DNA of 64,000 nt from Pseudisothecium myosuroides (Eukaryota > Streptophyta > Bryopsida > Hypnales > Lembophyllaceae): assembly GCA_951799445.1 (NCBI GenBank), contig OX637296.1, forward strand, positions 1,054,001 through 1,118,000, read 5' to 3'. The notes beneath the pieces were generated by a model. That model saw nothing but the letters and a program-made list of their open reading frames with translations. It ran no database searches and was not told the DNA's origin. Of the stretch, positions 1 to 64,000 are shown one piece after another (the first letter of the stretch is position 1; the number at the start of each line of letters is the position of its first letter). The position numbers and the translations under genes are program-made.

Positions 1-882
1 ATAGAGTTGAAAACTATAAGGGATTATTGCGTTATGATTTTTGAAACACCACTATATAATTTAGACACATAGCGAAAGATTCATTCATTATTTCAGTAAT
101 TTGAAGGGATACTTCTGAAGTACCATTGCAAATGTGTAGGGAATCCAAAGAACCACATTAGAATCCAAATGAAAAACAATAGTCCCACGTACATACAATA
201 CAAGAAGCTATATATTTTGCTTTGACCACCTATAGTGTTTTTTTAAAAATAAAAATTAAGTTGACCAAAATACATTGAAAAAACCTTTGATTTGCTATTC
301 TAACGCAAAAATAAAATCTTAAATCTAATAAATCTAAGTACACTGACTACAACTAAAGGAACAACAATAGGTCATTCTACCTTAGTTAATCCGCCTAAAG
401 GTAGTCCTAAAGGACATAGCCCATGACCATATAGTCAAACTTAAAAGTTCTACACCATGTATCCTCCATTTTTTGTTATTTATGAATGAAATTGTTTGAT
501 TTTAATTTTTAAAGGTGAAATCACATGCAAATATGTGTTATTAATTTTTAGAATATTTTGTGAGAACTTCAAATTACCATGAATTTTTGAAGTGAAATTG
601 AAGAAATTTGATGTCAAATACAAAACATGCTTAGATAACTATAAATTTTAGAATAGAAGTGCATTATTTTGTAGGACATTATGGTATAAAGAAAATTCTT
701 GTGTTATTATATTTAGAAAAGTAATTATAGATCCTCAACTTCAAACTTCAATGAAATGCTTCTTTTAAGGATTTTTTTTAATGTTTTCGAGTGCATTAGA
801 AATTGAACTTTAGAGGCTTTGCATTCTTTGTTTTGCTCAAAAGCAATAGAAATCATTTTGAATGTCATAGTGAAGGTTTTAA
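1..882. other. AT-rich intergenic DNA, no gene seen
   Basis: I see no open frame with coding character, no RNA gene and no clear repeat unit here. The sequence is AT-rich and many short frames are closed by stops, as expected of intergenic plant DNA. Confidence 0.6.
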
Positions 883-1120
883 CCCCTAAACGTCACATGG
901 GACGTTTTTTAGATGGCAGTTTCCTGCAAGATTGGGTTCATCAAACCTTATAATGTTTACATCCGTACAATGGATTTTCCAAAAAATAGCAAATTTGCAC
1001 TCGTCAGGTTGTTGGCCACAAAGTTCTACGGTGAATGCAGTAACCAATCCAAATTCAAATTATGCAGCTTTTTCTAGAAAAGGCTCCATTTAGAGCTGTT
1101 TGGTCTGTGACGCTTAGGGG
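883..1120. mobile_element. piggyBac-like MITE 1 (TTAA target)
   Basis: A 238-bp segment has terminal inverted repeats CCCCTAAACGTCACA and, read from the other end, CCCCTAAGCGTCACA (14 of 15 identical). The left flank is TTAA (879-882) and the right flank is CTAA (1121-1124), which reads as one TTAA duplication with a single change. TTAA target sites and CCC-type ends are characteristic of the piggyBac superfamily. There is no coding capacity, so it would depend on a transposase elsewhere. The terminal motif CCCCTAAA recurs in the element at 25132-25806. Confidence 0.65.
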
Positions 1121-1371
1121 CTAAAGAAAAATAGTTCAAAATGTCAATTGAAATACATTGTGTAGTGTAACATTTTTTTGATAAATGATCCCATTTTAAG
1201 TTGAAATAAAAAACCAAATAATATGCCGTGGACTTAAGTCAATGATGTATACATGCTAGCATCCCAAAAATTGCACTCAACAACTCAAATGAAAATCATC
1301 CATTTTTCAATTCGGTGTTTGACCGTCCCAAAGACACAAAACGTCCTCAGCGTTCTTGCAGGGTACGTTAA

Positions 1372-1941
1372 CCCTGGAGCGCGCCGACGTCCATTTTCTG
1401 GACGATGAACAGATTCAGATCCTTGTTTCTGTCTCATTCCTGCTTGGATGAAAGTCATCCTAATTTTTGGTGATACTTGATCAAGTTGTTGTCCTATCCA
1501 TCGGTTGGATTGGGTGTTACTAGAACATATTACATTTCTAAAATTACAAATGCGGAAGTATGTCAAGTGGTCAATTTGCATTGACTTCAGTTCAAAACTA
1601 GATGTGCAAAAATGAGGTCAAAGATGTAAAGGTCACAAAAATTTCAAAAAATCACCATATGAAGAGAACCTTATTTCCAATCCATTCCAACAAGTTTTAC
1701 TCAAAAAATGATAATATTTTACTTGTAATTGAATTTAGAAGGAATTCTGAAATTTTCTTTTCAAAATTTATAGAAAAAGATTGGTAATAGCATTAGTAGA
1801 TCTAACCGTACAGATAGAATTTAAAAATCAAAATCTACAGCTTTCGTTTGTATACCAATTCCAAAATATTCTTCCAAATTGTAGTTTATAATGGTTTTTC
1901 TCAAATTGTCAATTTTGGAGATGAATCCAGACGCTCCAGGG
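1372..1941. mobile_element. piggyBac-like MITE 2 (TTAA target)
   Basis: A 570-bp segment is bounded by perfect 10-bp inverted repeats, CCCTGGAGCG at the left and CGCTCCAGGG at the right. It is flanked exactly by TTAA on both sides (1368-1371 and 1942-1945). Ends beginning CCC next to TTAA match the known piggyBac arrangement. The interior is non-coding and AT-rich. Its inner sequence differs from the other two TTAA elements, so it is probably a separate subfamily. Confidence 0.7.
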
Positions 1942-2019
1942 TTAATGCTATCACTGAGTAAGTTACGATGTCACTTAACTTAACTTCTTATTACTATTAC
2001 TACATACTGTTCCGCCTGA

Positions 2020-2720
2020 GGAGTCTCCTCTTTTCTCTCCTTCCTTTCATTTCCTTTCATTTCCTTGTCTCCTTGCCTCCCTTCTCCTTCCTCCTTCCTT
2101 GCAGCCCTTGCTGTATCTGTTGCTCCTCGGGCTGCTTCAATTGTGCTCCTGCTGCTCCCCCTCTTCAGATAAAATTCTCTCTCACGGGCAACGGTTCATG
2201 CATTTCCTTCTCGACTAGGGTTTGCAGGGGGCAGGTGCTGAGGTCGGGCGCAGCATGGCACGTCGATTGCCTGGGAGGTCGAGGGAGGGCGTGCTGAGGA
2301 TCGGCAGCATGGCACGCTGACCACGATCGCTGGAGAGGCGAGGATGAAGGGGGTGGGGCCACAGCCGCACAGGAGGAAAGAAGAAGAAGAAGAAGAAGAA
2401 GCGTCGGAACTCGGAAGAAGAAGAGGAGGAGGAGGATAGGACCGGTATGCTGCGGCTTCCGGGGGCGGTAGGCGGTAGGATTGCCTGTGGGGAGGACAGC
2501 GGAATTGAACAGCTGGCCTCTGCATGGCCTCGAAAGGGGCCAGAGTAAATTCTGGTGAAGCAGGGAGGTTCAATTTGCGTATTGGAGTGAGTAAGCAAGG
2601 GAAGAGCACGCGAGAGGAGGAGGAGGAGGAGGAAGAAGTAGAAGAAGAAGAAGAAGAAGGAGAAGCAGAGGAGAAGGAGAAGAAGAGATGGAAGAGATGA
2701 GGACGAGGCAGATTGTGTAC
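2020..2720 (+). promoter_or_regulatory. CT-rich then GA-rich leader upstream of VPS13
   Basis: A pyrimidine-rich run (TTTCCTTTCATTTCC-type, about 2030-2110) is followed by GAA/GGA trinucleotide runs near 2380-2440 and 2615-2695. CT and GA tracts around transcription starts are common in plants. The start site itself cannot be located from sequence. Open frames on either strand here are products of the simple repeats and are not called as genes. Confidence 0.4.
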
Positions 2721-2852
2721 TGTTCAGTTACGCTTAATTAATGTTGGTGAGGAATGAAAAGGTTGGGCTGGGTTAGAAGGCGCGGATATATTTGGCAAAG
2801 ACAGCAATAGAGAGCAGATGCAATTGAGGAAGGAACGCAGAGACCGCTGGCA

Positions 2853-4595
2853 ATGTTGGGGAGTGTGGTGTACCAGGTGCTGGCGGGCTACCTGGGTCAC
2901 TATGTCAAAGACATGCAGCGGGAGCAATTCCGGATTGGCCTCTGGAGTGGTAGACTTCTTTCGTTCTTCTACTCCCTCGAGAATTCGGAGAGAAACAAGG
3001 GTTTAGCTTAGAATTCGTCATGGCCAACTGGCAGTGGGTTGGGGGCGATTGAGAGGGAATTCGGTCCACTGTGACGTCAATCGGAAAGGACGATAATCTC
3101 GTGTCCGCTTTGTTGTGCGTATTGCTCAGTAGGGACAAACCTGGCCATCACAATGTGGGTGTCAAGTGGGAGCTTCAGGTTTAGAATGTTGGAAATCGAA
3201 AGAGATTTCCTTACGTTGTAAAGGCTGTCTGCACAGGGATTCGTGTTGTTCTGTTTCTTTTCGAATGGAGGGTGTGTAGAGTAGGAAGCAGCTTTTTTAA
3301 TCAAAAAAACCCAAGGTGCAGAGTAGAACCAGTCGACTTTGTGATGTCATGTGAACGAGGTAGTAGAGCCATCTCATATCACAAAGAGTTACTGCCCAAC
3401 AACCCTAATTGTTCTGTCCTACTTGTCGTCGGTCCCGCTTCTGGTTTCGTAGTTATCTATTGAACTTGCATTGAAAGCTGAAGGGGAAGTTTTCATGAAT
3501 ACGATTGACAGATGAAGTCTACATTTTCTGATGTATCAGAAGCCAAACCTCAAGAGTAGTTTGGTTGGGAATATAGTGAGTAGTAGGTACTGGTCTTGGG
3601 TATCCTTAAAACCCTTCCGCAGTAGATGAGATGTCGTATTACATGATGTGGTTGATCTCCTCATATGCATCTTAATTCAGTAGACATTGCAATTGTTAGT
3701 AGACATGTCACTGTTCTGGTCTCCATAGCTTAGGGTTCATCATTGCCGTGCAAAATTTCTTGAAAGCGGTTGGTCTCAGAATGGATTTGGAGCTATTTTC
3801 GGATGAATATGACGACGTCTGCGATGTTTTTTTTTTGACGTGCACACATCTAGAGGGGAAGCAAACTCAAAGCATTGAAGTACCGTTAGCTGTCGTGGGT
3901 GCAGGAGAGGTTCTTCTGGAAAATGTGGATTTGCGACTGGAGGCCTTTGACTCCTTACAGCTTCCGTTGAGTATTAAGCAAGGCATGCAGCTGGTCTATA
4001 CACTGTATATTATCCTTTTTCTAAGTGGTAACTGTTGTTTGGCGAGGCTTGAATTGAGAAATAGGCTTGAAGCAACTCGAATCTGACGATGATCAGACTT
4101 CTCACCAACTTGACTGATAATTTTTGCTGCAGCTTCAATTGGGAAACTCAGGATTCTTGTTCCATGGAAAAAGCTGGGATGGGAACCCATTCTGATATCT
4201 CTTGAAGACGTTACTATTCGTGCTGGTCCTCAGGATGACGGAGGGGTGTGTTTGCTTGCTTTATAAACATATTAGGAGCATTTCTTATACTCCCTCCTTC
4301 CCGAAATAAGTGTCCGCATTGAAATTCATATTTATTTATGTCCGCTTCGCAACTGTCCCATTCTTGTATTTCTGACTTCATTGTTTACTGTTTTGGTGGC
4401 TTCTTGACATTCTTGTTGACTTGAATCTGCTGCCTCAGCTGATTGTTGACTATTTTTGAGGTTTGGCTTCTGACGAAAGTCACACCGTACTTTGATTCCA
4501 GTGGGACGCTGAGGCATCTGAGAGGAGAGAGTTGGCTGCCAAGAAAGCTGCTTTGGCGTCGGCAGAGATTGCGAAGTTCTCAAAATGTGTCTCTG
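2853..4595 (+). other. VPS13: VPS13 N-terminal chorein domain exons
   Basis: The first four exons encode the chorein-N hallmark. It begins MLGSVVYQVLAGYLG, continues with a segment containing RIGLWSG joined to EVLLENVDLRLEAFDSLQLP, and then LRILVPWKKLGWEPILISLEDV. This is the conserved entry of the lipid channel in VPS13 and ATG2. The motif WDAEASERRELAAKKAALA that follows is typical of plant VPS13, where the first lobe is followed by a basic helix. Confidence 0.9.
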
Positions 4596-7500
4596 GTATG
4601 CCCAAGGAGTGATGTTTCAGTACAATTGTGGATCTCGTGCCTTGATATGCCATCTGAGTTGTTTGGGTAGGAATATTACGTTTTATCATTCTAGATCATG
4701 CAACGGTGTTCAGTTTAATCCAGTCACAATTTACGTTACATCTCATGAATATTCTGCTTTGTGGGGGTGTTCTTTTATCGTTTGACAAGAAGTGCTTTTA
4801 CCCTCGTTACCTTCGAAGGTAATTCTATCCTTTTTGCCATTTTAATTGAAATTTTTCTATCTCCCCTATCTCTGATATACCTGTATACTGACAGAGACGA
4901 AGTCGGGGCAGTCTTTCTTGTCCAATTTCTTCGGAAAGGTATGATGGCTTGGCTTTGATTTTTTATATGTACTGATTTTATTTGATACGCCCGACATCTT
5001 GGTGAATGTATGGACTTCGTTAATCTTAAAATAATGAGTGCTGCTGAACAGATTGTTGACAACGTGCAAGTCGCTGTGAGAAATGTGCACATTCAGTACA
5101 TGGACAAGAAAACTGATCCGGAGGTATTTTTTTGTGACCCATCCTTGGTATAAACGTTCAAGCGAGTCTCATGCTGTAAGATTCAGTAAAGGGGTTTCTA
5201 TGAAGGGGAATCTTGGATTTTAGTCCTCACTGAGGGCTATATTCTTGTGTGGTTGTGAGTTCTAATCTTGCGTTTCCTTTCGAGTTGCTGTGAAAATCTC
5301 TGGTTTTTGGAAATGACTCTTGTAGCAATCAAAGTTTCTATAGTGTTAAGGTCTGTTATTGTGTGTTCATGTCTTTGACGCACTGACCTCTGAATAATTT
5401 TGCGCTGGTTTCTTACTGTTTTGTCGCTGCTGATTCCCTTACCATGGATGGTTTCGGAATTAGACACTGTTGATATAAATTTTTTTGTCATGGATGTATA
5501 CAGGTGATGTTTCTGGTTGGATTAACGTTGTCAGCACTAACAGTCAGCACCAGTGATGCATCCTTTGCAGGGTATGTTGCTTTTTCTGCAGAACGTTCAC
5601 AGTGCATTATCAACTTTTACCCGTGCATGCCACAATTTGGATTCAAACATGAAACTAAATAACATTATCCGGTCATCCTCACTTTTTCTTTTGTAGTGTA
5701 TTGATGGATAATTGTGCTGGTCGAAAATATTGTGTAATGTGCTATTTTTTTGATGACCAACATGTGTGATCCTAGATCTACGGGAGGTGGAAAGATTAGA
5801 GGCAGTCAAGAACACAAAGTGGTTGAGGTAAAGCAGCTAGCACTATATTGGAATCCACAGAGTCATCCCTTGGGTGCCTCTTTGGAGGCAAAGGCTAATC
5901 AGATCATCAGCGTTCTAAAAAGGGAGGAAGACACTCCTGGCAAAGTTGTCTACTTACTGCGTCCAACAGATGTGACTCTGAAGCTCCTGGTACTCATTTT
6001 ACTTCTGCAAATTTAATCTTCGTTTTGTTTCGAAATGAGGTTGTCTAGGTGCGTCTTCTTTGTAGAGTATGCATTTCAAGATTGTGAGACTTGATTTGGT
6101 CTTTTCTTAATCACAGAATCACTAATCACGACCAGAGTTGGTTGAGTGTTATATATTAAGTTTACAGACAATAGATTGTACCCCAATTACTCTGTAGCAT
6201 GTAGACTTCACTAACCTGCTCAGTATATTTAATAGGCAGTGACGTTGAAGAGATCTTCCAATTGATTGGTGCTATAGTCAGGCAAGGAATAAGGTTTCAC
6301 TGTACATTAACCACTTCAGTGGCAAGGTTGTGTCGGTGTCCGTTCTTATTATGATTGATTTTTTTGCATAGCTGAACAAAAATATGATGGGGGAGGATGG
6401 GTCCGCACAGTATGCTGTTGTCATCAATGTGGATGATCTGGTGAGAGGTTTTATCAACATCTGAGGTTCTTGTTTTTTGTGCATAAAGGTTTTAGCTTGA
6501 AATACTTTTTACGGAAATAATTCTTGCTTTTGTATGGTCTTGACTGTAGTTTGTGCTTTACTACTTGGACTTTTTCAGATTCTCTTGATTCTGAATGTTG
6601 TGCATGCTGTTCTTGATCATTTCTTTCAACCATTAGGTTGTTGTTGATCTATTATGCTGCCATCGTTTGACAGTGATATTATGTTTTTTCCAGTGTAATC
6701 CTTGTTTCGAGCTTATATATATATATTGAGCTTCTTGTCTTGATTCAATTCATGAGTTATCCAGCATTATGGTATTGAAATCGTGTCTTACTTTTTCTTG
6801 GGTTATTAAAGCTATAGTTGGGGGTGTCGGTTGTTGCTGCAGTCTCTCGCTTTGGAAGACTTGCAACTTCGAGGAATGCTTTTACTATTCGATGCGATCT
6901 CCATTACAAGAGCAAGAGAAAAGTAATGATGTTGAAATCTCTCCGAGAGATCTTTTTATTTTAGGACACATGGAGTTTCTTGAAACTCTATTATCTTTCT
7001 AGTTTTTGGATACTCCTGGAAGCGAGCACTTGCAGGCCATCGGTCTTTCATTGTCTCAGATGCACAGCTTGAATTTTGGATGCTAGATATGTTAGGTCGA
7101 TTATTATGTGTTTTGTAGTGAGTTTATTATGTCGCATAGCCCTTTACAAATGCTGTGATTGACTGCTGTACTGGCTTTTTGTTTTTTTTAATCGATTTAA
7201 ATTGATGAATGTATATATTCTTTGAGGTGCAGGTATGGGAGATTTCGACCACAAGCAAGTGAAGGACAAGATGGGACAAATACGAAATGGAAAAGATGCC
7301 TTTGGCAATATGCTATTGACGCGGTTTTGTCAGATGTTCGTAAAACTCTTTGGAGACGATCCCTTGGTTATCTTGTCTGGCGAAGGTAATTGCTTCTGCT
7401 CGCAGTCTACTAAATCTTCCACACAGTATGATCTTCTTAAAGTAATTTAAAACTGCGTCTAATTTTGGGTCATTCTTGAGCTTTGCCTCGTGAATTTTCC

Positions 7501-10500
7501 AAGCCTGGTCTGTGCCAGATGAATCCTTGAATTAATATCGGGTGAATTCTTGTTGAATTTCATGGTCAAGGGATTTTTCTAAAGAGAATTGAAAATGGTC
7601 TGCCGAGATATTGCAGGGCATACCGTGAGCGATATGTGAATCTGTACATTGACAAGCTCGAGAACTTGCAGCGTGGACAGGTTTGTCAATAGTCTGCTCT
7701 GACAAACATACGTAGTGATTTTCAGCATATTTGTGTGAGTAGTTAATGGACCTGTGCTATGCATTCTTGTAACTAGTGAATGCCAAGCAGCAATCATATA
7801 TTACTTATCATAGTGTATCATCTTTACCGTGCTGATGAAATACAAACAGATGTTTGGCACGACCATTGTAAACACTGACAAAGTATAGTTTGTTTTGTGT
7901 CTTCTTGATTTGGGCTCATTTAGATCAGGAAGATTTAAGATGACGCTGATAATTGTCCTTGTATTTAAACTATCTTTGCATGAGGTGTAATGTAGCCTTC
8001 TGGGGAGGAGGAGTCTGCGGAGTTGGAAGAGATTGAGAGACAATTTGAAATGGACGAAATCCTTTTCTTCAGATCGTTAGCTGAGAGAGAGATGCCTCTT
8101 GAGGTAAGCGTTCTCCACAGCACTGAGATATTTTCTTGTTGGAGCTCTTCTGTAAGGTCATCACTTTTTCTAGGGTGCTAACTTGATGGTTGAGGTCTAA
8201 TATATTATTGTAACAATGCTTAGGTTGATTTAGCAAGCCAAATCAGTCATTGGGGTCATGAAGAGATCGTCATCTTTTTATATATGTCCATGTGCTTGAT
8301 GAAATTTGTCTTGGCTTTACAATATGTCTTGGCTTGTCTTTCCGGAACTTTATCTAAGAAATTTGTCGCCAGGATATCTTTGGAAATGCAGCAATACTTG
8401 AGGATGAAAGCGGTGGTGGAGCAGAGGCTCCGACTGCAGAAGACCTCCTTACACCTGAACCTGTCCTTCAACAGAAGGGTTGGCTCAATTGGCTTTCGCT
8501 GGGCTTGCTCGGTGCAGCTGAAAGCCCTGATGTAGGACAGATATTTCCTCAGGAAATTATCAAGGTAAGACGAACCGCTCTGTTTGGGAAAGAGAGTAAT
8601 CATTCTTCTTCCTTCAGATCATGTGCAAGTGTTTCAGATTTTCGGATGAGGAAATGATGTTGTTTGAACTTCAGGATCTCTATGAAGCTGCTAAACTTCA
8701 CCCAATGCCAATGTTGGAGAGTGGGGAGTCATCCAAAGGCCAGTGTCATCTCGCTATTACATTGCATGTTGGAGAACTTCTTGGAAGTCTACACAGCTCG
8801 TGAGTTCATCTTCTGGTTGACGAATCATTTTTAATTGTCTTTCTGTTGTCTTCTTGGTCTGTATTCTTTTTGAGGTTTGTAGTTTCAGCATGTGACGAGA
8901 ACACTTGGGGCTTTCATATATGCATCTTAGGTTGCCGACTTTATTCATCAAACTTGAATTTTTTGAGTAGTTATCCGACAAAGACATTCTGTGATACTCC
9001 TATTAGTTTGAGGGAGATAAGGTGCCCGCATTTACATCTTCCACATTACAGTTGTCAATGAAGCGAACTAACGTATCGTCATCCTTCCACAGGAATCTGG
9101 GTCAAGATATATTAAATGTATCAGTTCAAGGCATTGCTATGACCGCTCAGATGTGGACTGAGAAGACAACTGTGTCAGTGATGGTCCGCACGCTTGAGGC
9201 TGTGGACCTGTGCACACCTGGCACTCGATACCCTCGGATCCTAGCTCCTTGGGTACGCTTTTTTTTATTTTGTTTGAATTGATGCTTGAACTTTCTGGTG
9301 CTGCAGTTAATTATCAGAACAGCTCGAAATATGTATGACTCTGTAAAGAGAATATTTGATATTCTGGATTTCAAATCGATGCAGAGACTTATTATCTGAT
9401 TTCGCCACATGCATATGGCCACATGTATATGGTTGTGCGTTTTTTGGGGGAATGAATACTTAGATGTTGGATTACAAACGTACTGAAGTAAGTACTTGTA
9501 GGGGAAGCTTACACCCCGGGCATCGCAACGAAAGCCTGCACGACGTAGCTATGCTGAGGCACTGGCTGGCAGTGGATTGGTGCGTAGTGTCAGTGACGGC
9601 AGTATGTCAACCTTACAAGGAAGTTTAGCGTCTGATGAAGACGGGTCAATTGGCGAAAAATCTGAGCCACTGCTGCGTTTGGAGTTGGAGTTGCAGCCAA
9701 AGAGGAGTGATCATGATCTCACTATCACTGTATGTAATTTCTACTGTTCATTCTATGTGTATTTTATTCTTTAACGTTCCCACTCAATTATTTGAATTCC
9801 TTACTAGGAACGTTCACATCCTCTGCCAACGGGATTGGATTATATATGTACTTGAATCGATGACCATTAATTTGATCTCTTGTATAGCTTATGTAGGTAA
9901 AAGTCTTGTTATGAGCTGATGGGACTGGCTGCAGACTTTTAATTTCTGTTGGGTTTTCGCTCAGGTGGTACTGCAACCTGTTGAATTTGTCTACAGCGAA
10001 ACACTTATCAAGCATACATCTTTATTTTTCTCCTTTCCAGCGTCTCAAGAGGTTCTCAATGATCAGGTCCGATTGTACGAAAATTTGTATTCATGCTGCT
10101 TGGATATCATATTTTTTTTCGAACATCTCGATTGGACGATAATATTGAAGTCAGATCATACGATTATATTACGGAGGATTGATGATTTTATGGTTTGCTG
10201 TTATCCTTTCCTTCTAGTTGGGATTCGGCTACAAGTAGAATAATTTACACACGGGTAATTTTAATTACTGGCGGTCGTTTGTCTTGATGAACGAAAAGCT
10301 GAACTGTAGCTTTTTGTTTGAAGGTACGTCTTGAGGCTACGTTGGTATATCTTATTTACACGAACAGTTGTGTTTTTTGATTTGCAGGTGGATTCAGCTT
10401 TGAAGAAATTGGAAGATGTAGCAGTCACAAACTTCAAGTAATGGCTTAACCATTCTAACTACGTCTAAACTGAGTATTTTTAGAGAGTTGTTTCTATTTA

Positions 10501-13500
10501 GCTAATAGGTTGACGAATCTGACATGTCTTCTTGGTGTTCAATGGCACTTTCCCATTTTTGACAGCTATCCTTGACTTCTTGCTTGAGACCTTAAACATA
10601 CGCCAAGTGGCTTTAATATCTCTAACGAAGTCTTTTTTGTCGCTAGGCACAAGGTAGTCGAGAGGAAGCGCTTGAGACTATTATTAGACATCAGGAAGCC
10701 GAATTTCCTGTTTCCAGAAAGCAGCTTGACTTCAAATGGGATTCTCATGGTATATATCCTTTCCTTAATCTCTTTTAATTTCAATCGTCGGCCTATTGTG
10801 AAGTATCGTTTGACACGTCCTGATACTCATCGATTTGAAACTTAACGACATTGTGAGGAGACCTTGGTAGAGTATTTTGTGGTTGTTTACATTCTGGTTA
10901 TTGAATAACCGCTGGTAATGAAATATTGGTGTATTTATTGAGATGAAGGTGGATGCTGTTGAATGCTTGATGATTCTTTAGTGAATATTATCATAGTTAA
11001 ATGAGACTCGGGATAGTGTTGACATTCATGAGTTTGTGTGGCATTTAATGGGTTGACCTTTGTTCTTGTTGATGGTGTGGGTTGCAGATTCTTGCGGTAG
11101 ACTCAATCATCCTTGCTTCACAAGAATTGCGGTATGCCTTAGAAGATGCATCTTCTAAGGGACTTTCTAGGACTGCCGTCCTTCGGAGGCATATTGGAAT
11201 TAAGCATGGGATATTTCCGAGTATTCAGGTATGTATCTTTCATCAGCAATGCAATACTGCAATTCACATGGATGCAGGTGACGAGGTCTCTGTACGGAGG
11301 TGGGGGAGCATTAGTTGCTTCACTTTGTTTATGTTAAGACGATTGTGAGCTTTAATGGTTTGAAGATGATCGTTATAGTCTTGGATGTGATCAATGTGTT
11401 TGATGTAAAATCTTTCTTTACGACCATGAAACTCCACTACAATCCTGTATTTTTGCTACTTGGCATGCTGAAAGTTAGAAGTTCCCAACCGTTGTTGCGA
11501 GTGCTCAAGGTGTTGTAGATGTCAATGGATGTTTGAGATGAGTATGCGATCCCACAGTGGGAATGTATGTATCGTACTCTACGATACATGCCTGTGGTGC
11601 CGTTAACCACAAATGTAGTTGTAGAAGCTATGAGTCATCAGGTCATCGAAGGTGCGAGGAAAACCAAAAATCCACTGGGTTTTTTCGTTGAGCGTCTGGC
11701 AACGAGTGTATCCTTTCTGAATTTTTTTATCTTACTTCATGTGAAGCTTACATTTTTGTATTATTCCAATTGAATGTTTCAGGGGCAATATGGCCGCAGC
11801 CAAGATGCTGCAGACATCCCCCTTGACAAGTACGGGCATTATGATCGCTTTCAGCTGAGGCTGGCAGGTGCACAGGTAGTATTTTGTGTAGAATTTTTCC
11901 TATGTAGTTGCTTCCCTTTCTTTTCTACATGTAACAATACCATTGGCACTCTAGGCTCGTTCTTATTTATTCGATTGTTAGGTTTTGATATTTATCCCAT
12001 CTTGATTCGTCCGATTTCCTTTATTGCAGGTCCTTATTTCTGGAAACTCTGGTGATTGGCATGAAACTTTAAACAGTCATGAATCAGACATGGAGTGGCA
12101 TCTGGTTAAACGTTTTAATTTGCAAGTTGCAATTGACATCTGCATCAAGGAGGACCTTTTTCTTCCTCGGCTGAAGGTGGATAGCACGTGATCTTTTATC
12201 TGGAGCACATCCTTATATGCCGTAGTCCTGTAGTTTGCTTCGACTAGTTTCAACCTTGTGCCCTCGTTCTCCGTTGAGTCTGCTTGACCTCTTTTATTGT
12301 TTGACAGATACATGGGAACTTGCCAGCCTTACGGCTTCATTTCTCTTTAGGGAAGTGCAGAGCAGTCAACGATCTTCTTTCCAAACTTCTCGAGGGTGGT
12401 CAATTGCGCAAGGGTGCTATGGACATTAGTGCATCTCAAAGACCTTCTCATGTGAGTACATATAGTTTTCACGTAGAATCAGCTATCGTGGTTTGTGCCA
12501 CAATCCTCTACGGAAGAAAGTTGAATTTTTCTTATTTCCCTTCTCAAAAGTTGCACCCAGATCATAGATGTAATTTACCATTTGCTATTCGTATGCTTCG
12601 AATTCACAGCATACTTGTGTCCTGCATTCTCCCCACAGGTTGCCGAAGAGAATACTTTGTTCACCTGGGAGATGAGCTTAAAGCTGAAGGTCGTTACTGT
12701 GGAGCTGTCCTTGGATGGTGAACGGCATGATGCCCCGACACAGATGGAGAAGAAGACTTTGGTTGCACAAGGACAAGAGATGAACGTCATGTGAGTTGTT
12801 GATAGTTAAATTGTCATTTGAACAATCGGTGTTGACTGGGATATAGTACCGTAGGGGTTGAGAGGTTTGTCATATAACCAACAAGCTTAACAATTTTTAC
12901 GTGTACTAGCAATCCACTCTAATTTTGTGAAGTCTTTTAGTTGTATTTTTTTCAATGATTTTTTTCGCTGCAGATGCGTACAACGATCGTCACATGCAGA
13001 CCTGGAGCTTCTCGTGAAGACGGTACATGTGGAGGATGGTAGTGAATTAGCAACCAGTCCTTTCCGATATTTATTATATTGTGCAGGGTGTCATCGATCC
13101 ATTTCCCCTCGTCCGCCGATTGTTGATACAAAACCCACTGTATCAAGACCAGAAGGGTCATCCGAGGAGAAGTACGCGGTCTGCTTGAAAATGGTTGTGG
13201 GTGGACCGACGGGTGTGCCCAAATTGGGAGTTATGGCTGCTCTGCATGGTCTCGAGTTTCATATCAATCCGAAAGTTTTTCGAGCGTTGCATGCCTTCGC
13301 TTTGGCAGCAACTACTCCAAAGGCTTCAGCGTCTTCCGGAGTTGCACTAAACTTAAGTGCTATCAGTGATGCGTTTCCTAATGGCTTTGCTCCTGATATT
13401 CATTCCTCAGATGACAATTATATGGATGGCGAGGAAACTGTACTTCGCTCAGTCTTTTCAGGTCTGCCGATTAAATCACCAGTGTATAATCGAATGCAAG

Positions 13501-16500
13501 CAATCGCTCTTTCACCTACCTCTTCTAGCCATCCAAGTGGTTCGGTTCCTTCAAACATGAACTCTGACGATGGTGGAGATTATGGCGAGAGTGAAGATAG
13601 TCTGCGTTTCTTCTTTGAGAAGCTTACTTGCCAGCTCCTGCCGCTGAGTGCCATGTTTCAGAACCAGGTTGCACGTCATGATTCTGTTATCATCGATGTA
13701 CAGCTTAAGAATTGTGGAATACAGTTTCTGGACGCTGGAGGGGTCGTTGGTGTTGTATTGCTTCCTGATGCAACTGTATGTACTTCAGTACCCTTTGCTG
13801 CTTCATCGAGCGCAGAGTCGTGGGAGATTGTGGCCGTTTCTTCAGACCTTCAGCTCAAAGGTACTCATTGGGCTTCAGGTAATATCAGTGAGGACCCTGT
13901 CGGAAGTTTAAGCTCTGGACCAACTGCGACTTGGGATGTCAGGGTTAGGAAGTCTGAAAAGGGGAATTTGGATGTGGTTTTTCAAATTCACAACGCCCAA
14001 GTTGTGCTTCTGACTGATTATTTGGCTGGTTTAATCCAATACTTCGATAGTTCACATTGGACATCCCCGAGCAAATCAAACTCCAGAAATGCTGCTAAGA
14101 GTTCAACTATTTGTTGGAAGGTCGAAGTGGAGGATTCTGTACTCTTTCTACCTCGGGCGCAAGGCAAGGATGAGTTTGTGCAACTTGTTCTTGGGGAATT
14201 TCTTTTTACTACAGTGGATGACCATAATCTAACGATGTCCTATTACATCGTCGGGCAGAAAGTTTCGGTACGAGTGCATGGGACAGGTGTTGATGTTGAT
14301 GATCGATCTGACGCGGATTTTGGCAAGTCTAACGGGGGACAGACTCTAGTTGATAGATGGGATGGTGAACTATTGATTGAAATACCTCCTGCTAATTTTG
14401 CAACGTGTTTGGAGATTCATTCATCTCTCTTGGAGCTGGTCCTGGATGGTGAGTCATGCCTGACTTACTCATATTCATATTATTACTTCTCTGATCACGA
14501 ACAGTGATTTGTCTGTAATATATGGCAACTTTAGCTGTATAGGTCATGGTATATTAGAGTAACAATTCCTCCAGATCATGTTGTGTAGATACCGACGACT
14601 CATGAATGTCGGGGCTTGATGGATTTATGCAGGTGACGTTTTAAAGCAGGTTGAAGCATTCCAATTTATCTCACAGGATCTTTCTGACATTGAATGGACT
14701 TTGAACACTATGGCTTTGACAACAGCTCATGGCGGCCTTGCTAGTTGGACTCCTGGTAAACATGTTCATTTGCACAGTCCCGCTACGGGTAGCGGGACCC
14801 TAAAATTCTGTGCACTGAAGGTCTGCATCACATTCGCAACTCCTGCTCCTGGAAATAAGTCACTTCTACCAGTTGCTGTTTTTCAAGTGGACACAATTGA
14901 TGCAGATTTATCTTTGAATCATGGTATATTGGATGCATTAGCTCTGGAAGTGCTCAGTATTGTGCTTTTCAGCCGTGCTCCCAAGTTAAAATTGCTGCAG
15001 TGTAAAGGTGGTGATGAGTTTGCTATTCAGCCAGCACTTAAGCTCTTGGTTAATTCAGAAGGTCCAGAAATAGAGGTTCATATCTCTCTTCCATCTACTC
15101 AAGTATGGCTCCACGTCGCTGCTTGGAATGCAATAGGCCCCATCATTGCGGCCAGCCTTAAGCAGAGCAAGCCTCAGACAGTATCAGACGATGCGTTAGA
15201 ACCTATTGCTGGGTCATCAAAGCCACCTCCGAAGGTTGAAATTCTTGTGCTACAAGAAGATCCTGACTCCTCTTTTTCTCCACCTCAACATACCCACCCT
15301 GTGAATGCAAGGACGGCTCCTACCTCTTCTAGTGTTGACATTCTTACGACTAAACTGCAGCAACCTAAGAATGCCGCTGTTCTTGTTAAAGTAGGTGCAC
15401 TCAGATTAGCTCTGCTGGTGTTAGATTCTCCCAGCAGAACACAAGAATCTGAACGAGTTGTTGAGGATGAGGACCCTTTTTTAATACAGGAAACTCTACC
15501 AGGAAAACTAATATCATGCACTTTGTCACTGCGTGTGGATGAGTTTCGTTTTAATAAGGACGGCACGTGGACATTAGCAGCTGGTATTACGCAAGGGGAA
15601 GGTAATGTAGTAGATACTTTTGAGGACCAAGATGCTTTTCAGGAACTGTTCTTTCAAGCAACGGAGATAAGTGTCTCTATTGATGGTAGTTTCCAGCCGT
15701 CACCTACTGTGAGGTTCGATTTGAAACTCAATGTGGACTGCATCAACTTTTGGTGCTCATATCCTACCCTGTTGTTCTTTCGCCAATTTACTTTTGAAGA
15801 GTTGCAGTCGGGACCTGCTCCAAGTTTGGATGCTGAAGGCAAGGCTGAAATATGCTTACAGCATGCTTCGGTTCTGCTTAGTGATGGTCGTGTAAGTTTT
15901 GAAATTCCTAGCCTTTTGCTCTTTATTGCGGTTGCTCCAAAGCACTTGGTAACATCCTCATGCTCTAATGCGAAGTCCTGACTGTGTTTCATTCTTTGAT
16001 CGTTAATGCTGTAAAGTAGAGACCGTCACAAATGACATTGAATTTGGTTCATTACATCAATCTCAGTTGCATGCATATATCACAAGCTTGATGGACTTCC
16101 TCGGCTTTATGGGTCTCCTGTGCTCTCTGGAACATTAATACGTTGTGATGAAACCTTAAGCCTGTGTTTTGGAATTACTTCATGCAGTGGAGTTGCAAAG
16201 CTCCGATTGTGGAGCTCTTGCTGGGAAATATTATTGCTCACGCAAGCTATCGTGCTCAGAAACTGGAGGCTTCGCTGTCTTCTGATTTGGAAGCTAATTA
16301 TCACAATATGCATAAGGCAGGTCATCTTTCCATCTGAGTTGGTTTTCGGGTTTCCTGCCTTCTACTTGTGTACGTTTTTTAGTGATTTTTCAAATTTTAA
16401 TATCTGAGTAAGCTGGGTTTGCTTGTTATAACTTCGATGCTGAAAACTGCAAAATCCATGACCTATCCTATGAATTGCACCTCTACACTGCATGTTTTGT

Positions 16501-19500
16501 GATTGCCGGTCCATTTCAATTGTTGTACTGTCCAGAATAGTTTGATTTTTTAAGTGGACCCACGTAACGGTCTATGTGCAATTGTCTTAATCAGGTTTCA
16601 TGGGAGCCATTAGTAGAGCCCTGGAGTGTAAGCTCTATTTTAACAATAGAGAACGCAACTGGTGCGTCTAAAAGTCAAGACTGTACCAGGATCAAAGTTT
16701 CTTCATCGGCAAAACTGAACATCAACATTACAGAGTCTCTTGTGCAGGTAGATAACCTTAAGAAGTTGTTGTATTTGGTTGCAGTATTGCACTACTTGAT
16801 TTTGGTTGGAATTTAATATTCCCTCAGTTGTCGGCTATTTAAAACATTGACATCCTAATCGTTTGCAAAATTTGGATTCTCCTGGAGTTTACATTCCACG
16901 AATCGTATGACATTCTGACGAGTGTTGGGAAGTGGGGCTTTAATATCTTTTACGGATTTCTGTGTTGTAGGCTGTTTCTCGTGCAGCCGAAATGGCTCAT
17001 GATGCATGGGCTGATGACTCCATCGCAAGGGATACAAGGCTGGGTAATTCAAGTCAGTATGCTCCTTACTGGCTTCAAAACGATACAGGAGTTGCAATTA
17101 CGTATTGGCTAATAGGGCCTCGCCATAACCGTGATGACATGAACGACATGGATGGAGGTTTCGGTGGATGGGGTAGTGGGAGTGGCACCGTTTTAGAACC
17201 TGGTAAATCAGAAGCGTTGTACCAGCAGGGCAGCGTTGAGGAAATCTCGAGCAGAAAAAGGAGCAGTGGGTTGCTCAGTAGTGCAGAACCTGCGAAAATG
17301 TTTGAGGTTTTATTGCAGCATCGCATGATTTGTGTTCAGATAGAGGGCACGTCCCGACCCTCTCCACCTTTATCGATAGATCTTGTAGGGTCCCGATCGT
17401 TTGAGGCTTCTTTTTCGGAGAATGAATCTGGGGATGGTTACAATTCAAGCTTGAACAGCACTCCGGGGAACCTTTCGAGGCAAAACTCATTCCAGAAACT
17501 GGAAATCGACAACCGTGACAAGAGTGATGTGTTTCGCACCCTTGTTGTGTTTGAGGTTACTATTCAGCGTTACAGCAAGTTGGTCCGCCTCTGTTCAACT
17601 GTAAGTCCTTACCCATCATGAGATGTACTCGTTAACTAGGCTTGAGTGGTGCAAGCTGCTAAGTGGGTTGAGTTTATATGTGTTTCTTATAGTGGTGTTT
17701 TATGTTTAGTAAGAAAACATATGATGTGCAACTGGGTGGTTTGAGACCCATTTGTTTGATCGCTGGTATGACGAAACTAAGAACTATGTCGTGTCATGCC
17801 AGTGTGCTTTCATTCCATATTGAAGCCTGATTCATTGTCGTACAGACTGGGATACTTTAACTGAAGCATATTTTCAATCTATTTTTCAAGAAATATTCAT
17901 CTTTAAATGAGTGGCTTGATTGGACAGGTATCAGTGGTTAACATGATATCGGTTCCTCTCGAAGTTCGATTTGACATCCCTTTTACGATTTCACCTAAGG
18001 TTTGCACTTCTAGCCCCAAGAGTCGCTCCACATTATTAGTTAGGTATGCTTCACGAATCGTGCTTACAACATCTTTGGACTTCCTTTGTTGCCCAGGTGA
18101 TGGAACCAGTACTTCCAGGTCAAGTAATTTCTCTTCCTGTACACTTAGCTCAAACTGGGAAATTTCGGTGGCGACCGCTAGGAAACAAATTCGTGTGGAG
18201 TGAAGTGCAGTCTATAAGGCACTTGCTACAATCATCAGAGTCAACGCAAGGACTCCATCGTCCCGTTCTTTGTTATCCAAATAGCCGCACCAGCCGTCCA
18301 TTTCGATGTTGTCTTTCAGTTAGTCACTCTTCCATTGCTGCTGTGGATCGTAACTTTGGAGAGCTAACGCAAGATCCCCTGGAGGTGGGAAGAGTTTCAA
18401 TGGAAAGGCCGAAAGAGTTTAAGCTTTGGGATATAACACTACAAGCTCCGCTTGTTGTTAAGAATTGCCTTCCTTTGCCAGTTTCTATCACCATTGACAG
18501 CGGGACGGGTACTATAGTCAGCCACACGGCTGCCGAGGCAAGTTCACTTACATATCCTCATGTTCTTGTCCTGTTCAATGTTTAAGTATACATCAAACGG
18601 GACTGGATACGTAATTTTGGACATTTCCATAGTTTGATGGAGCGGTATCTTATTTGTAATGTTTTGTCCGTAGATACTCTAATGGTACTACTGTTGACAA
18701 TGGATTCCATATGTAATGCTCAGTTAGAGGTCTAATTAGAGTTGAACTTTTCGATATCATTTTATCAGAAACTGAGTTAGCTGTGTTCAGTCTGTAGATG
18801 TTCTCTCAATGATTGATAGGACTGTCGATTTAGGGGGTCGAAGCCATTAGTTTGCAAATTAACGAGCGTGAATCAAAAAACTTGGTTCCTTGAAATGAGT
18901 TCCTGGATTCGGCGTATTGGTATATTCTCTTACTTGAAGAGTATCATTGGTGTCTTCATTTGTTAACACGAATCCTGGGTGTGCAGGGGAACTCCAAATT
19001 TGTATATGATGTAGACACTGTGCACAACCTCCATGTCACTTTTCGTGTGCGTGGATTTGTTACAAGCAGTGCAACCATTATGCAAGCAGCACAATCAATT
19101 TCAGAATCTAGTAGGCGGTCAGACAAGGAGGGTCGCATTAGAGCAGTTGAACCCGTCAACTTTTTTCCGGAAATCGTGTCTGGTGGGCCTCTTAGATCTC
19201 AATTCTGCCTGCTCAATAATCTGTTTGGGATTTAATTTTTGTTCTAGATCATGTATTTTGCTTGTACTCTGTGGAGACGTTTAGTTTGCTATTTCTTCTC
19301 CCATGCGTCTTTATATTGTGTTCAAATCAGGAGAAAATGGAGATTTACTTAAATCCACCCATAGATTCGGGGGGGGGGGGCGGAATTCCACCCGCTGCTT
19401 TTGCTTTCATTGTTTTTTCTGGAGAACTCAACCGTTCAATGTAGGTGCTCGATAGTGATAATGCAGTAAAGTTTTCAGCACATGATGAAGATTGATCGTA

Positions 19501-22500
19501 AAAATGTATTCTTGGCGTCACTTTTGCCTGGAATGGGAAATCGAGATCCTAGCATAGTATTGGGCTACTCACTGATATATCTTATCGGGTGTACAGATCC
19601 TGTTGTTACTGCTGAATTGGAATTTACTATCAATATGATAAGTGGCACTCGAGAAATCTGCATAAGTGTACCCTTTTGGCTCTACAATTGCAGCCCTTTC
19701 AATTTGGCTGTGATAGATGGTGATGTGGATGCCTTTTCTGGGCGCCAAAAGTATCTTGCAAAAGTTACTATGGATAGTTTTGATAAGGAGAAACAACAGA
19801 CAGACACAAGGCCAGGTCTAGCTATCTTACAGACAGGTGAACAGCAGCCGGAAGAAATTAGCTTCGGTTGGTTTCCTGAACGTGGTATTCGATTCGTTTC
19901 TCAGAGAAATACTCTGTCTAATAGCAAGTTAATCACTGCGGATGCTCAAGAGTCGATGTCATTGAAGGGTGAAATCCTCGAGGATTACTGGAAGTTACTA
20001 GTTCCCCACATGTATTCCCCAGTCAAAGGAACTGAATCCAGTGAACACAGGTTAAGAGCAAGAGTTGTTCATCCTGTGCACATGGAAACTCGGAACTCAA
20101 TCGAGCAGTCATGGTCGCGGCCCTTTTCTGTAGATATTCCTGATGGCTCCTCCACACTGACAGTTCCTCGTCCTCAAAAACAGGGTGCATATGTGTTCTC
20201 TGTCATTTGTAATCCTGTTCTTGGATCGGGTGCTGGAAAGTCGAAAACTGTTACCTTTCGACCAAGGTAGTGTATACCCTGACAAGGCATGCTTTCTCAG
20301 TTTACAATGTTATCCTTTGTTATCTCTTCTGTTGAAGTAATATCTTCTGCTTTTGTAAATTTTAAAATGACCTTGAATTATTTATCTCCTTCCTGTTAAT
20401 TCGCAGGTTCCTAGCAGCAAATTCGTGCAAAAGAGATCTTTGTGTCAAGCAGCAAGGAACCGATGCATTCGAGCGACTCCCTGTTGGTCAACACTGCCAT
20501 CTGCATTGGACTGACTTGAACAGGTACACGTCTGATATGGCACGATTGGATGAAATAAACGATCAGACTCATCCTAGTTGCGTAAGCGGGCTGTCTCTTT
20601 CTGATGGTAACATTTCTTCTGGTTTTCAGGGCCCTGCTAGTGTCTGTGCGCTTCAGCGATCATGGCTGGGACTGGTCGGGCGGTTTTTCTCCGGACCAAT
20701 TAGGTGATACGCAGGTCAAAGTGCGGAATCATGCATCTGGTGCAACACAGATGCTTAGGGTGGAAGTCAGCAATATGACGCCCTCAGACACGAGCTCTAA
20801 TAAGGGTGTTGGTCCAGGAATTGGTAACCTTGGCACCTGTCTAATTCTGCTCTCAGACGATGAGACGGGATTTATGCCATACCGCATTGACAACTTTTCT
20901 ATGGAGGTAGTTTTTTTTGGGCTGTGTTTCTTGTAATGTCTTCTTTGTTAACGACCGCGTTGGCGAAATGTCCTGGCAGCTAACCTAAGTGGTTTAGGGA
21001 TCTATATTTATCAATCATCTGTGTTGTAGTCTTCCACATTGATACTCTGTGGCGGCTTGTACTCTGTAGCTAATGAATTGTGTTGCACTGGTTGATTAAT
21101 AGAGAATCCGCTTTCACCAGCAGAAGTGTGAAAAAATGGAGAACATGTTACACCCATATAGCTCATTCTGTTACGCATGGGATGAGCCCTGTGACCCCCA
21201 TCGGCTTGTCCTTGAGGTAATTCAACGGCGCGTTGTTCTCATGTGCTATCCTTGTTTCAAAGAGACGTGATTTTTTATAATAGTGCTGTGGCCTTCAAGG
21301 CTGTTGTGTTTTAATATTTGAGTTTTGTTGTGTTATTTTTTATTATCTGTTGATGATTATATATTAGGAATTGTATCTATCTTTCCAGATCTTATACGAG
21401 ACTTTTAGTTGCTTTAGGACGATGCACTTCCTCAAATCTAATTTAAATTCGAATTGGTGTACATTGCCATACCTTGCTTTTGCATGTGGGGTATAATTTG
21501 AGAGGTGACATTTCTGATAATCCTTGTTTTTCGATGGAAATTGCTGTTTTCATTCAGATTCCCGGTGGCGGACCTTTAGGGGTTTATGGACTTGACGAGG
21601 TGAAAGAATATTCTCCAATTACGCTGCTGTCGACTTTCCAGGTATGGTTGTATAGTTATGAAAATGAGTTTATTTTGTGTGTTTTTCAGTCAACATTGAC
21701 ATTGTGTCGATCATTCATAATGTGCTCTGTTTGTGAATCTCTTGAGGTATGTGCTTTTACTCGTCAGTGGATCTGAAGGTTTCCAGTATGTGTATTATTT
21801 TGCAGAAGACTGAGCGAACATTTATAGTCTCAGTCCGAGCTGAGGGACCGATTAGGGTAATTGTTTTAAACCTTCTGTGCCGCCATTGATTACATTGTCG
21901 TTACCTTTTCCACTTGATCCGAGAATTGAACTTGGATAAGAAATGGATAATGTATACTAGTCTTCAATACGAAATATGAATGTCATTAATTTCATTTAAA
22001 GATGTGTAAGAACGCTGATCGGCTTTCGTTTTGTCTTGGGTGCAGGTTCTAAGCATTGCCGACACATCATTGCACCTGATGAAAACCCCCTCCGAGAGTA
22101 GTAGCGTCTTTCCGTCAAACCAACCTTTTGCAACACCCAACAGCCACGTTTTGGAATGTACTGTGACAGATACAGAATCCGTGACGGAGCTCTTTGTTGA
22201 TTTCTCCTATATAGGCTTGTCCCTCATTGACTCTATTCCACAGGTATATAATTTGTTGAGGCATCTACCTTGAATGATGGCTTGAACTGAACTGCCTGAT
22301 TTTTTGTGGATCAGAATCATTTCAACGTCTTCGAATTGTAACATCATACTATGTTTATCCATGGTATCTCTCATATTGAGACGAAAGAATCACTGCTTCT
22401 CCTAGTACTTACCAGCGATGACCTGATTAGTCCTAGACATTTTATTTCTAGACAGTTGAATCTAGGATGTTGGAGCTGTTTGAGTTTTTCAAGTTATTAT

Positions 22501-25500
22501 TTCACGATGCTTAGTGGTTGTTGTAGCATGTCCCGGTCATCATGATATAGGCTGTATGTGCGGATCATAACATAAATTGAAATCTATGCAGGAGGTCATT
22601 TTCGCTTGTGCCAAGGGATTATGTTTACAGTTAGTACAAGGACAACATCAGCAGCAGTTAAAGCTGGAGATTTCGGTGGTCCAAATTGACAATCAACTCC
22701 GTTTTGCTGTTTATCCCGTCCTGCTGTCAAGCACTTATCCGCATAAAAAGCTTGATGTGGTTGACAACAGTACTCGGGTTGGGAAGGAGTTGAAGCCTTC
22801 AGAGGGGGGTTCTTTGACCTTGCTAATTGCAAAATGGCGTCACCCTGCGGGCTCAGTTGACTGCTTCCAGTGTATTAGCCTTCGGTAGGTTTACATACAG
22901 TCCCTCTCGCAAGTTAACTCTCTTCGTATCTTTTACTCAATGTGGGTTTCTTTTCTCTGGATGTAACTTTGTAGGGATTGTGGAAAAGTTGTGTCTATTA
23001 TGAATCATGCTTGTCACTACTTTTAGCCTGCTTGTCAATCATTTCTTTGTGAAAGTGATAATCCTTCAGTTTTTTATCCTTTGCATTTGCACTGTATTTC
23101 TCCTGCCCCGAGAATGTGCACTACAATTACAAAAGGTGTACTGACATTGCTTGTCATGCTTTTCAGTCTTGTGCCCATGCGATTGGAGGTTGAAGAGCAG
23201 GTTGTTTCAAGCTTGCTCGGGTTTATGGACAAAGCAATGGAGAGCTTTCCAGGTATGAAAATGGACAAGGTGGGTTCATCAAAGGTTCCATTGTGGTCAT
23301 TACTGCGGTGGAATCGTTTTAATGGCCAAGACCAATTTGCTGGTCGACCTTGGAAATTTGAGGTCATCCAGGTTTCAACACTACAAAGTAGAGAGGTTAG
23401 GTTTAGGAAGGTGGTTAAACGGTTGGAGGAGTACCAGTGCTGGGCATCGGTTGGCGCAGTGGAGCCAGTAGGTGGACCTCATCAAAAGCTGCCATTGCTG
23501 GCTAAGGAGAAACCCAAGGCATACATAGAAATTCTGGATATCAGCCCAATTGAATTGACCGTGAGGTTTGGCCTGCATCTTTTCACCATAATGTAGTTAT
23601 TCTCTTAGAAAGTTCTATTTTCTTCGTGTTCATAGTTGTTCAGTCACGAGTATGGTTCAATTGTTACAATTGGCGAAAGCTGATTTGACTGGTTATGAAT
23701 ATAGTTTCTGCCCTATTTGCATTAATGTTTGCCCATGAGGGGTACTGAAGTATCTTTGTCTGGCATATTTGCTCCCGTGATCTGGGTTGGGTATTAGCTT
23801 CTCAAGCACACCATGGCTGTCCAATAATTCTGCAGCGGCAACAAAAAATTCTTTGCTTTGGATGACCGGGATGATGCTTCAGGTGCTCCATTCAGCGCTT
23901 TCATTTCCGTTATATCATGCACTTCGTTGTGCTTTTCGTATCTACATCACTGTTGTGTCTACTCTTTATAGTTTTCTCTGTTCTTCGTGCACGCTGCTAA
24001 CTATGGTAGAATGTGTTCATCCGTGTTGGACAGCACCATGTCATGGCCATTGCAGATGCCGAAGATGCTGTCATGAATTTGCGGCGGTTGACGTTGGCAC
24101 ACCCTTTGGCTAGTTGGGATGCGATACGAGGGATGATTACTCGACATTACACTCGACAACTTTTCCAAGAAGTTTATAAGGTAGTCTGTCTACTGTGAAA
24201 GTGGAGTCCGATCATAGAGCAGTTGTCTGATTTGGACAGGGGATTATTGTCAATTTTTTGCGATGTTTGTCTCTATGTTTGATTGAAGAAAGACTGCCTT
24301 AGCAAATTGTTTATACATTTCAGTACGATTGATGAGGTTGTGCAGGTAGTTGGATCTGCTGATGTATTAGGAAATCCAATACATTTTGTCCGCACTCTAG
24401 GTTCAGGCATGTGGGATTTTGTATCCACACCAGCAAAAAGTCTAAATCAGGTTCGTTGAATTCCTGTTCACTTCTTCTATTTTATGATTTCACTGATTTC
24501 AGCCAGTAAATCTGGAGATGGTATCATCGGAATAGTCGATTTCTAATCAGGTCTTCGTAGGTCGTTTTCTTTGTATAATCAATATGCGTGAATTCATTCT
24601 TTGTTCCTTGTCTTGTTCGTGTTATGGCTTGCTTACAAAGTTTGCTGAATTCTCTTTTTCTGGCCTTGCGCTACCAGAGCCCAAGGCAGCTGGCAAGGGG
24701 ACTTGTTCAAGGGACGCACAGCCTTTTTAGCAACACTATTTTTGCGTTTAGTAATGCAGCTACTCGTATGAGTAAAGTTGCTCGCAAGGTATTTTGAGTC
24801 TTGACCTCTGCAAGAAATGAAGCAAACAACAGCTTTGGCATTCGAATTGACTGTGTAGAATGATTCCGCATCTTCTAGTTGTTTTACATTGAATTTAGTA
24901 AATATTTGTATGTCCAGTTCCTGAAGAGAATGTTGGTTTATTAGCCTAACATTTTGCACCGACAGCTATGGAACTAACTACTGCATTCTTCAGACTGTTA
25001 CAGCTTTTGCTTTTGATAAGGAGTACGTTGACAAAATGGAGCGCCGTGAACATTCACATGGAATGGAAGACCTCAGCGTTGTCAATGAATTTCTGGAGGT
25101 GCGTATTTCATGCATTTTTTGTCAGATTTAATGCCTAAATGCCCTAGGGTTTTTTTGAGGTTCTTTGAGTTTGTTCTAAACTAAACAAAAGGTCAAGGTT
25201 TTATATCAATTTTTTTGCAATTTTATCCGTTCAATCTTATCCCTTAAAGGAATATGTGTTAAAAATTTTGAACAATAGATGAACGCAAACATGTCTCAAG
25301 CAAACAAAATCTTTGTTTTTTCATCCATCTAAATATTTGTAGATTCTTGTGTTAGTTCAAAGCAACAAGGGTGTTAAAACTAAAAAATTCTTTCAATCCA
25401 TTTTTCACAAGTCAAATCTAAAAAGTTGGTGACCGAAAAAATATGAGGTTAAAGAACCTAACATGCATCACCCCAATCAATTTATGGCTTCTCAAAATCT

Positions 25501-27341
25501 ACTCTACAATTTTTTTAAATGAATTTTCTAATGCAATTTTTTCTCCAAGATCTAGTGTATTTGAGGCTCATTTCCAAGTACCCTCAACACTATGGAAAGT
25601 CAAGATTACAATGGGTACCCTTGCACAAAATCTTGAATAGAAAAATCATAATGAATGATTTTCAAAATCGGATTTTTGATGCTAAAACTAAACTTAAAAA
25701 AGAATTTTACAAAAATATAAACTACTAAAAATAGCAACTTGGTTAGGTTTTTTTTAACTTCAAAGTATTGACAACACCAAATTTTGGTGCCTTGGGCATT
25801 TAGGGGTTAACAAACTGACATTAGTCTTCATTTCCGCTGGAAAGAGGTTACACAGAGTCTAGAAATCGGTTGCAGTCCATCTCTGGAACTAAATTGACAT
25901 TTTGGAATCTCATGAACGGATGAGGTTCTGCAATCGCTATCAGAGATTTGTAAGCTAGAAAATATTATTTTAGGATCTATGTGATGCTTATCAATAGGGT
26001 GATGCTTGTTGAACGCGGCTTGTATCGATAGGCATCATCCGGTTTAGAGGGTGAATACTCTCCTTCGGTATTGGAACATGATGTATGTCTCGTTTCTGGG
26101 ACGCAGGGCTTGACAGGGCTGCTACAGTCTCCTGTTCGTGGAGCTGAAAGAGCTGGCCTGCCAGGAATGCTCTCCGGTAACCATCTGCACTCCACACTCC
26201 TGATACTTTAGTCGCTATTCTATTTGTATTTCTTCGTCCGATTGTCCAATTTGTTGGCTACCTAGCTCAACTGGTCATCAAATTCAGTTAGATTCTTCCG
26301 TTCAATTTTTAATAGTGATGAAGACACATAGCGCCTCCAAGCATAACTTCGGCATAGTCCCTCTTATCTCGGCACATGCTTTACTGAATAAGGCATTGCA
26401 ATCTAGCTTTTCCATATCCGTTAGCTACAAGAAGCAGACACTGCCAACGCCCTTTTTGATCATACAGGAGCTGCTGTTGGAGCATTGGGAGTAGTTGCAA
26501 GGCCAGTGGCAACTATTCTTGAGGTGGCTAGTAAGACCGGTCAAAGCATCGTCAATCGAAGTAGTCCCAAGCAGTGGCGGGCGACTCGCATACGTTTACC
26601 GAGGCACTTGCGCGAGGATTCTCCATTGCTCCCATACTCGTGGGAGAACGCAGTGGGCAGGGCAGTGCTATTGGAAACCGATGGTGGTTGTTTTCGGAAC
26701 GAGGTAAGCTTGCGAACTTCATACTATGTATGTATATTGCTGTTCACTTCTCTTTGAATTGAATTAAATGCCCCACATATGACCTGGAATTCGGATTTTT
26801 AGCGGTTCGGGGAGACGGGCCGTTAGGGTTTGTCCGCTTTTCATGGTAGGATTCCGTACCGTTTTGAGCAGTGATGAAGGCCAGGTTCTTTGCCCTCAAC
26901 ATCTATCCTTGCATTTTCTGGTTTTGAACTCACTGTTTGGGTTGGTCCGAACAGGTTCTTATGTTATGCTTGCCTCTAGCTCGTGGGAACGAGTTTGTGT
27001 TATTGACGCACACTCGAATACTCAAAGTGAGCAGTGTGAAAGTGGGTTACCTATCCGGCTTCAAGTGGCACATGGAGTTAGTAGCGGCGGTGGAAGATAT
27101 TCTGCACGTGGATCACTTCGGAAATCGTGTGAACATTCTGCTGGGCCCTGCCAGGCGGGAGTTCGTCAGGACTCAGCACTACTCAGGCTTAGGTCACAAG
27201 GTCATGTCACTGCCAGCTCATGAAACCCTCGAGTTTCTCGATGAAAATGCTCTCCAGCAGTTCCTGGTGGTTTTGCGCTTCCTCGAAGATCGTTTGCAGC
27301 ACAGCCGGTCCACAATCTTGATCTCAACACGGACGCTGTAA
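2853..27341 (+). CDS. VPS13: VPS13-family bridge-like lipid transfer protein
   Basis: VPS13 proteins form long hydrophobic grooves that carry lipids between organelles at membrane contact sites. About 50 exons were traced, summing to roughly 3,600 codons, which suits the family. Coding exons with well-fixed edges include 2853-2949, 3905-3982, 4133-4245, 4502-4595, 4895-4938, 5052-5123, 5504-5571, 5776-5989, 6372-6440, 6843-6922, 7233-7385, 7617-7680, 7996-8103, 8373-8564, 8618-8799, 9093-9252, 9502-9729, 9965-10066, 10388-10437, 10647-10749, 11783-11875, 12030-12176, 12308-12451, 12639-12790, 12974-14448 and 14633-15891. The start is the ATG of MLGSVVYQVLAGYLGHYV, the usual chorein opening. 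The last exon ends at the TAA at 27339-27341. Phases agree across nearly all junctions listed. Exons near 11088-11228, 16000-16320 and 18986-19600 are less certain. I saw no inactivating lesion. Confidence 0.93.
3983..4132 (+). other. GC-AG intron in VPS13
   Basis: The exon ending AAGCAAG at 3982 is followed by GCATGC rather than GT. The next exon starts at 4133 after TTTTGCTGCAG. Joining them keeps the frame (LSIKQ-ASIGKLRILVPW) and restores the chorein motif, and I see no GT donor in the right phase nearby. GC donors account for a small percentage of plant introns. Confidence 0.65.
12639..15891 (+). other. VPS13: VPS13 middle region with two very long exons
   Basis: Exons 12974-14448 (1,475 bp) and 14633-15891 (1,259 bp) are much longer than the roughly 50-230 bp exons before them. 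They encode the variable middle of the channel, with alternating hydrophobic beta-strand patterns and low-complexity serine-rich loops, for example around 13500-13560. The splice phases into and out of both exons are consistent. Confidence 0.8.
16971..18538 (+). other. VPS13: VPS13 adaptor-binding (VAB/SHR-BD) region, first part
   Basis: After an exon with VSWEPLVEPWSV, the protein reads SSQYAPYWLQNDTGVAITYW. This is the typical start of the VPS13 adaptor-binding repeats, which bind proline-rich motifs of organelle adaptors. The following exons carry the repeat patterns VSVVNMISVPLEVRF and FKLWDITLQAPLVVKNCLPL. The second exon starts near 18097 after TTGCCCAG. Confidence 0.8.
19600..23562 (+). 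other. VPS13: VPS13 adaptor-binding region, second part
   Basis: The exons contain ICISVPFWLYNCSPFNLAV, WDWSGGFSPDQLGDTQVKV, DFSYIGLSLIDSIPQ and AYIEILDISPIELTV. These are the late repeats of the adaptor-binding domain and the start of the C-terminal module. A 12-G run lies at 19369-19380, in or beside an exon whose limits I could not fix. Confidence 0.75.
24010..27341 (+). other. VPS13: VPS13 C-terminal module (ATG2-like helices and PH-like domain)
   Basis: The run IRGMITRHYTRQLFQEVYK, VVGSADVLGNPIHFVRTLG and SPRQLARGLVQGTHSLFSN is the conserved amphipathic ATG_C segment that contacts membranes. The last exons (about 26468-26705 and 26955-27341) encode the PH-like tail, with GNEFVLLTHTRILKV and WHMELVAAVEDILHV. 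Translation ends in a TAA at 27339-27341. Confidence 0.85.
25132..25806. mobile_element. piggyBac-like MITE 3 in a VPS13 intron
   Basis: A 675-bp AT-rich insert lies in the 25,099-26,106 intron. The ends are TGCCTAAATGCCC at the left and GGGCATTTAGGGG at the right (inverted, 11 of 13 identical), with TTAA on both sides (25128-25131 and 25807-25810). The intron is several times longer than its neighbours because of this insert. It is non-coding and leaves the splice sites intact. Confidence 0.65.
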
Positions 27342-28405
27342 AATTATATTTGGCACTCGCAACCTACAGCACGCGAAGAGTGTCCTGTCCTGTACTGAAA
27401 TGATTTCCATTTATGGATTGAACATGTTCTCGGTGTCCCATGACCGTGACTTCCGCGAGCCTCCTCGAATTGTTCCCACTTCCGAGTAGTAGGAATTGGG
27501 TGTCGATATTGCTTCTTGGCGCGGCTGCCGCTACCTGGTAATGGTGTTCACGTCCAACTGGAAGCTTCCGTCCAATCGCACTGTGCAGAATTGAATCTTG
27601 ATAGCGTGCTCCTGCGTGCGTTTCGGGGTGGTACTTCAAATTTTGACTAGGTCGATATCGCCAGACACACGTACTGTTACTGTTGCGCAGTGGTTCTTGT
27701 TATTATTGGTCCGTTTTATATGTCAATGCTGGCTTTCCCAGGGTCGAAGTGTCCGCAGTGAGTGTCCGAAAGTGTCCTTTGGATGGTCACACAACCATTT
27801 TTCTTATTTAAGAATGCATGATTTTCATCCAGTGTTTTTGTGTGCAAAGTGAACTCTATTAATGCTGCATCCACATTTTTGACTTATTTTTTGACCTTAT
27901 AGGGATAGGTTATCAAAGAATGGTATGTTAACATACTAGAGTTAATTGTGTGAAGTTTGTGCAATGAGGGACTAGGAGCTGGAGTCAATGAGAAAAACAA
28001 CGTAGGCCAAAATCCTTGCAGCATCCATACTTGGTCTCGTGGAGTTTGGTGTTCTGTCTCTTTGCTTTGACACCCTTTCTATAAATTGGGGTTCACTTTA
28101 CAATCAACTCAAGTGTATTTCATTACTTTTAGTTTATTTCCTTGACGCTTGATTTTGACATTCAAATTGATTTCTTTTGAGCAAATCCAATGAAAATGAA
28201 GTTTTTGAAGATTAGTTTCTACTCCACTTGACAATTTTCAAAATTTCTTTGAATTGAGTAAGTTTTTCAAGTTTTCAAGAAGTTGCTAAGAGTTATTTCA
28301 ATGAATGGCGTTTGATTTTTCATCCTTGTGATATTTTTTTACTTTTCTATGTAGGAAAATGGTAAATCCTTCAAAGATGGAACTTGATGGAATAATGATG
28401 TGGTT
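27342..28405. other. VPS13 3' region and AT-rich spacer
   Basis: The first few hundred bases probably hold the VPS13 3' untranslated region; the poly(A) site cannot be placed with confidence. No further gene is visible. Base composition falls to the AT-rich level of the flanks. Confidence 0.5.
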
Positions 28406-28779
28406 GATTTTTGACCAAAAAATGACTTTTGGAACTTGGTAGACCTAAATGCAAATCTTACCTTGAGTAATCTTGAGTTTTGACCAAAAAATGACTTTTG
28501 GAACTTTGTAGATCTAAATACAAATCTAGAGGGAGAGGAGAACCGCATACCTTGAGTAATCTTGATAAACTTTCACTTGAGCGTTGTGGTAGAAGAATCA
28601 CTTATATGGAGAACTAACAAGTTTTCCATTAATTCAGGTAGTGGCATCTTCTTCAATGACATTGATGAGTAATCTTGATAAACTTTCACTTGAGCGTTGT
28701 GGTAGAAGAATCACTTATATAGAGAACTAACAAGTTTTCCATTAATTCAGGTAGTGGCATCTTCTTCAATGACATTGAT
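28406..28779. repeat. Two local tandem duplications
   Basis: A block containing TTTTGACCAAAAAATGACTT occurs twice (starting near 28409 and 28477), each copy followed by an ACCTTGAGTAATCTTGA stretch. A second duplication has a 113-bp unit, copies 28554-28666 and 28667-28779, that differ at about one position. The near-identity points to a recent duplication. Confidence 0.8.
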
Positions 28780-29774
28780 GATGACTCCAATCTTGGAAAA
28801 ATTAGATTCAATCACTAGTAAAAAACTTGTTTCAAAGGTGTACATTGAGGTGGTCAGAGAACCCGTTGTGTAGTCCCTTGACACGTTGTTCTCCTCTCCC
28901 AAACAAAAAAAACTCTAATACCTAACTAACACTAGAAAAAATGAGGATTCTACAACCACTTTTTCAATTGATCTGAATAAGTATGACTAGTGAAAATGTA
29001 GAGAAGTTTAGTATTTATTGCTAAGTTATTTTGAAATTCTAAATATATAGGACATGAAGATTCATTTTCATGTAGATACTTAAATTGAGCTTCATCTACT
29101 AATGTTGCTTACAAGGAGGGGATAATAGAGCCTCAATACTCATTACCTTGCTTTATAAATAGGGCCTTTTCATTTATTGTATACCTATGAAAACTAGTGT
29201 CCAATTCTATATATCTAGTTGAAAGTTACGACAACTGATATGTGACTAAAATACTATTTGAACTATTTCATATGATTGCTTTTAAATATCTTCTATATTG
29301 TTACATGTCACTAAGAGAAACTCATGTTTTTTTATGTCCAAAATTTGCTTCCGGATGTTGCGATTGATGTCAACTAATATTAATATTGATGTCCAAAAAA
29401 TCCTATCAAAGTTGACAGGATACAAACATTGCGCATGACAGCGTAACATTAGATGTTTAGCATCTAATGTCCACATAAACATTGGATCTGCAATAAAGGA
29501 CATCGTGCCATATGGCTGCCAAATTTGCGCTACATAAGCACCACGCGAGCGAGGAGAGCCACGTGGCAAATTTTTTAAACAATCCAGCCCCTCCATAATG
29601 TGGCACATGACATGGCGGTTGACATGGCCACGGAGAAAGTGATGTGGCAACCAACAAGGATGATGTGGCATGCCTAGTCAACACACTCTCACACCAACTT
29701 AAAATTTTTATATTGTTTTTTGTGATGTCAACTTAGACATTAAAACACTTTAAAATACATCAATTGATGCACAC
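28780..29774. other. Gene-free left flank of element A
   Basis: AT-rich sequence without coding signal. It contains a short palindrome (ATTAGATGT...AGCATCTAAT near 29450) and a cluster of ATGTGGCA-like words at about 29580-29680. The last four bases before the transposon, plus the next flank, give the TGTA target duplication. Confidence 0.5.
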
Positions 29775-29778
29775 TGTA

Positions 29779-30390
29779 GGGTAGTTGCAAGAAACACTTG
29801 TCCTATTTTTTGTCCCCTTGTTCTCGATCGGGTGCTTTATTTCTCATAACTTTTGCATCCCATGCTTGATCAACGTGAAATTTGAAATGAAGGTACGTAG
29901 GATAGTCAGCATCATTCCCTAATTTTTCAGATTTTTTAAAATTAATTTACTATTTTTAAACTGCCCCCGATTACATGTCTACCTTGGCCATTTTGGGGGT
30001 TTACAGTACTATTTTCGAACCAGAAATGCGAATTTGACGCCGTAAATTGGTGATGCTGGAGGTGAAGTACCTTCACATGCACCCCCCAAGAATTTTCTTC
30101 AAAAACCATTGTCTGATGTCTCCAGGTGGGGTCAAAGTGCCCTTCCTTTGCGTACGTGACATGGGAAGGGAAATTTTTTGCTTCCAAATCTACTTAGTGC
30201 ATTGTGAGCACGTGATTCTCAAGCAAAATGGCTTTTTTTTTTTCAAATTTTCTGAATTTTCTACGAATTACTAAAAATGAAAAGGTTCGGACAGCAGTTT
30301 TCTGCTATTTTCTGCTCTCAGGCTCCGACGTAGTACTCCGCAGCTGCCTGTAGCAGTCTGTAGTGATCCGTAGTATTCAGTGACGGGGCG
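29779..30390. repeat. Alpha-end subterminal region of element A
   Basis: About 600 bp after the left terminus is repeated in inverted orientation at 44050-44660, the right end of M. Shared landmarks include TTGGCCATTTTGGGGGTTTA, a GAATTACTAAAAATGAAAA stretch and TTTCTGCTATTTTCTGCTC-like text. It carries no gene. It defines the left end of the family and probably includes transposase-binding sites. Confidence 0.8.
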
Positions 30391-30584
30391 CCGTTTGGAA
30401 CACCATTACTGCTTCTGCCGTACACGTGTGAAAATCCGTTATTGGCAGTTGAACATCCCTGACCTCTTCGTGAAATCAGATCTTCCAGTGAATTGAGCGC
30501 CGCCGTTGTCGTCGACGTCGACCAGACAGGCACTTCCCGGTTCTCTGTCGACGTTGCCATGCGACGTCGACGCTCACCTTTGGT

Positions 30585-33500
30585 TTGCGGTGCCGTGGTC
30601 TCGTCATGCATCGCAGGTTGTCGGGGCCGCCGAGACCTGGCCTTTCCACGAGGCAGGCACAGGCGCTTGCAACAAACAAAGATCGACGTCGACGATGGCG
30701 AGAGAAGCAACAGCGGTACCGCGAACGACGTCGAGAGAGGCGCCAAGCGGAAGCCGACAACGTCCGAAGGCCACTGGAGGACGACAACGGCAGAAATCCA
30801 GCAACACTAAAGAGGCGGGCGGCGGAATTCTCACGAGACTTGATTTGGCACCTGGAGCGACTAGGGGACGACAATATCAGGGCTGCGGTTATGGACATAG
30901 TGTTCAAAAACCAGACCGTCAGGATGCTTCTGCCCGACTATTATCTTTCTCCTCGGGACGCCCGAGCGCAGCGCGACATCCTCCAGAACATTCGCCTGGA
31001 CTTGCAAGCGATGGAAGTGCCCCACTGCAGTGGAATGTTGGCCAAGAAGCGCTCAATTCTGGAGGCCGTGGTGTCGGATATGGACACTGATTCCACGCGA
31101 TTTTCCCGCATTCTGGGAAGACGAAGGCAGAATTTCGAAGCAGCAGTGCGCAGGCTTGAGGACGCAGGCACGGAGACTTCGTCGCGATTCAAAGTGTCGG
31201 GTAGGAAGAAGCGCGAGGGGGGGATTTCGGAGGAGATACGGGAGCTCGTACTAGGCTTCTGGACGGAAGAAACTAGGGTGTGCCCAAACCGCAAGCAAAT
31301 GCGCAAGAAACGACTGGGTCGCCTCCTATATGACAGGCACGCCGCACATCTTTTGCTAGAACCCCAGGTACGGTAGTGCAGCGTACTCGCATTCCTGGTG
31401 CTCGACTGTTGTAGCATCTTGTACTCCGTGTAATGATTTCTAGTGCCAAACGTTGGTCGTCGAATATTTCGACGGTCGAGGCAGATTTATGTGCGGAGAA
31501 TTTGGGCATGCCAGCAACCGTCACGAATTACTGTTGTGAGATGCGACACATGCGACGTTCATGTCGTCCTTAGCCTTCCCGCTTGCATTGCAAGATACAT
31601 GACAGTGAAGGGGGGTTCAGCCCAGCACTGCCTTCACCTCCGTCAGCAATCGCACTGCCTTCGTTTTGTTGACGCTGCCGTCATTGCCGTTACTGTGTAA
31701 AACAGCGCTTTAGGCCACTACGTTCGGTACTATCAGCGTTGCCTAGTGCATTGAGTGCAGGTTTCTTCCGGCTTGACGACCTCGGCGCACAGGGACGAGG
31801 ACTACAAAGTCCCCAGTGATGCTGCACAGAGTGTGCCGCTACTCCTACAAGTCACGAAGTAGGGCCACAGTCGTAGTATTTGCTCCCTACAGTGTTCATC
31901 CCCTACTACTGCTCTTTGACATGCACTGCAGAGTCCCCCCAGTGCTGCACACACTATCACGGACGTCCTGCATTCTGTGAGAAGTACTGTGGGTACTATG
32001 ACGCACCGCTATGGTGGGGTGCTTCCTGAATCCATGGTCTCCATACTGCGCGCGGACTCAACAGCGCTGTCGGCCTTCCCCTGTAGTACCCTGAAGTACC
32101 AGGCGCGGTACTCCGTGTACATCTCAGCCGTCACCCCTGGTCGGGCGGCTGCAATGAGAGGACACCCAACGATACAGAGTCACTCAGTAAGACTGCGCTG
32201 GCTACTAAGACTGCAGGAGCGTATGCGCGTAGCCCTTGCTACACCTACCGTCTGACGCAGGTGCACTTCCAGATCGCAATGCCGCCGCTTCTCCATCCAC
32301 TACGTCTCCTGTTGACTCCTTCGTTGCACAGATGCTGTCCCTGCCGTTCTACGTAGTACTCGCGGTCCTCTACTACGAGTGGTCACGCGCGCTTCTAAGA
32401 CGCAGCATACTTGTGGGACTCCTCCCACGGTGCTCATAGTCTTACGAGGGTACTACATCTACGTCTGCAGTGCTCATCAAGGATTGCGCCGTTCCACATG
32501 GTGCACTACTTCAGTTCGAGAAGTCCTTCGGCAGGTATTTCATGCGCTCTATAGTACTTTGGAGTTGTAGTCTACGCGCTCTAAAGTACTCTTCGCCACC
32601 ACTTCAGGTACTAGTAACACTGTCTGCAACTGTACTAGTACTACGAGTACTGCAACTGACAGGTGGTACTCATGTGCAGGTGGACCTCTACAAGCGTTTT
32701 CTGGAAGCTCATCCGCAGAGGCCAATTATGCTTCGTTCCTTCATCAAGCTACGCCCGTTCTTCGTCATTAGGTGTAAAGAGCGTAACGTTTGCTGTTGTC
32801 GATACCACATCCAGGTGCTGTTTCTTCTTGAGGCTCTAATGCTTTTCGGGACCCCAACCAAGGTGCACACACGATGTTCCGCTGCATTTGCCAGTGCACC
32901 GTCTGCGGTTCCCACGCTGAAGGCATCTGTCATGTCGGTGACAGCCGCTTTTCTGGTATCACGTCGATGTGGATGTCCATCTTATGCGACAAAGCCGAGG
33001 ACGCTGAGTACCACAAACTCAGGTATTTCGGGCCCTCTACTGCTTTCATTCCAATGGTCATGCTGAACTCCGTGGTCCTCACATGTTTCGCAGTGACGCT
33101 GTCTTTTTTCGCAGCCCCTGTCTGCTTAATTACGATGTCATGAAACCTATACACTGGCGCATGAAGAGGCTCGCAAATGCTGATTGCGCTGGTTTTCAGA
33201 ACTGCAGCAGGCAATGCGCTTATATGCTGAAAGTGCGTGACGGTCTCCTAAATTTTTTCAGAGACTAAGCTCCCTTACGGGGTTCAGCAGCTGCTTTCTG
33301 ACTTCACCGTTGTGCCGCACTGAACATTGCAGCTGTTTGACCAGAACATGTTCCGACTGTGGCGTTCACAAATTCTAGCTTTGCCCGCAAGAACGAATTG
33401 ATGGACCGAGACGCAACATCAAGTGGAAGAAATTCCAGTATGAAACTGTCCAAGCTGCTGATTCCAGCAACGCCCGCAAACGCATCACTGAGGTTACCTT

Positions 33501-35417
33501 AACTACTTCGTTCTCTGCTTTTATGGAGTTTTTGAGGCCAACCTTGCAACGCTTTGTTCATCATAATTTCTGCGCTCGGTGGCAAAACGACCAAGCTAAG
33601 TTAGCTCAAGATTGTTTGCCCAAAAATGCCATTCTCACCCATATAGATTTTGCTGAAAATTACACTTTCCAAGTCCAAAACGAAATCCAGTCCATGTACT
33701 ATCATTCCACGCAGGTGACCATCATGGTTCAAGTAGTGTACCGAGTGCTACTTGGAGACGAGGCGAACGGTGGGACACCGGAACTCATTCGAGAAACTCA
33801 TTACTGGATATCTGACGACAAGTCTCACGACACACTTTTTGTGCAGCACTGTCTAATGCGTCACTGGCAGTGGCTGCATTCCCACAACTGCTGGCCGAAA
33901 ACTCACATTGATTTTAGTGATGGATGCTCGGCACAATTCAAAGGTGCCCGCTCGCTCTACTTTGTTGCCAGGTTTGTGCCGTGCTTTCTTTTGATGTCCA
34001 CGATGTTCATGCGCTCACCATGTTTTCATTCGTGCTTGTACAAACATGTAACTCGCTGAGGGCCTCACAAGAACATTCCAATTCAACGTCTTTGTACCGC
34101 GAGAGCGCTGGTACTGTTGAAATGCATGTTTAAAAAATGGCCTGCATCCTGGCTGTCTTTAGGCATATGCGCTGATAGGCTCCATCACTGGCACTGCTTA
34201 TCTTCCAGGTACCCGTCCTTAACAGGAGGCTGCAAAATGCTCTGGAACTTCTTCGGATCCGGCCACGGGAAATGTGAGTGGGACGGCGCTGGCACGGTTG
34301 TCAAGAGGGCGCTTCGTTCCGAGTAACTACTGAATCCGAATCGACCACTACAAGACACACGGGATTGTGTCATGTTCCTCGATGCGACCACGGCCGGTCA
34401 AGTGCCCGTCCGCGCCGGACGCAAGCGGTAAGGACATCATCATGGACTGCGCTACCTCTTTTAGACGAAATTGTGTTTCTAGCAGCGTCTGCAGAGTTGC
34501 CTCCTACCTTCCTGTTCCTCGCACAATGAGGACCGGCAGTGAAGGCAGGCAGGTGACATTTTCTTGCGCAGAAGAAGATTGTTTTCAGTGCACTTGGCGA
34601 ACTGCTTCACGATTCAGGGTTTAGGCAGAGGTTCCTCTCATGTAGACGCTGACCGCTTTTGTTCTCTGTGTGCGTCCCCGAAACATTGTCTTCCAGGTCT
34701 TTTCGGTACTTCCATCTTATCGGCGTGGATGAGGTGGACCGGACCTCATCCCATGCATGCCAGAACATAGTGGACTCGCGGAAACTGCACTCCGTATTCG
34801 CCCCAGACAGCAGAGACCCGACCAAGCTTTTGTTACGCCATCTATCGTGCTTGTGTGGTCCTTGCTTGGAGCAGGATTTCAACAATTGCGAACAGACCGC
34901 CTACGTGGCGCCCTGGAAGGTTCACAAGATAGAGCCCATGAATGTTCAGTACGCACAAGCCATGCTGGAAGCTGAGGAGCCGGAAGACGAGGAAAACTGG
35001 GAGTACGAGGAAAATGAAGACCGCATGGCTGACATGGTCCAGCCTGGCGACAATTTTGCCATACCAGCAGAAGCAGACAACAAGGAGGGGGTTCCTTTCT
35101 ATATCCTCCAGTGTCAAGCAGCGAAGCGGTGCGTGGAAGAGGACTTCGACTACCCTTGGGGCGGGAAATTTAAACGAGGCGACTTTGTAATCAAAGGGAC
35201 TTACTATCAAAAGTGGGGCAGGTCCGGCAGTCAAAACTATGTGTTCCTGAAGGACTCCAGGCCCGCCCATATAGACGCGGACATTGTCCTTGCGTGCAAA
35301 TTCCAAATGATATCCAGAGCGCACAGAGTGAAGGGAGGAGATCCCGTGTACTCTCTACCGTCGGAAAGTGTCGACGTCGTTATTTGTGCGCTAGAGGATT
35401 ATCAAAGTTGCCACTAA
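30585..35417 (+). pseudogene. Element A transposase, DDE type, inactivated
   Basis: Five exons fit: 30585-31367, 32680-33022, 33333-33971, 34209-34427 and 34697-35417, about 900 codons, with matching phases and GT/AG edges. The first exon is very basic (RRRRWREKQQRYRERRRERR), like a bZIP basic region, and ends after CPNRKQ. Next come Cys/His clusters (CCCRYH, CICQCTVC, CSDCG), then a DDE-like core with HIDFAENYTF, DFSDGCSAQFKGAR and WNFFGSGHGKCEWDG, and a C-terminal domain of about 200 residues. It is homologous along its length to the B transposase at 52333-56281. The reading is broken by a frame change near 32860-32875, a TAG at 33376-33378 and a TAA at 34324-34326. The initiating ATG is uncertain (30606 is the first in frame). 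Confidence 0.85.
31368..32679 (+). other. Long intron rich in AGTACT palindromes
   Basis: The first intron of the A transposase (1.3 kb) holds no gene. It is dense in AGTACT, GTACTAC and TAGTACTC words, and the same words mark other non-coding parts of A and the interior of M. The nearest relative in B has an 868-bp intron at the same protein position, filled instead with a different minisatellite. Confidence 0.6.
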
Positions 35418-36136
35418 CTGCTCGGCTTTCGGGAATTGCAGCAGGCAATGCATACACAGTGAAGGTTTCGGGGTCCTGCCAAGGTTAGGGGAGGTCACGG
35501 CGGGCCTTACTCAGGCTGCATACCGATACACGCTAAGGAGATGACGCCAGCTACCTTGTACCGAACAGTCTATCTACATTAACATTTCACGGCATATATT
35601 GCATAACAAATGCTTCTACTCACTTTCACACTTGTTCTATATCATCGTGTTACCTGCAATTTCAGACATGCACACTTCATCAGTTCCTCAACACAAGGTT
35701 ACCTGCACTTTGACAAATACAGGCTTTGGAGTTCCAAAAAGAGACTCTTTTTTTATTGAATCCTCCAGCCAAAATTTCATAGTCCCACGCTGTGCACACG
35801 TAGTCAGAAAGCCACAGAAAACGGCCACTGCGCTAGAATTCCTAGTGAACTCATACTTCCCGGAGGGCCCAAGGGCTTTTCCATTTACACTTCCCTGAAT
35901 GTTGGAAGGACTATTTGTACTTTCATTACTACTGGTAGTATTACATACACGTTCGGTACTATATTGAAGTTACTGCCTCGTCCTATAAGGCGCTACTGAC
36001 GAGCACCTCAAGCACTGCGGTGCTATCCATGCAGTACTACGCCGCACTGCGCGCACCGCGTAGTGCTCGTTTCCATGTCCTCGCTGCACCTGAAGCCCTA
36101 CTCATGGCCTCGAACTTCTACAAGTGCGACAAGTGG

Positions 36137-37520
36137 TCACTTCGACCTGCAGAAATCACTCCCGCAGACACAGTGAAAGGGTTCCACTTCACATGTAGAC
36201 TCAGTGAAATCCACGCCATAGTCCCACGTTAACTCCTTCCCAGCGCCAATGTCTGTGTTTGCAAAAAACGCCACCTGCGAGCACACGACAAGCGTCAACT
36301 TCCTTAAGGCTCAGCACAACATCAAATAGCCAAGACAACCGCGGGACCTGCATATTTGAGGGAGCTGCGTCACTCACATGGTACAGCGTCGGGAGTGTCT
36401 CGTAACCTATCCACACGGGCATGTCCATGACATTGCCGTCTGCACATCTGCAACACAAGCAGGAGTCACTTATCGCAGCCAAGTTTGTGCAATCATCTTC
36501 TTAGAAGCATAGGTGGACACAGCGCACTTACCTGTGATTCATCCAGTGCGCCAAGTTTGTGCACTCCAAGGCATCGATGCACAGCAAGTCGGAGTCTATT
36601 TTGGAGAACTCAGACTGCCAATCCGTGTCCAATAGAATTAAGTGCACCGCGCCCTTCCCGCAGCGGAATAACTCTGCGTTTGTCACCACCTCGCCCGCAT
36701 ACTCAAATAGAAATTGACCCTACCTAAGCGATTCCAGAGTTCTGATGCCCCATCCCTTAGCATCACCGACGAAGAAGACCTGCTTCCGTAAAGAGCATCA
36801 GCAGTTGCATAAATCGAACGCCCCAAAAGGCCCAAGTCACGGCATGAGGTCAGGCATAAGCGTGCTAGGAAATACTTCAAATCTCTTAGTGAGTCCTGTC
36901 TGAACAACTCTGTTACCGCAGTCCGGACCACAAGCGCACGTACGCCCGCACTCCTGAATGTACGGTCGCTGAACTTGACCTCCGCAAGCCCCACTCCAGT
37001 AGCCTTGGCATAGGAACTCCCCCCCGCAATGCACCACTTGTGCACTACCGCCATCTCTGCATTCCAGAAACTGCAGAGCAACGTCACGCGGAAGTGAGTT
37101 AGCCTGTGTACATGGCAGCGTCATGGAAAAGGCAAATGAATGGAAAAGGAATGAAGGAAACCATACCTGTTCGACATACCGCTGCTGAAGGAAGCCTTCG
37201 TCGGTATATGCGCAGCCGGCAGTTACGGAACAGCATTTGCATTCATCCTTGCCATCCACGCAAGATGCTCTGCAGAGGCAGACCGAGTCCGCGGACACAG
37301 GTGCCCTGCATATTCCCCAAGAAACTGTAGAGTGCAAGACAGGATTCCGGATGTATGTGTATGACGAGACGTCCCAGACTGGGGCTTCCCCTACGCCACC
37401 AGGTTCGTAGCACCGAATTGGAATGCTCTCACGACCTTGAGAGCAGTTCAAGAGTATGCAGTCTTGTGGCGGTAATCGTAGACAAAAAAAATATAACTTC
37501 ACAACTGTGCTTAGTGGCAA
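36137..37520 (-). pseudogene. SUV39-type SET-domain histone methyltransferase carried by element A
   Basis: This family methylates histone H3, usually at lysine 9. Read leftward, the first part has GRESIPIRCYEPGG and a Cys-rich pre-SET region (VCLCRASC, ECKCC, ECGRTCACGPDCGNRVVQ). The exon 36755-36532 encodes GWGIRTLESLR, then an in-frame TAG (36720-36722), then QFLFEYAGEVVTNAELF and CIDALECTNLAHWMNHR. Exon 36447-36378 and exon 36274-36137 complete it with VAFFANTDIGAGKELTWDYG and a post-SET tail, FHCVCGSDFCRSK. Phases across the last three exons agree. The usual NHSC motif reads NHRC. Pre-SET, SET and post-SET are all present, so the gene was complete before the stop arose. The exon 2/3 junction and the true start, to the right of 37520, are unresolved. 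Confidence 0.85.
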
Positions 37521-39867
37521 AGGTCAATGACAACATTCATGAGGACTGACTCCACGTCCGACAGAGAACCGCAAGCAAAAACCGATGGAGAGGGGTTTGG
37601 AGAGGATTGTTACCAGAACTTTACAGCAATGTCAGGGAACTGCAATTACAAGTTGGCCTCGCAACGTCCGAGGAAAATACCGCATTCATCAGACCTTTCA
37701 GCTCAGAAAACTACTTGCCCAAGACGGCCTACTTCCACAGTCATCATGCACGGAGGGCCCCTAAAGCAAGCGGACCCTTCAACGGCTCCCCTAACAACAA
37801 GGGGGGGTGAGCTCCCAATTCGTCACTTGGGACTCATAGTCTTCTTTTTCCTTTGATTTTGCAATTTAAGTCATAATTATACACAAAAAACCCTAAAAAG
37901 AGTGTAAAACCAGAATGGGCATGTTACATACCAATATGCCCTTTGGTCCTAAATAGCCTTTTCTTCTTAGAATAGCCCTAAAACCCACTTGTAAATAGGT
38001 TAGAACCATAGAAGTAGTGGGAACTAGAAGGTTTGAGGGTTCTTACCCAAAATAGCCTAAAATCACTATGCAGATGACCGGGCTTGGCTAAATTGGTCTA
38101 AGGGAAGTCTAAGGAGATTCTTAGATAGATTCCCTGAGAGAGGTTTCAGTTTCCCCATTCCATCGACGAATAGTAGAAACCCCAATTGTTAGCTTGCAGA
38201 TGTCACTTTCTCATGACAGGCCAGTGGAGGAATCTACGGTCACCGGATGGTGCTCTTGGGTCAGAACCATACCGGCAAGTCAAAAGCGAAATTCATTTGC
38301 CAAGATTCCCCCGTATGCGAAAGATTTCCTGACCGCCGGTAAACCAACGGAGCTATCTTTTTGCCCTCCGTATCAAGACATGCAAGATCAAGATGTGAAC
38401 TTTCAAATCTCTTGGGAAATCCCAGGAGAGGTTCCCCAAGAAGTTTCGGAATTTTCTGGATTAAAGAAATACTCCTTCCGGACGGTCAACCGCCTAAAAC
38501 CACGATGGGAAATTCACGATAATTACCCAGGTGGCGGTAAAATCTCACTAAAAATTAGGTTAGCTTTTTTTATGCTAATAACGCGTCCCGACAAGTTTCA
38601 TGATGTTTTGATAGCGGGAGACGGCCGAATCACCGACATTCCTTCAAATTATCCACGTGGCGAGATTTACGTGGAGTTGACCGGCGCCCCGGGTGCACAC
38701 AAAGTTGGAACGAAGTCAATGAAGGGTCTTTTCTTACTCCCTAAGACCTCCTAGACCACCCTGGCTAGTCACCTTTGTCAGAAAAGGTAACCTCCAAAAA
38801 GTAGATTTTTACCTCTTTTACTGACTCTAGTTGGCGATAGCTTACGGTGGAATTTTGGCGTTGGAATAGGGGGTAGGGAGATCTTTACACTAAAAATGGC
38901 CTTCTGAAGCCAATGGCGCAATCGGTTTTTGATTTGGAGTTGATCTCCAATAGTTAGAGATTTGGACCAGCGTTAACCTCAAAATAGGTGAAAATCCTAA
39001 AAGATAAGGATGAAAATCCAAGTTGATAGGGTTACCTAGGTTAAAAGAGGGGAGGTGAGGGCCTTGGAAAACCTATAAAAGGGCCCTCATTTCTCTTCAA
39101 AGCCACCCCCCATTCTTGTTTTGGGGTCCGTTGGGTCCACATGGTTGTAGATATTTTTAGCAATTGTTAGCCAAAAAACCCTATCGGTGTTTTTTGGGGC
39201 ATCTTTTGGCCCCCATTGTTGTATTCCTTTTAAGCTCTCAAGTTCTTGGAAGTATCGTAAGGTTGTAGATACAAGTCGTATGTTTCTTTCAAACGTTGCA
39301 CGTAACCGGGAAGTTGGGAGTTTTTGTGAGAGTTGTGAGTCTTTTATACTAATCCTAAAGCACCCCACACCGTACCTTGGCGATGCCGCTTTGGGGGGCC
39401 TTTAGCACGAGTCGTAGAGAGTGCTAATTGCGAGGGTATGCTAGCTCGTTTCGTTACACTAACCATTGGAAGCAAGTAAGGGTGGTCATGTCTAACAAGT
39501 TGTTGTGATAATAGCGGTTTCGCTCCCGACGGCGAAGCTTTGAACTTGGTGATTTATCCAAATCCCAAATTGTGTGTTAAAGAAAACCGTATTGACTGCG
39601 GAGCTCTGGCCTTAGGAGTTTAGGAAATCCCAAAATGGGTATTAAAACTCAAAACACGGCGAAGCTTTGAACCCCCCAACCGTCCGATGTCAAGGTTTAG
39701 TTCCCAAAACACCTTGGGAAAGAGTTAAGGTTTAGCCTCCAAAATTCCAACTAGTTAGGCCTCACATGGTGGGGGTAGGAATGGAACTTCCAAGTCATAA
39801 GTCCTTAGTGTAAAAATTCAGTTTATATTTATTTGTGTGGGGAACCAAGGTTGCATTGCCCGGGCCC

Positions 39868-40060
39868 TCCAAGGCCAGCAGCCAAGGCCGACCCCAGCAG
39901 CCAAAGGCCCAGCCCCGGCAGCCAAGGCCTGACCCCGGCAGCAGGGCCAGACCGCGGCGGCCAAGGCCAAACCCCTGCAAGGCCGACCCCAGCAGCCAAG
40001 GCCCGACCCCGGCAACAGGGCCAGACCCCAGCAGCAGGACTAGACCCCGGCGGCAGGCTC
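39868..40060. repeat. GC-rich minisatellite
   Basis: Imperfect copies of an approximately 20-bp unit, CAGCCAAGGCCCGACCCCGG, run for about 190 bp. It produces long proline/arginine or glycine/alanine frames on both strands, which are artefacts. It stands out from the AT-rich surroundings. Confidence 0.8.
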
Positions 40061-41130
40061 CTTCGGGGAAAAAATTCGGATTTTTTCTTAAATTAGAAGA
40101 AGAGGATATAAAGGAAAACAAGAGTCCGAACCAAGTCCAACAGGGGAAAAAGAAAAGTAGAAGTAGGCCAAGGGAGTAGATGAAGGAGAGGAAGTAGTTA
40201 GGATTTGAAGAAGAGTAGAAGCAAATTTAATTAAGCCATTAGGAATAGAAGGAAAGAACGTTAATAGTTAGGGTTTGGAGAGAAGTAGAAGCAATTGTAA
40301 TGGAGTCATTAGGAGTGGAAGGAGAGAAGGTTGAGTAAGGTGGATGGAGTAGAAGAAAGATCCTCACACCTCTACAAACTCACACAAATCCTATCAACTC
40401 CCTACACACTCACTTCACACATTCCACATCGCTAGCAAGAGCAAAAAACCTTGTGAAGGACATCCAAGAAGAAGGTTTAGTAGGAGAGAAGATGAATAGG
40501 AAGAAGATTAAAGGAATCTCAAGAACCATTGTGAGCCATCAATCGCTCCTTACGTAAGAAGGGAAAGCAAATGCGTCATATGCATTATTGGGGGTAGTTG
40601 AGAGGCATTAAGGGTGCATAGAGGAATAGTTTGGAAGGGAAAGAAGGAGGTAGAAGGGAAAGATAGAGGTACTAGATAAGGAAGTCAAGGAGCAAATTCC
40701 ATAATACAACGGATCACGTTTCCACAAAATTTCAAGGACAAAATGGCACGCGAGGGGTACCTCAGCGACTTGATCCGTGATCTTCAAGACGAGGTGGGCC
40801 ACTAACTCCCTCCTTACATTCTAAAACCTCCAAAAACTAGTATTAATTGAGAGGGCCGAGAGCTAGGGTAGGCAAGAAGCAAGGTCAGGTTAGAATTATG
40901 TCTAGAATCTTATAGTAGAGGTCTAGAAGTTTCCAAAAAACTAAAATACACCCAAATCCGAGCCAAAACAAAGAAGTTATGAGTAAATGAAGTTAGGGAG
41001 TCATGTTGGATGAAATTTAGCAAAATTCATCCAAGAGGAACAAGGAATAGTATTTGAAAAGATAAAGTGACTAGGAATCCAACCGTGAAATTAGAAGTTA
41101 GTTTTGGAATTAGGGCTAGCCATAATTGGC

Positions 41131-41640
41131 GGATGAAGTTTGAAGGACCGATGAGCGGTCAAACTTCATCCATGGATAACTCTTGATAAGAACCCCCAAA
41201 TCTAATGTGGTTAGTCAAAGTAGAAAGCTAAAATCAAGATCTCCTCGAAACAAGTCTTAAGTTCTAAGAATAGTACATTAATAACCACACTTAAGATCCT
41301 TAAGTAAGATTAGAAGGCGGATTAGGGACTTTTAAGATTAAGTTTAGGTTAAATATAGATTTAGAACGTCTTAGAGCAAGGTTAGGGTAACCCAAAACTA
41401 AACCCAGCTTAAGGAAATACCTAAACCCCAAGCAGTTAAGAAGGGATGAAGTCCGGAACAAGTAATGGATGAACCCTAGAAGATTTCATCCATTTGAGTC
41501 AAGACTTGGTAATTAGGTTAACCTTAGGGGTTCAGGCTTGTAGCTCAAATCCCAAGTCAGATCGAAATCCGGGGTCCGTAGAAAAGCATGGATGAAGTTT
41601 GAGGAACCGAGTAGCGGTCAAACTTCATCCGTCCATAACT
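41131..41640. repeat. Two copies of a 50-bp hairpin repeat
   Basis: The word GGATGAAGTTTGA, a short loop with an AGCGG motif, and TCAAACTTCATCC occurs at 41131-41172 and again at 41590-41631. Each copy can fold into a 13-bp stem and each is followed by CATAACT-like text. The spacing is about 459 bp. Confidence 0.75.
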
Positions 41641-43558
41641 TTCTCTAAGAGAGTCCAAATCAAACAAGCTTCATACTTTTGGAAATGGCATGAAGTACTC
41701 TTCCATTTAGGATATAGAAGTTTAGACTAAGATTCACTCTTCTCCCAACCACCAAGCCCCCTTGGGCTTGGATTCAGACTTAGCAATTACAGCAATTCCA
41801 ATTAGGGTTTTGTTTTGTTTTCTTCATTTTTTGAATTAACGAGTTTTAGGAGTATAGAAAAGATCCATTGCTTGGAAGGCACAATGGATTGGCGCTAGAC
41901 ACCCATAGATTGAGTCAGAACGGTTGTTTAACCAAGAGCTTGGTTGTGCTCGTTCGTTTACCAAGGGTGGGTAAACGAGCGCTCATAGGTTGCCGTGCAC
42001 CAAATCTCTTCGGGGGCGATCCTCTAGACCACCAGAAACGCACACTGACGTCGACCACATTGCAAGCAAGGGTGATCACTTCTTCGTTACCTTGGACTTC
42101 CTAGGTGCGGGACCGGCGTCAGCGAGCTCCGAACCTGCAGCTGTTCCCGACTTCGAAGCATGTCGGGAAGACTGCGTGGATTGCTTCCCAGCGGTCGTCG
42201 GAGAGCCAATTTCCTTCGAAGACCTTCTTGATTTACACTTACCTGAATGCTCGACCGCCTCCTTCTTCTTAGCAGGCGACTGAGCTTCTTGATCCGCCTA
42301 CAGAGGACTGGTGTCCTCGTCTACGGGAGCTCCAAAGACTGCTCCCCGTCTGGCAGTCTTCTTTTCTGAAAAAACACAGTCCAGTAGGCCCAACTCAATA
42401 CATCGACGAGATCATTGGAAACAGCGTCAAGAGGGTTAGTGGAAAGGAGGTCACATACGCTGCGTGGACGCGGCGCCTTGGCTTGCAGATCTGCTGCGGT
42501 AAACCAGAGGACTCATTAGTTGTGGTGCTGAAAAGATGACGGGGCTATCTCCTTCGTGCCCGTCTTTGTGGGCCTCCTCGTCTAAGCTTTCCGTGTAAGG
42601 GTCAGTGGCAGCAGGTACGACATGAGGAACACTTGCGGGCGCTCGGCAATGTTTTGCTGCATGTCCTGATGCTGCCTCCGCTAAAGTCCCATCGATCTTT
42701 CGCAGTGGAAACCATGCAAGCATTTAAGGAGGTCAGCTATGCCATGTGGCGGAGCCATCAAGGAAACACTGCAAGAAGTACTCTGGGCAACGAATACGCA
42801 CACACCTGCATGTCATCCTGTACTGGAACGGCATTGAGTACGGCCTGCTCTTTGGCCGTCAGCACGTCGTCCGGATTTGCAGCAGCACTTTCCAATGGCG
42901 AACCTTGCAACGCCGATTTTTGCCAATTCTGCGGGAGTGGATGGCTGCAAGGTGTTTTCTCATTCGCTGCGGGCTGCAGGAATCCCGGCGCCGCGTGAGG
43001 CACCGTCGGTATCTCCACGATGGAGAGAGCTTTAGACTGCGTGGATTGTGGCGTTCGAGTTGCCTCCTTGGCGTAAATGTCGGACGCCCAAGGACCCGAT
43101 GCCCGGCGCCCGGCAGGGAAAGTTCTAGCTTCGTCGCCATCCGTGAGGCACTTTGATTACGTGCTTCCGGATATGGAAGCTGTGTGTGCCAAGTGCGCAT
43201 GATTTGGAGAACCTGCGTCACAGACAAAGCGACACAATGATGTGAACCTGCAACTCTTCAGTGCAAACGTAGAAGCATATCAGAGTTTTTGGAAAGAAGA
43301 GGACAATTGTAGTCACTCGTGGACACTGTTCACCCTAAACCCGGGTAAACATGAGGTAAAATGAGCCAAAGTCAACATCCTATGGTTAGTTTTGATGGCT
43401 GGTTTTAACTAGGACTTAGATGAACTGGCTGGTTTTAATGATGGCTACTTGGATGAGCTGTGCACGTAGTGAATGCGCAGCGCCACTCCCTGACACAAAC
43501 CAACTGCTTTTTTGTCTTACAGTTTCCACTCAGGTCCGCTGACGTTGTCCGTCAATTT

Positions 43559-43672
43559 TCTTGCTCACGTTTCTCGCTCACGTTCTTGCTCACGTTTCTC
43601 GCTCACGTTCTCGCTCACGTTTCTCGCTCACGTTTCTCGCTCACAGGTCCCGCTCACGTTGTCTCGCTCACA
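43559..43672. repeat. CTCGCTCACGTTT minisatellite near the left end of B
   Basis: About nine imperfect copies of a 12-13 bp unit (CTCGCTCACGTTT) lie 216-330 bp inside the B terminus. Short tandem repeats just inside the ends of large DNA transposons often bind the transposase, but that role is only a guess here. I saw no matching array at the right end. Confidence 0.8.
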
Positions 43673-43806
43673 TGTTTTGATGTTTTGCTCCGGCGGTTTT
43701 AGACTAGGCTGATGAGATGTGCTGGATTTCTCAGGCGCGTGGGTACGTACTAGTTTTGGAGCTTGAGCAGTTTAGGGTGCGCTTGCAGGTTACCACCTCG
43801 GTGTCT

Positions 43807-44791
43807 GATTTGGGTGCTTTGTTCTTGATGTTCCTAGCTTGAAGGTTTAGGGGCGATCGCTAGGGTTTAAGGTCTAGTTTGATCGTGTCTGTATCAGTTC
43901 CAGTGTGCCGCATTTTCGGGTAGTTGCAAGAAACACTTCACGTTTTTCCGTCAAAACTGCGTTTTTTGGCCATAGGACTGGCAGTACTACGCAATACTAC
44001 CAACACTGTGTGTTAGCAGCACCCCGACAGATCTGAACCGTCGATCTTAGGCGCCTGCAGATCTAGACCGTCGATTCAGTACTATGTTGTACTATGCAGT
44101 ACTACCGACTACTACGGAGTACTACAGAAACCACTAGGAGCAAAAAATAGCAGAAAAGGGGTCTATGGAGTTTTTCATTTTTAGTAATTCAAAAAAAATT
44201 CAAAAAAATTTCATAAAAAAAGATTTGCACTCACATTGCACAAAAAAATTCATGAAAGAAAATCTTTCCCTCTTTGTAGCTTTTGCGCAAAGGAAGGTCA
44301 CTTTGACCCTATGTGTGCAATCGACATGTTGCTATTTTCATAAAAACTCATCGTCAGCCCTTGTAATGTTAGTAGACCTCCAACATGTCCAATTTGTGGC
44401 TTCAAATTCGCATTTTTGGATCAAAAATAGGACTAAAAACCCCCAAAATGGCCAAGGTAGACATCCAATTGGGGGCAGGTTAAAAATAGTAAACTAATTT
44501 TTAAAAAATTTTAAAAATTACTCAAGGTGTAAAACTTTATTATATACCTTCATTCCAAATTTCATGCCAAATGGACAAATAATGCAAAAGTTATGAGCAA
44601 AAAGCCAATTTTTAAGGGCAAGGGGACAAGAAATAGGACAAGTGTTTCTTGCAATCACCCTTTCACGGTGTACAATTGCCGGATTTGGGTGCTTTGTTAC
44701 TGATGTTCCTAGCTTGAAAGTTTGCTGGCGATCGCTAGGTTCAAGGTCTACTTTGATCGTCTCTGTATCAGTTCCAGTGCACCGCATTTTC
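43807..44791. repeat. 110-bp direct duplication flanking element M
   Basis: Copies at 43807-43917 and 44682-44791 share GATTTGGGTGCTTTGTT, a GGCGATCGCTAGG block and TCTGTATCAGTTCCAGTG. They predate M, which inserted at the end of the first copy; the text CATTTTCACGGTGTACAATT is restored when M is removed. This sits in the 5' region of B's RING gene. Confidence 0.8.
43918..44660. mobile_element. Element M: 743-bp non-autonomous derivative of the A family
   Basis: The left end has GGGTAGTTGCAAGAAACACT followed by the beta-end sequence of A (ACGTTTTT, GGCCATAGGACTG). The right end inverted reads GGGTGATTGCAAGAAACACT followed by the alpha-end sequence over about 600 bp. It is flanked by TTTC on both sides (43914-43917 and 44661-44664). 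It therefore consists of the two ends of A joined, in opposite orientation to A, with the interior lost. No coding sequence is present. Relative to B it is a later insertion. Confidence 0.9.
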
Positions 44792-44891
44792 ACGGTGTAC
44801 AATTTATGTTTTAGCTGTGATTTGCATCGGTTTGCTTTTTGCATTGAAGTTTAGCAGTTAGGTAAGTCTGTAGATAAGTGGCTTGCATACA

Positions 44892-47800
44892 ATGGAGTCA
44901 AAGGTGGTGCGGGGAGAGTCCGCGAAACTATCGAGAGAGAGGAGGGGATCATTTGACAAGAAACAAAAGTCCGTAAAAGCCCCTCAGTCTGTTCCAGAGT
45001 TGCTTCTAGAGTTAGCTTCCCTTAAACTCCAGACAACTGAATTTTTTGTGAAGGAGAGAGGCTTATGTGGACGTGGTCTAAACCCAAAGCTCTTCGCTGA
45101 TATAGCTTGTGTGACGCCTAAGAAAATCGAGGAAGTCTGGGGAAAGTGTTCAACGTTTAAGACTAGCAACACTATTCTGAGTCCACAAAGTAGGGTAGAC
45201 CTTCTCCAGTTGTGTGCTAAAATTTATGGGAAGGTTGAAATTACAAATAATGAGTTCATGGCTTGGGTGGTAAAAGGCCACATTGCGGAATTGATGGGTT
45301 TTGATGTAAATTGGGCGTCCGCTGCTGCATCGACAACCCTACTTCTTGTCAGCCGATTAGAGGGGGAATTGTTGAAGAGAGATCTTACTTCGGAAGAGGC
45401 TGCTGCCCTGAAGCATTTGGCGCCCTATGCTATTGCGAAGCCTTCCGTTTCCCACTCGAAGGCCAATGCAAGGACCAGTGGTTTGGAATCACAACCGGTG
45501 GAAACGAAGTTTAGGTCTGGGAAATTCAAGCCTGGTGCCAGTGTCAGCTTATCTCCCGTTTTGGTAGCAGAGATTGCCGAAGCAGAAGAGGTTCTGGTTG
45601 TTGAAGCCGAGCTGCTAACAAGAACAGAGAGCAAAGAGAGTTTTTTGAATGCTTCAAAGACTGGCATTGCAGAGAGAATCATCGGATTCAAATTTGGGAT
45701 GGATGATAGAAATGCCGATGCAGAGGATGCAGCCGAGAATGTCAAGGTGATGGAGGAAGGGTTGAAGCAAAACGGGCTTCTAATCTCGGCATTGGAGAGC
45801 AGTGTGAGTAATTTCTTGAGTATAGATTGGTCTCAGGGTTTAGATCTGTACTGCTACACATTGGATTTAGGGGCTAGTTTGCTGTGGTTGGGATTAGGGT
45901 TTAGGGTGGACAGTCTTTTAGTGACCTGGTTTGGGTTTATTGTTTAGGAATTGTGGTGCACAATTCTCACATACAGTGCTCTGGCAGGGATTAGGGTTTG
46001 GGATTTGGGGTGCACAAGCTGGCTTACAGAATGGGTTTAGGATTTTGGCAAAATTTGGGCTGGATAAGACTTGTTCTATTTTTTGACTTTGAACATTTTT
46101 GCTTTCTCTTCTAACAGGTGCAGCAATTCAAAGACAACCTCGATGAAGGCAATGATCAATTTTTTGATGCATTACAGAAGTTAGAGAAGTTGAGGGTAGA
46201 GCGAGAAGGGCAATCTAAGAAGTTGGAGTTTGCTAACTTCACTTTAGAAGATTGTCAAAGAAGGGCCAAGAGAGCAGGAGAACATTATCATGATGCTGGC
46301 CTAGACATGTGGAAGTTTGAGTGTGACAGTGCAGTGGTGAGGAGAGAGTTGGAAGAGGTGCGACGATACAAGGATGTAGTTGCAGATCAGATCCAAATGA
46401 TGCAGCAGCAGGGAGGAGTGGCTTGTTGGCCAAAACCTTGCTTGCATCCTCATTTGCCGGATGAGGCTGAAACTATGTTTGAATTGGAAGCTTGTTCATT
46501 TTGTAACCGGTGGTACACATCGTTTGATGTTGTTATGGCAAGCTGCAGGCATTTGTATCATCCATTTTGCATTGCCAAGGTTGTAGAGACTCAAAATGCC
46601 TGTGTGATTTGTAAGATGACTTTTCATCCTGCATGGTTGAGGTCGTTTGGTTTCCGCTCACGGGAATCAGATGTGGAAGATGCCGCTGCTAAATCATCGT
46701 TGGCAAGGTCCATGGAGGAGTTGAGTGATACTTTGAAGGACAGTTTTGGGTTGCCAATCCCTGAATGTAAGTGAATCCCTGAACTTATAGGCTGAACTAA
46801 TTTGGTGCTTTGAGTTAAGTGCTTTCAGGTTATGTTTTGATTTAGTCACGACACTATTACTACTTCTGAGTTCCTGCTGAAGTGCTTTTGAGATATTTCT
46901 GAGGTATGGACATGCTGACACAGCGCACTGAAATGGGTGTACAATTGGAACCCTGAAGCATGCTTTGTTGCTTCCAATTTATATTTCCGATAGTTTTTGA
47001 TTGTTGATGTTTGTCATTCTCGCCTTTGTTCCTTAGGTGCTGGAATGTGGTTGCGAGTGTACCTGGCTTGTTGGAGTACTCATCAGGTCCTGCTTGGGTG
47101 CTGGAACGTGGTTACAAGTGTACTTGGCTGCTAGAATATTCATGAGCTTCTGCAACAAATGCTGGAATGTGGTTGTGAGTGTACTTCGGTATTGGAATAC
47201 TCACTTATTTCTACAGGGGGCTTGGAATACTCTTGCATTTGTGCTTTGGTACTAGATACTCTTGCGTTTATACTTGGATGCTGGATACTCATGTGTTTAG
47301 GCTTGGTTTTGTGCTTGGCTGCTGGTTCTTCTCAGGCAGGTGCTTCGGTTTGTGCTTGGATGCTGGATACTCACGTGACGAAGGCTTGGTTTTGTGCTTG
47401 GCTGATGGTTCTTCTCAGACAGGTGCTTTGGTTTGTGCTTGGCTGCTGGTTTGTGCTTGGATGCTGGATACGATAGTGCTTAGGCTTGGTTTTGTGCTTG
47501 GCTACTGGTTCTTCTCGTGTAGGTGCTTTGGTTTGTGCTTGGATGCTGGATACGATAGTGCTTAGGCTTGGTTTTGTGCTTGGCTGCTAGTTCTTCTCCT
47601 GTAGGTGCTTTGATTTGTGCTTGGATGCTGGATACGATAGTGCTTCTGCTTGGGTCGTGGATACTCACTTTTCTGTGCTTGGGTGTGGATATAATGGCGT
47701 GCTTTTGTTGTGTGTGCTAGGTACTCACTTGTTCTGTGCTTGGGTGCTGGATGCTCATGCGGTTGTACGAGGGTTCTGGAATACTCATGGGCATTGTTTT

Positions 47801-48848
47801 TGGATACTGAAATGGGTTCTGATGGGTTCTAATAAGGATACACACAAAGTTGGGGTGATGGAATTAGTAGTTTCGAGTTAGTGTACGTGCTTAGAGCGGT
47901 TTAGTTCTTTGGATGTGCATAATTGGTCCCCGGCTTTTGTGGTTGCTTGGAGATATTAATACAGGTTGTTTAGGCACTTCTTTGGAACTACAAACTGACT
48001 GATTATGTCTTCTGTTTGTAGGGTCACAATCTAGGGGGAAACAATCGGATAAGGGATCATCCGCATCAATCTTTGAAGTGCAGCCTGGAGTCCACTGCAT
48101 TTCAGGTAGCAGATTGAAGGATGCCACACCATCACAGGGACAGAAGAAGCAGCCCAAAACTGATGCAAGTCCTAGTGGTGACAGTGTTGATGAGGTAGAC
48201 TCCCCAGCAAAGCAGGCAGGAGGTGGTACAAGTGACGATGCAATAAATCTGGACTTAGAACCTGTTTCAACAATATTGGAACCTCCGTGCTTTGATGCAG
48301 TACTGTGCCCTGGTGAAAAGGCGGGTGAGTTTGTGTTTTAGGGCAACTGATTTGGGTGAGTTTGGATTTGGGGGCAACTGATTCCCCAAGGAGAGCAATG
48401 TTTTAAATTCTAGTGTTTGTACCTACAAGTGTCTGATGAGCTCCTGTTGGCTTTCTCAGCGCAAATTTGCACCCCACTGGACCCTGTATCCCCAGCCATG
48501 GAGGGTATGCTGATTGCAAGGAGTCCAGCGGAGGCGAGTCCAGCAGAGGCGAGCCCAACAAGTCCAGCAGAGGGTACAAGTGGTAGAAAATATTCTTTTA
48601 GTGTGAAGAGGGCTTGTGATCCATGTGTAGATGATTCTAGCATGAGAAAGAAGGCTATCAAATCATGTGCATCCAACCAGAGTAGTGATGTGTACAAAGC
48701 CACAAGATTGTCTACACGGTCTCCTTCAAAGAAAGGAAGTTCTCGTAGGCATGAATGTAGGAAAGGAGACTTAGAGCCAGAAATTATTGCTTTACAGGTT
48801 GAAATAGTACCAAAGGTGGTAACTAGGAGCAGGGTAAAGAACAATTGA
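44892..48848 (+). CDS. Element B RING-finger/coiled-coil protein, intact
   Basis: Four exons, 44892-45803, 46118-46766, 48022-48324 and 48460-48848, join with correct phases into 751 codons ending in TGA (48846-48848). The N-terminus is basic. Residues about 40-180 form a conserved helical region (FADIACVTPKKIEEVW, FMAWVVKGHIAELMGFDVNW) shared with element A. Exon 2 has a coiled coil and then a zinc finger, CSFCNRWYTSFD, CRHLYHPFC, CVICKMTFHPAWL. The pattern C-x2-C, C-x-H-x2-H-x2-C, C-x2-C resembles a RING finger. The tail is acidic then basic and serine-rich, with APAEAS-like repeats of AEASP. It converges with the transposase gene of B. Intron 1 has TTTAGGG words and intron 2 a minisatellite. 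Function is unknown; a ubiquitin-ligase or transposition partner is inferred. Confidence 0.85.
47036..47780 (+). repeat. GTGCTTGG-TGCTGG minisatellite in RING-gene intron
   Basis: Higher-order copies of units such as GTGCTTGGATGCTGGATACT and GCTTGGTTTTGTGCTTGGC fill most of intron 2 of the B RING gene. Open frames here on both strands are low-complexity and are not genes. A related repeat occurs in the long intron of the convergent transposase gene. Confidence 0.8.
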
Positions 48849-48849
48849 G

Positions 48850-50150
48850 GCAATTGGTCACTTGGACATGTAAATTTTTTGCTCATTTAGTGCAACTGCT
48901 CTTTGTTACACATGATTAAATTTGTTGTGTGAGATGCATAAATTATTTATCAATTTGTGGTGCAAGAGTTGATATCTGATACGTTGTGAAAGAAGTTGCG
49001 ATTGTTACTTCTTGTGCTGTGATTCTAGTGCATTGAGAACTTGGTGAGAAAAACCTGTGATTGAGTGCCCAAAGTTGATGCACCATCAGCTGTTGATTCC
49101 TGCTGATTTCATAACACTAATTTAATAACGCTGATTTAATATTGCGAAGACAAGCACTTAGGATTCCAGTTCCAGCGTCGGGGCGCTTCCAGTTTGTGAA
49201 TCATCTCTTTCTTAGACAAGCACTTGGGATTCCAATTCCCTAATTCAGTGCGATTCCAGTTCTGACGAACTTTGGCGTGGAGAGTGCTAAACACAATTTT
49301 GGCAATTCCAGTTCTGAATAACTTTGGTGATTTTGAAGTTAAAGATTCCTTGTGAACCATATATATATGTGGTAAACATTTCCATCAAATCTCCATTATG
49401 AATTTTTAAGGGATCAAGCGAATTAAAAATTTGAATAAACTACTTCTATTTTTTGGGTAAGAGGCAATAACACAAAGAATAGGTGGTAAATATGATATTG
49501 CAATGAAATGTAGGTATGGTTTCAAAATGCAAAAGGCTTGTATACCTACATTCTCGCCATTTAGATCAAGACATAACATATACATAACATAAGGATGCTT
49601 AATGAATTTGCGGCTTTTTCAATCCTAAATCTATTCTAAATTGATTTTTAAATTAATTTCTAATGTAATTTGGCTCAATTCTTTGAATTATAAGGTTTAG
49701 GAGCGGACTAGATGTTCAAAGATAATTCAATTATAGAATTGAGGAGACCCTCAAAGTAGGTAAAGGTCCTAAATCAACCAATTTTATTGACCTTTTTAAT
49801 GACATGAAGAAATAATGTGTGCAAATATAATTTAATTATAGAATTGACAAGACCCTCAAAGTAGGTAAAGGTTCTAAATCAACTAATTTGAGATAAGTCT
49901 TTCTATTAATGACATGAAGAAGCTTCTATATTGAAACTTAATTTAGTTTTAGTTGAATTCAAAAGACCAAGAAAGCCCTAGGTAGAGATCCAAAACAAAC
50001 TGAGTTAGTTAAACTTGACTTTCCTAAATCCTAAAGCCAGTACCAACTGATCATGCCTGTGATTAGCAGGACGCGACCTTCTAATAATCCCATATTGTTT
50101 GGTAATGGCTAGCAGACTAACTATAAGAGGGCTTTCTTGTCATACTCAGA
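48850..50150. other. Non-coding spacer of element B, left part
   Basis: AT-rich DNA after the RING gene stop. A partial duplication with AGACAAGCACTTRGGATTCC lies at about 49150-49230, and two similar blocks with AAAGTAGGTAAAGGT lie near 49755 and 49859. No gene is visible. Confidence 0.5.
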
Positions 50151-50154
50151 CAAC

Positions 50155-50223
50155 CCCGGAGACCAAAGGGACCGGCCTCTCACGCTCTGCGAGTGTGGGG
50201 GGAAGCTCGTATTGGTCTCCGGG
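50155..50223. repeat. Perfect 12-bp stem hairpin
   Basis: CCCGGAGACCAA (50155-50166) and TTGGTCTCCGGG (50212-50223) are exact inverse copies separated by 45 bases that contain a shorter internal pairing (CTC/GAG). It is GC-rich in an AT-rich setting. It could be a folded transcript end or the remnant of an insertion; I cannot tell which. Confidence 0.6.
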
Positions 50224-50241
50224 ACCCCCCCCCTCTTTTGT

Positions 50242-51070
50242 TTCAATTTGATTTTGATTGTGGTCCATGATTCCTAAAATTACACATTACTATAAATCGT
50301 GAATAGGTTTTGAACATTAAATAAAATGGGATTGTTGGTTCCAATTTCCCATGATCCCTAGAATTCCACACTAGTGTAAATCATGAATTGGTGTTGTTAA
50401 TTTTGTGAAATAAAATGGGAATGTGAAGTGTCTTTGGCTCCAATTTCCCATGATCCCTAAAATTCCACACTAGTGTAAATCATGAATTGGTGTTGTTAAT
50501 TTTGTGAAATAAAATGGGAATGTGAAGTGTCTTTGGCTCCAATTTCCCATGATCCCTAGAATTCCACACTAGTGTAAATCATGAATTGGTGTTGTTAATT
50601 TTGTGAAATAAAATGGGAATGTGAAGTGTCTTTGGCTCCAATTTCCCATGATCCCTAGAATTCCACACTAGTGTAAATCATGAATTGGTGTTGTTAATTT
50701 TGTGAAATAAAATGGGAATGTGAAGTGTCTTTGGCTCCAATTTCCCATGATCCCTAGAATTCCACACTAGTGTAAATCATGAATTGGTGTTGTTAATTTT
50801 GTGAAATAAAATGGGAATGTGAAGTGTCTTTGGCTCCAATTTCCCATGATCCCTAGAATTCCACACTAGTGTAAATCATGAATTGGTGTTGTTAATTTTG
50901 TGAAATAAAATGGGAATGTGAAGTGTCTTTGGCTCCAATTTCCCATGATCCCTAAAATTACACACTAGTGTAAATCATGAATTGGTGTTGTTCAACAAAA
51001 TGGGAATAAAATGTGTTCTGATGGCTCCAATTGCCATGTTATATGAAAATGGCCCATGATCCCTAAAATT
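50242..51070. repeat. 99-bp tandem satellite in element B
   Basis: Six near-identical 99-bp units start at 50341, 50440, 50539, 50638, 50737 and 50836 (landmark CCAATTTCCCATGATCCCTA). Diverged copies lie before (about 50242) and after (50935 to about 51070). The central copies are nearly identical and the outer ones have decayed, as in arrays kept alike by unequal exchange. It lies between the two converging genes of B. Confidence 0.92.
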
Positions 51071-52332
51071 ACACAGTAATTGAGACCATCAAGTTGTAGA
51101 AGAAAAAGGATTTGATAAGTGTCCAAACTAATTCATCCCACTTAGTGGTGGGACTAAAATGGAATTCATACTTGCCCAACTATTTGATACGGGCATTTAG
51201 TGGTGGCACAAAATGAAAGTGATAAGTGCCCAAATTAATTGACCCATTTAGTGGTGGGCAAAAAATGATATTGATTGGAATCAGTTAGGATAAAAGATTA
51301 CCAACAATATCACATATAGATTGAAATAATTAGTATAATGGTTGATTTCAAAGGTGGTAAAAGTAAATTGAAGTCTTCTTCATAATGTCTATGCATATGT
51401 CAAATTATGTAATTGCACAAGTGATCATGAATTTAGAATCTACTTGTCATAAAAAAAATTCATGATTTTTAATCACACAAAATTAATAATTTAGGTATGG
51501 AACATGAAAAAGCATTACCAAAATTTTAGACCTTCTAATTCTATATGTATTTGACAATTTTTTAAATTCATGCCTAAGATTGAGTATATTTGAGAGTCAT
51601 TTTTAAAAGTCTTAAATTATATATATCAAGCTTTACAAAGCACCGCTTTGCATTCCACCCTCAACCCAAAAATCAATTTTTTGTTTGGGACAACCTAAAT
51701 TTCTGATGATACAAAATGGCAGTTTTGGGAGTCTCTGCCTTAGGATCCACCTAAACAATTCAAATTCCAAGAGCATGGCTAATTGGATCTTTCTTACTTG
51801 GATCTTTCTTAATTGATACTGACATCTGAAATTCTGAATCGCTAATAAAGAGGTGCAAAGCAGCACTCTTCGACCAAAAATCAGAGCCAGCTTTCCTTGA
51901 TGGGCTGTGGCATCCAATGAGCTTGTACCGAAAATCCAAGCCAGCTTTTAGACTGGCTGTGGCATCCGATGAGCCCTGAAGGAATTCTGACAGCATATAC
52001 ATACGCATGAAAACCTCAGCAGGACTACCCCAAAACGATATAAATGATACTGATTTACTGCGGTGCTCTTATGGCTGTTTAAATTCCAGTTCTCACATGG
52101 ACGTGACTAGAAAGCAACCCCAAATGCTTGGACCCATGTCTTAGTTCTCAGTCTTTGGTGTTCAATGCAGTACTAGTCATTGAAAGTAAGATCAATTTAC
52201 AGAAATCAAAATCAGCATTCAGGCATTGAACCAAGTCTTTGATGTACAAGCGTTGGAAAATTGAATCGTATTGACTGAATCGTATTGAATAAAAATACGG
52301 TGAGAAGGGCAGATTACAAGGACATTGAACTT
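51071..52332. other. Non-coding spacer of element B, right part
   Basis: AT-rich sequence leading to the end of the transposase gene. There is no coding signal apart from short chance frames. The last part may hold the 3' untranslated region of the transposase gene on the minus strand. Confidence 0.45.
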
Positions 52333-53870
52333 CTAGTCCAGTAGCACAGCATCCCTCAGGGCCTCATCAATAATCTCTTTGACATCTATCTTCAACTCAA
52401 ATCCTGATAAACAACTCTTGATAGGATGTGCTATAGGTGGCAAACTAAATTTGGAACAAAGAACAATGTGGCTATAAACTGTACTTGGTTCTCTGTCATT
52501 CCTCAGCAAATAAGTTCGACTCCCTTCTTTGAGCCTCTCATACCAAATTCCATTGAAAACAACATCCCCTGGGACATAGGTGTTCTCATCCGGGTCAGTG
52601 AAAGCTTCTTCAACAATGTACGTTGCCTTGACAACGATCATGAGCCACCATGGCTCCTCTTCCAGTGGTGCACCCACAGCAACATTGTCCCCCACGCACA
52701 AGCCATCCGCAATCCACTCTCCATCAGTGCCAGCTTCAATCTGCTCGTTTGCATCATAAAGTCTCCGAGCTTGAAATGGAGCTTTGGGTCTCAACCTGAA
52801 TAAAGTGAACTCTGGCACATGGTCAATTTGATAGCATGTATGCTGGGTCTCATACCCTAAACAAACATAGCAAAAACAAGACAAGTGCCGATATTGGATA
52901 AGTGTTGGGTCTCTAGCAGTCACCGAACGGCATTGATGGTTAGACATGCTGCTCGGCACCCGTTCAGCTTGCCTGGTGTCACTCCTATCCACACTACCCA
53001 GTCCAGTTTTGGAAATCAGCCAAAAAAATTTATGTGTCTCACACCGTGCACCTCGGGGCCCTGCATGCACCTTCACAGCCTGCTCATTTAAGAACTGAAC
53101 AATCTCAGCAGCACTCTGTAGCTTCCTCCCATCTGCTTTCAACTGCTCCGTACGGATCTCTCTCTTCAGCAAGGCACCTGCACCATCTACTTCCCCCTTC
53201 CCATGCCCAGAACCAAAATAATTCCAAGACATTTGGCAACCATCTATCAATGTGGCACTGCTAGTCAACGTAGGATATCTACTAATAAAATACCAAGCTC
53301 GTGCACTCTTAAATTGTCCACTACATCCATCTGACCAGACTATGTGGTTATTGGGAGTGAAACCTTGGCCCTTCACATGTTCCCAATTCAACATCAGACA
53401 ATGCTGGACATAAAGAGAATCATGACTTCTATCATCAGATACATAATAATGAATCTCTTTCAACAAAAGAGGCTCATTGGTATCTTTGCTCCAAGCAGGA
53501 TTCAACTTGTAAGTAATATGAACCAAGATGGTGACCTGATCATTATGCCAATGCATACTTTGTATCTCATTTTGAATCTTAAAAGTATAATTTTCTGAAA
53601 AATCAATGCAAGAGATTAAAGTGCTAGGCAAAACAGAGGTAAACAACTCTTTAAATTGATAATCCTGCCAAGATGCTACATAATTATGCAACACAAATGC
53701 TTGCAACTTAGGTTTGAGGTAATTGATCAACTCACGGGGAGTCGTTTCTTTATATTCCAAGGTTGAAGCTTTCCTTGGATTTCCTTCCTCTGTTGTCCCC
53801 ACCACCTTGTATCCGATGCACTTCCACTTCACGATCTGCTGAGATGTCATTTCTTGAGGACAGATATGAA

Positions 53871-54231
53871 CAGGGTTGTCTTGTCTGACATGTTTTGGGG
53901 TTTCGATGTCGTGTTGGACGTCTGACGTCGCGTGTCGTATAGGACAACTTGACGGACGGGTGTCCAACTACGTCATGTAATTTCATCTTCAGCAGCTAAA
54001 AAAATTTGAAATCTTACTATAACTATGAACCTAAAATTAGAATGTAATATGTATTCATGAAATTAAGACACTTCATTAACATGAAACATTAATATGTCAA
54101 AATTATAAATTTCTAATGATATATTTTAAAGTCAACTAGACGTTTGGTCAACTAGACGTCGCGGGGGCTCTACTAGACGTCGTATGACGTCGAGTTGTCG
54201 CGATGTCGCGATGTTTGGGAAGACAACCCTA
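53871..54231. mobile_element. hAT-like MITE inside the B transposase exon
   Basis: A 361-bp insert starts CAGGGTTGTC and ends GACAACCCTA, flanked by the 8-bp duplication GATATGAA (53863-53870 and 54232-54239). CAGGG-type ends with 8-bp duplications are diagnostic of hAT elements. The interior is rich in GACGTC and AGACGTC words. Removing it with one duplication copy (369 bp) joins the frame exactly across the Cys cluster and the CPQE motif that also occurs in element A. Confidence 0.88.
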
Positions 54232-54689
54232 GATATGAAGCAACTGGATTCCACAATCCACGCATTTACCAATTAAACAATCCCGCTTGTGCCACATTGA
54301 CAGTTCCTCTTTTTTGCATAAAATGGATGTCCAAAGGTTAGTCAACCTCTCATAAACTTGAAGATGAGCTTTACACATACTACCCAAACCCTCACCACAC
54401 CCTAAGCCACCACAAAGCATCACACAATCACACGAACAATCTGAATGAATTCCTTGTCTATCGGTCCTCATAATGTCGAGAGCAATCATTAGCTCCGTCA
54501 ACTCCTGGTGGTATCGGCAGCAGCAGGTGTTCCACATTCTCAACCGCTTCACCCACCAGGGCTTCAAGTACTCTAAAGAAGTCAAGCTACAAACGAGGTC
54601 AGGATTCCTGTCCTTGAAAGCCGTATAAAATTCGAGCTGCACACCAGTTAACACAAATCAGAAAAATCACAACAGCAGAAGCATTCATG

Positions 54690-55070
54690 TGCTGACATTC
54701 ACTGCAAGCCAAAGCAACCCAACATCCTAAGCACCCTAAGCATGCCACCTTCAGCACAAAAGTAGGACAAAATGAAAGCACCCTAAGCACAAGCAACCCA
54801 GCACCCTAAGCACCCTAAGCATGCCACCTTCAGCACAAAAGTAGGACAAATTGAAAGCACCCAAAGCACAAGCAACCCAACACCCTAAGCACCCTAACCA
54901 CAAGCAATCCAGCACCCTAAGCACCTTAAGCACAAGCAACCCAGCACCCTAAGCATGCCACCTTCAGCACAAAAGTAGGACAAAGTGAAAGCACCCTAAG
55001 CACAAGCAACCCAGCACCCTAAGCACCCTAAGCAAACCACTTCAGCACCACAGCAGGAACATGGTTGATG
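54690..55070 (-). repeat. GTGCTTAGGGTGCTGG minisatellite in transposase intron
   Basis: The 868-bp intron between the two exons of the B transposase is largely built from units such as AGCACCCTAAGCACAAGCAA and GCCACCTTCAGCACAAAAGT, given here as the plus strand. On the sense strand they read GTGCTTAGGGTGCT, like the minisatellite in the RING gene of the same element. Confidence 0.8.
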
Positions 55071-56339
55071 TGCTAACATTCACTACAAGCAAAAGCAACC
55101 AGTGATTCTAAGTATCTGAAGCACACCACTTTCAGCACAAAAGCAAGACAAAAGCAAGGAATATCTACTTGAAGCACCCTAAGCGCAAGCACCACAAGCA
55201 CCACAGCACAGCGGCAGCTTGTTCAGCTCTGTGCTACCATTCACTACGAGAACAAGCACCAAATGGTTCTAAGTATCTGAAGCACCACCTTCAACACGCA
55301 AGTAGGATAATAGCATTGAACGTACTAATAGCAAGCACGAAATCCTAAACCCTCTCAGCTCGAAAGTCTCCAAAGCACCCCACTTCCAACACAGAAGTTC
55401 CATGATGCACAGCAGCAACAGCACTATATCGTAAACACATCTTAAGCACAGCATCGAGCATCACATCACATCAGCAAGAAATACAAGTAATTATCAAGCC
55501 ATACCTGTGAGCATTGAAGGAAATGTGTTGGATGCGAAACCCATTGTCTTAGACCTTCATGAAAACTGACAATATCCTTCCGATTTGGAGACACCGTGGT
55601 CTCATGAGCCCACCAATGCTCCACTGCGGCCTTGACATTCTCTGCAAGCGAATTGCTACGAATTTTTCTACGATTATGTCACCAGAAAGCATCCTTTGTA
55701 CCATCCAAAACAAGGCGTCTACCCCGCGCCTTCGATATGTTTCTCTTGTCCACTCCCAACACAGCAGCCAACCCTCTACCACTCCCAGCCACTGAAGATG
55801 AAGCAAAGGTGCACAAGATATCTTTAGCCATAACAATCTTTGATGGTTTCACACCAACCAAATGTTCTCTCATACCCTCTCTCACACTAGAAACAACATT
55901 GTGCTGCAATTTGATAGTTTCCAAGTTACTAAGGAATGGTGGAATCATGTCTTTCATGTAACTGTGACCCAAAAACTTTTGCACAATAAGGTGCTGAATG
56001 TTAGAATCGTATTCTTCCAAGCGAGAATAGGCAAACTTTGCAATCTCCCTGGTAATGTCTTGGCTAATTCTACTGGCCCTAGAGGCACAATGTTCAAAAC
56101 TTTGAAATTCTCCCTGTTCTGTTCTTAAAGTAGCTGCTACTTCTTCTTCGACCAAACCTGCCTTTCTTCTAGCCCGACATCGCTGTGTTCGCTCACGTGC
56201 AGAAGCCTTCCGCTTCTCTGCGGACCAAGCCTGGTAAGCGTCTTCCTCTACAGGACCCCTGATAATTTCAGATTCAGCCATTTCGAAGGTCCAGTTCTGG
56301 AAATACACCCACGGAGGCAAACATACATCAGCCCGCACA

Positions 56340-56910
56340 TGCCCTAAACCTGGAAAGACACGGAGCATACCCTAAATACAACTAAAGACCCTAAACGCAA
56401 AAATCTGGAAAGACACGGAGCATACCCTAAATACATCTGAAGACCCTAAACGCAAAAATCGAGCATGCCTTTCAGCCAGCACCAACAGGAACAACAGTGA
56501 TTCAAATAAAGCATTGTTTTTGCCGCCATGAAATCGTACTAACAACCAACCAGTGCCGCAAAAAAAAAGTAGTGGACAGCGGCGCAACAATGAAGGCACC
56601 TGAATTCTCCAAGCTAACGTAGCTTTGAATGCATTCAAGATCCTCCAGTGACAAACCCTATTGCAACGGCGCACTTCCCATTCAGTTGTACATCAAAATC
56701 CAAGTTCACCCTAAACCGGAGCAACCCTAAACTTGAACCGCAGCTGATGTTCAAATTTCTCCAATTCAATGTGGTACCCTAAACCTTTAACGTTTGTGCC
56801 GTTCAACAATCGTGGCAAGGAAGCCCTTCTCCGTGCCAAAGTTTGCACCAACTGCGCACAGCTGAAATTCCTTGAGGGCTTTAGCGATTATGTAAACCCT
56901 AAACCCTCCA
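56340..56910 (-). promoter_or_regulatory. Telobox cluster upstream of the B transposase
   Basis: About ten ACCCTAAA or CCCTAAA words occur in 570 bp around and upstream of the transposase start, including two in a duplicated block near 56350-56455. Teloboxes (AAACCCTA) are known plant promoter elements bound by telomere-repeat-binding factors. They are scattered rather than tandem, so this is not a telomere relic. Confidence 0.55.
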
Positions 56911-57064
56911 CTTCATGGGTTGCGGCAAACCTTAAGCACAGTAGACCAAATGGTTCTAACAGCGTGCTCTACAGAACTTGGTGAGAAGGGAAGAGAATTA
57001 CGATTCAACGCAAAGAGAAACGGCTAACCCAACACAAAGTTTACACAGCTCGGTGAATAGGAAG

Positions 57065-57160
57065 GAGCGCCAGGACTCAGCGAGAAGGGAAACGGCTACA
57101 GCTCGGTGAGAAGGAAAGAGCGCCAGGACTCAGCGAGAAGAGAAACGGCTACACTTGAAT
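57065..57160. repeat. 53-bp tandem duplication
   Basis: The text GCGCCAGGACTCAGCGAGAA recurs with a period of 53 bp (starting near 57067 and 57120), each copy followed by GAAACGGCTACA. It lies between the telobox region and the right end of B. Confidence 0.75.
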
Positions 57161-57249
57161 CCGAAGTTTGAACTTGGATGTGTTCGTGAAGGCGCCAAAC
57201 GCGTTTTCATCCAAAACGTCCCACTAATCATCCAATTTAGCACTATTTA

Positions 57250-57582
57250 CACTATAACAAAACTTGGTAAAAAAAAACCGCGCAGAGATTTGACTACGGT
57301 TTTTTTATCCACGCTTTTGTGCGCGTGCGCGTAGTGGATAGATAGTGTTTTTTGTAGTTTCCCAGTGCAATTTTTGGAATTTGGAAGCATGTAATATACC
57401 ATTGAAAAGGTATTTTTAAGACCTTTCCAATGGTATATTACATGCTTCCAAATTCCAAAAATTGCAGTGGGAAACTGCAAAAAACACAATTTGTCCACTA
57501 CGCGCACGCGCACAAAAGAGTGGATAAAAAAACCGTAGTCGAATCTCTGCGCAGTTTTTTTTTACCAAGTTTTGTTATAGTG
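57250..57582. mobile_element. Foldback MITE, 333 bp, near-perfect palindrome
   Basis: The two halves are inverted copies of about 160 bp each, starting CACTATAACAAAACTTGG and ending with its inverse. TTA flanks both sides (57247-57249 and 57583-57585). A 3-bp duplication with CACTA ends suggests CACTA-type mobilisation, although TTA is also a Harbinger target. Both arms contain GCGCACGCG-like text next to poly-T or poly-A runs. It could form a very long hairpin RNA. Confidence 0.85.
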
Positions 57583-60305
57583 TTAGCACAAAAAGCAAGC
57601 GTGACACCCACATTTTTGTCCTTTTTGAATACATATACATTTCTATATATGGATGTGATTCATCTTCCCAAAATTACATACAATGTTGAATACATTAGTG
57701 TAATTTTTTAGAAACTATCAAAGAATCAATTAAAATTATTCACAATCAAAGCTCAAAAAAGGAAGTGTGACACCTTTTGTGGCTCCTATTGCCTCATGTT
57801 TACCCACCCTCAAGAAATTACCGCTGACACAGGCAGATTCGACGAGCACTTACGACAGCTGTTCTTAGCAGCGAGGGGAGGAGGCGTGCACAGTGACTCA
57901 ATGTTGACCCCTTCCGCGGCAGCGCTGGCACTGACAGTATCCCCGATTGCCCCGCTGCGGTCTTCATCTCGCAGCGACAAGAATCCGCAAGCTTTCAGCC
58001 AGAAAGGGTGCACGCGCCCGCAACCATCTGAGGCGCAGTCTGAGGTGTCCTTGAACCATGCCGCAGTACACCAAGGATGGTACAAGTGCTTGCAGCTGCA
58101 TATGAGGGCATTGAAGAACGGGAAGCCATCCCCGCACAGCGCACAGTACGCAGGCACCGGCAGAACCCCGAAGTCCGTCACGGTTTCCCTCTCCTTGCAG
58201 GTGAGAGGAAGCGGATTTGGATGCATGAGTGTGGCGAGCTCCCCGGACTGTAACTTCCAGTGATCATTCTGCAGCGCTAAATGGTACCTCCGTGCGCCCT
58301 CAAGGCGGGCAACGGACTCTTGCAACTCGTCCTGCCTCACTTTCTTCTTGGCTTGCAAAGCCTGCAACTCCTTCAGGCTGTTGCGGAGCATGTCATGCAT
58401 CGGTGTATCACCCGCTACCTGCATTCCCAACTTCTGTCCATCGTCATTGCTGGGAAGCTCGTACTGCTCCCCATACTTGGCGAACTGCTTCACAATGTGT
58501 TCGACCATGCCAGCACAGAAGGAGCACTCCCTCTGCACTTCCTCGGTTCGTTGCACGCATATGTCCAAGTTGCACTGCAAGAAGCCGACATGGTTCTCGA
58601 TTTTGGCAACGGCTGTCTCCATGTCCGCGTTCCTGCAGCATATAGAACAGTAACTCAGGCATAACGGAAGCAGAGGCTAATTTAACCAGAGAAACGGACT
58701 CCCATTGCAAATGTTTGCCGGCAACTTCAGCGGGTGACCACAAGTCCACGGCAGCTTACCTGGTCACCAACATGTCGAAATCAAGGGCCAGCATCAACGA
58801 TGATGCCATTTTTGGCTTCTTGTCCTCATTGTGCAGGTCCACAGACGGAGGGCGCTTGAATGCATGCCCCAACGGGGACGTGGAGAGCTTCACATCCGCA
58901 TCCTTGAAGAAGTCGAGTAGGTCCTGCTGAACATCCCCGTCCTTGCCCCGTAGAACCTGCTGGCGCCGCAATCACATCTTCACCCTGACCTTGTAGTTTG
59001 CATGTTGTACTTGATTTGTGTCGGCTGCAAATTGTGCCCAGTCAACTTCCTCTCCTTTCACCTTGTTGTAAACCCAGCCAATGGCCAACTCCTTTGCAAT
59101 ATGGTTTGGTGCAAAGGCCTTTTGGTAACACACACAGTAGAGGTTCTCCAGTTTGAAGCGGTCCTCCATTGACAGTTTGTCCCCCAAACTGTAGTCGTTG
59201 TGACCTCTCTCCTGCTCGAAAACGGCCTCCACTTCTTCACACGGGATGTACCTCCCAATCTTTAGCTTGTGTGGGTTCTTTCCGACGTTGTTGAGTTTGA
59301 ACTCCCGTCGGAAGTCGTCCTTAGTCATTCGGCGTGGAGGAAGCTTGTGCAAGGTTTTCAGGTCGGCCAAGGCTTCCTGCAGTCACCTTCCATGAACACC
59401 TTCTTCCCCTTATTCAATTGTTGTAGAGAAAAGCAGGAAAACAGCTGTCAGTTCCAAGGGTCAATGACGACCATTGTGGACGCCTCGGGGGCACATGATA
59501 AATGGAAATCAGTAGTAGCTTCATTTAGGCTGCAAACATGGCAGACGTCCACGCCATTAGAGGAGTCAGGAGTTACAGGAAGCCTACGTCTCCTCCTCAC
59601 TCTGAGGACACTTACCTTCTGCTCTGAAGCCTTATCAGCTGACGACTGACTCTCTTCTTCCTCTTCAGTATGGTAGGAGGAGTCTCCGGATGTCGTCTGA
59701 CGTGGCCGTTTCCCCTTCCCCTACTGCGTCCTTCCCGAAATAGGCGACAGCGCAACAGGTTTCCCTCCTTTTCGTTGAAGCAGCTTCTTAGCATTCACTT
59801 CGTTGTGAATGGTTCGGGTGTCCAGAAGTCCTTTTCTAGTCTTCGTTGGGGTCTGCGCAGTGGACGTCCGTGGTGGAGGGGTGTTGTCCTCAGATCCGTC
59901 GTCCTCCACCCCGTCCTCTCCCTCGTCAGCACCCACGTCTTCCTCCCGCATGCCTCTGCCTCCACGACCTTGCACCTTCCAGATTGGGTCTGCGCGGTCG
60001 CGAGTAGGAGAGGAGTTGCCACCTACCGAGTGCTGCTTTCTCGCAGCCTGTGTTGTCCCAGCGCCTGCAGGTGCCTTCGCTGATTTAAGGCTAGCCCCGC
60101 CTCATTTCTGTGCGGACTTGGCGTTCTTCCCCTGGCCGGTCTTGGTCACTGGCCTTCCACTTCGGTCTTCCTCTTCGTCGGAAACTTCAATCGGTTCGGG
60201 CTCTATCTCAACATCCTTTGGCAGCCGCCCCTGCTGCCGCTGAGCTTCTTCACGCGGGCCTCCCGTGGAGACGAGCTTCCTCTTGCCCGACTTCGAGGAG
60301 TCCAT

Positions 60306-61320
60306 GGCCGTTGCTCATGACTCTGCACCAACATTGAATCGCAGAAGGTGAAGCGTTAGTGAAGAGAGAAAGGGACCGCAAGTGCAGCACCCGTTGGACT
60401 CCGAAAGTGCTCAATAGGACTCCAGAAGCACATAAGAAGTATTCCGGGGGTACTGTAAGGACTGACATAGTACTCTGGGTCCTCAGAGGACTACGGCTGG
60501 CACTATGTAGTACGTCGGGAGGAGAGTAGTACCCTGACCTGAGGTACGCTCGAGCAGTCCTCCATGGGAAGGACTAGCGCTCAGCGTTCAGTGCAGATGA
60601 GTGCTAAGAGCAGTATTTGTCCTGGTCGTGGACGAACTCGGTCCACTTCGATCCTACAAAAGGACTACGGTCCCCCCCCGGGCACTACAACGGCCCTACG
60701 GAGTATTAGGTACATCAGGGCCACGACAGGTAGCAGTGAAGTCGTCGCCATCACTCGCGAGTGGCAGACTAGGACAGTACTAGTAGTACTTGGAAGCAGT
60801 GATGGGGAGGTGGGGTGACCCATGGCATAAAAAGAAGTACTGGTCCTAGCGCTCAGTACGCGGAAGATCAGGAAGAGGTCGGAAGGTTGGGTACTACATA
60901 TTGGGGAAGACTCCCGCAAGCGTAAAGAAGGATAGTACACCGCTACGCGCCTCGGAAGTGAAAGCGCTCGCGTCTATGCGCAGCGCTTACTGTGGACGTC
61001 ACAGTACTGCAGGTACTGCAGACCGCATAGCCAACACATGCGGTAAGTGAGCAGCATACTCCTAGTACAGAGAAGTACAGAGAAGTACTGTGCGGGAGCG
61101 GACGGGGGAATGATTATATGAAGCTCACTAACCGCAAAGACGACCGAACACATGAACCACAGAAATTGACACCCATCCTAGATAGAAATGCATCCCATGA
61201 CTTAGTCGCATGCTGTTCCATGGATGTGTGGATGGAAAGCAAGAGACATCAAAGTAGTAGCACAGGAGGCAGTGCATGACAAAGGCAAGGAGGGGCTTTA
61301 ATGTCAGAAAATGTTATCCT
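60306..61320. other. AGTACT-rich spacer of element A
   Basis: No gene is visible between the RING gene start and the next open frame. The block has many AGTACT, AGTACTG and GTACTAC words, matching the transposase intron at 31.4-32.7 kb and the ends of A. It probably includes the RING gene promoter on the minus strand. Confidence 0.5.
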
Positions 61321-61944
61321 TTACTGCAAGTCTTCGCACATTCGCTTAACAGAGAATTTTCTCTTCTCTGATTGACGGGGCTCTATAGCAATACGTGCTA
61401 ATGCTTTCTCAGAGCACTCTGCCTCTACTGCCTGCGCTGCAGTGCTATTTTTTTCTTTCACGACGTAAAAGTCACGCAGCAGCTCTTCTACAAGCGGCCT
61501 ATAACTAACTTTCGGCTTCTCTATTCCCGACGTAGTTTGTGCGTCTGCACGCAGCCGTCTCTGAGCACCTGCGGGCGCTGCTTGCGAGAATGTCCCGCTG
61601 TCATGGGGAACTCCTAATGGCAAATGTGTATTACGAAATTCAAGTCCCCCAAGACCGCCGGCCACCACATCGGAAGCAGTCGTTTGTCTTGAGTGGACTA
61701 CATTGGCCCGCCGTTGTTCCTCTGTTGGGCTGTCGTCTTCTTCATCCGAGGTACTAACTCTACGGCGCTTTCTCCGAAACAGCGAAGCAGCCTTAAGAAC
61801 TTTTTGGCTTCGCATTGCACGCACCTGGAACACGTATTGTTCCAGAACACGGTAATGCAGTCTATGAACACCGTCACGGAAAATGAAACCAGTACGTGTA
61901 CAGAACTGAGAGAAAACAGAAAGAAGCAGAAGCTCTGAAAACAA
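61321..61944 (-). CDS. Unknown open frame near the right end of element A
   Basis: A 207-codon open frame. After a hydrophobic N-terminal stretch that may not be translated, it has a basic patch and acidic cluster (FRRKRRRVSTSDEEDDSPTE), a pattern seen in nuclear proteins, and it ends KRKFSVKRMCEDLQ. It lies between the RING gene and the right end of A, in the same orientation as the RING gene. Element B has no counterpart that I can see. It may be an upstream exon of a longer gene or a chance frame, as the GC-rich sequence here also supports frames on the plus strand (61946-62251). Confidence 0.35.
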   Translation of the reverse strand: MFSELLLLSVFSQFCTRTGFIFRDGVHRLHYRVLEQYVFQVRAMRSQKVLKAASLFRRKRRRVSTSDEEDDSPTEEQRRANVVHSRQTTASDVVAGGLGGLEFRNTHLPLGVPHDSGTFSQAAPAGAQRRLRADAQTTSGIEKPKVSYRPLVEELLRDFYVVKEKNSTAAQAVEAECSEKALARIAIEPRQSEKRKFSVKRMCEDLQ

Positions 61945-62739
61945 AATGGCGCTAATTGGCCGCGAAGTCTACATTCGTCAAAGTGCAAGGCGATCGGAGA
62001 AGAACTGGTTCACCGTGCATGATGCACGATGGGGAGACCCGAACCCTACACCTAAGGACGTGAGAGACGCGTTGATCCTTCCATCGGCGCCGCGTGCACC
62101 ACTACGGTGTTGGCGGAATTCCCTAAAGCGCTATCGAGCTCGCTGCCCAATCCAGGGAGCCGGAATTCTACGGGGAAGAAATTGGAGTAGACGGGGGGGT
62201 TACAGGGCGATTACTAACCTGAAACTTGAGCGCTGGCGCTCCAAATGTTGAAGGTGCGACGTTGAAGCAGCGCCCCCGTATCCAATCCGAAGAAGCTCAC
62301 ACGACCAAACCGCCTCCGCGACGACGTTGACACTCGACTCCACCAGCGCTCCTCCTCCGAACAGCAGCTTCTCCACGGTCACAGGCGCCCGTCACGTAGT
62401 CGTGCCCACCTCGCCCTCCTCCCTTCCACGCCCAATTGTCTCACAACACTGACACAAATCCTGAGGACACAAACGCATATGCGGAAGCTGCAATCACTCA
62501 CTACGCGACTGAAGGGAGCAACGCACAACTGGAAATGGACGAAGACGAAGTCGGCAAGCCAAGGACTGACACTGAGTGAATTCAACGTCGGGACCAACTA
62601 TTCATCCATCCATCCGCAAATGGATGAAGATCGTGATGTGACGCCCAAGTTGACGGCGGCGACTTGAATGCAGTACTTGCCGGCCCTGCCAGTTGCCGGC
62701 ATTGCAAAAGATCTAGAATTTCGAACGGACGGTGGCGAT

Positions 62740-62850
62740 TCACAGTGTCGCACAGTTGCACAGTACTGGTAGTACCCACAGTACTGTCAGTCCTATGGCC
62801 AAAAACAGCGTTTTTGAGCTAAAAACGTTAAGTGTTTCTTGCAACTACCC
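62740..62850. repeat. Beta-end subterminal region of element A
   Basis: The last 110 bp hold CAGTACTGGTAGTACCC, CAGTACTGTCAGTCCTATGG, an AAAACAGCGTTTTTG block and the terminal inverted repeat ending CCC at 62850. Inverted, it matches the left end of M (43918 to about 44000), including GGCCATAGGACTG and CAGTACT. It defines the second, non-identical end of the family. Confidence 0.8.
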
Positions 62851-62854
62851 TGTA

Positions 62855-64000
62855 CCAATAGGGTAGGGTTGGCAAAAAAATAATATTTAAAAAAATACAT
62901 AAAAAATAAACAAGGCAAATTGTCAAAATGAACAAGAGTTAAAGAGAATTAAACATCTACCATCAAGAAAAAATTTGATGGCAAAGTAAAGGAATTTCTT
63001 CACTAATAGTTAATGAGAATGAAGGATGGAGGGGATATATTTATAGTAAAATCCATTGTCCGCCCGTGGTCAAACAAAAAAAATGGGATAATTTGAAGAT
63101 TGGAGCTTAACCTCTGGACATCTGAACATTGTTTCAGATATGTAGACATAGCTACAGATATGTGGACATTATTTCAAACATTTTACTTTCAGAACAATCC
63201 TTGCTTTACATATTCTATATGGTTTGTATTACTTGTTGTATCACTTTGCATTGCTAATAGTAGGTGGCGTAATCTACAAGTACTAGAACACACATACATG
63301 TCCAAAAGCAAATCCACACTGCAGTAAAGCATGAATAAACAACCATCCAATTCTTTGCCAAGTGACTAGATATATAGATTTGTACACATATAAGGTGAGC
63401 TATCTCTCACTCCACAAAGGGAGAATCTAAGAGTGCAAGTGTGAAAGAAGAAGTGAAGACTTTACCAAATGATAAACCATCATTTCCAAGCAATTGCAAA
63501 CTTCAACAACAATATATATATCTTGCAAAACACCTACAAAACTCTTCAATCTCTCTAATACTCTAACATCAGCACCTAGAGCATTTTTTTTCAACTAATA
63601 AGCATCCGAAATACTCCCAAGTGCTTCTACTGTATCTTGATATGATTAGTCTTGCACAAAAATAGAAGTATACAAGGAGAAACTTCAGATTATGGAAACT
63701 GGCAACACTGCCATCATTTACAAACAACCCTCAAGGCATACCATCTCCTAAGCTCCATAAAACCTTCACAAACAAGACTTGAAGAGAATGAAAGGGAAGG
63801 AGGGTCGGCTTTGGGTTTTAAGTAACCCTTCTCACTTCCAAATATCCCTGTTCACACCTCCAAACAATTCCAAAACTTTTACTTTAGCCCCCCAATGGCC
63901 AATACATGGTCATTTTAGCTATACTAAGTCTACCAACAGCCTTTCACATGATTTACAGAGCCCAATAGGTAACCGTCATCAACTAATATGACATACTTCC
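62855..64000. other. AT-rich right flank, no gene seen
   Basis: After the TGTA duplication the composition returns at once to the AT-rich level seen left of element A. No coding exon, RNA gene or repeat array can be supported. Short open frames near 63100 and 63779 have no coding features. Confidence 0.55.

Follow-up and report, generated by a model that had tools for sequence, protein, structure and literature searches.

A SUVR4-like SET gene in a fixed slot of a Sola-like DNA transposon lineage of the moss Pseudisothecium myosuroides

Methylation of H3K9 is a main means by which plant hosts combat transposons. Histone lysine methyltransferase genes of the SET type have been described as cargo of DNA transposons in Phytophthora, in which HarbingerS and MuDR elements contain them (Kojima and Jurka 2014, as cited in PMC12730594). 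The element described here, from a window of 64,000 nucleotides of the Pseudisothecium myosuroides genome, shares this cargo. Compared with the published description of the Phytophthora elements, it has 4-bp target duplications, no Pfam transposase match, a plant host, a SET gene of the SUVR4 type and a shared RING gene. The sequence-only reading had held that the combination has no described counterpart; given the Phytophthora report, SET cargo as such is not new, and what appears to be new here is a SUVR4-type SET gene in a Sola-like plant element.

Other described systems resemble the locus in part. In SETMAR, the primate fusion of a SET gene with Hsmar1, a SET methyltransferase is likewise linked with a DNA transposon, which landed next to a host SET gene (PMC6326780). 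In contrast, the SET sequence here forms its own gene within the element, on the strand opposite to the transposase, travels with the element, and shows no mariner fusion. The TET/JBP transposons of fungi also carry an epigenetic-mark enzyme as cargo; they act on DNA methylation, and enzyme, hosts and transposases are all different (PMC12730594). Sola elements are long and variable, encode a DDD transposase, generate 4-bp target duplications and are present in Physcomitrella (as outlined in PMC10741241), and Sola2 elements may carry the accessory gene Fanzor1 (as outlined in PMC3627910). The present element also makes 4-bp duplications, and its likeness to Sola is drawn from described features. 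No SET cargo in a Sola-like or moss transposon was found in the literature searched, most subscription journals being outside the search.

The SET gene occupies positions 37463-36137 of the minus strand, where five exons are joined in phase and all four introns are bounded by GT...AG. The motifs that had been quoted for 36137-37520 are present on this strand, and the in-phase splicing holds. The exons are as follows:

37167..37463, minus strand: SET exon 1 (as found), N-terminal part of the pre-SET region
36876..37070, minus strand: SET exon 2, pre-SET cysteines
36532..36779, minus strand: SET exon 3, SET core up to MNH, containing a premature stop
36378..36447, minus strand: SET exon 4, the RCADGN... 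segment
36137..36274, minus strand: SET exon 5, ELTWDYG and the post-SET cysteines

The start exon was not found at the window locus. The proposed domain order is upheld for the SET domain, with PF00856 matching the joined protein (X at the stop) at 52.5 bits over a cut-off of 22.4. It is upheld less fully for the pre-SET domain, with PF05033 scoring 26.9 bits in the window copy, just under its cut-off of 29.1; the pre-SET score in the relative L006 is 41.6 bits.

The gene lies within a DNA transposon, element A, which measures about 14.4 kb after subtraction of nested insertions. Its ends were placed at the limits of the homology shared with the C1 and C5 copies, and from flanks and duplications. 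The features of the element and of its nested insertions are listed below:

29779..62850, plus strand: element A, DNA transposon
29779..29799, plus strand: left terminal inverted repeat of A, GGGTAGTTGCAAGAAACACTT, 21 bp, identical to the right end
62830..62850, minus strand: right terminal inverted repeat of A, reverse complement of GGGTAGTTGCAAGAAACACTT (repeat search, copy alignment, flanks)
30492-31376: N-terminal open reading frame of the A transposase (translation)
33433..35408, plus strand: A transposase in pieces 33433-33978, 34201-34440 and 34692-35408 (homology), with a premature stop in the window copy
35007..35414, plus strand: C-terminal domain of the A transposase, BAH-like predicted fold
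37807..41994: later insertion interrupting A (alignment break and resumption; site empty in the C1 and C5 copies)
43343..57805, minus strand: element B, a SET-less relative nested in A, with ends GGGTAAACATGAGG/CCTCATGTTTACCC and the duplication ACCC
52333-53967 and 46115-46774: transposase (genome match) and RING gene (RING search) of element B
43918..44660: short element with A-type ends inside B, duplication TTTC, no SET
57810..58676, minus strand: RING-like gene of A (Pfam zf-RING_2 at 19.1 bits, below cut-off; homologues of 89-91% in the C1 and C5 copies)

Alignment of the window with its counterparts on C1 and C5 extends from 29779 to 62850, and no contiguous alignment was observed outside. 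The window insertion is flanked by the 4-bp target duplication TGTA (29775-29778 and 62851-62854), and the duplications differ among the A insertions, with AATG at the C1 copy and CACA at the C5 copy. Duplications of 4 bp were present in 6/6 insertions examined, namely the three of A, the short relatives (TTTC and AACC) and B (ACCC). Both other A copies possess both ends and the SET gene and are 88-95% identical by segment; over 8 kb containing the transposase and SET genes, the C1 copy is 93.5% identical to the window, with 373 transitions and 129 transversions. The case that would speak for a mere neighbour, A copies lacking SET and a host-only pseudogene with boundaries of its own, was looked for and not found among these two-ended copies. 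Boundaries were mapped for A, B and two short relatives, and mobility of the other SET lineages was read from near-identical DNA elsewhere; L004 (C10) and L005 (C7) are 98.3% identical across 3.5 kb.

The placement of SET between the transposase and RING genes of element A stands, with a change of partner: the RING gene of A is the one at 57810-58676, past element B, the one at 46115-46774 belongs to B, and A ends at 62850. A right end at 44661, indicated by a first repeat search, was rejected, since that end belongs to the short A-type element within B.

The window SET copy contains one premature in-frame stop, in exon 3, which is absent from its two closest copies. A stop at another position occurs in the C1 copy, the C5 copy has altered motif residues, and the transposase is interrupted by stops in the window, C1 and C5 copies. 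All three A copies look damaged and family A itself looks dead, so the functional case rests on the wider SET-bearing clade.

PIF-Harbinger elements produce target duplications of 3 bp and MuDR elements of about 9 bp. A Pfam search of the A transposase returned no transposase match, including none of the Harbinger or MULE type. Membership of HarbingerS/PIF-Harbinger was rejected on the 4-bp duplications and the missing Harbinger-type match, and membership of MuDR on the same duplications and the missing MULE match. The transposase has a putative integrase-type fold, possibly a BAH-like end, and Sola-like features. The best structure rows for the BAH-like model of the C-terminal domain include complexes with methylated histone peptides; a Foldseek search with this domain alone ranked MazF-type barrels first and gave no E under 0.098. 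Some BAH domains read histone marks. One transposase homologue, at 39%, was found in Ceratodon purpureus, and a Pfam search of ten other open reading frames of A and B gave one weak GLTT repeat match and nothing else.

The queries for a search of the genome (388 Mb, with 380.5 Mb in 11 large contigs) were the SET and RING proteins and two transposases. Scoring covered 126 of 144 SET candidates, 80/519 and 87/327 candidates for the two transposases, and 135/162 for RING, and neighbouring matches were merged into clusters; one merged transposase cluster on C7 comprises two different transposases. The scored candidates form 61 SET clusters and 106 transposase clusters, and the former include presumed host genes, namely two loci labelled SUVH-like here and two SUVR loci on C1. 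Among scored candidates, 38 of the 61 SET clusters have a transposase within 30 kb, arranged tail-to-tail in 36 cases, against a mean of 2.0 and a maximum of 7 in 1000 trials of random placement on the same chromosomes. Because the candidate lists were scored in part, unpaired SET loci may have unscored transposases.

At 28/106 transposase clusters, the opposite strand downstream carries SET (no more than 30 kb away) as well as RING (no more than 35 kb away), and SET sits between transposase and RING in all 28; the remaining clusters have RING only (42), SET only (9) or neither (27). The presence of RING-only clusters alongside those with SET and RING indicates that transposase plus RING is the wider arrangement, and that SET occupies a slot within it in some members of the family. 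For some transposases of the A-like or group II-like kind, including an A-like one on C9 that is 91% alike, there is no SET match within 30 kb. Contig C11 (16.9 Mb, about 4% of the genome) contains 20/61 SET clusters and 20/106 transposase clusters, and may be a sex chromosome or an otherwise repeat-rich one.

A transposase tree of 66 rows was built with 25 SET-bearing and 17 SET-less loci sampled from the 106 clusters. P0035, P0038, P0042, P0044 and other external proteins that aligned over no more than 200 columns were excluded, and transposases of the A-like or group II-like kind without SET within 30 kb (e.g. C9:25822269, C11:6514114, C11:11163062 and C11:15712987) lie outside the sample. 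The 25 SET-bearing rows, together with one external protein, form one clade (100/99), and all 17 sampled SET-less transposases fall outside it, which corresponds to one state change. SET and transposase distances are strongly correlated across 21 loci (Mantel r 0.933, p 0.0001), and remain so when group I (r 0.875, p 0.0018) or group III (r 0.948, p 0.0002) is taken alone. The view of SET as a resident gene of the transposon is thus borne out by the single clade of the sampled SET-bearing transposases and by the co-diversification of the two genes. The SET gene lies inside the element ends, recurs in a fixed slot, diversifies together with the transposase and keeps most of its motif residues.

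In the SET tree, 45 fetched loci represent the 61 clusters, and L034 yielded no row. C2_46.9 was omitted from both SET trees and EXT_P0005 from the tree with more plant proteins; external rows of fewer than 75 columns (first tree) or 90 columns (tree with more plant proteins) were excluded. Four SET rows whose alignment entered an intron were masked or patched there, as was also done for the distance and dN/dS analyses. The transposon copies and plant SUVR proteins share one branch, separate from the SUVH-like and SETMAR rows (98/92 and 100/99 in the two trees); a clade that unites the presumed host SUVRs with those of other plants (100/98) excludes the transposon copies. Compared with groups II and III, group I branches closer to the host SUVRs (97/90). 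The data did not reject a single clade of transposon SET genes (p-AU 0.317, or 0.309 once more plant proteins were included), and one capture would be a simpler account than a second capture in group I. The external proteins P0054, P0055, P0056, P0058, P0059 and P0060 fall in group I, P0001 in group III, and P0057 beside group II (97/78). This placement suggests that the SET-bearing transposon type may occur in other species.

The closest named relatives of the transposon SET proteins are plant SUVR4 and SUVR4-like proteins, followed by SETMAR. The former assignment as a SUV39-type enzyme can therefore be refined: by tree position and nearest relatives, the protein belongs to the SUVR4 branch of plant SUVRs. 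As in SUVR4, pre-SET, SET and post-SET regions are present, with the NHRC and ELTWDYG motifs; unlike SUVR4, the genes are transposon-encoded, occur in many copies and have no nearby WIYLD match in what is a weak search. SUVR4 is an active H3K9 methyltransferase that raises H3K9me1 to higher methylation states and binds ubiquitin through its WIYLD domain; SUVR1 and SUVR2 show no activity in in vitro assays (PMC4260354 and PMC7218100). The genome search for WIYLD gave one partial match, about 4 kb from the host SUVR locus C1_47.6, and none at the presumed host SUVR C1_49.5 or at the transposon copies, the window gene being mapped from the pre-SET region onwards. The transposon SET genes thus likely, if weakly so, have no WIYLD domain.

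Among 20 SET pairs, dN/dS is 0.10-0.19 in seven. Two of the seven come from the A trio (109-110 codons), and the seven also include deep comparisons in groups I and III, two of which have dS near saturation (1.85 and 2.40). Values of 0.31-1.04 were obtained for eight pairs, mostly young, and synonymous saturation left five pairs, one of them the host pair, without a value. The transposase gave values for 9/11 pairs; three deeper pairs lie at 0.12-0.23 and the other six at 0.31-0.58. The transposase values of the A trio, at 0.58 and 0.41, belong to the higher set and are above its SET values. These codon comparisons indicate that the SET gene is under purifying selection wherever the pairs are deep enough to tell. 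Reading frames free of stops over at least 170 of 180 columns were found in 21 of 39 transposon SET rows of this genome, and the other 18 have a stop or cover fewer than 170 columns. The Asn and the His of NHRC are each kept in 38/39 rows and the final Tyr of TWDY in 39/39, and the cysteines are nearly invariant. The EYxGE Tyr matters for catalysis in SET enzymes. It is replaced by Leu, Met, Ser or Val in all 11 rows of group I (e.g. L006, L024, L029 and L049), which makes the activity of that group less sure, and is kept in the other transposon rows; deep group I pairs nonetheless have low dN/dS.

We give a probability of roughly 0.55 to the following reading. One lineage of a Sola-like cut-and-paste family, equipped with a transposase and a convergent RING gene, would have acquired a host SUVR4-type methyltransferase gene and kept it as a working part of the element. 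Its protein is probably an active lysine methyltransferase, most likely for H3K9 as in its SUVR4 relatives. Its site of action would be the chromatin of element copies or of insertion sites, perhaps together with the BAH-like transposase domain; local H3K9 methylation might then quiet or place insertions, such that new insertions are tolerated and harm the host less. The sequence-only reading had suggested that such an enzyme might limit the element's own damage, silence rivals or remodel its insertion site. Against the present reading count the damaged A copies, the many dead loci, the eight SET pairs with dN/dS of 0.31-1.04 and the five without a value, the near-saturated dS behind two of the low values, the loss of the group I Tyr, the inactivity of SUVR1 and SUVR2, and the A-like and group II-like transposases without SET. 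A stronger version, in which SET writes, the BAH-like domain reads and RING may signal through ubiquitin, forming a self-contained chromatin system by which the element sets its silencing state or the choice of insertion site, is doubtful.

Two other functional readings are unlikely, though each has observations in its favour. SET may steer integration by marking target chromatin on which the transposase lands through its BAH-like domain; the C-terminal domain, modelled as BAH-like with methylated-histone-peptide complexes among its best rows, points in this direction, as does the density of SET and transposase clusters on C11 (20/61 and 20/106). Alternatively, the protein may counter host silencing, either as a competitor of host SUVRs or through methylation of a protein other than a histone, for instance the transposase or a silencing factor. 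The lack of a WIYLD match near the transposon copies, which may mean that they act unlike SUVR4, and the missing EYxGE Tyr of group I are consistent with such a role, and transposon TET/JBP enzymes have been argued to remove silencing marks (PMC12730594); conservation of NHRC and TWDY is perhaps more than pure competition needs. It is very improbable, by comparison, that host SET genes or pseudogenes stand beside transposons by chance or ride as functionless passengers. The broken A copies and the other A genes without a Pfam match fit that view, but the fixed slot and orientation, the single transposase clade, the co-divergence and the low dN/dS of deep pairs do not; chance would co-locate about 2/61 clusters, and boundaries are mapped for the A lineage. 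A host SET pseudogene adjoining a transposon by chance was rejected on the pairing, the clade, the co-divergence and the gene-order counts.

Under the capture-and-retention reading, an old transposon clade keeps its own writer of what is probably the H3K9 mark, and does so with an unvarying gene order and under apparent purifying selection. Why a transposon would methylate histones becomes a testable question within one genome, in which the same transposase family and the RING gene are found in SET-bearing and SET-less relatives. Alongside the oomycete cases, the locus suggests that SET genes have been captured repeatedly by unrelated transposons.

The nested elements have features of their own. 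Element B gave no match in the genome SET search, and transposases 98% identical to that of B were found on C217, C49, C6, C10 and C105, which suggests that the B family was recently active. Each of the three A copies contains an insertion of the same repeat type at a different site (window 37807-41994; C1 L041+L042 12846-17749; C5 L046+L043 12184-16783), and these insertions are 67-70% alike over their longest aligned pieces. The short A-type element inside B is flanked by a 110-bp direct repeat (43807-43917 and 44682-44791, 89%) despite having its own 4-bp duplication. At 57249-57583, a near-perfect hairpin with 166-bp arms (94%) was observed, and its short repeat recurs several times in the C5 copy of A.
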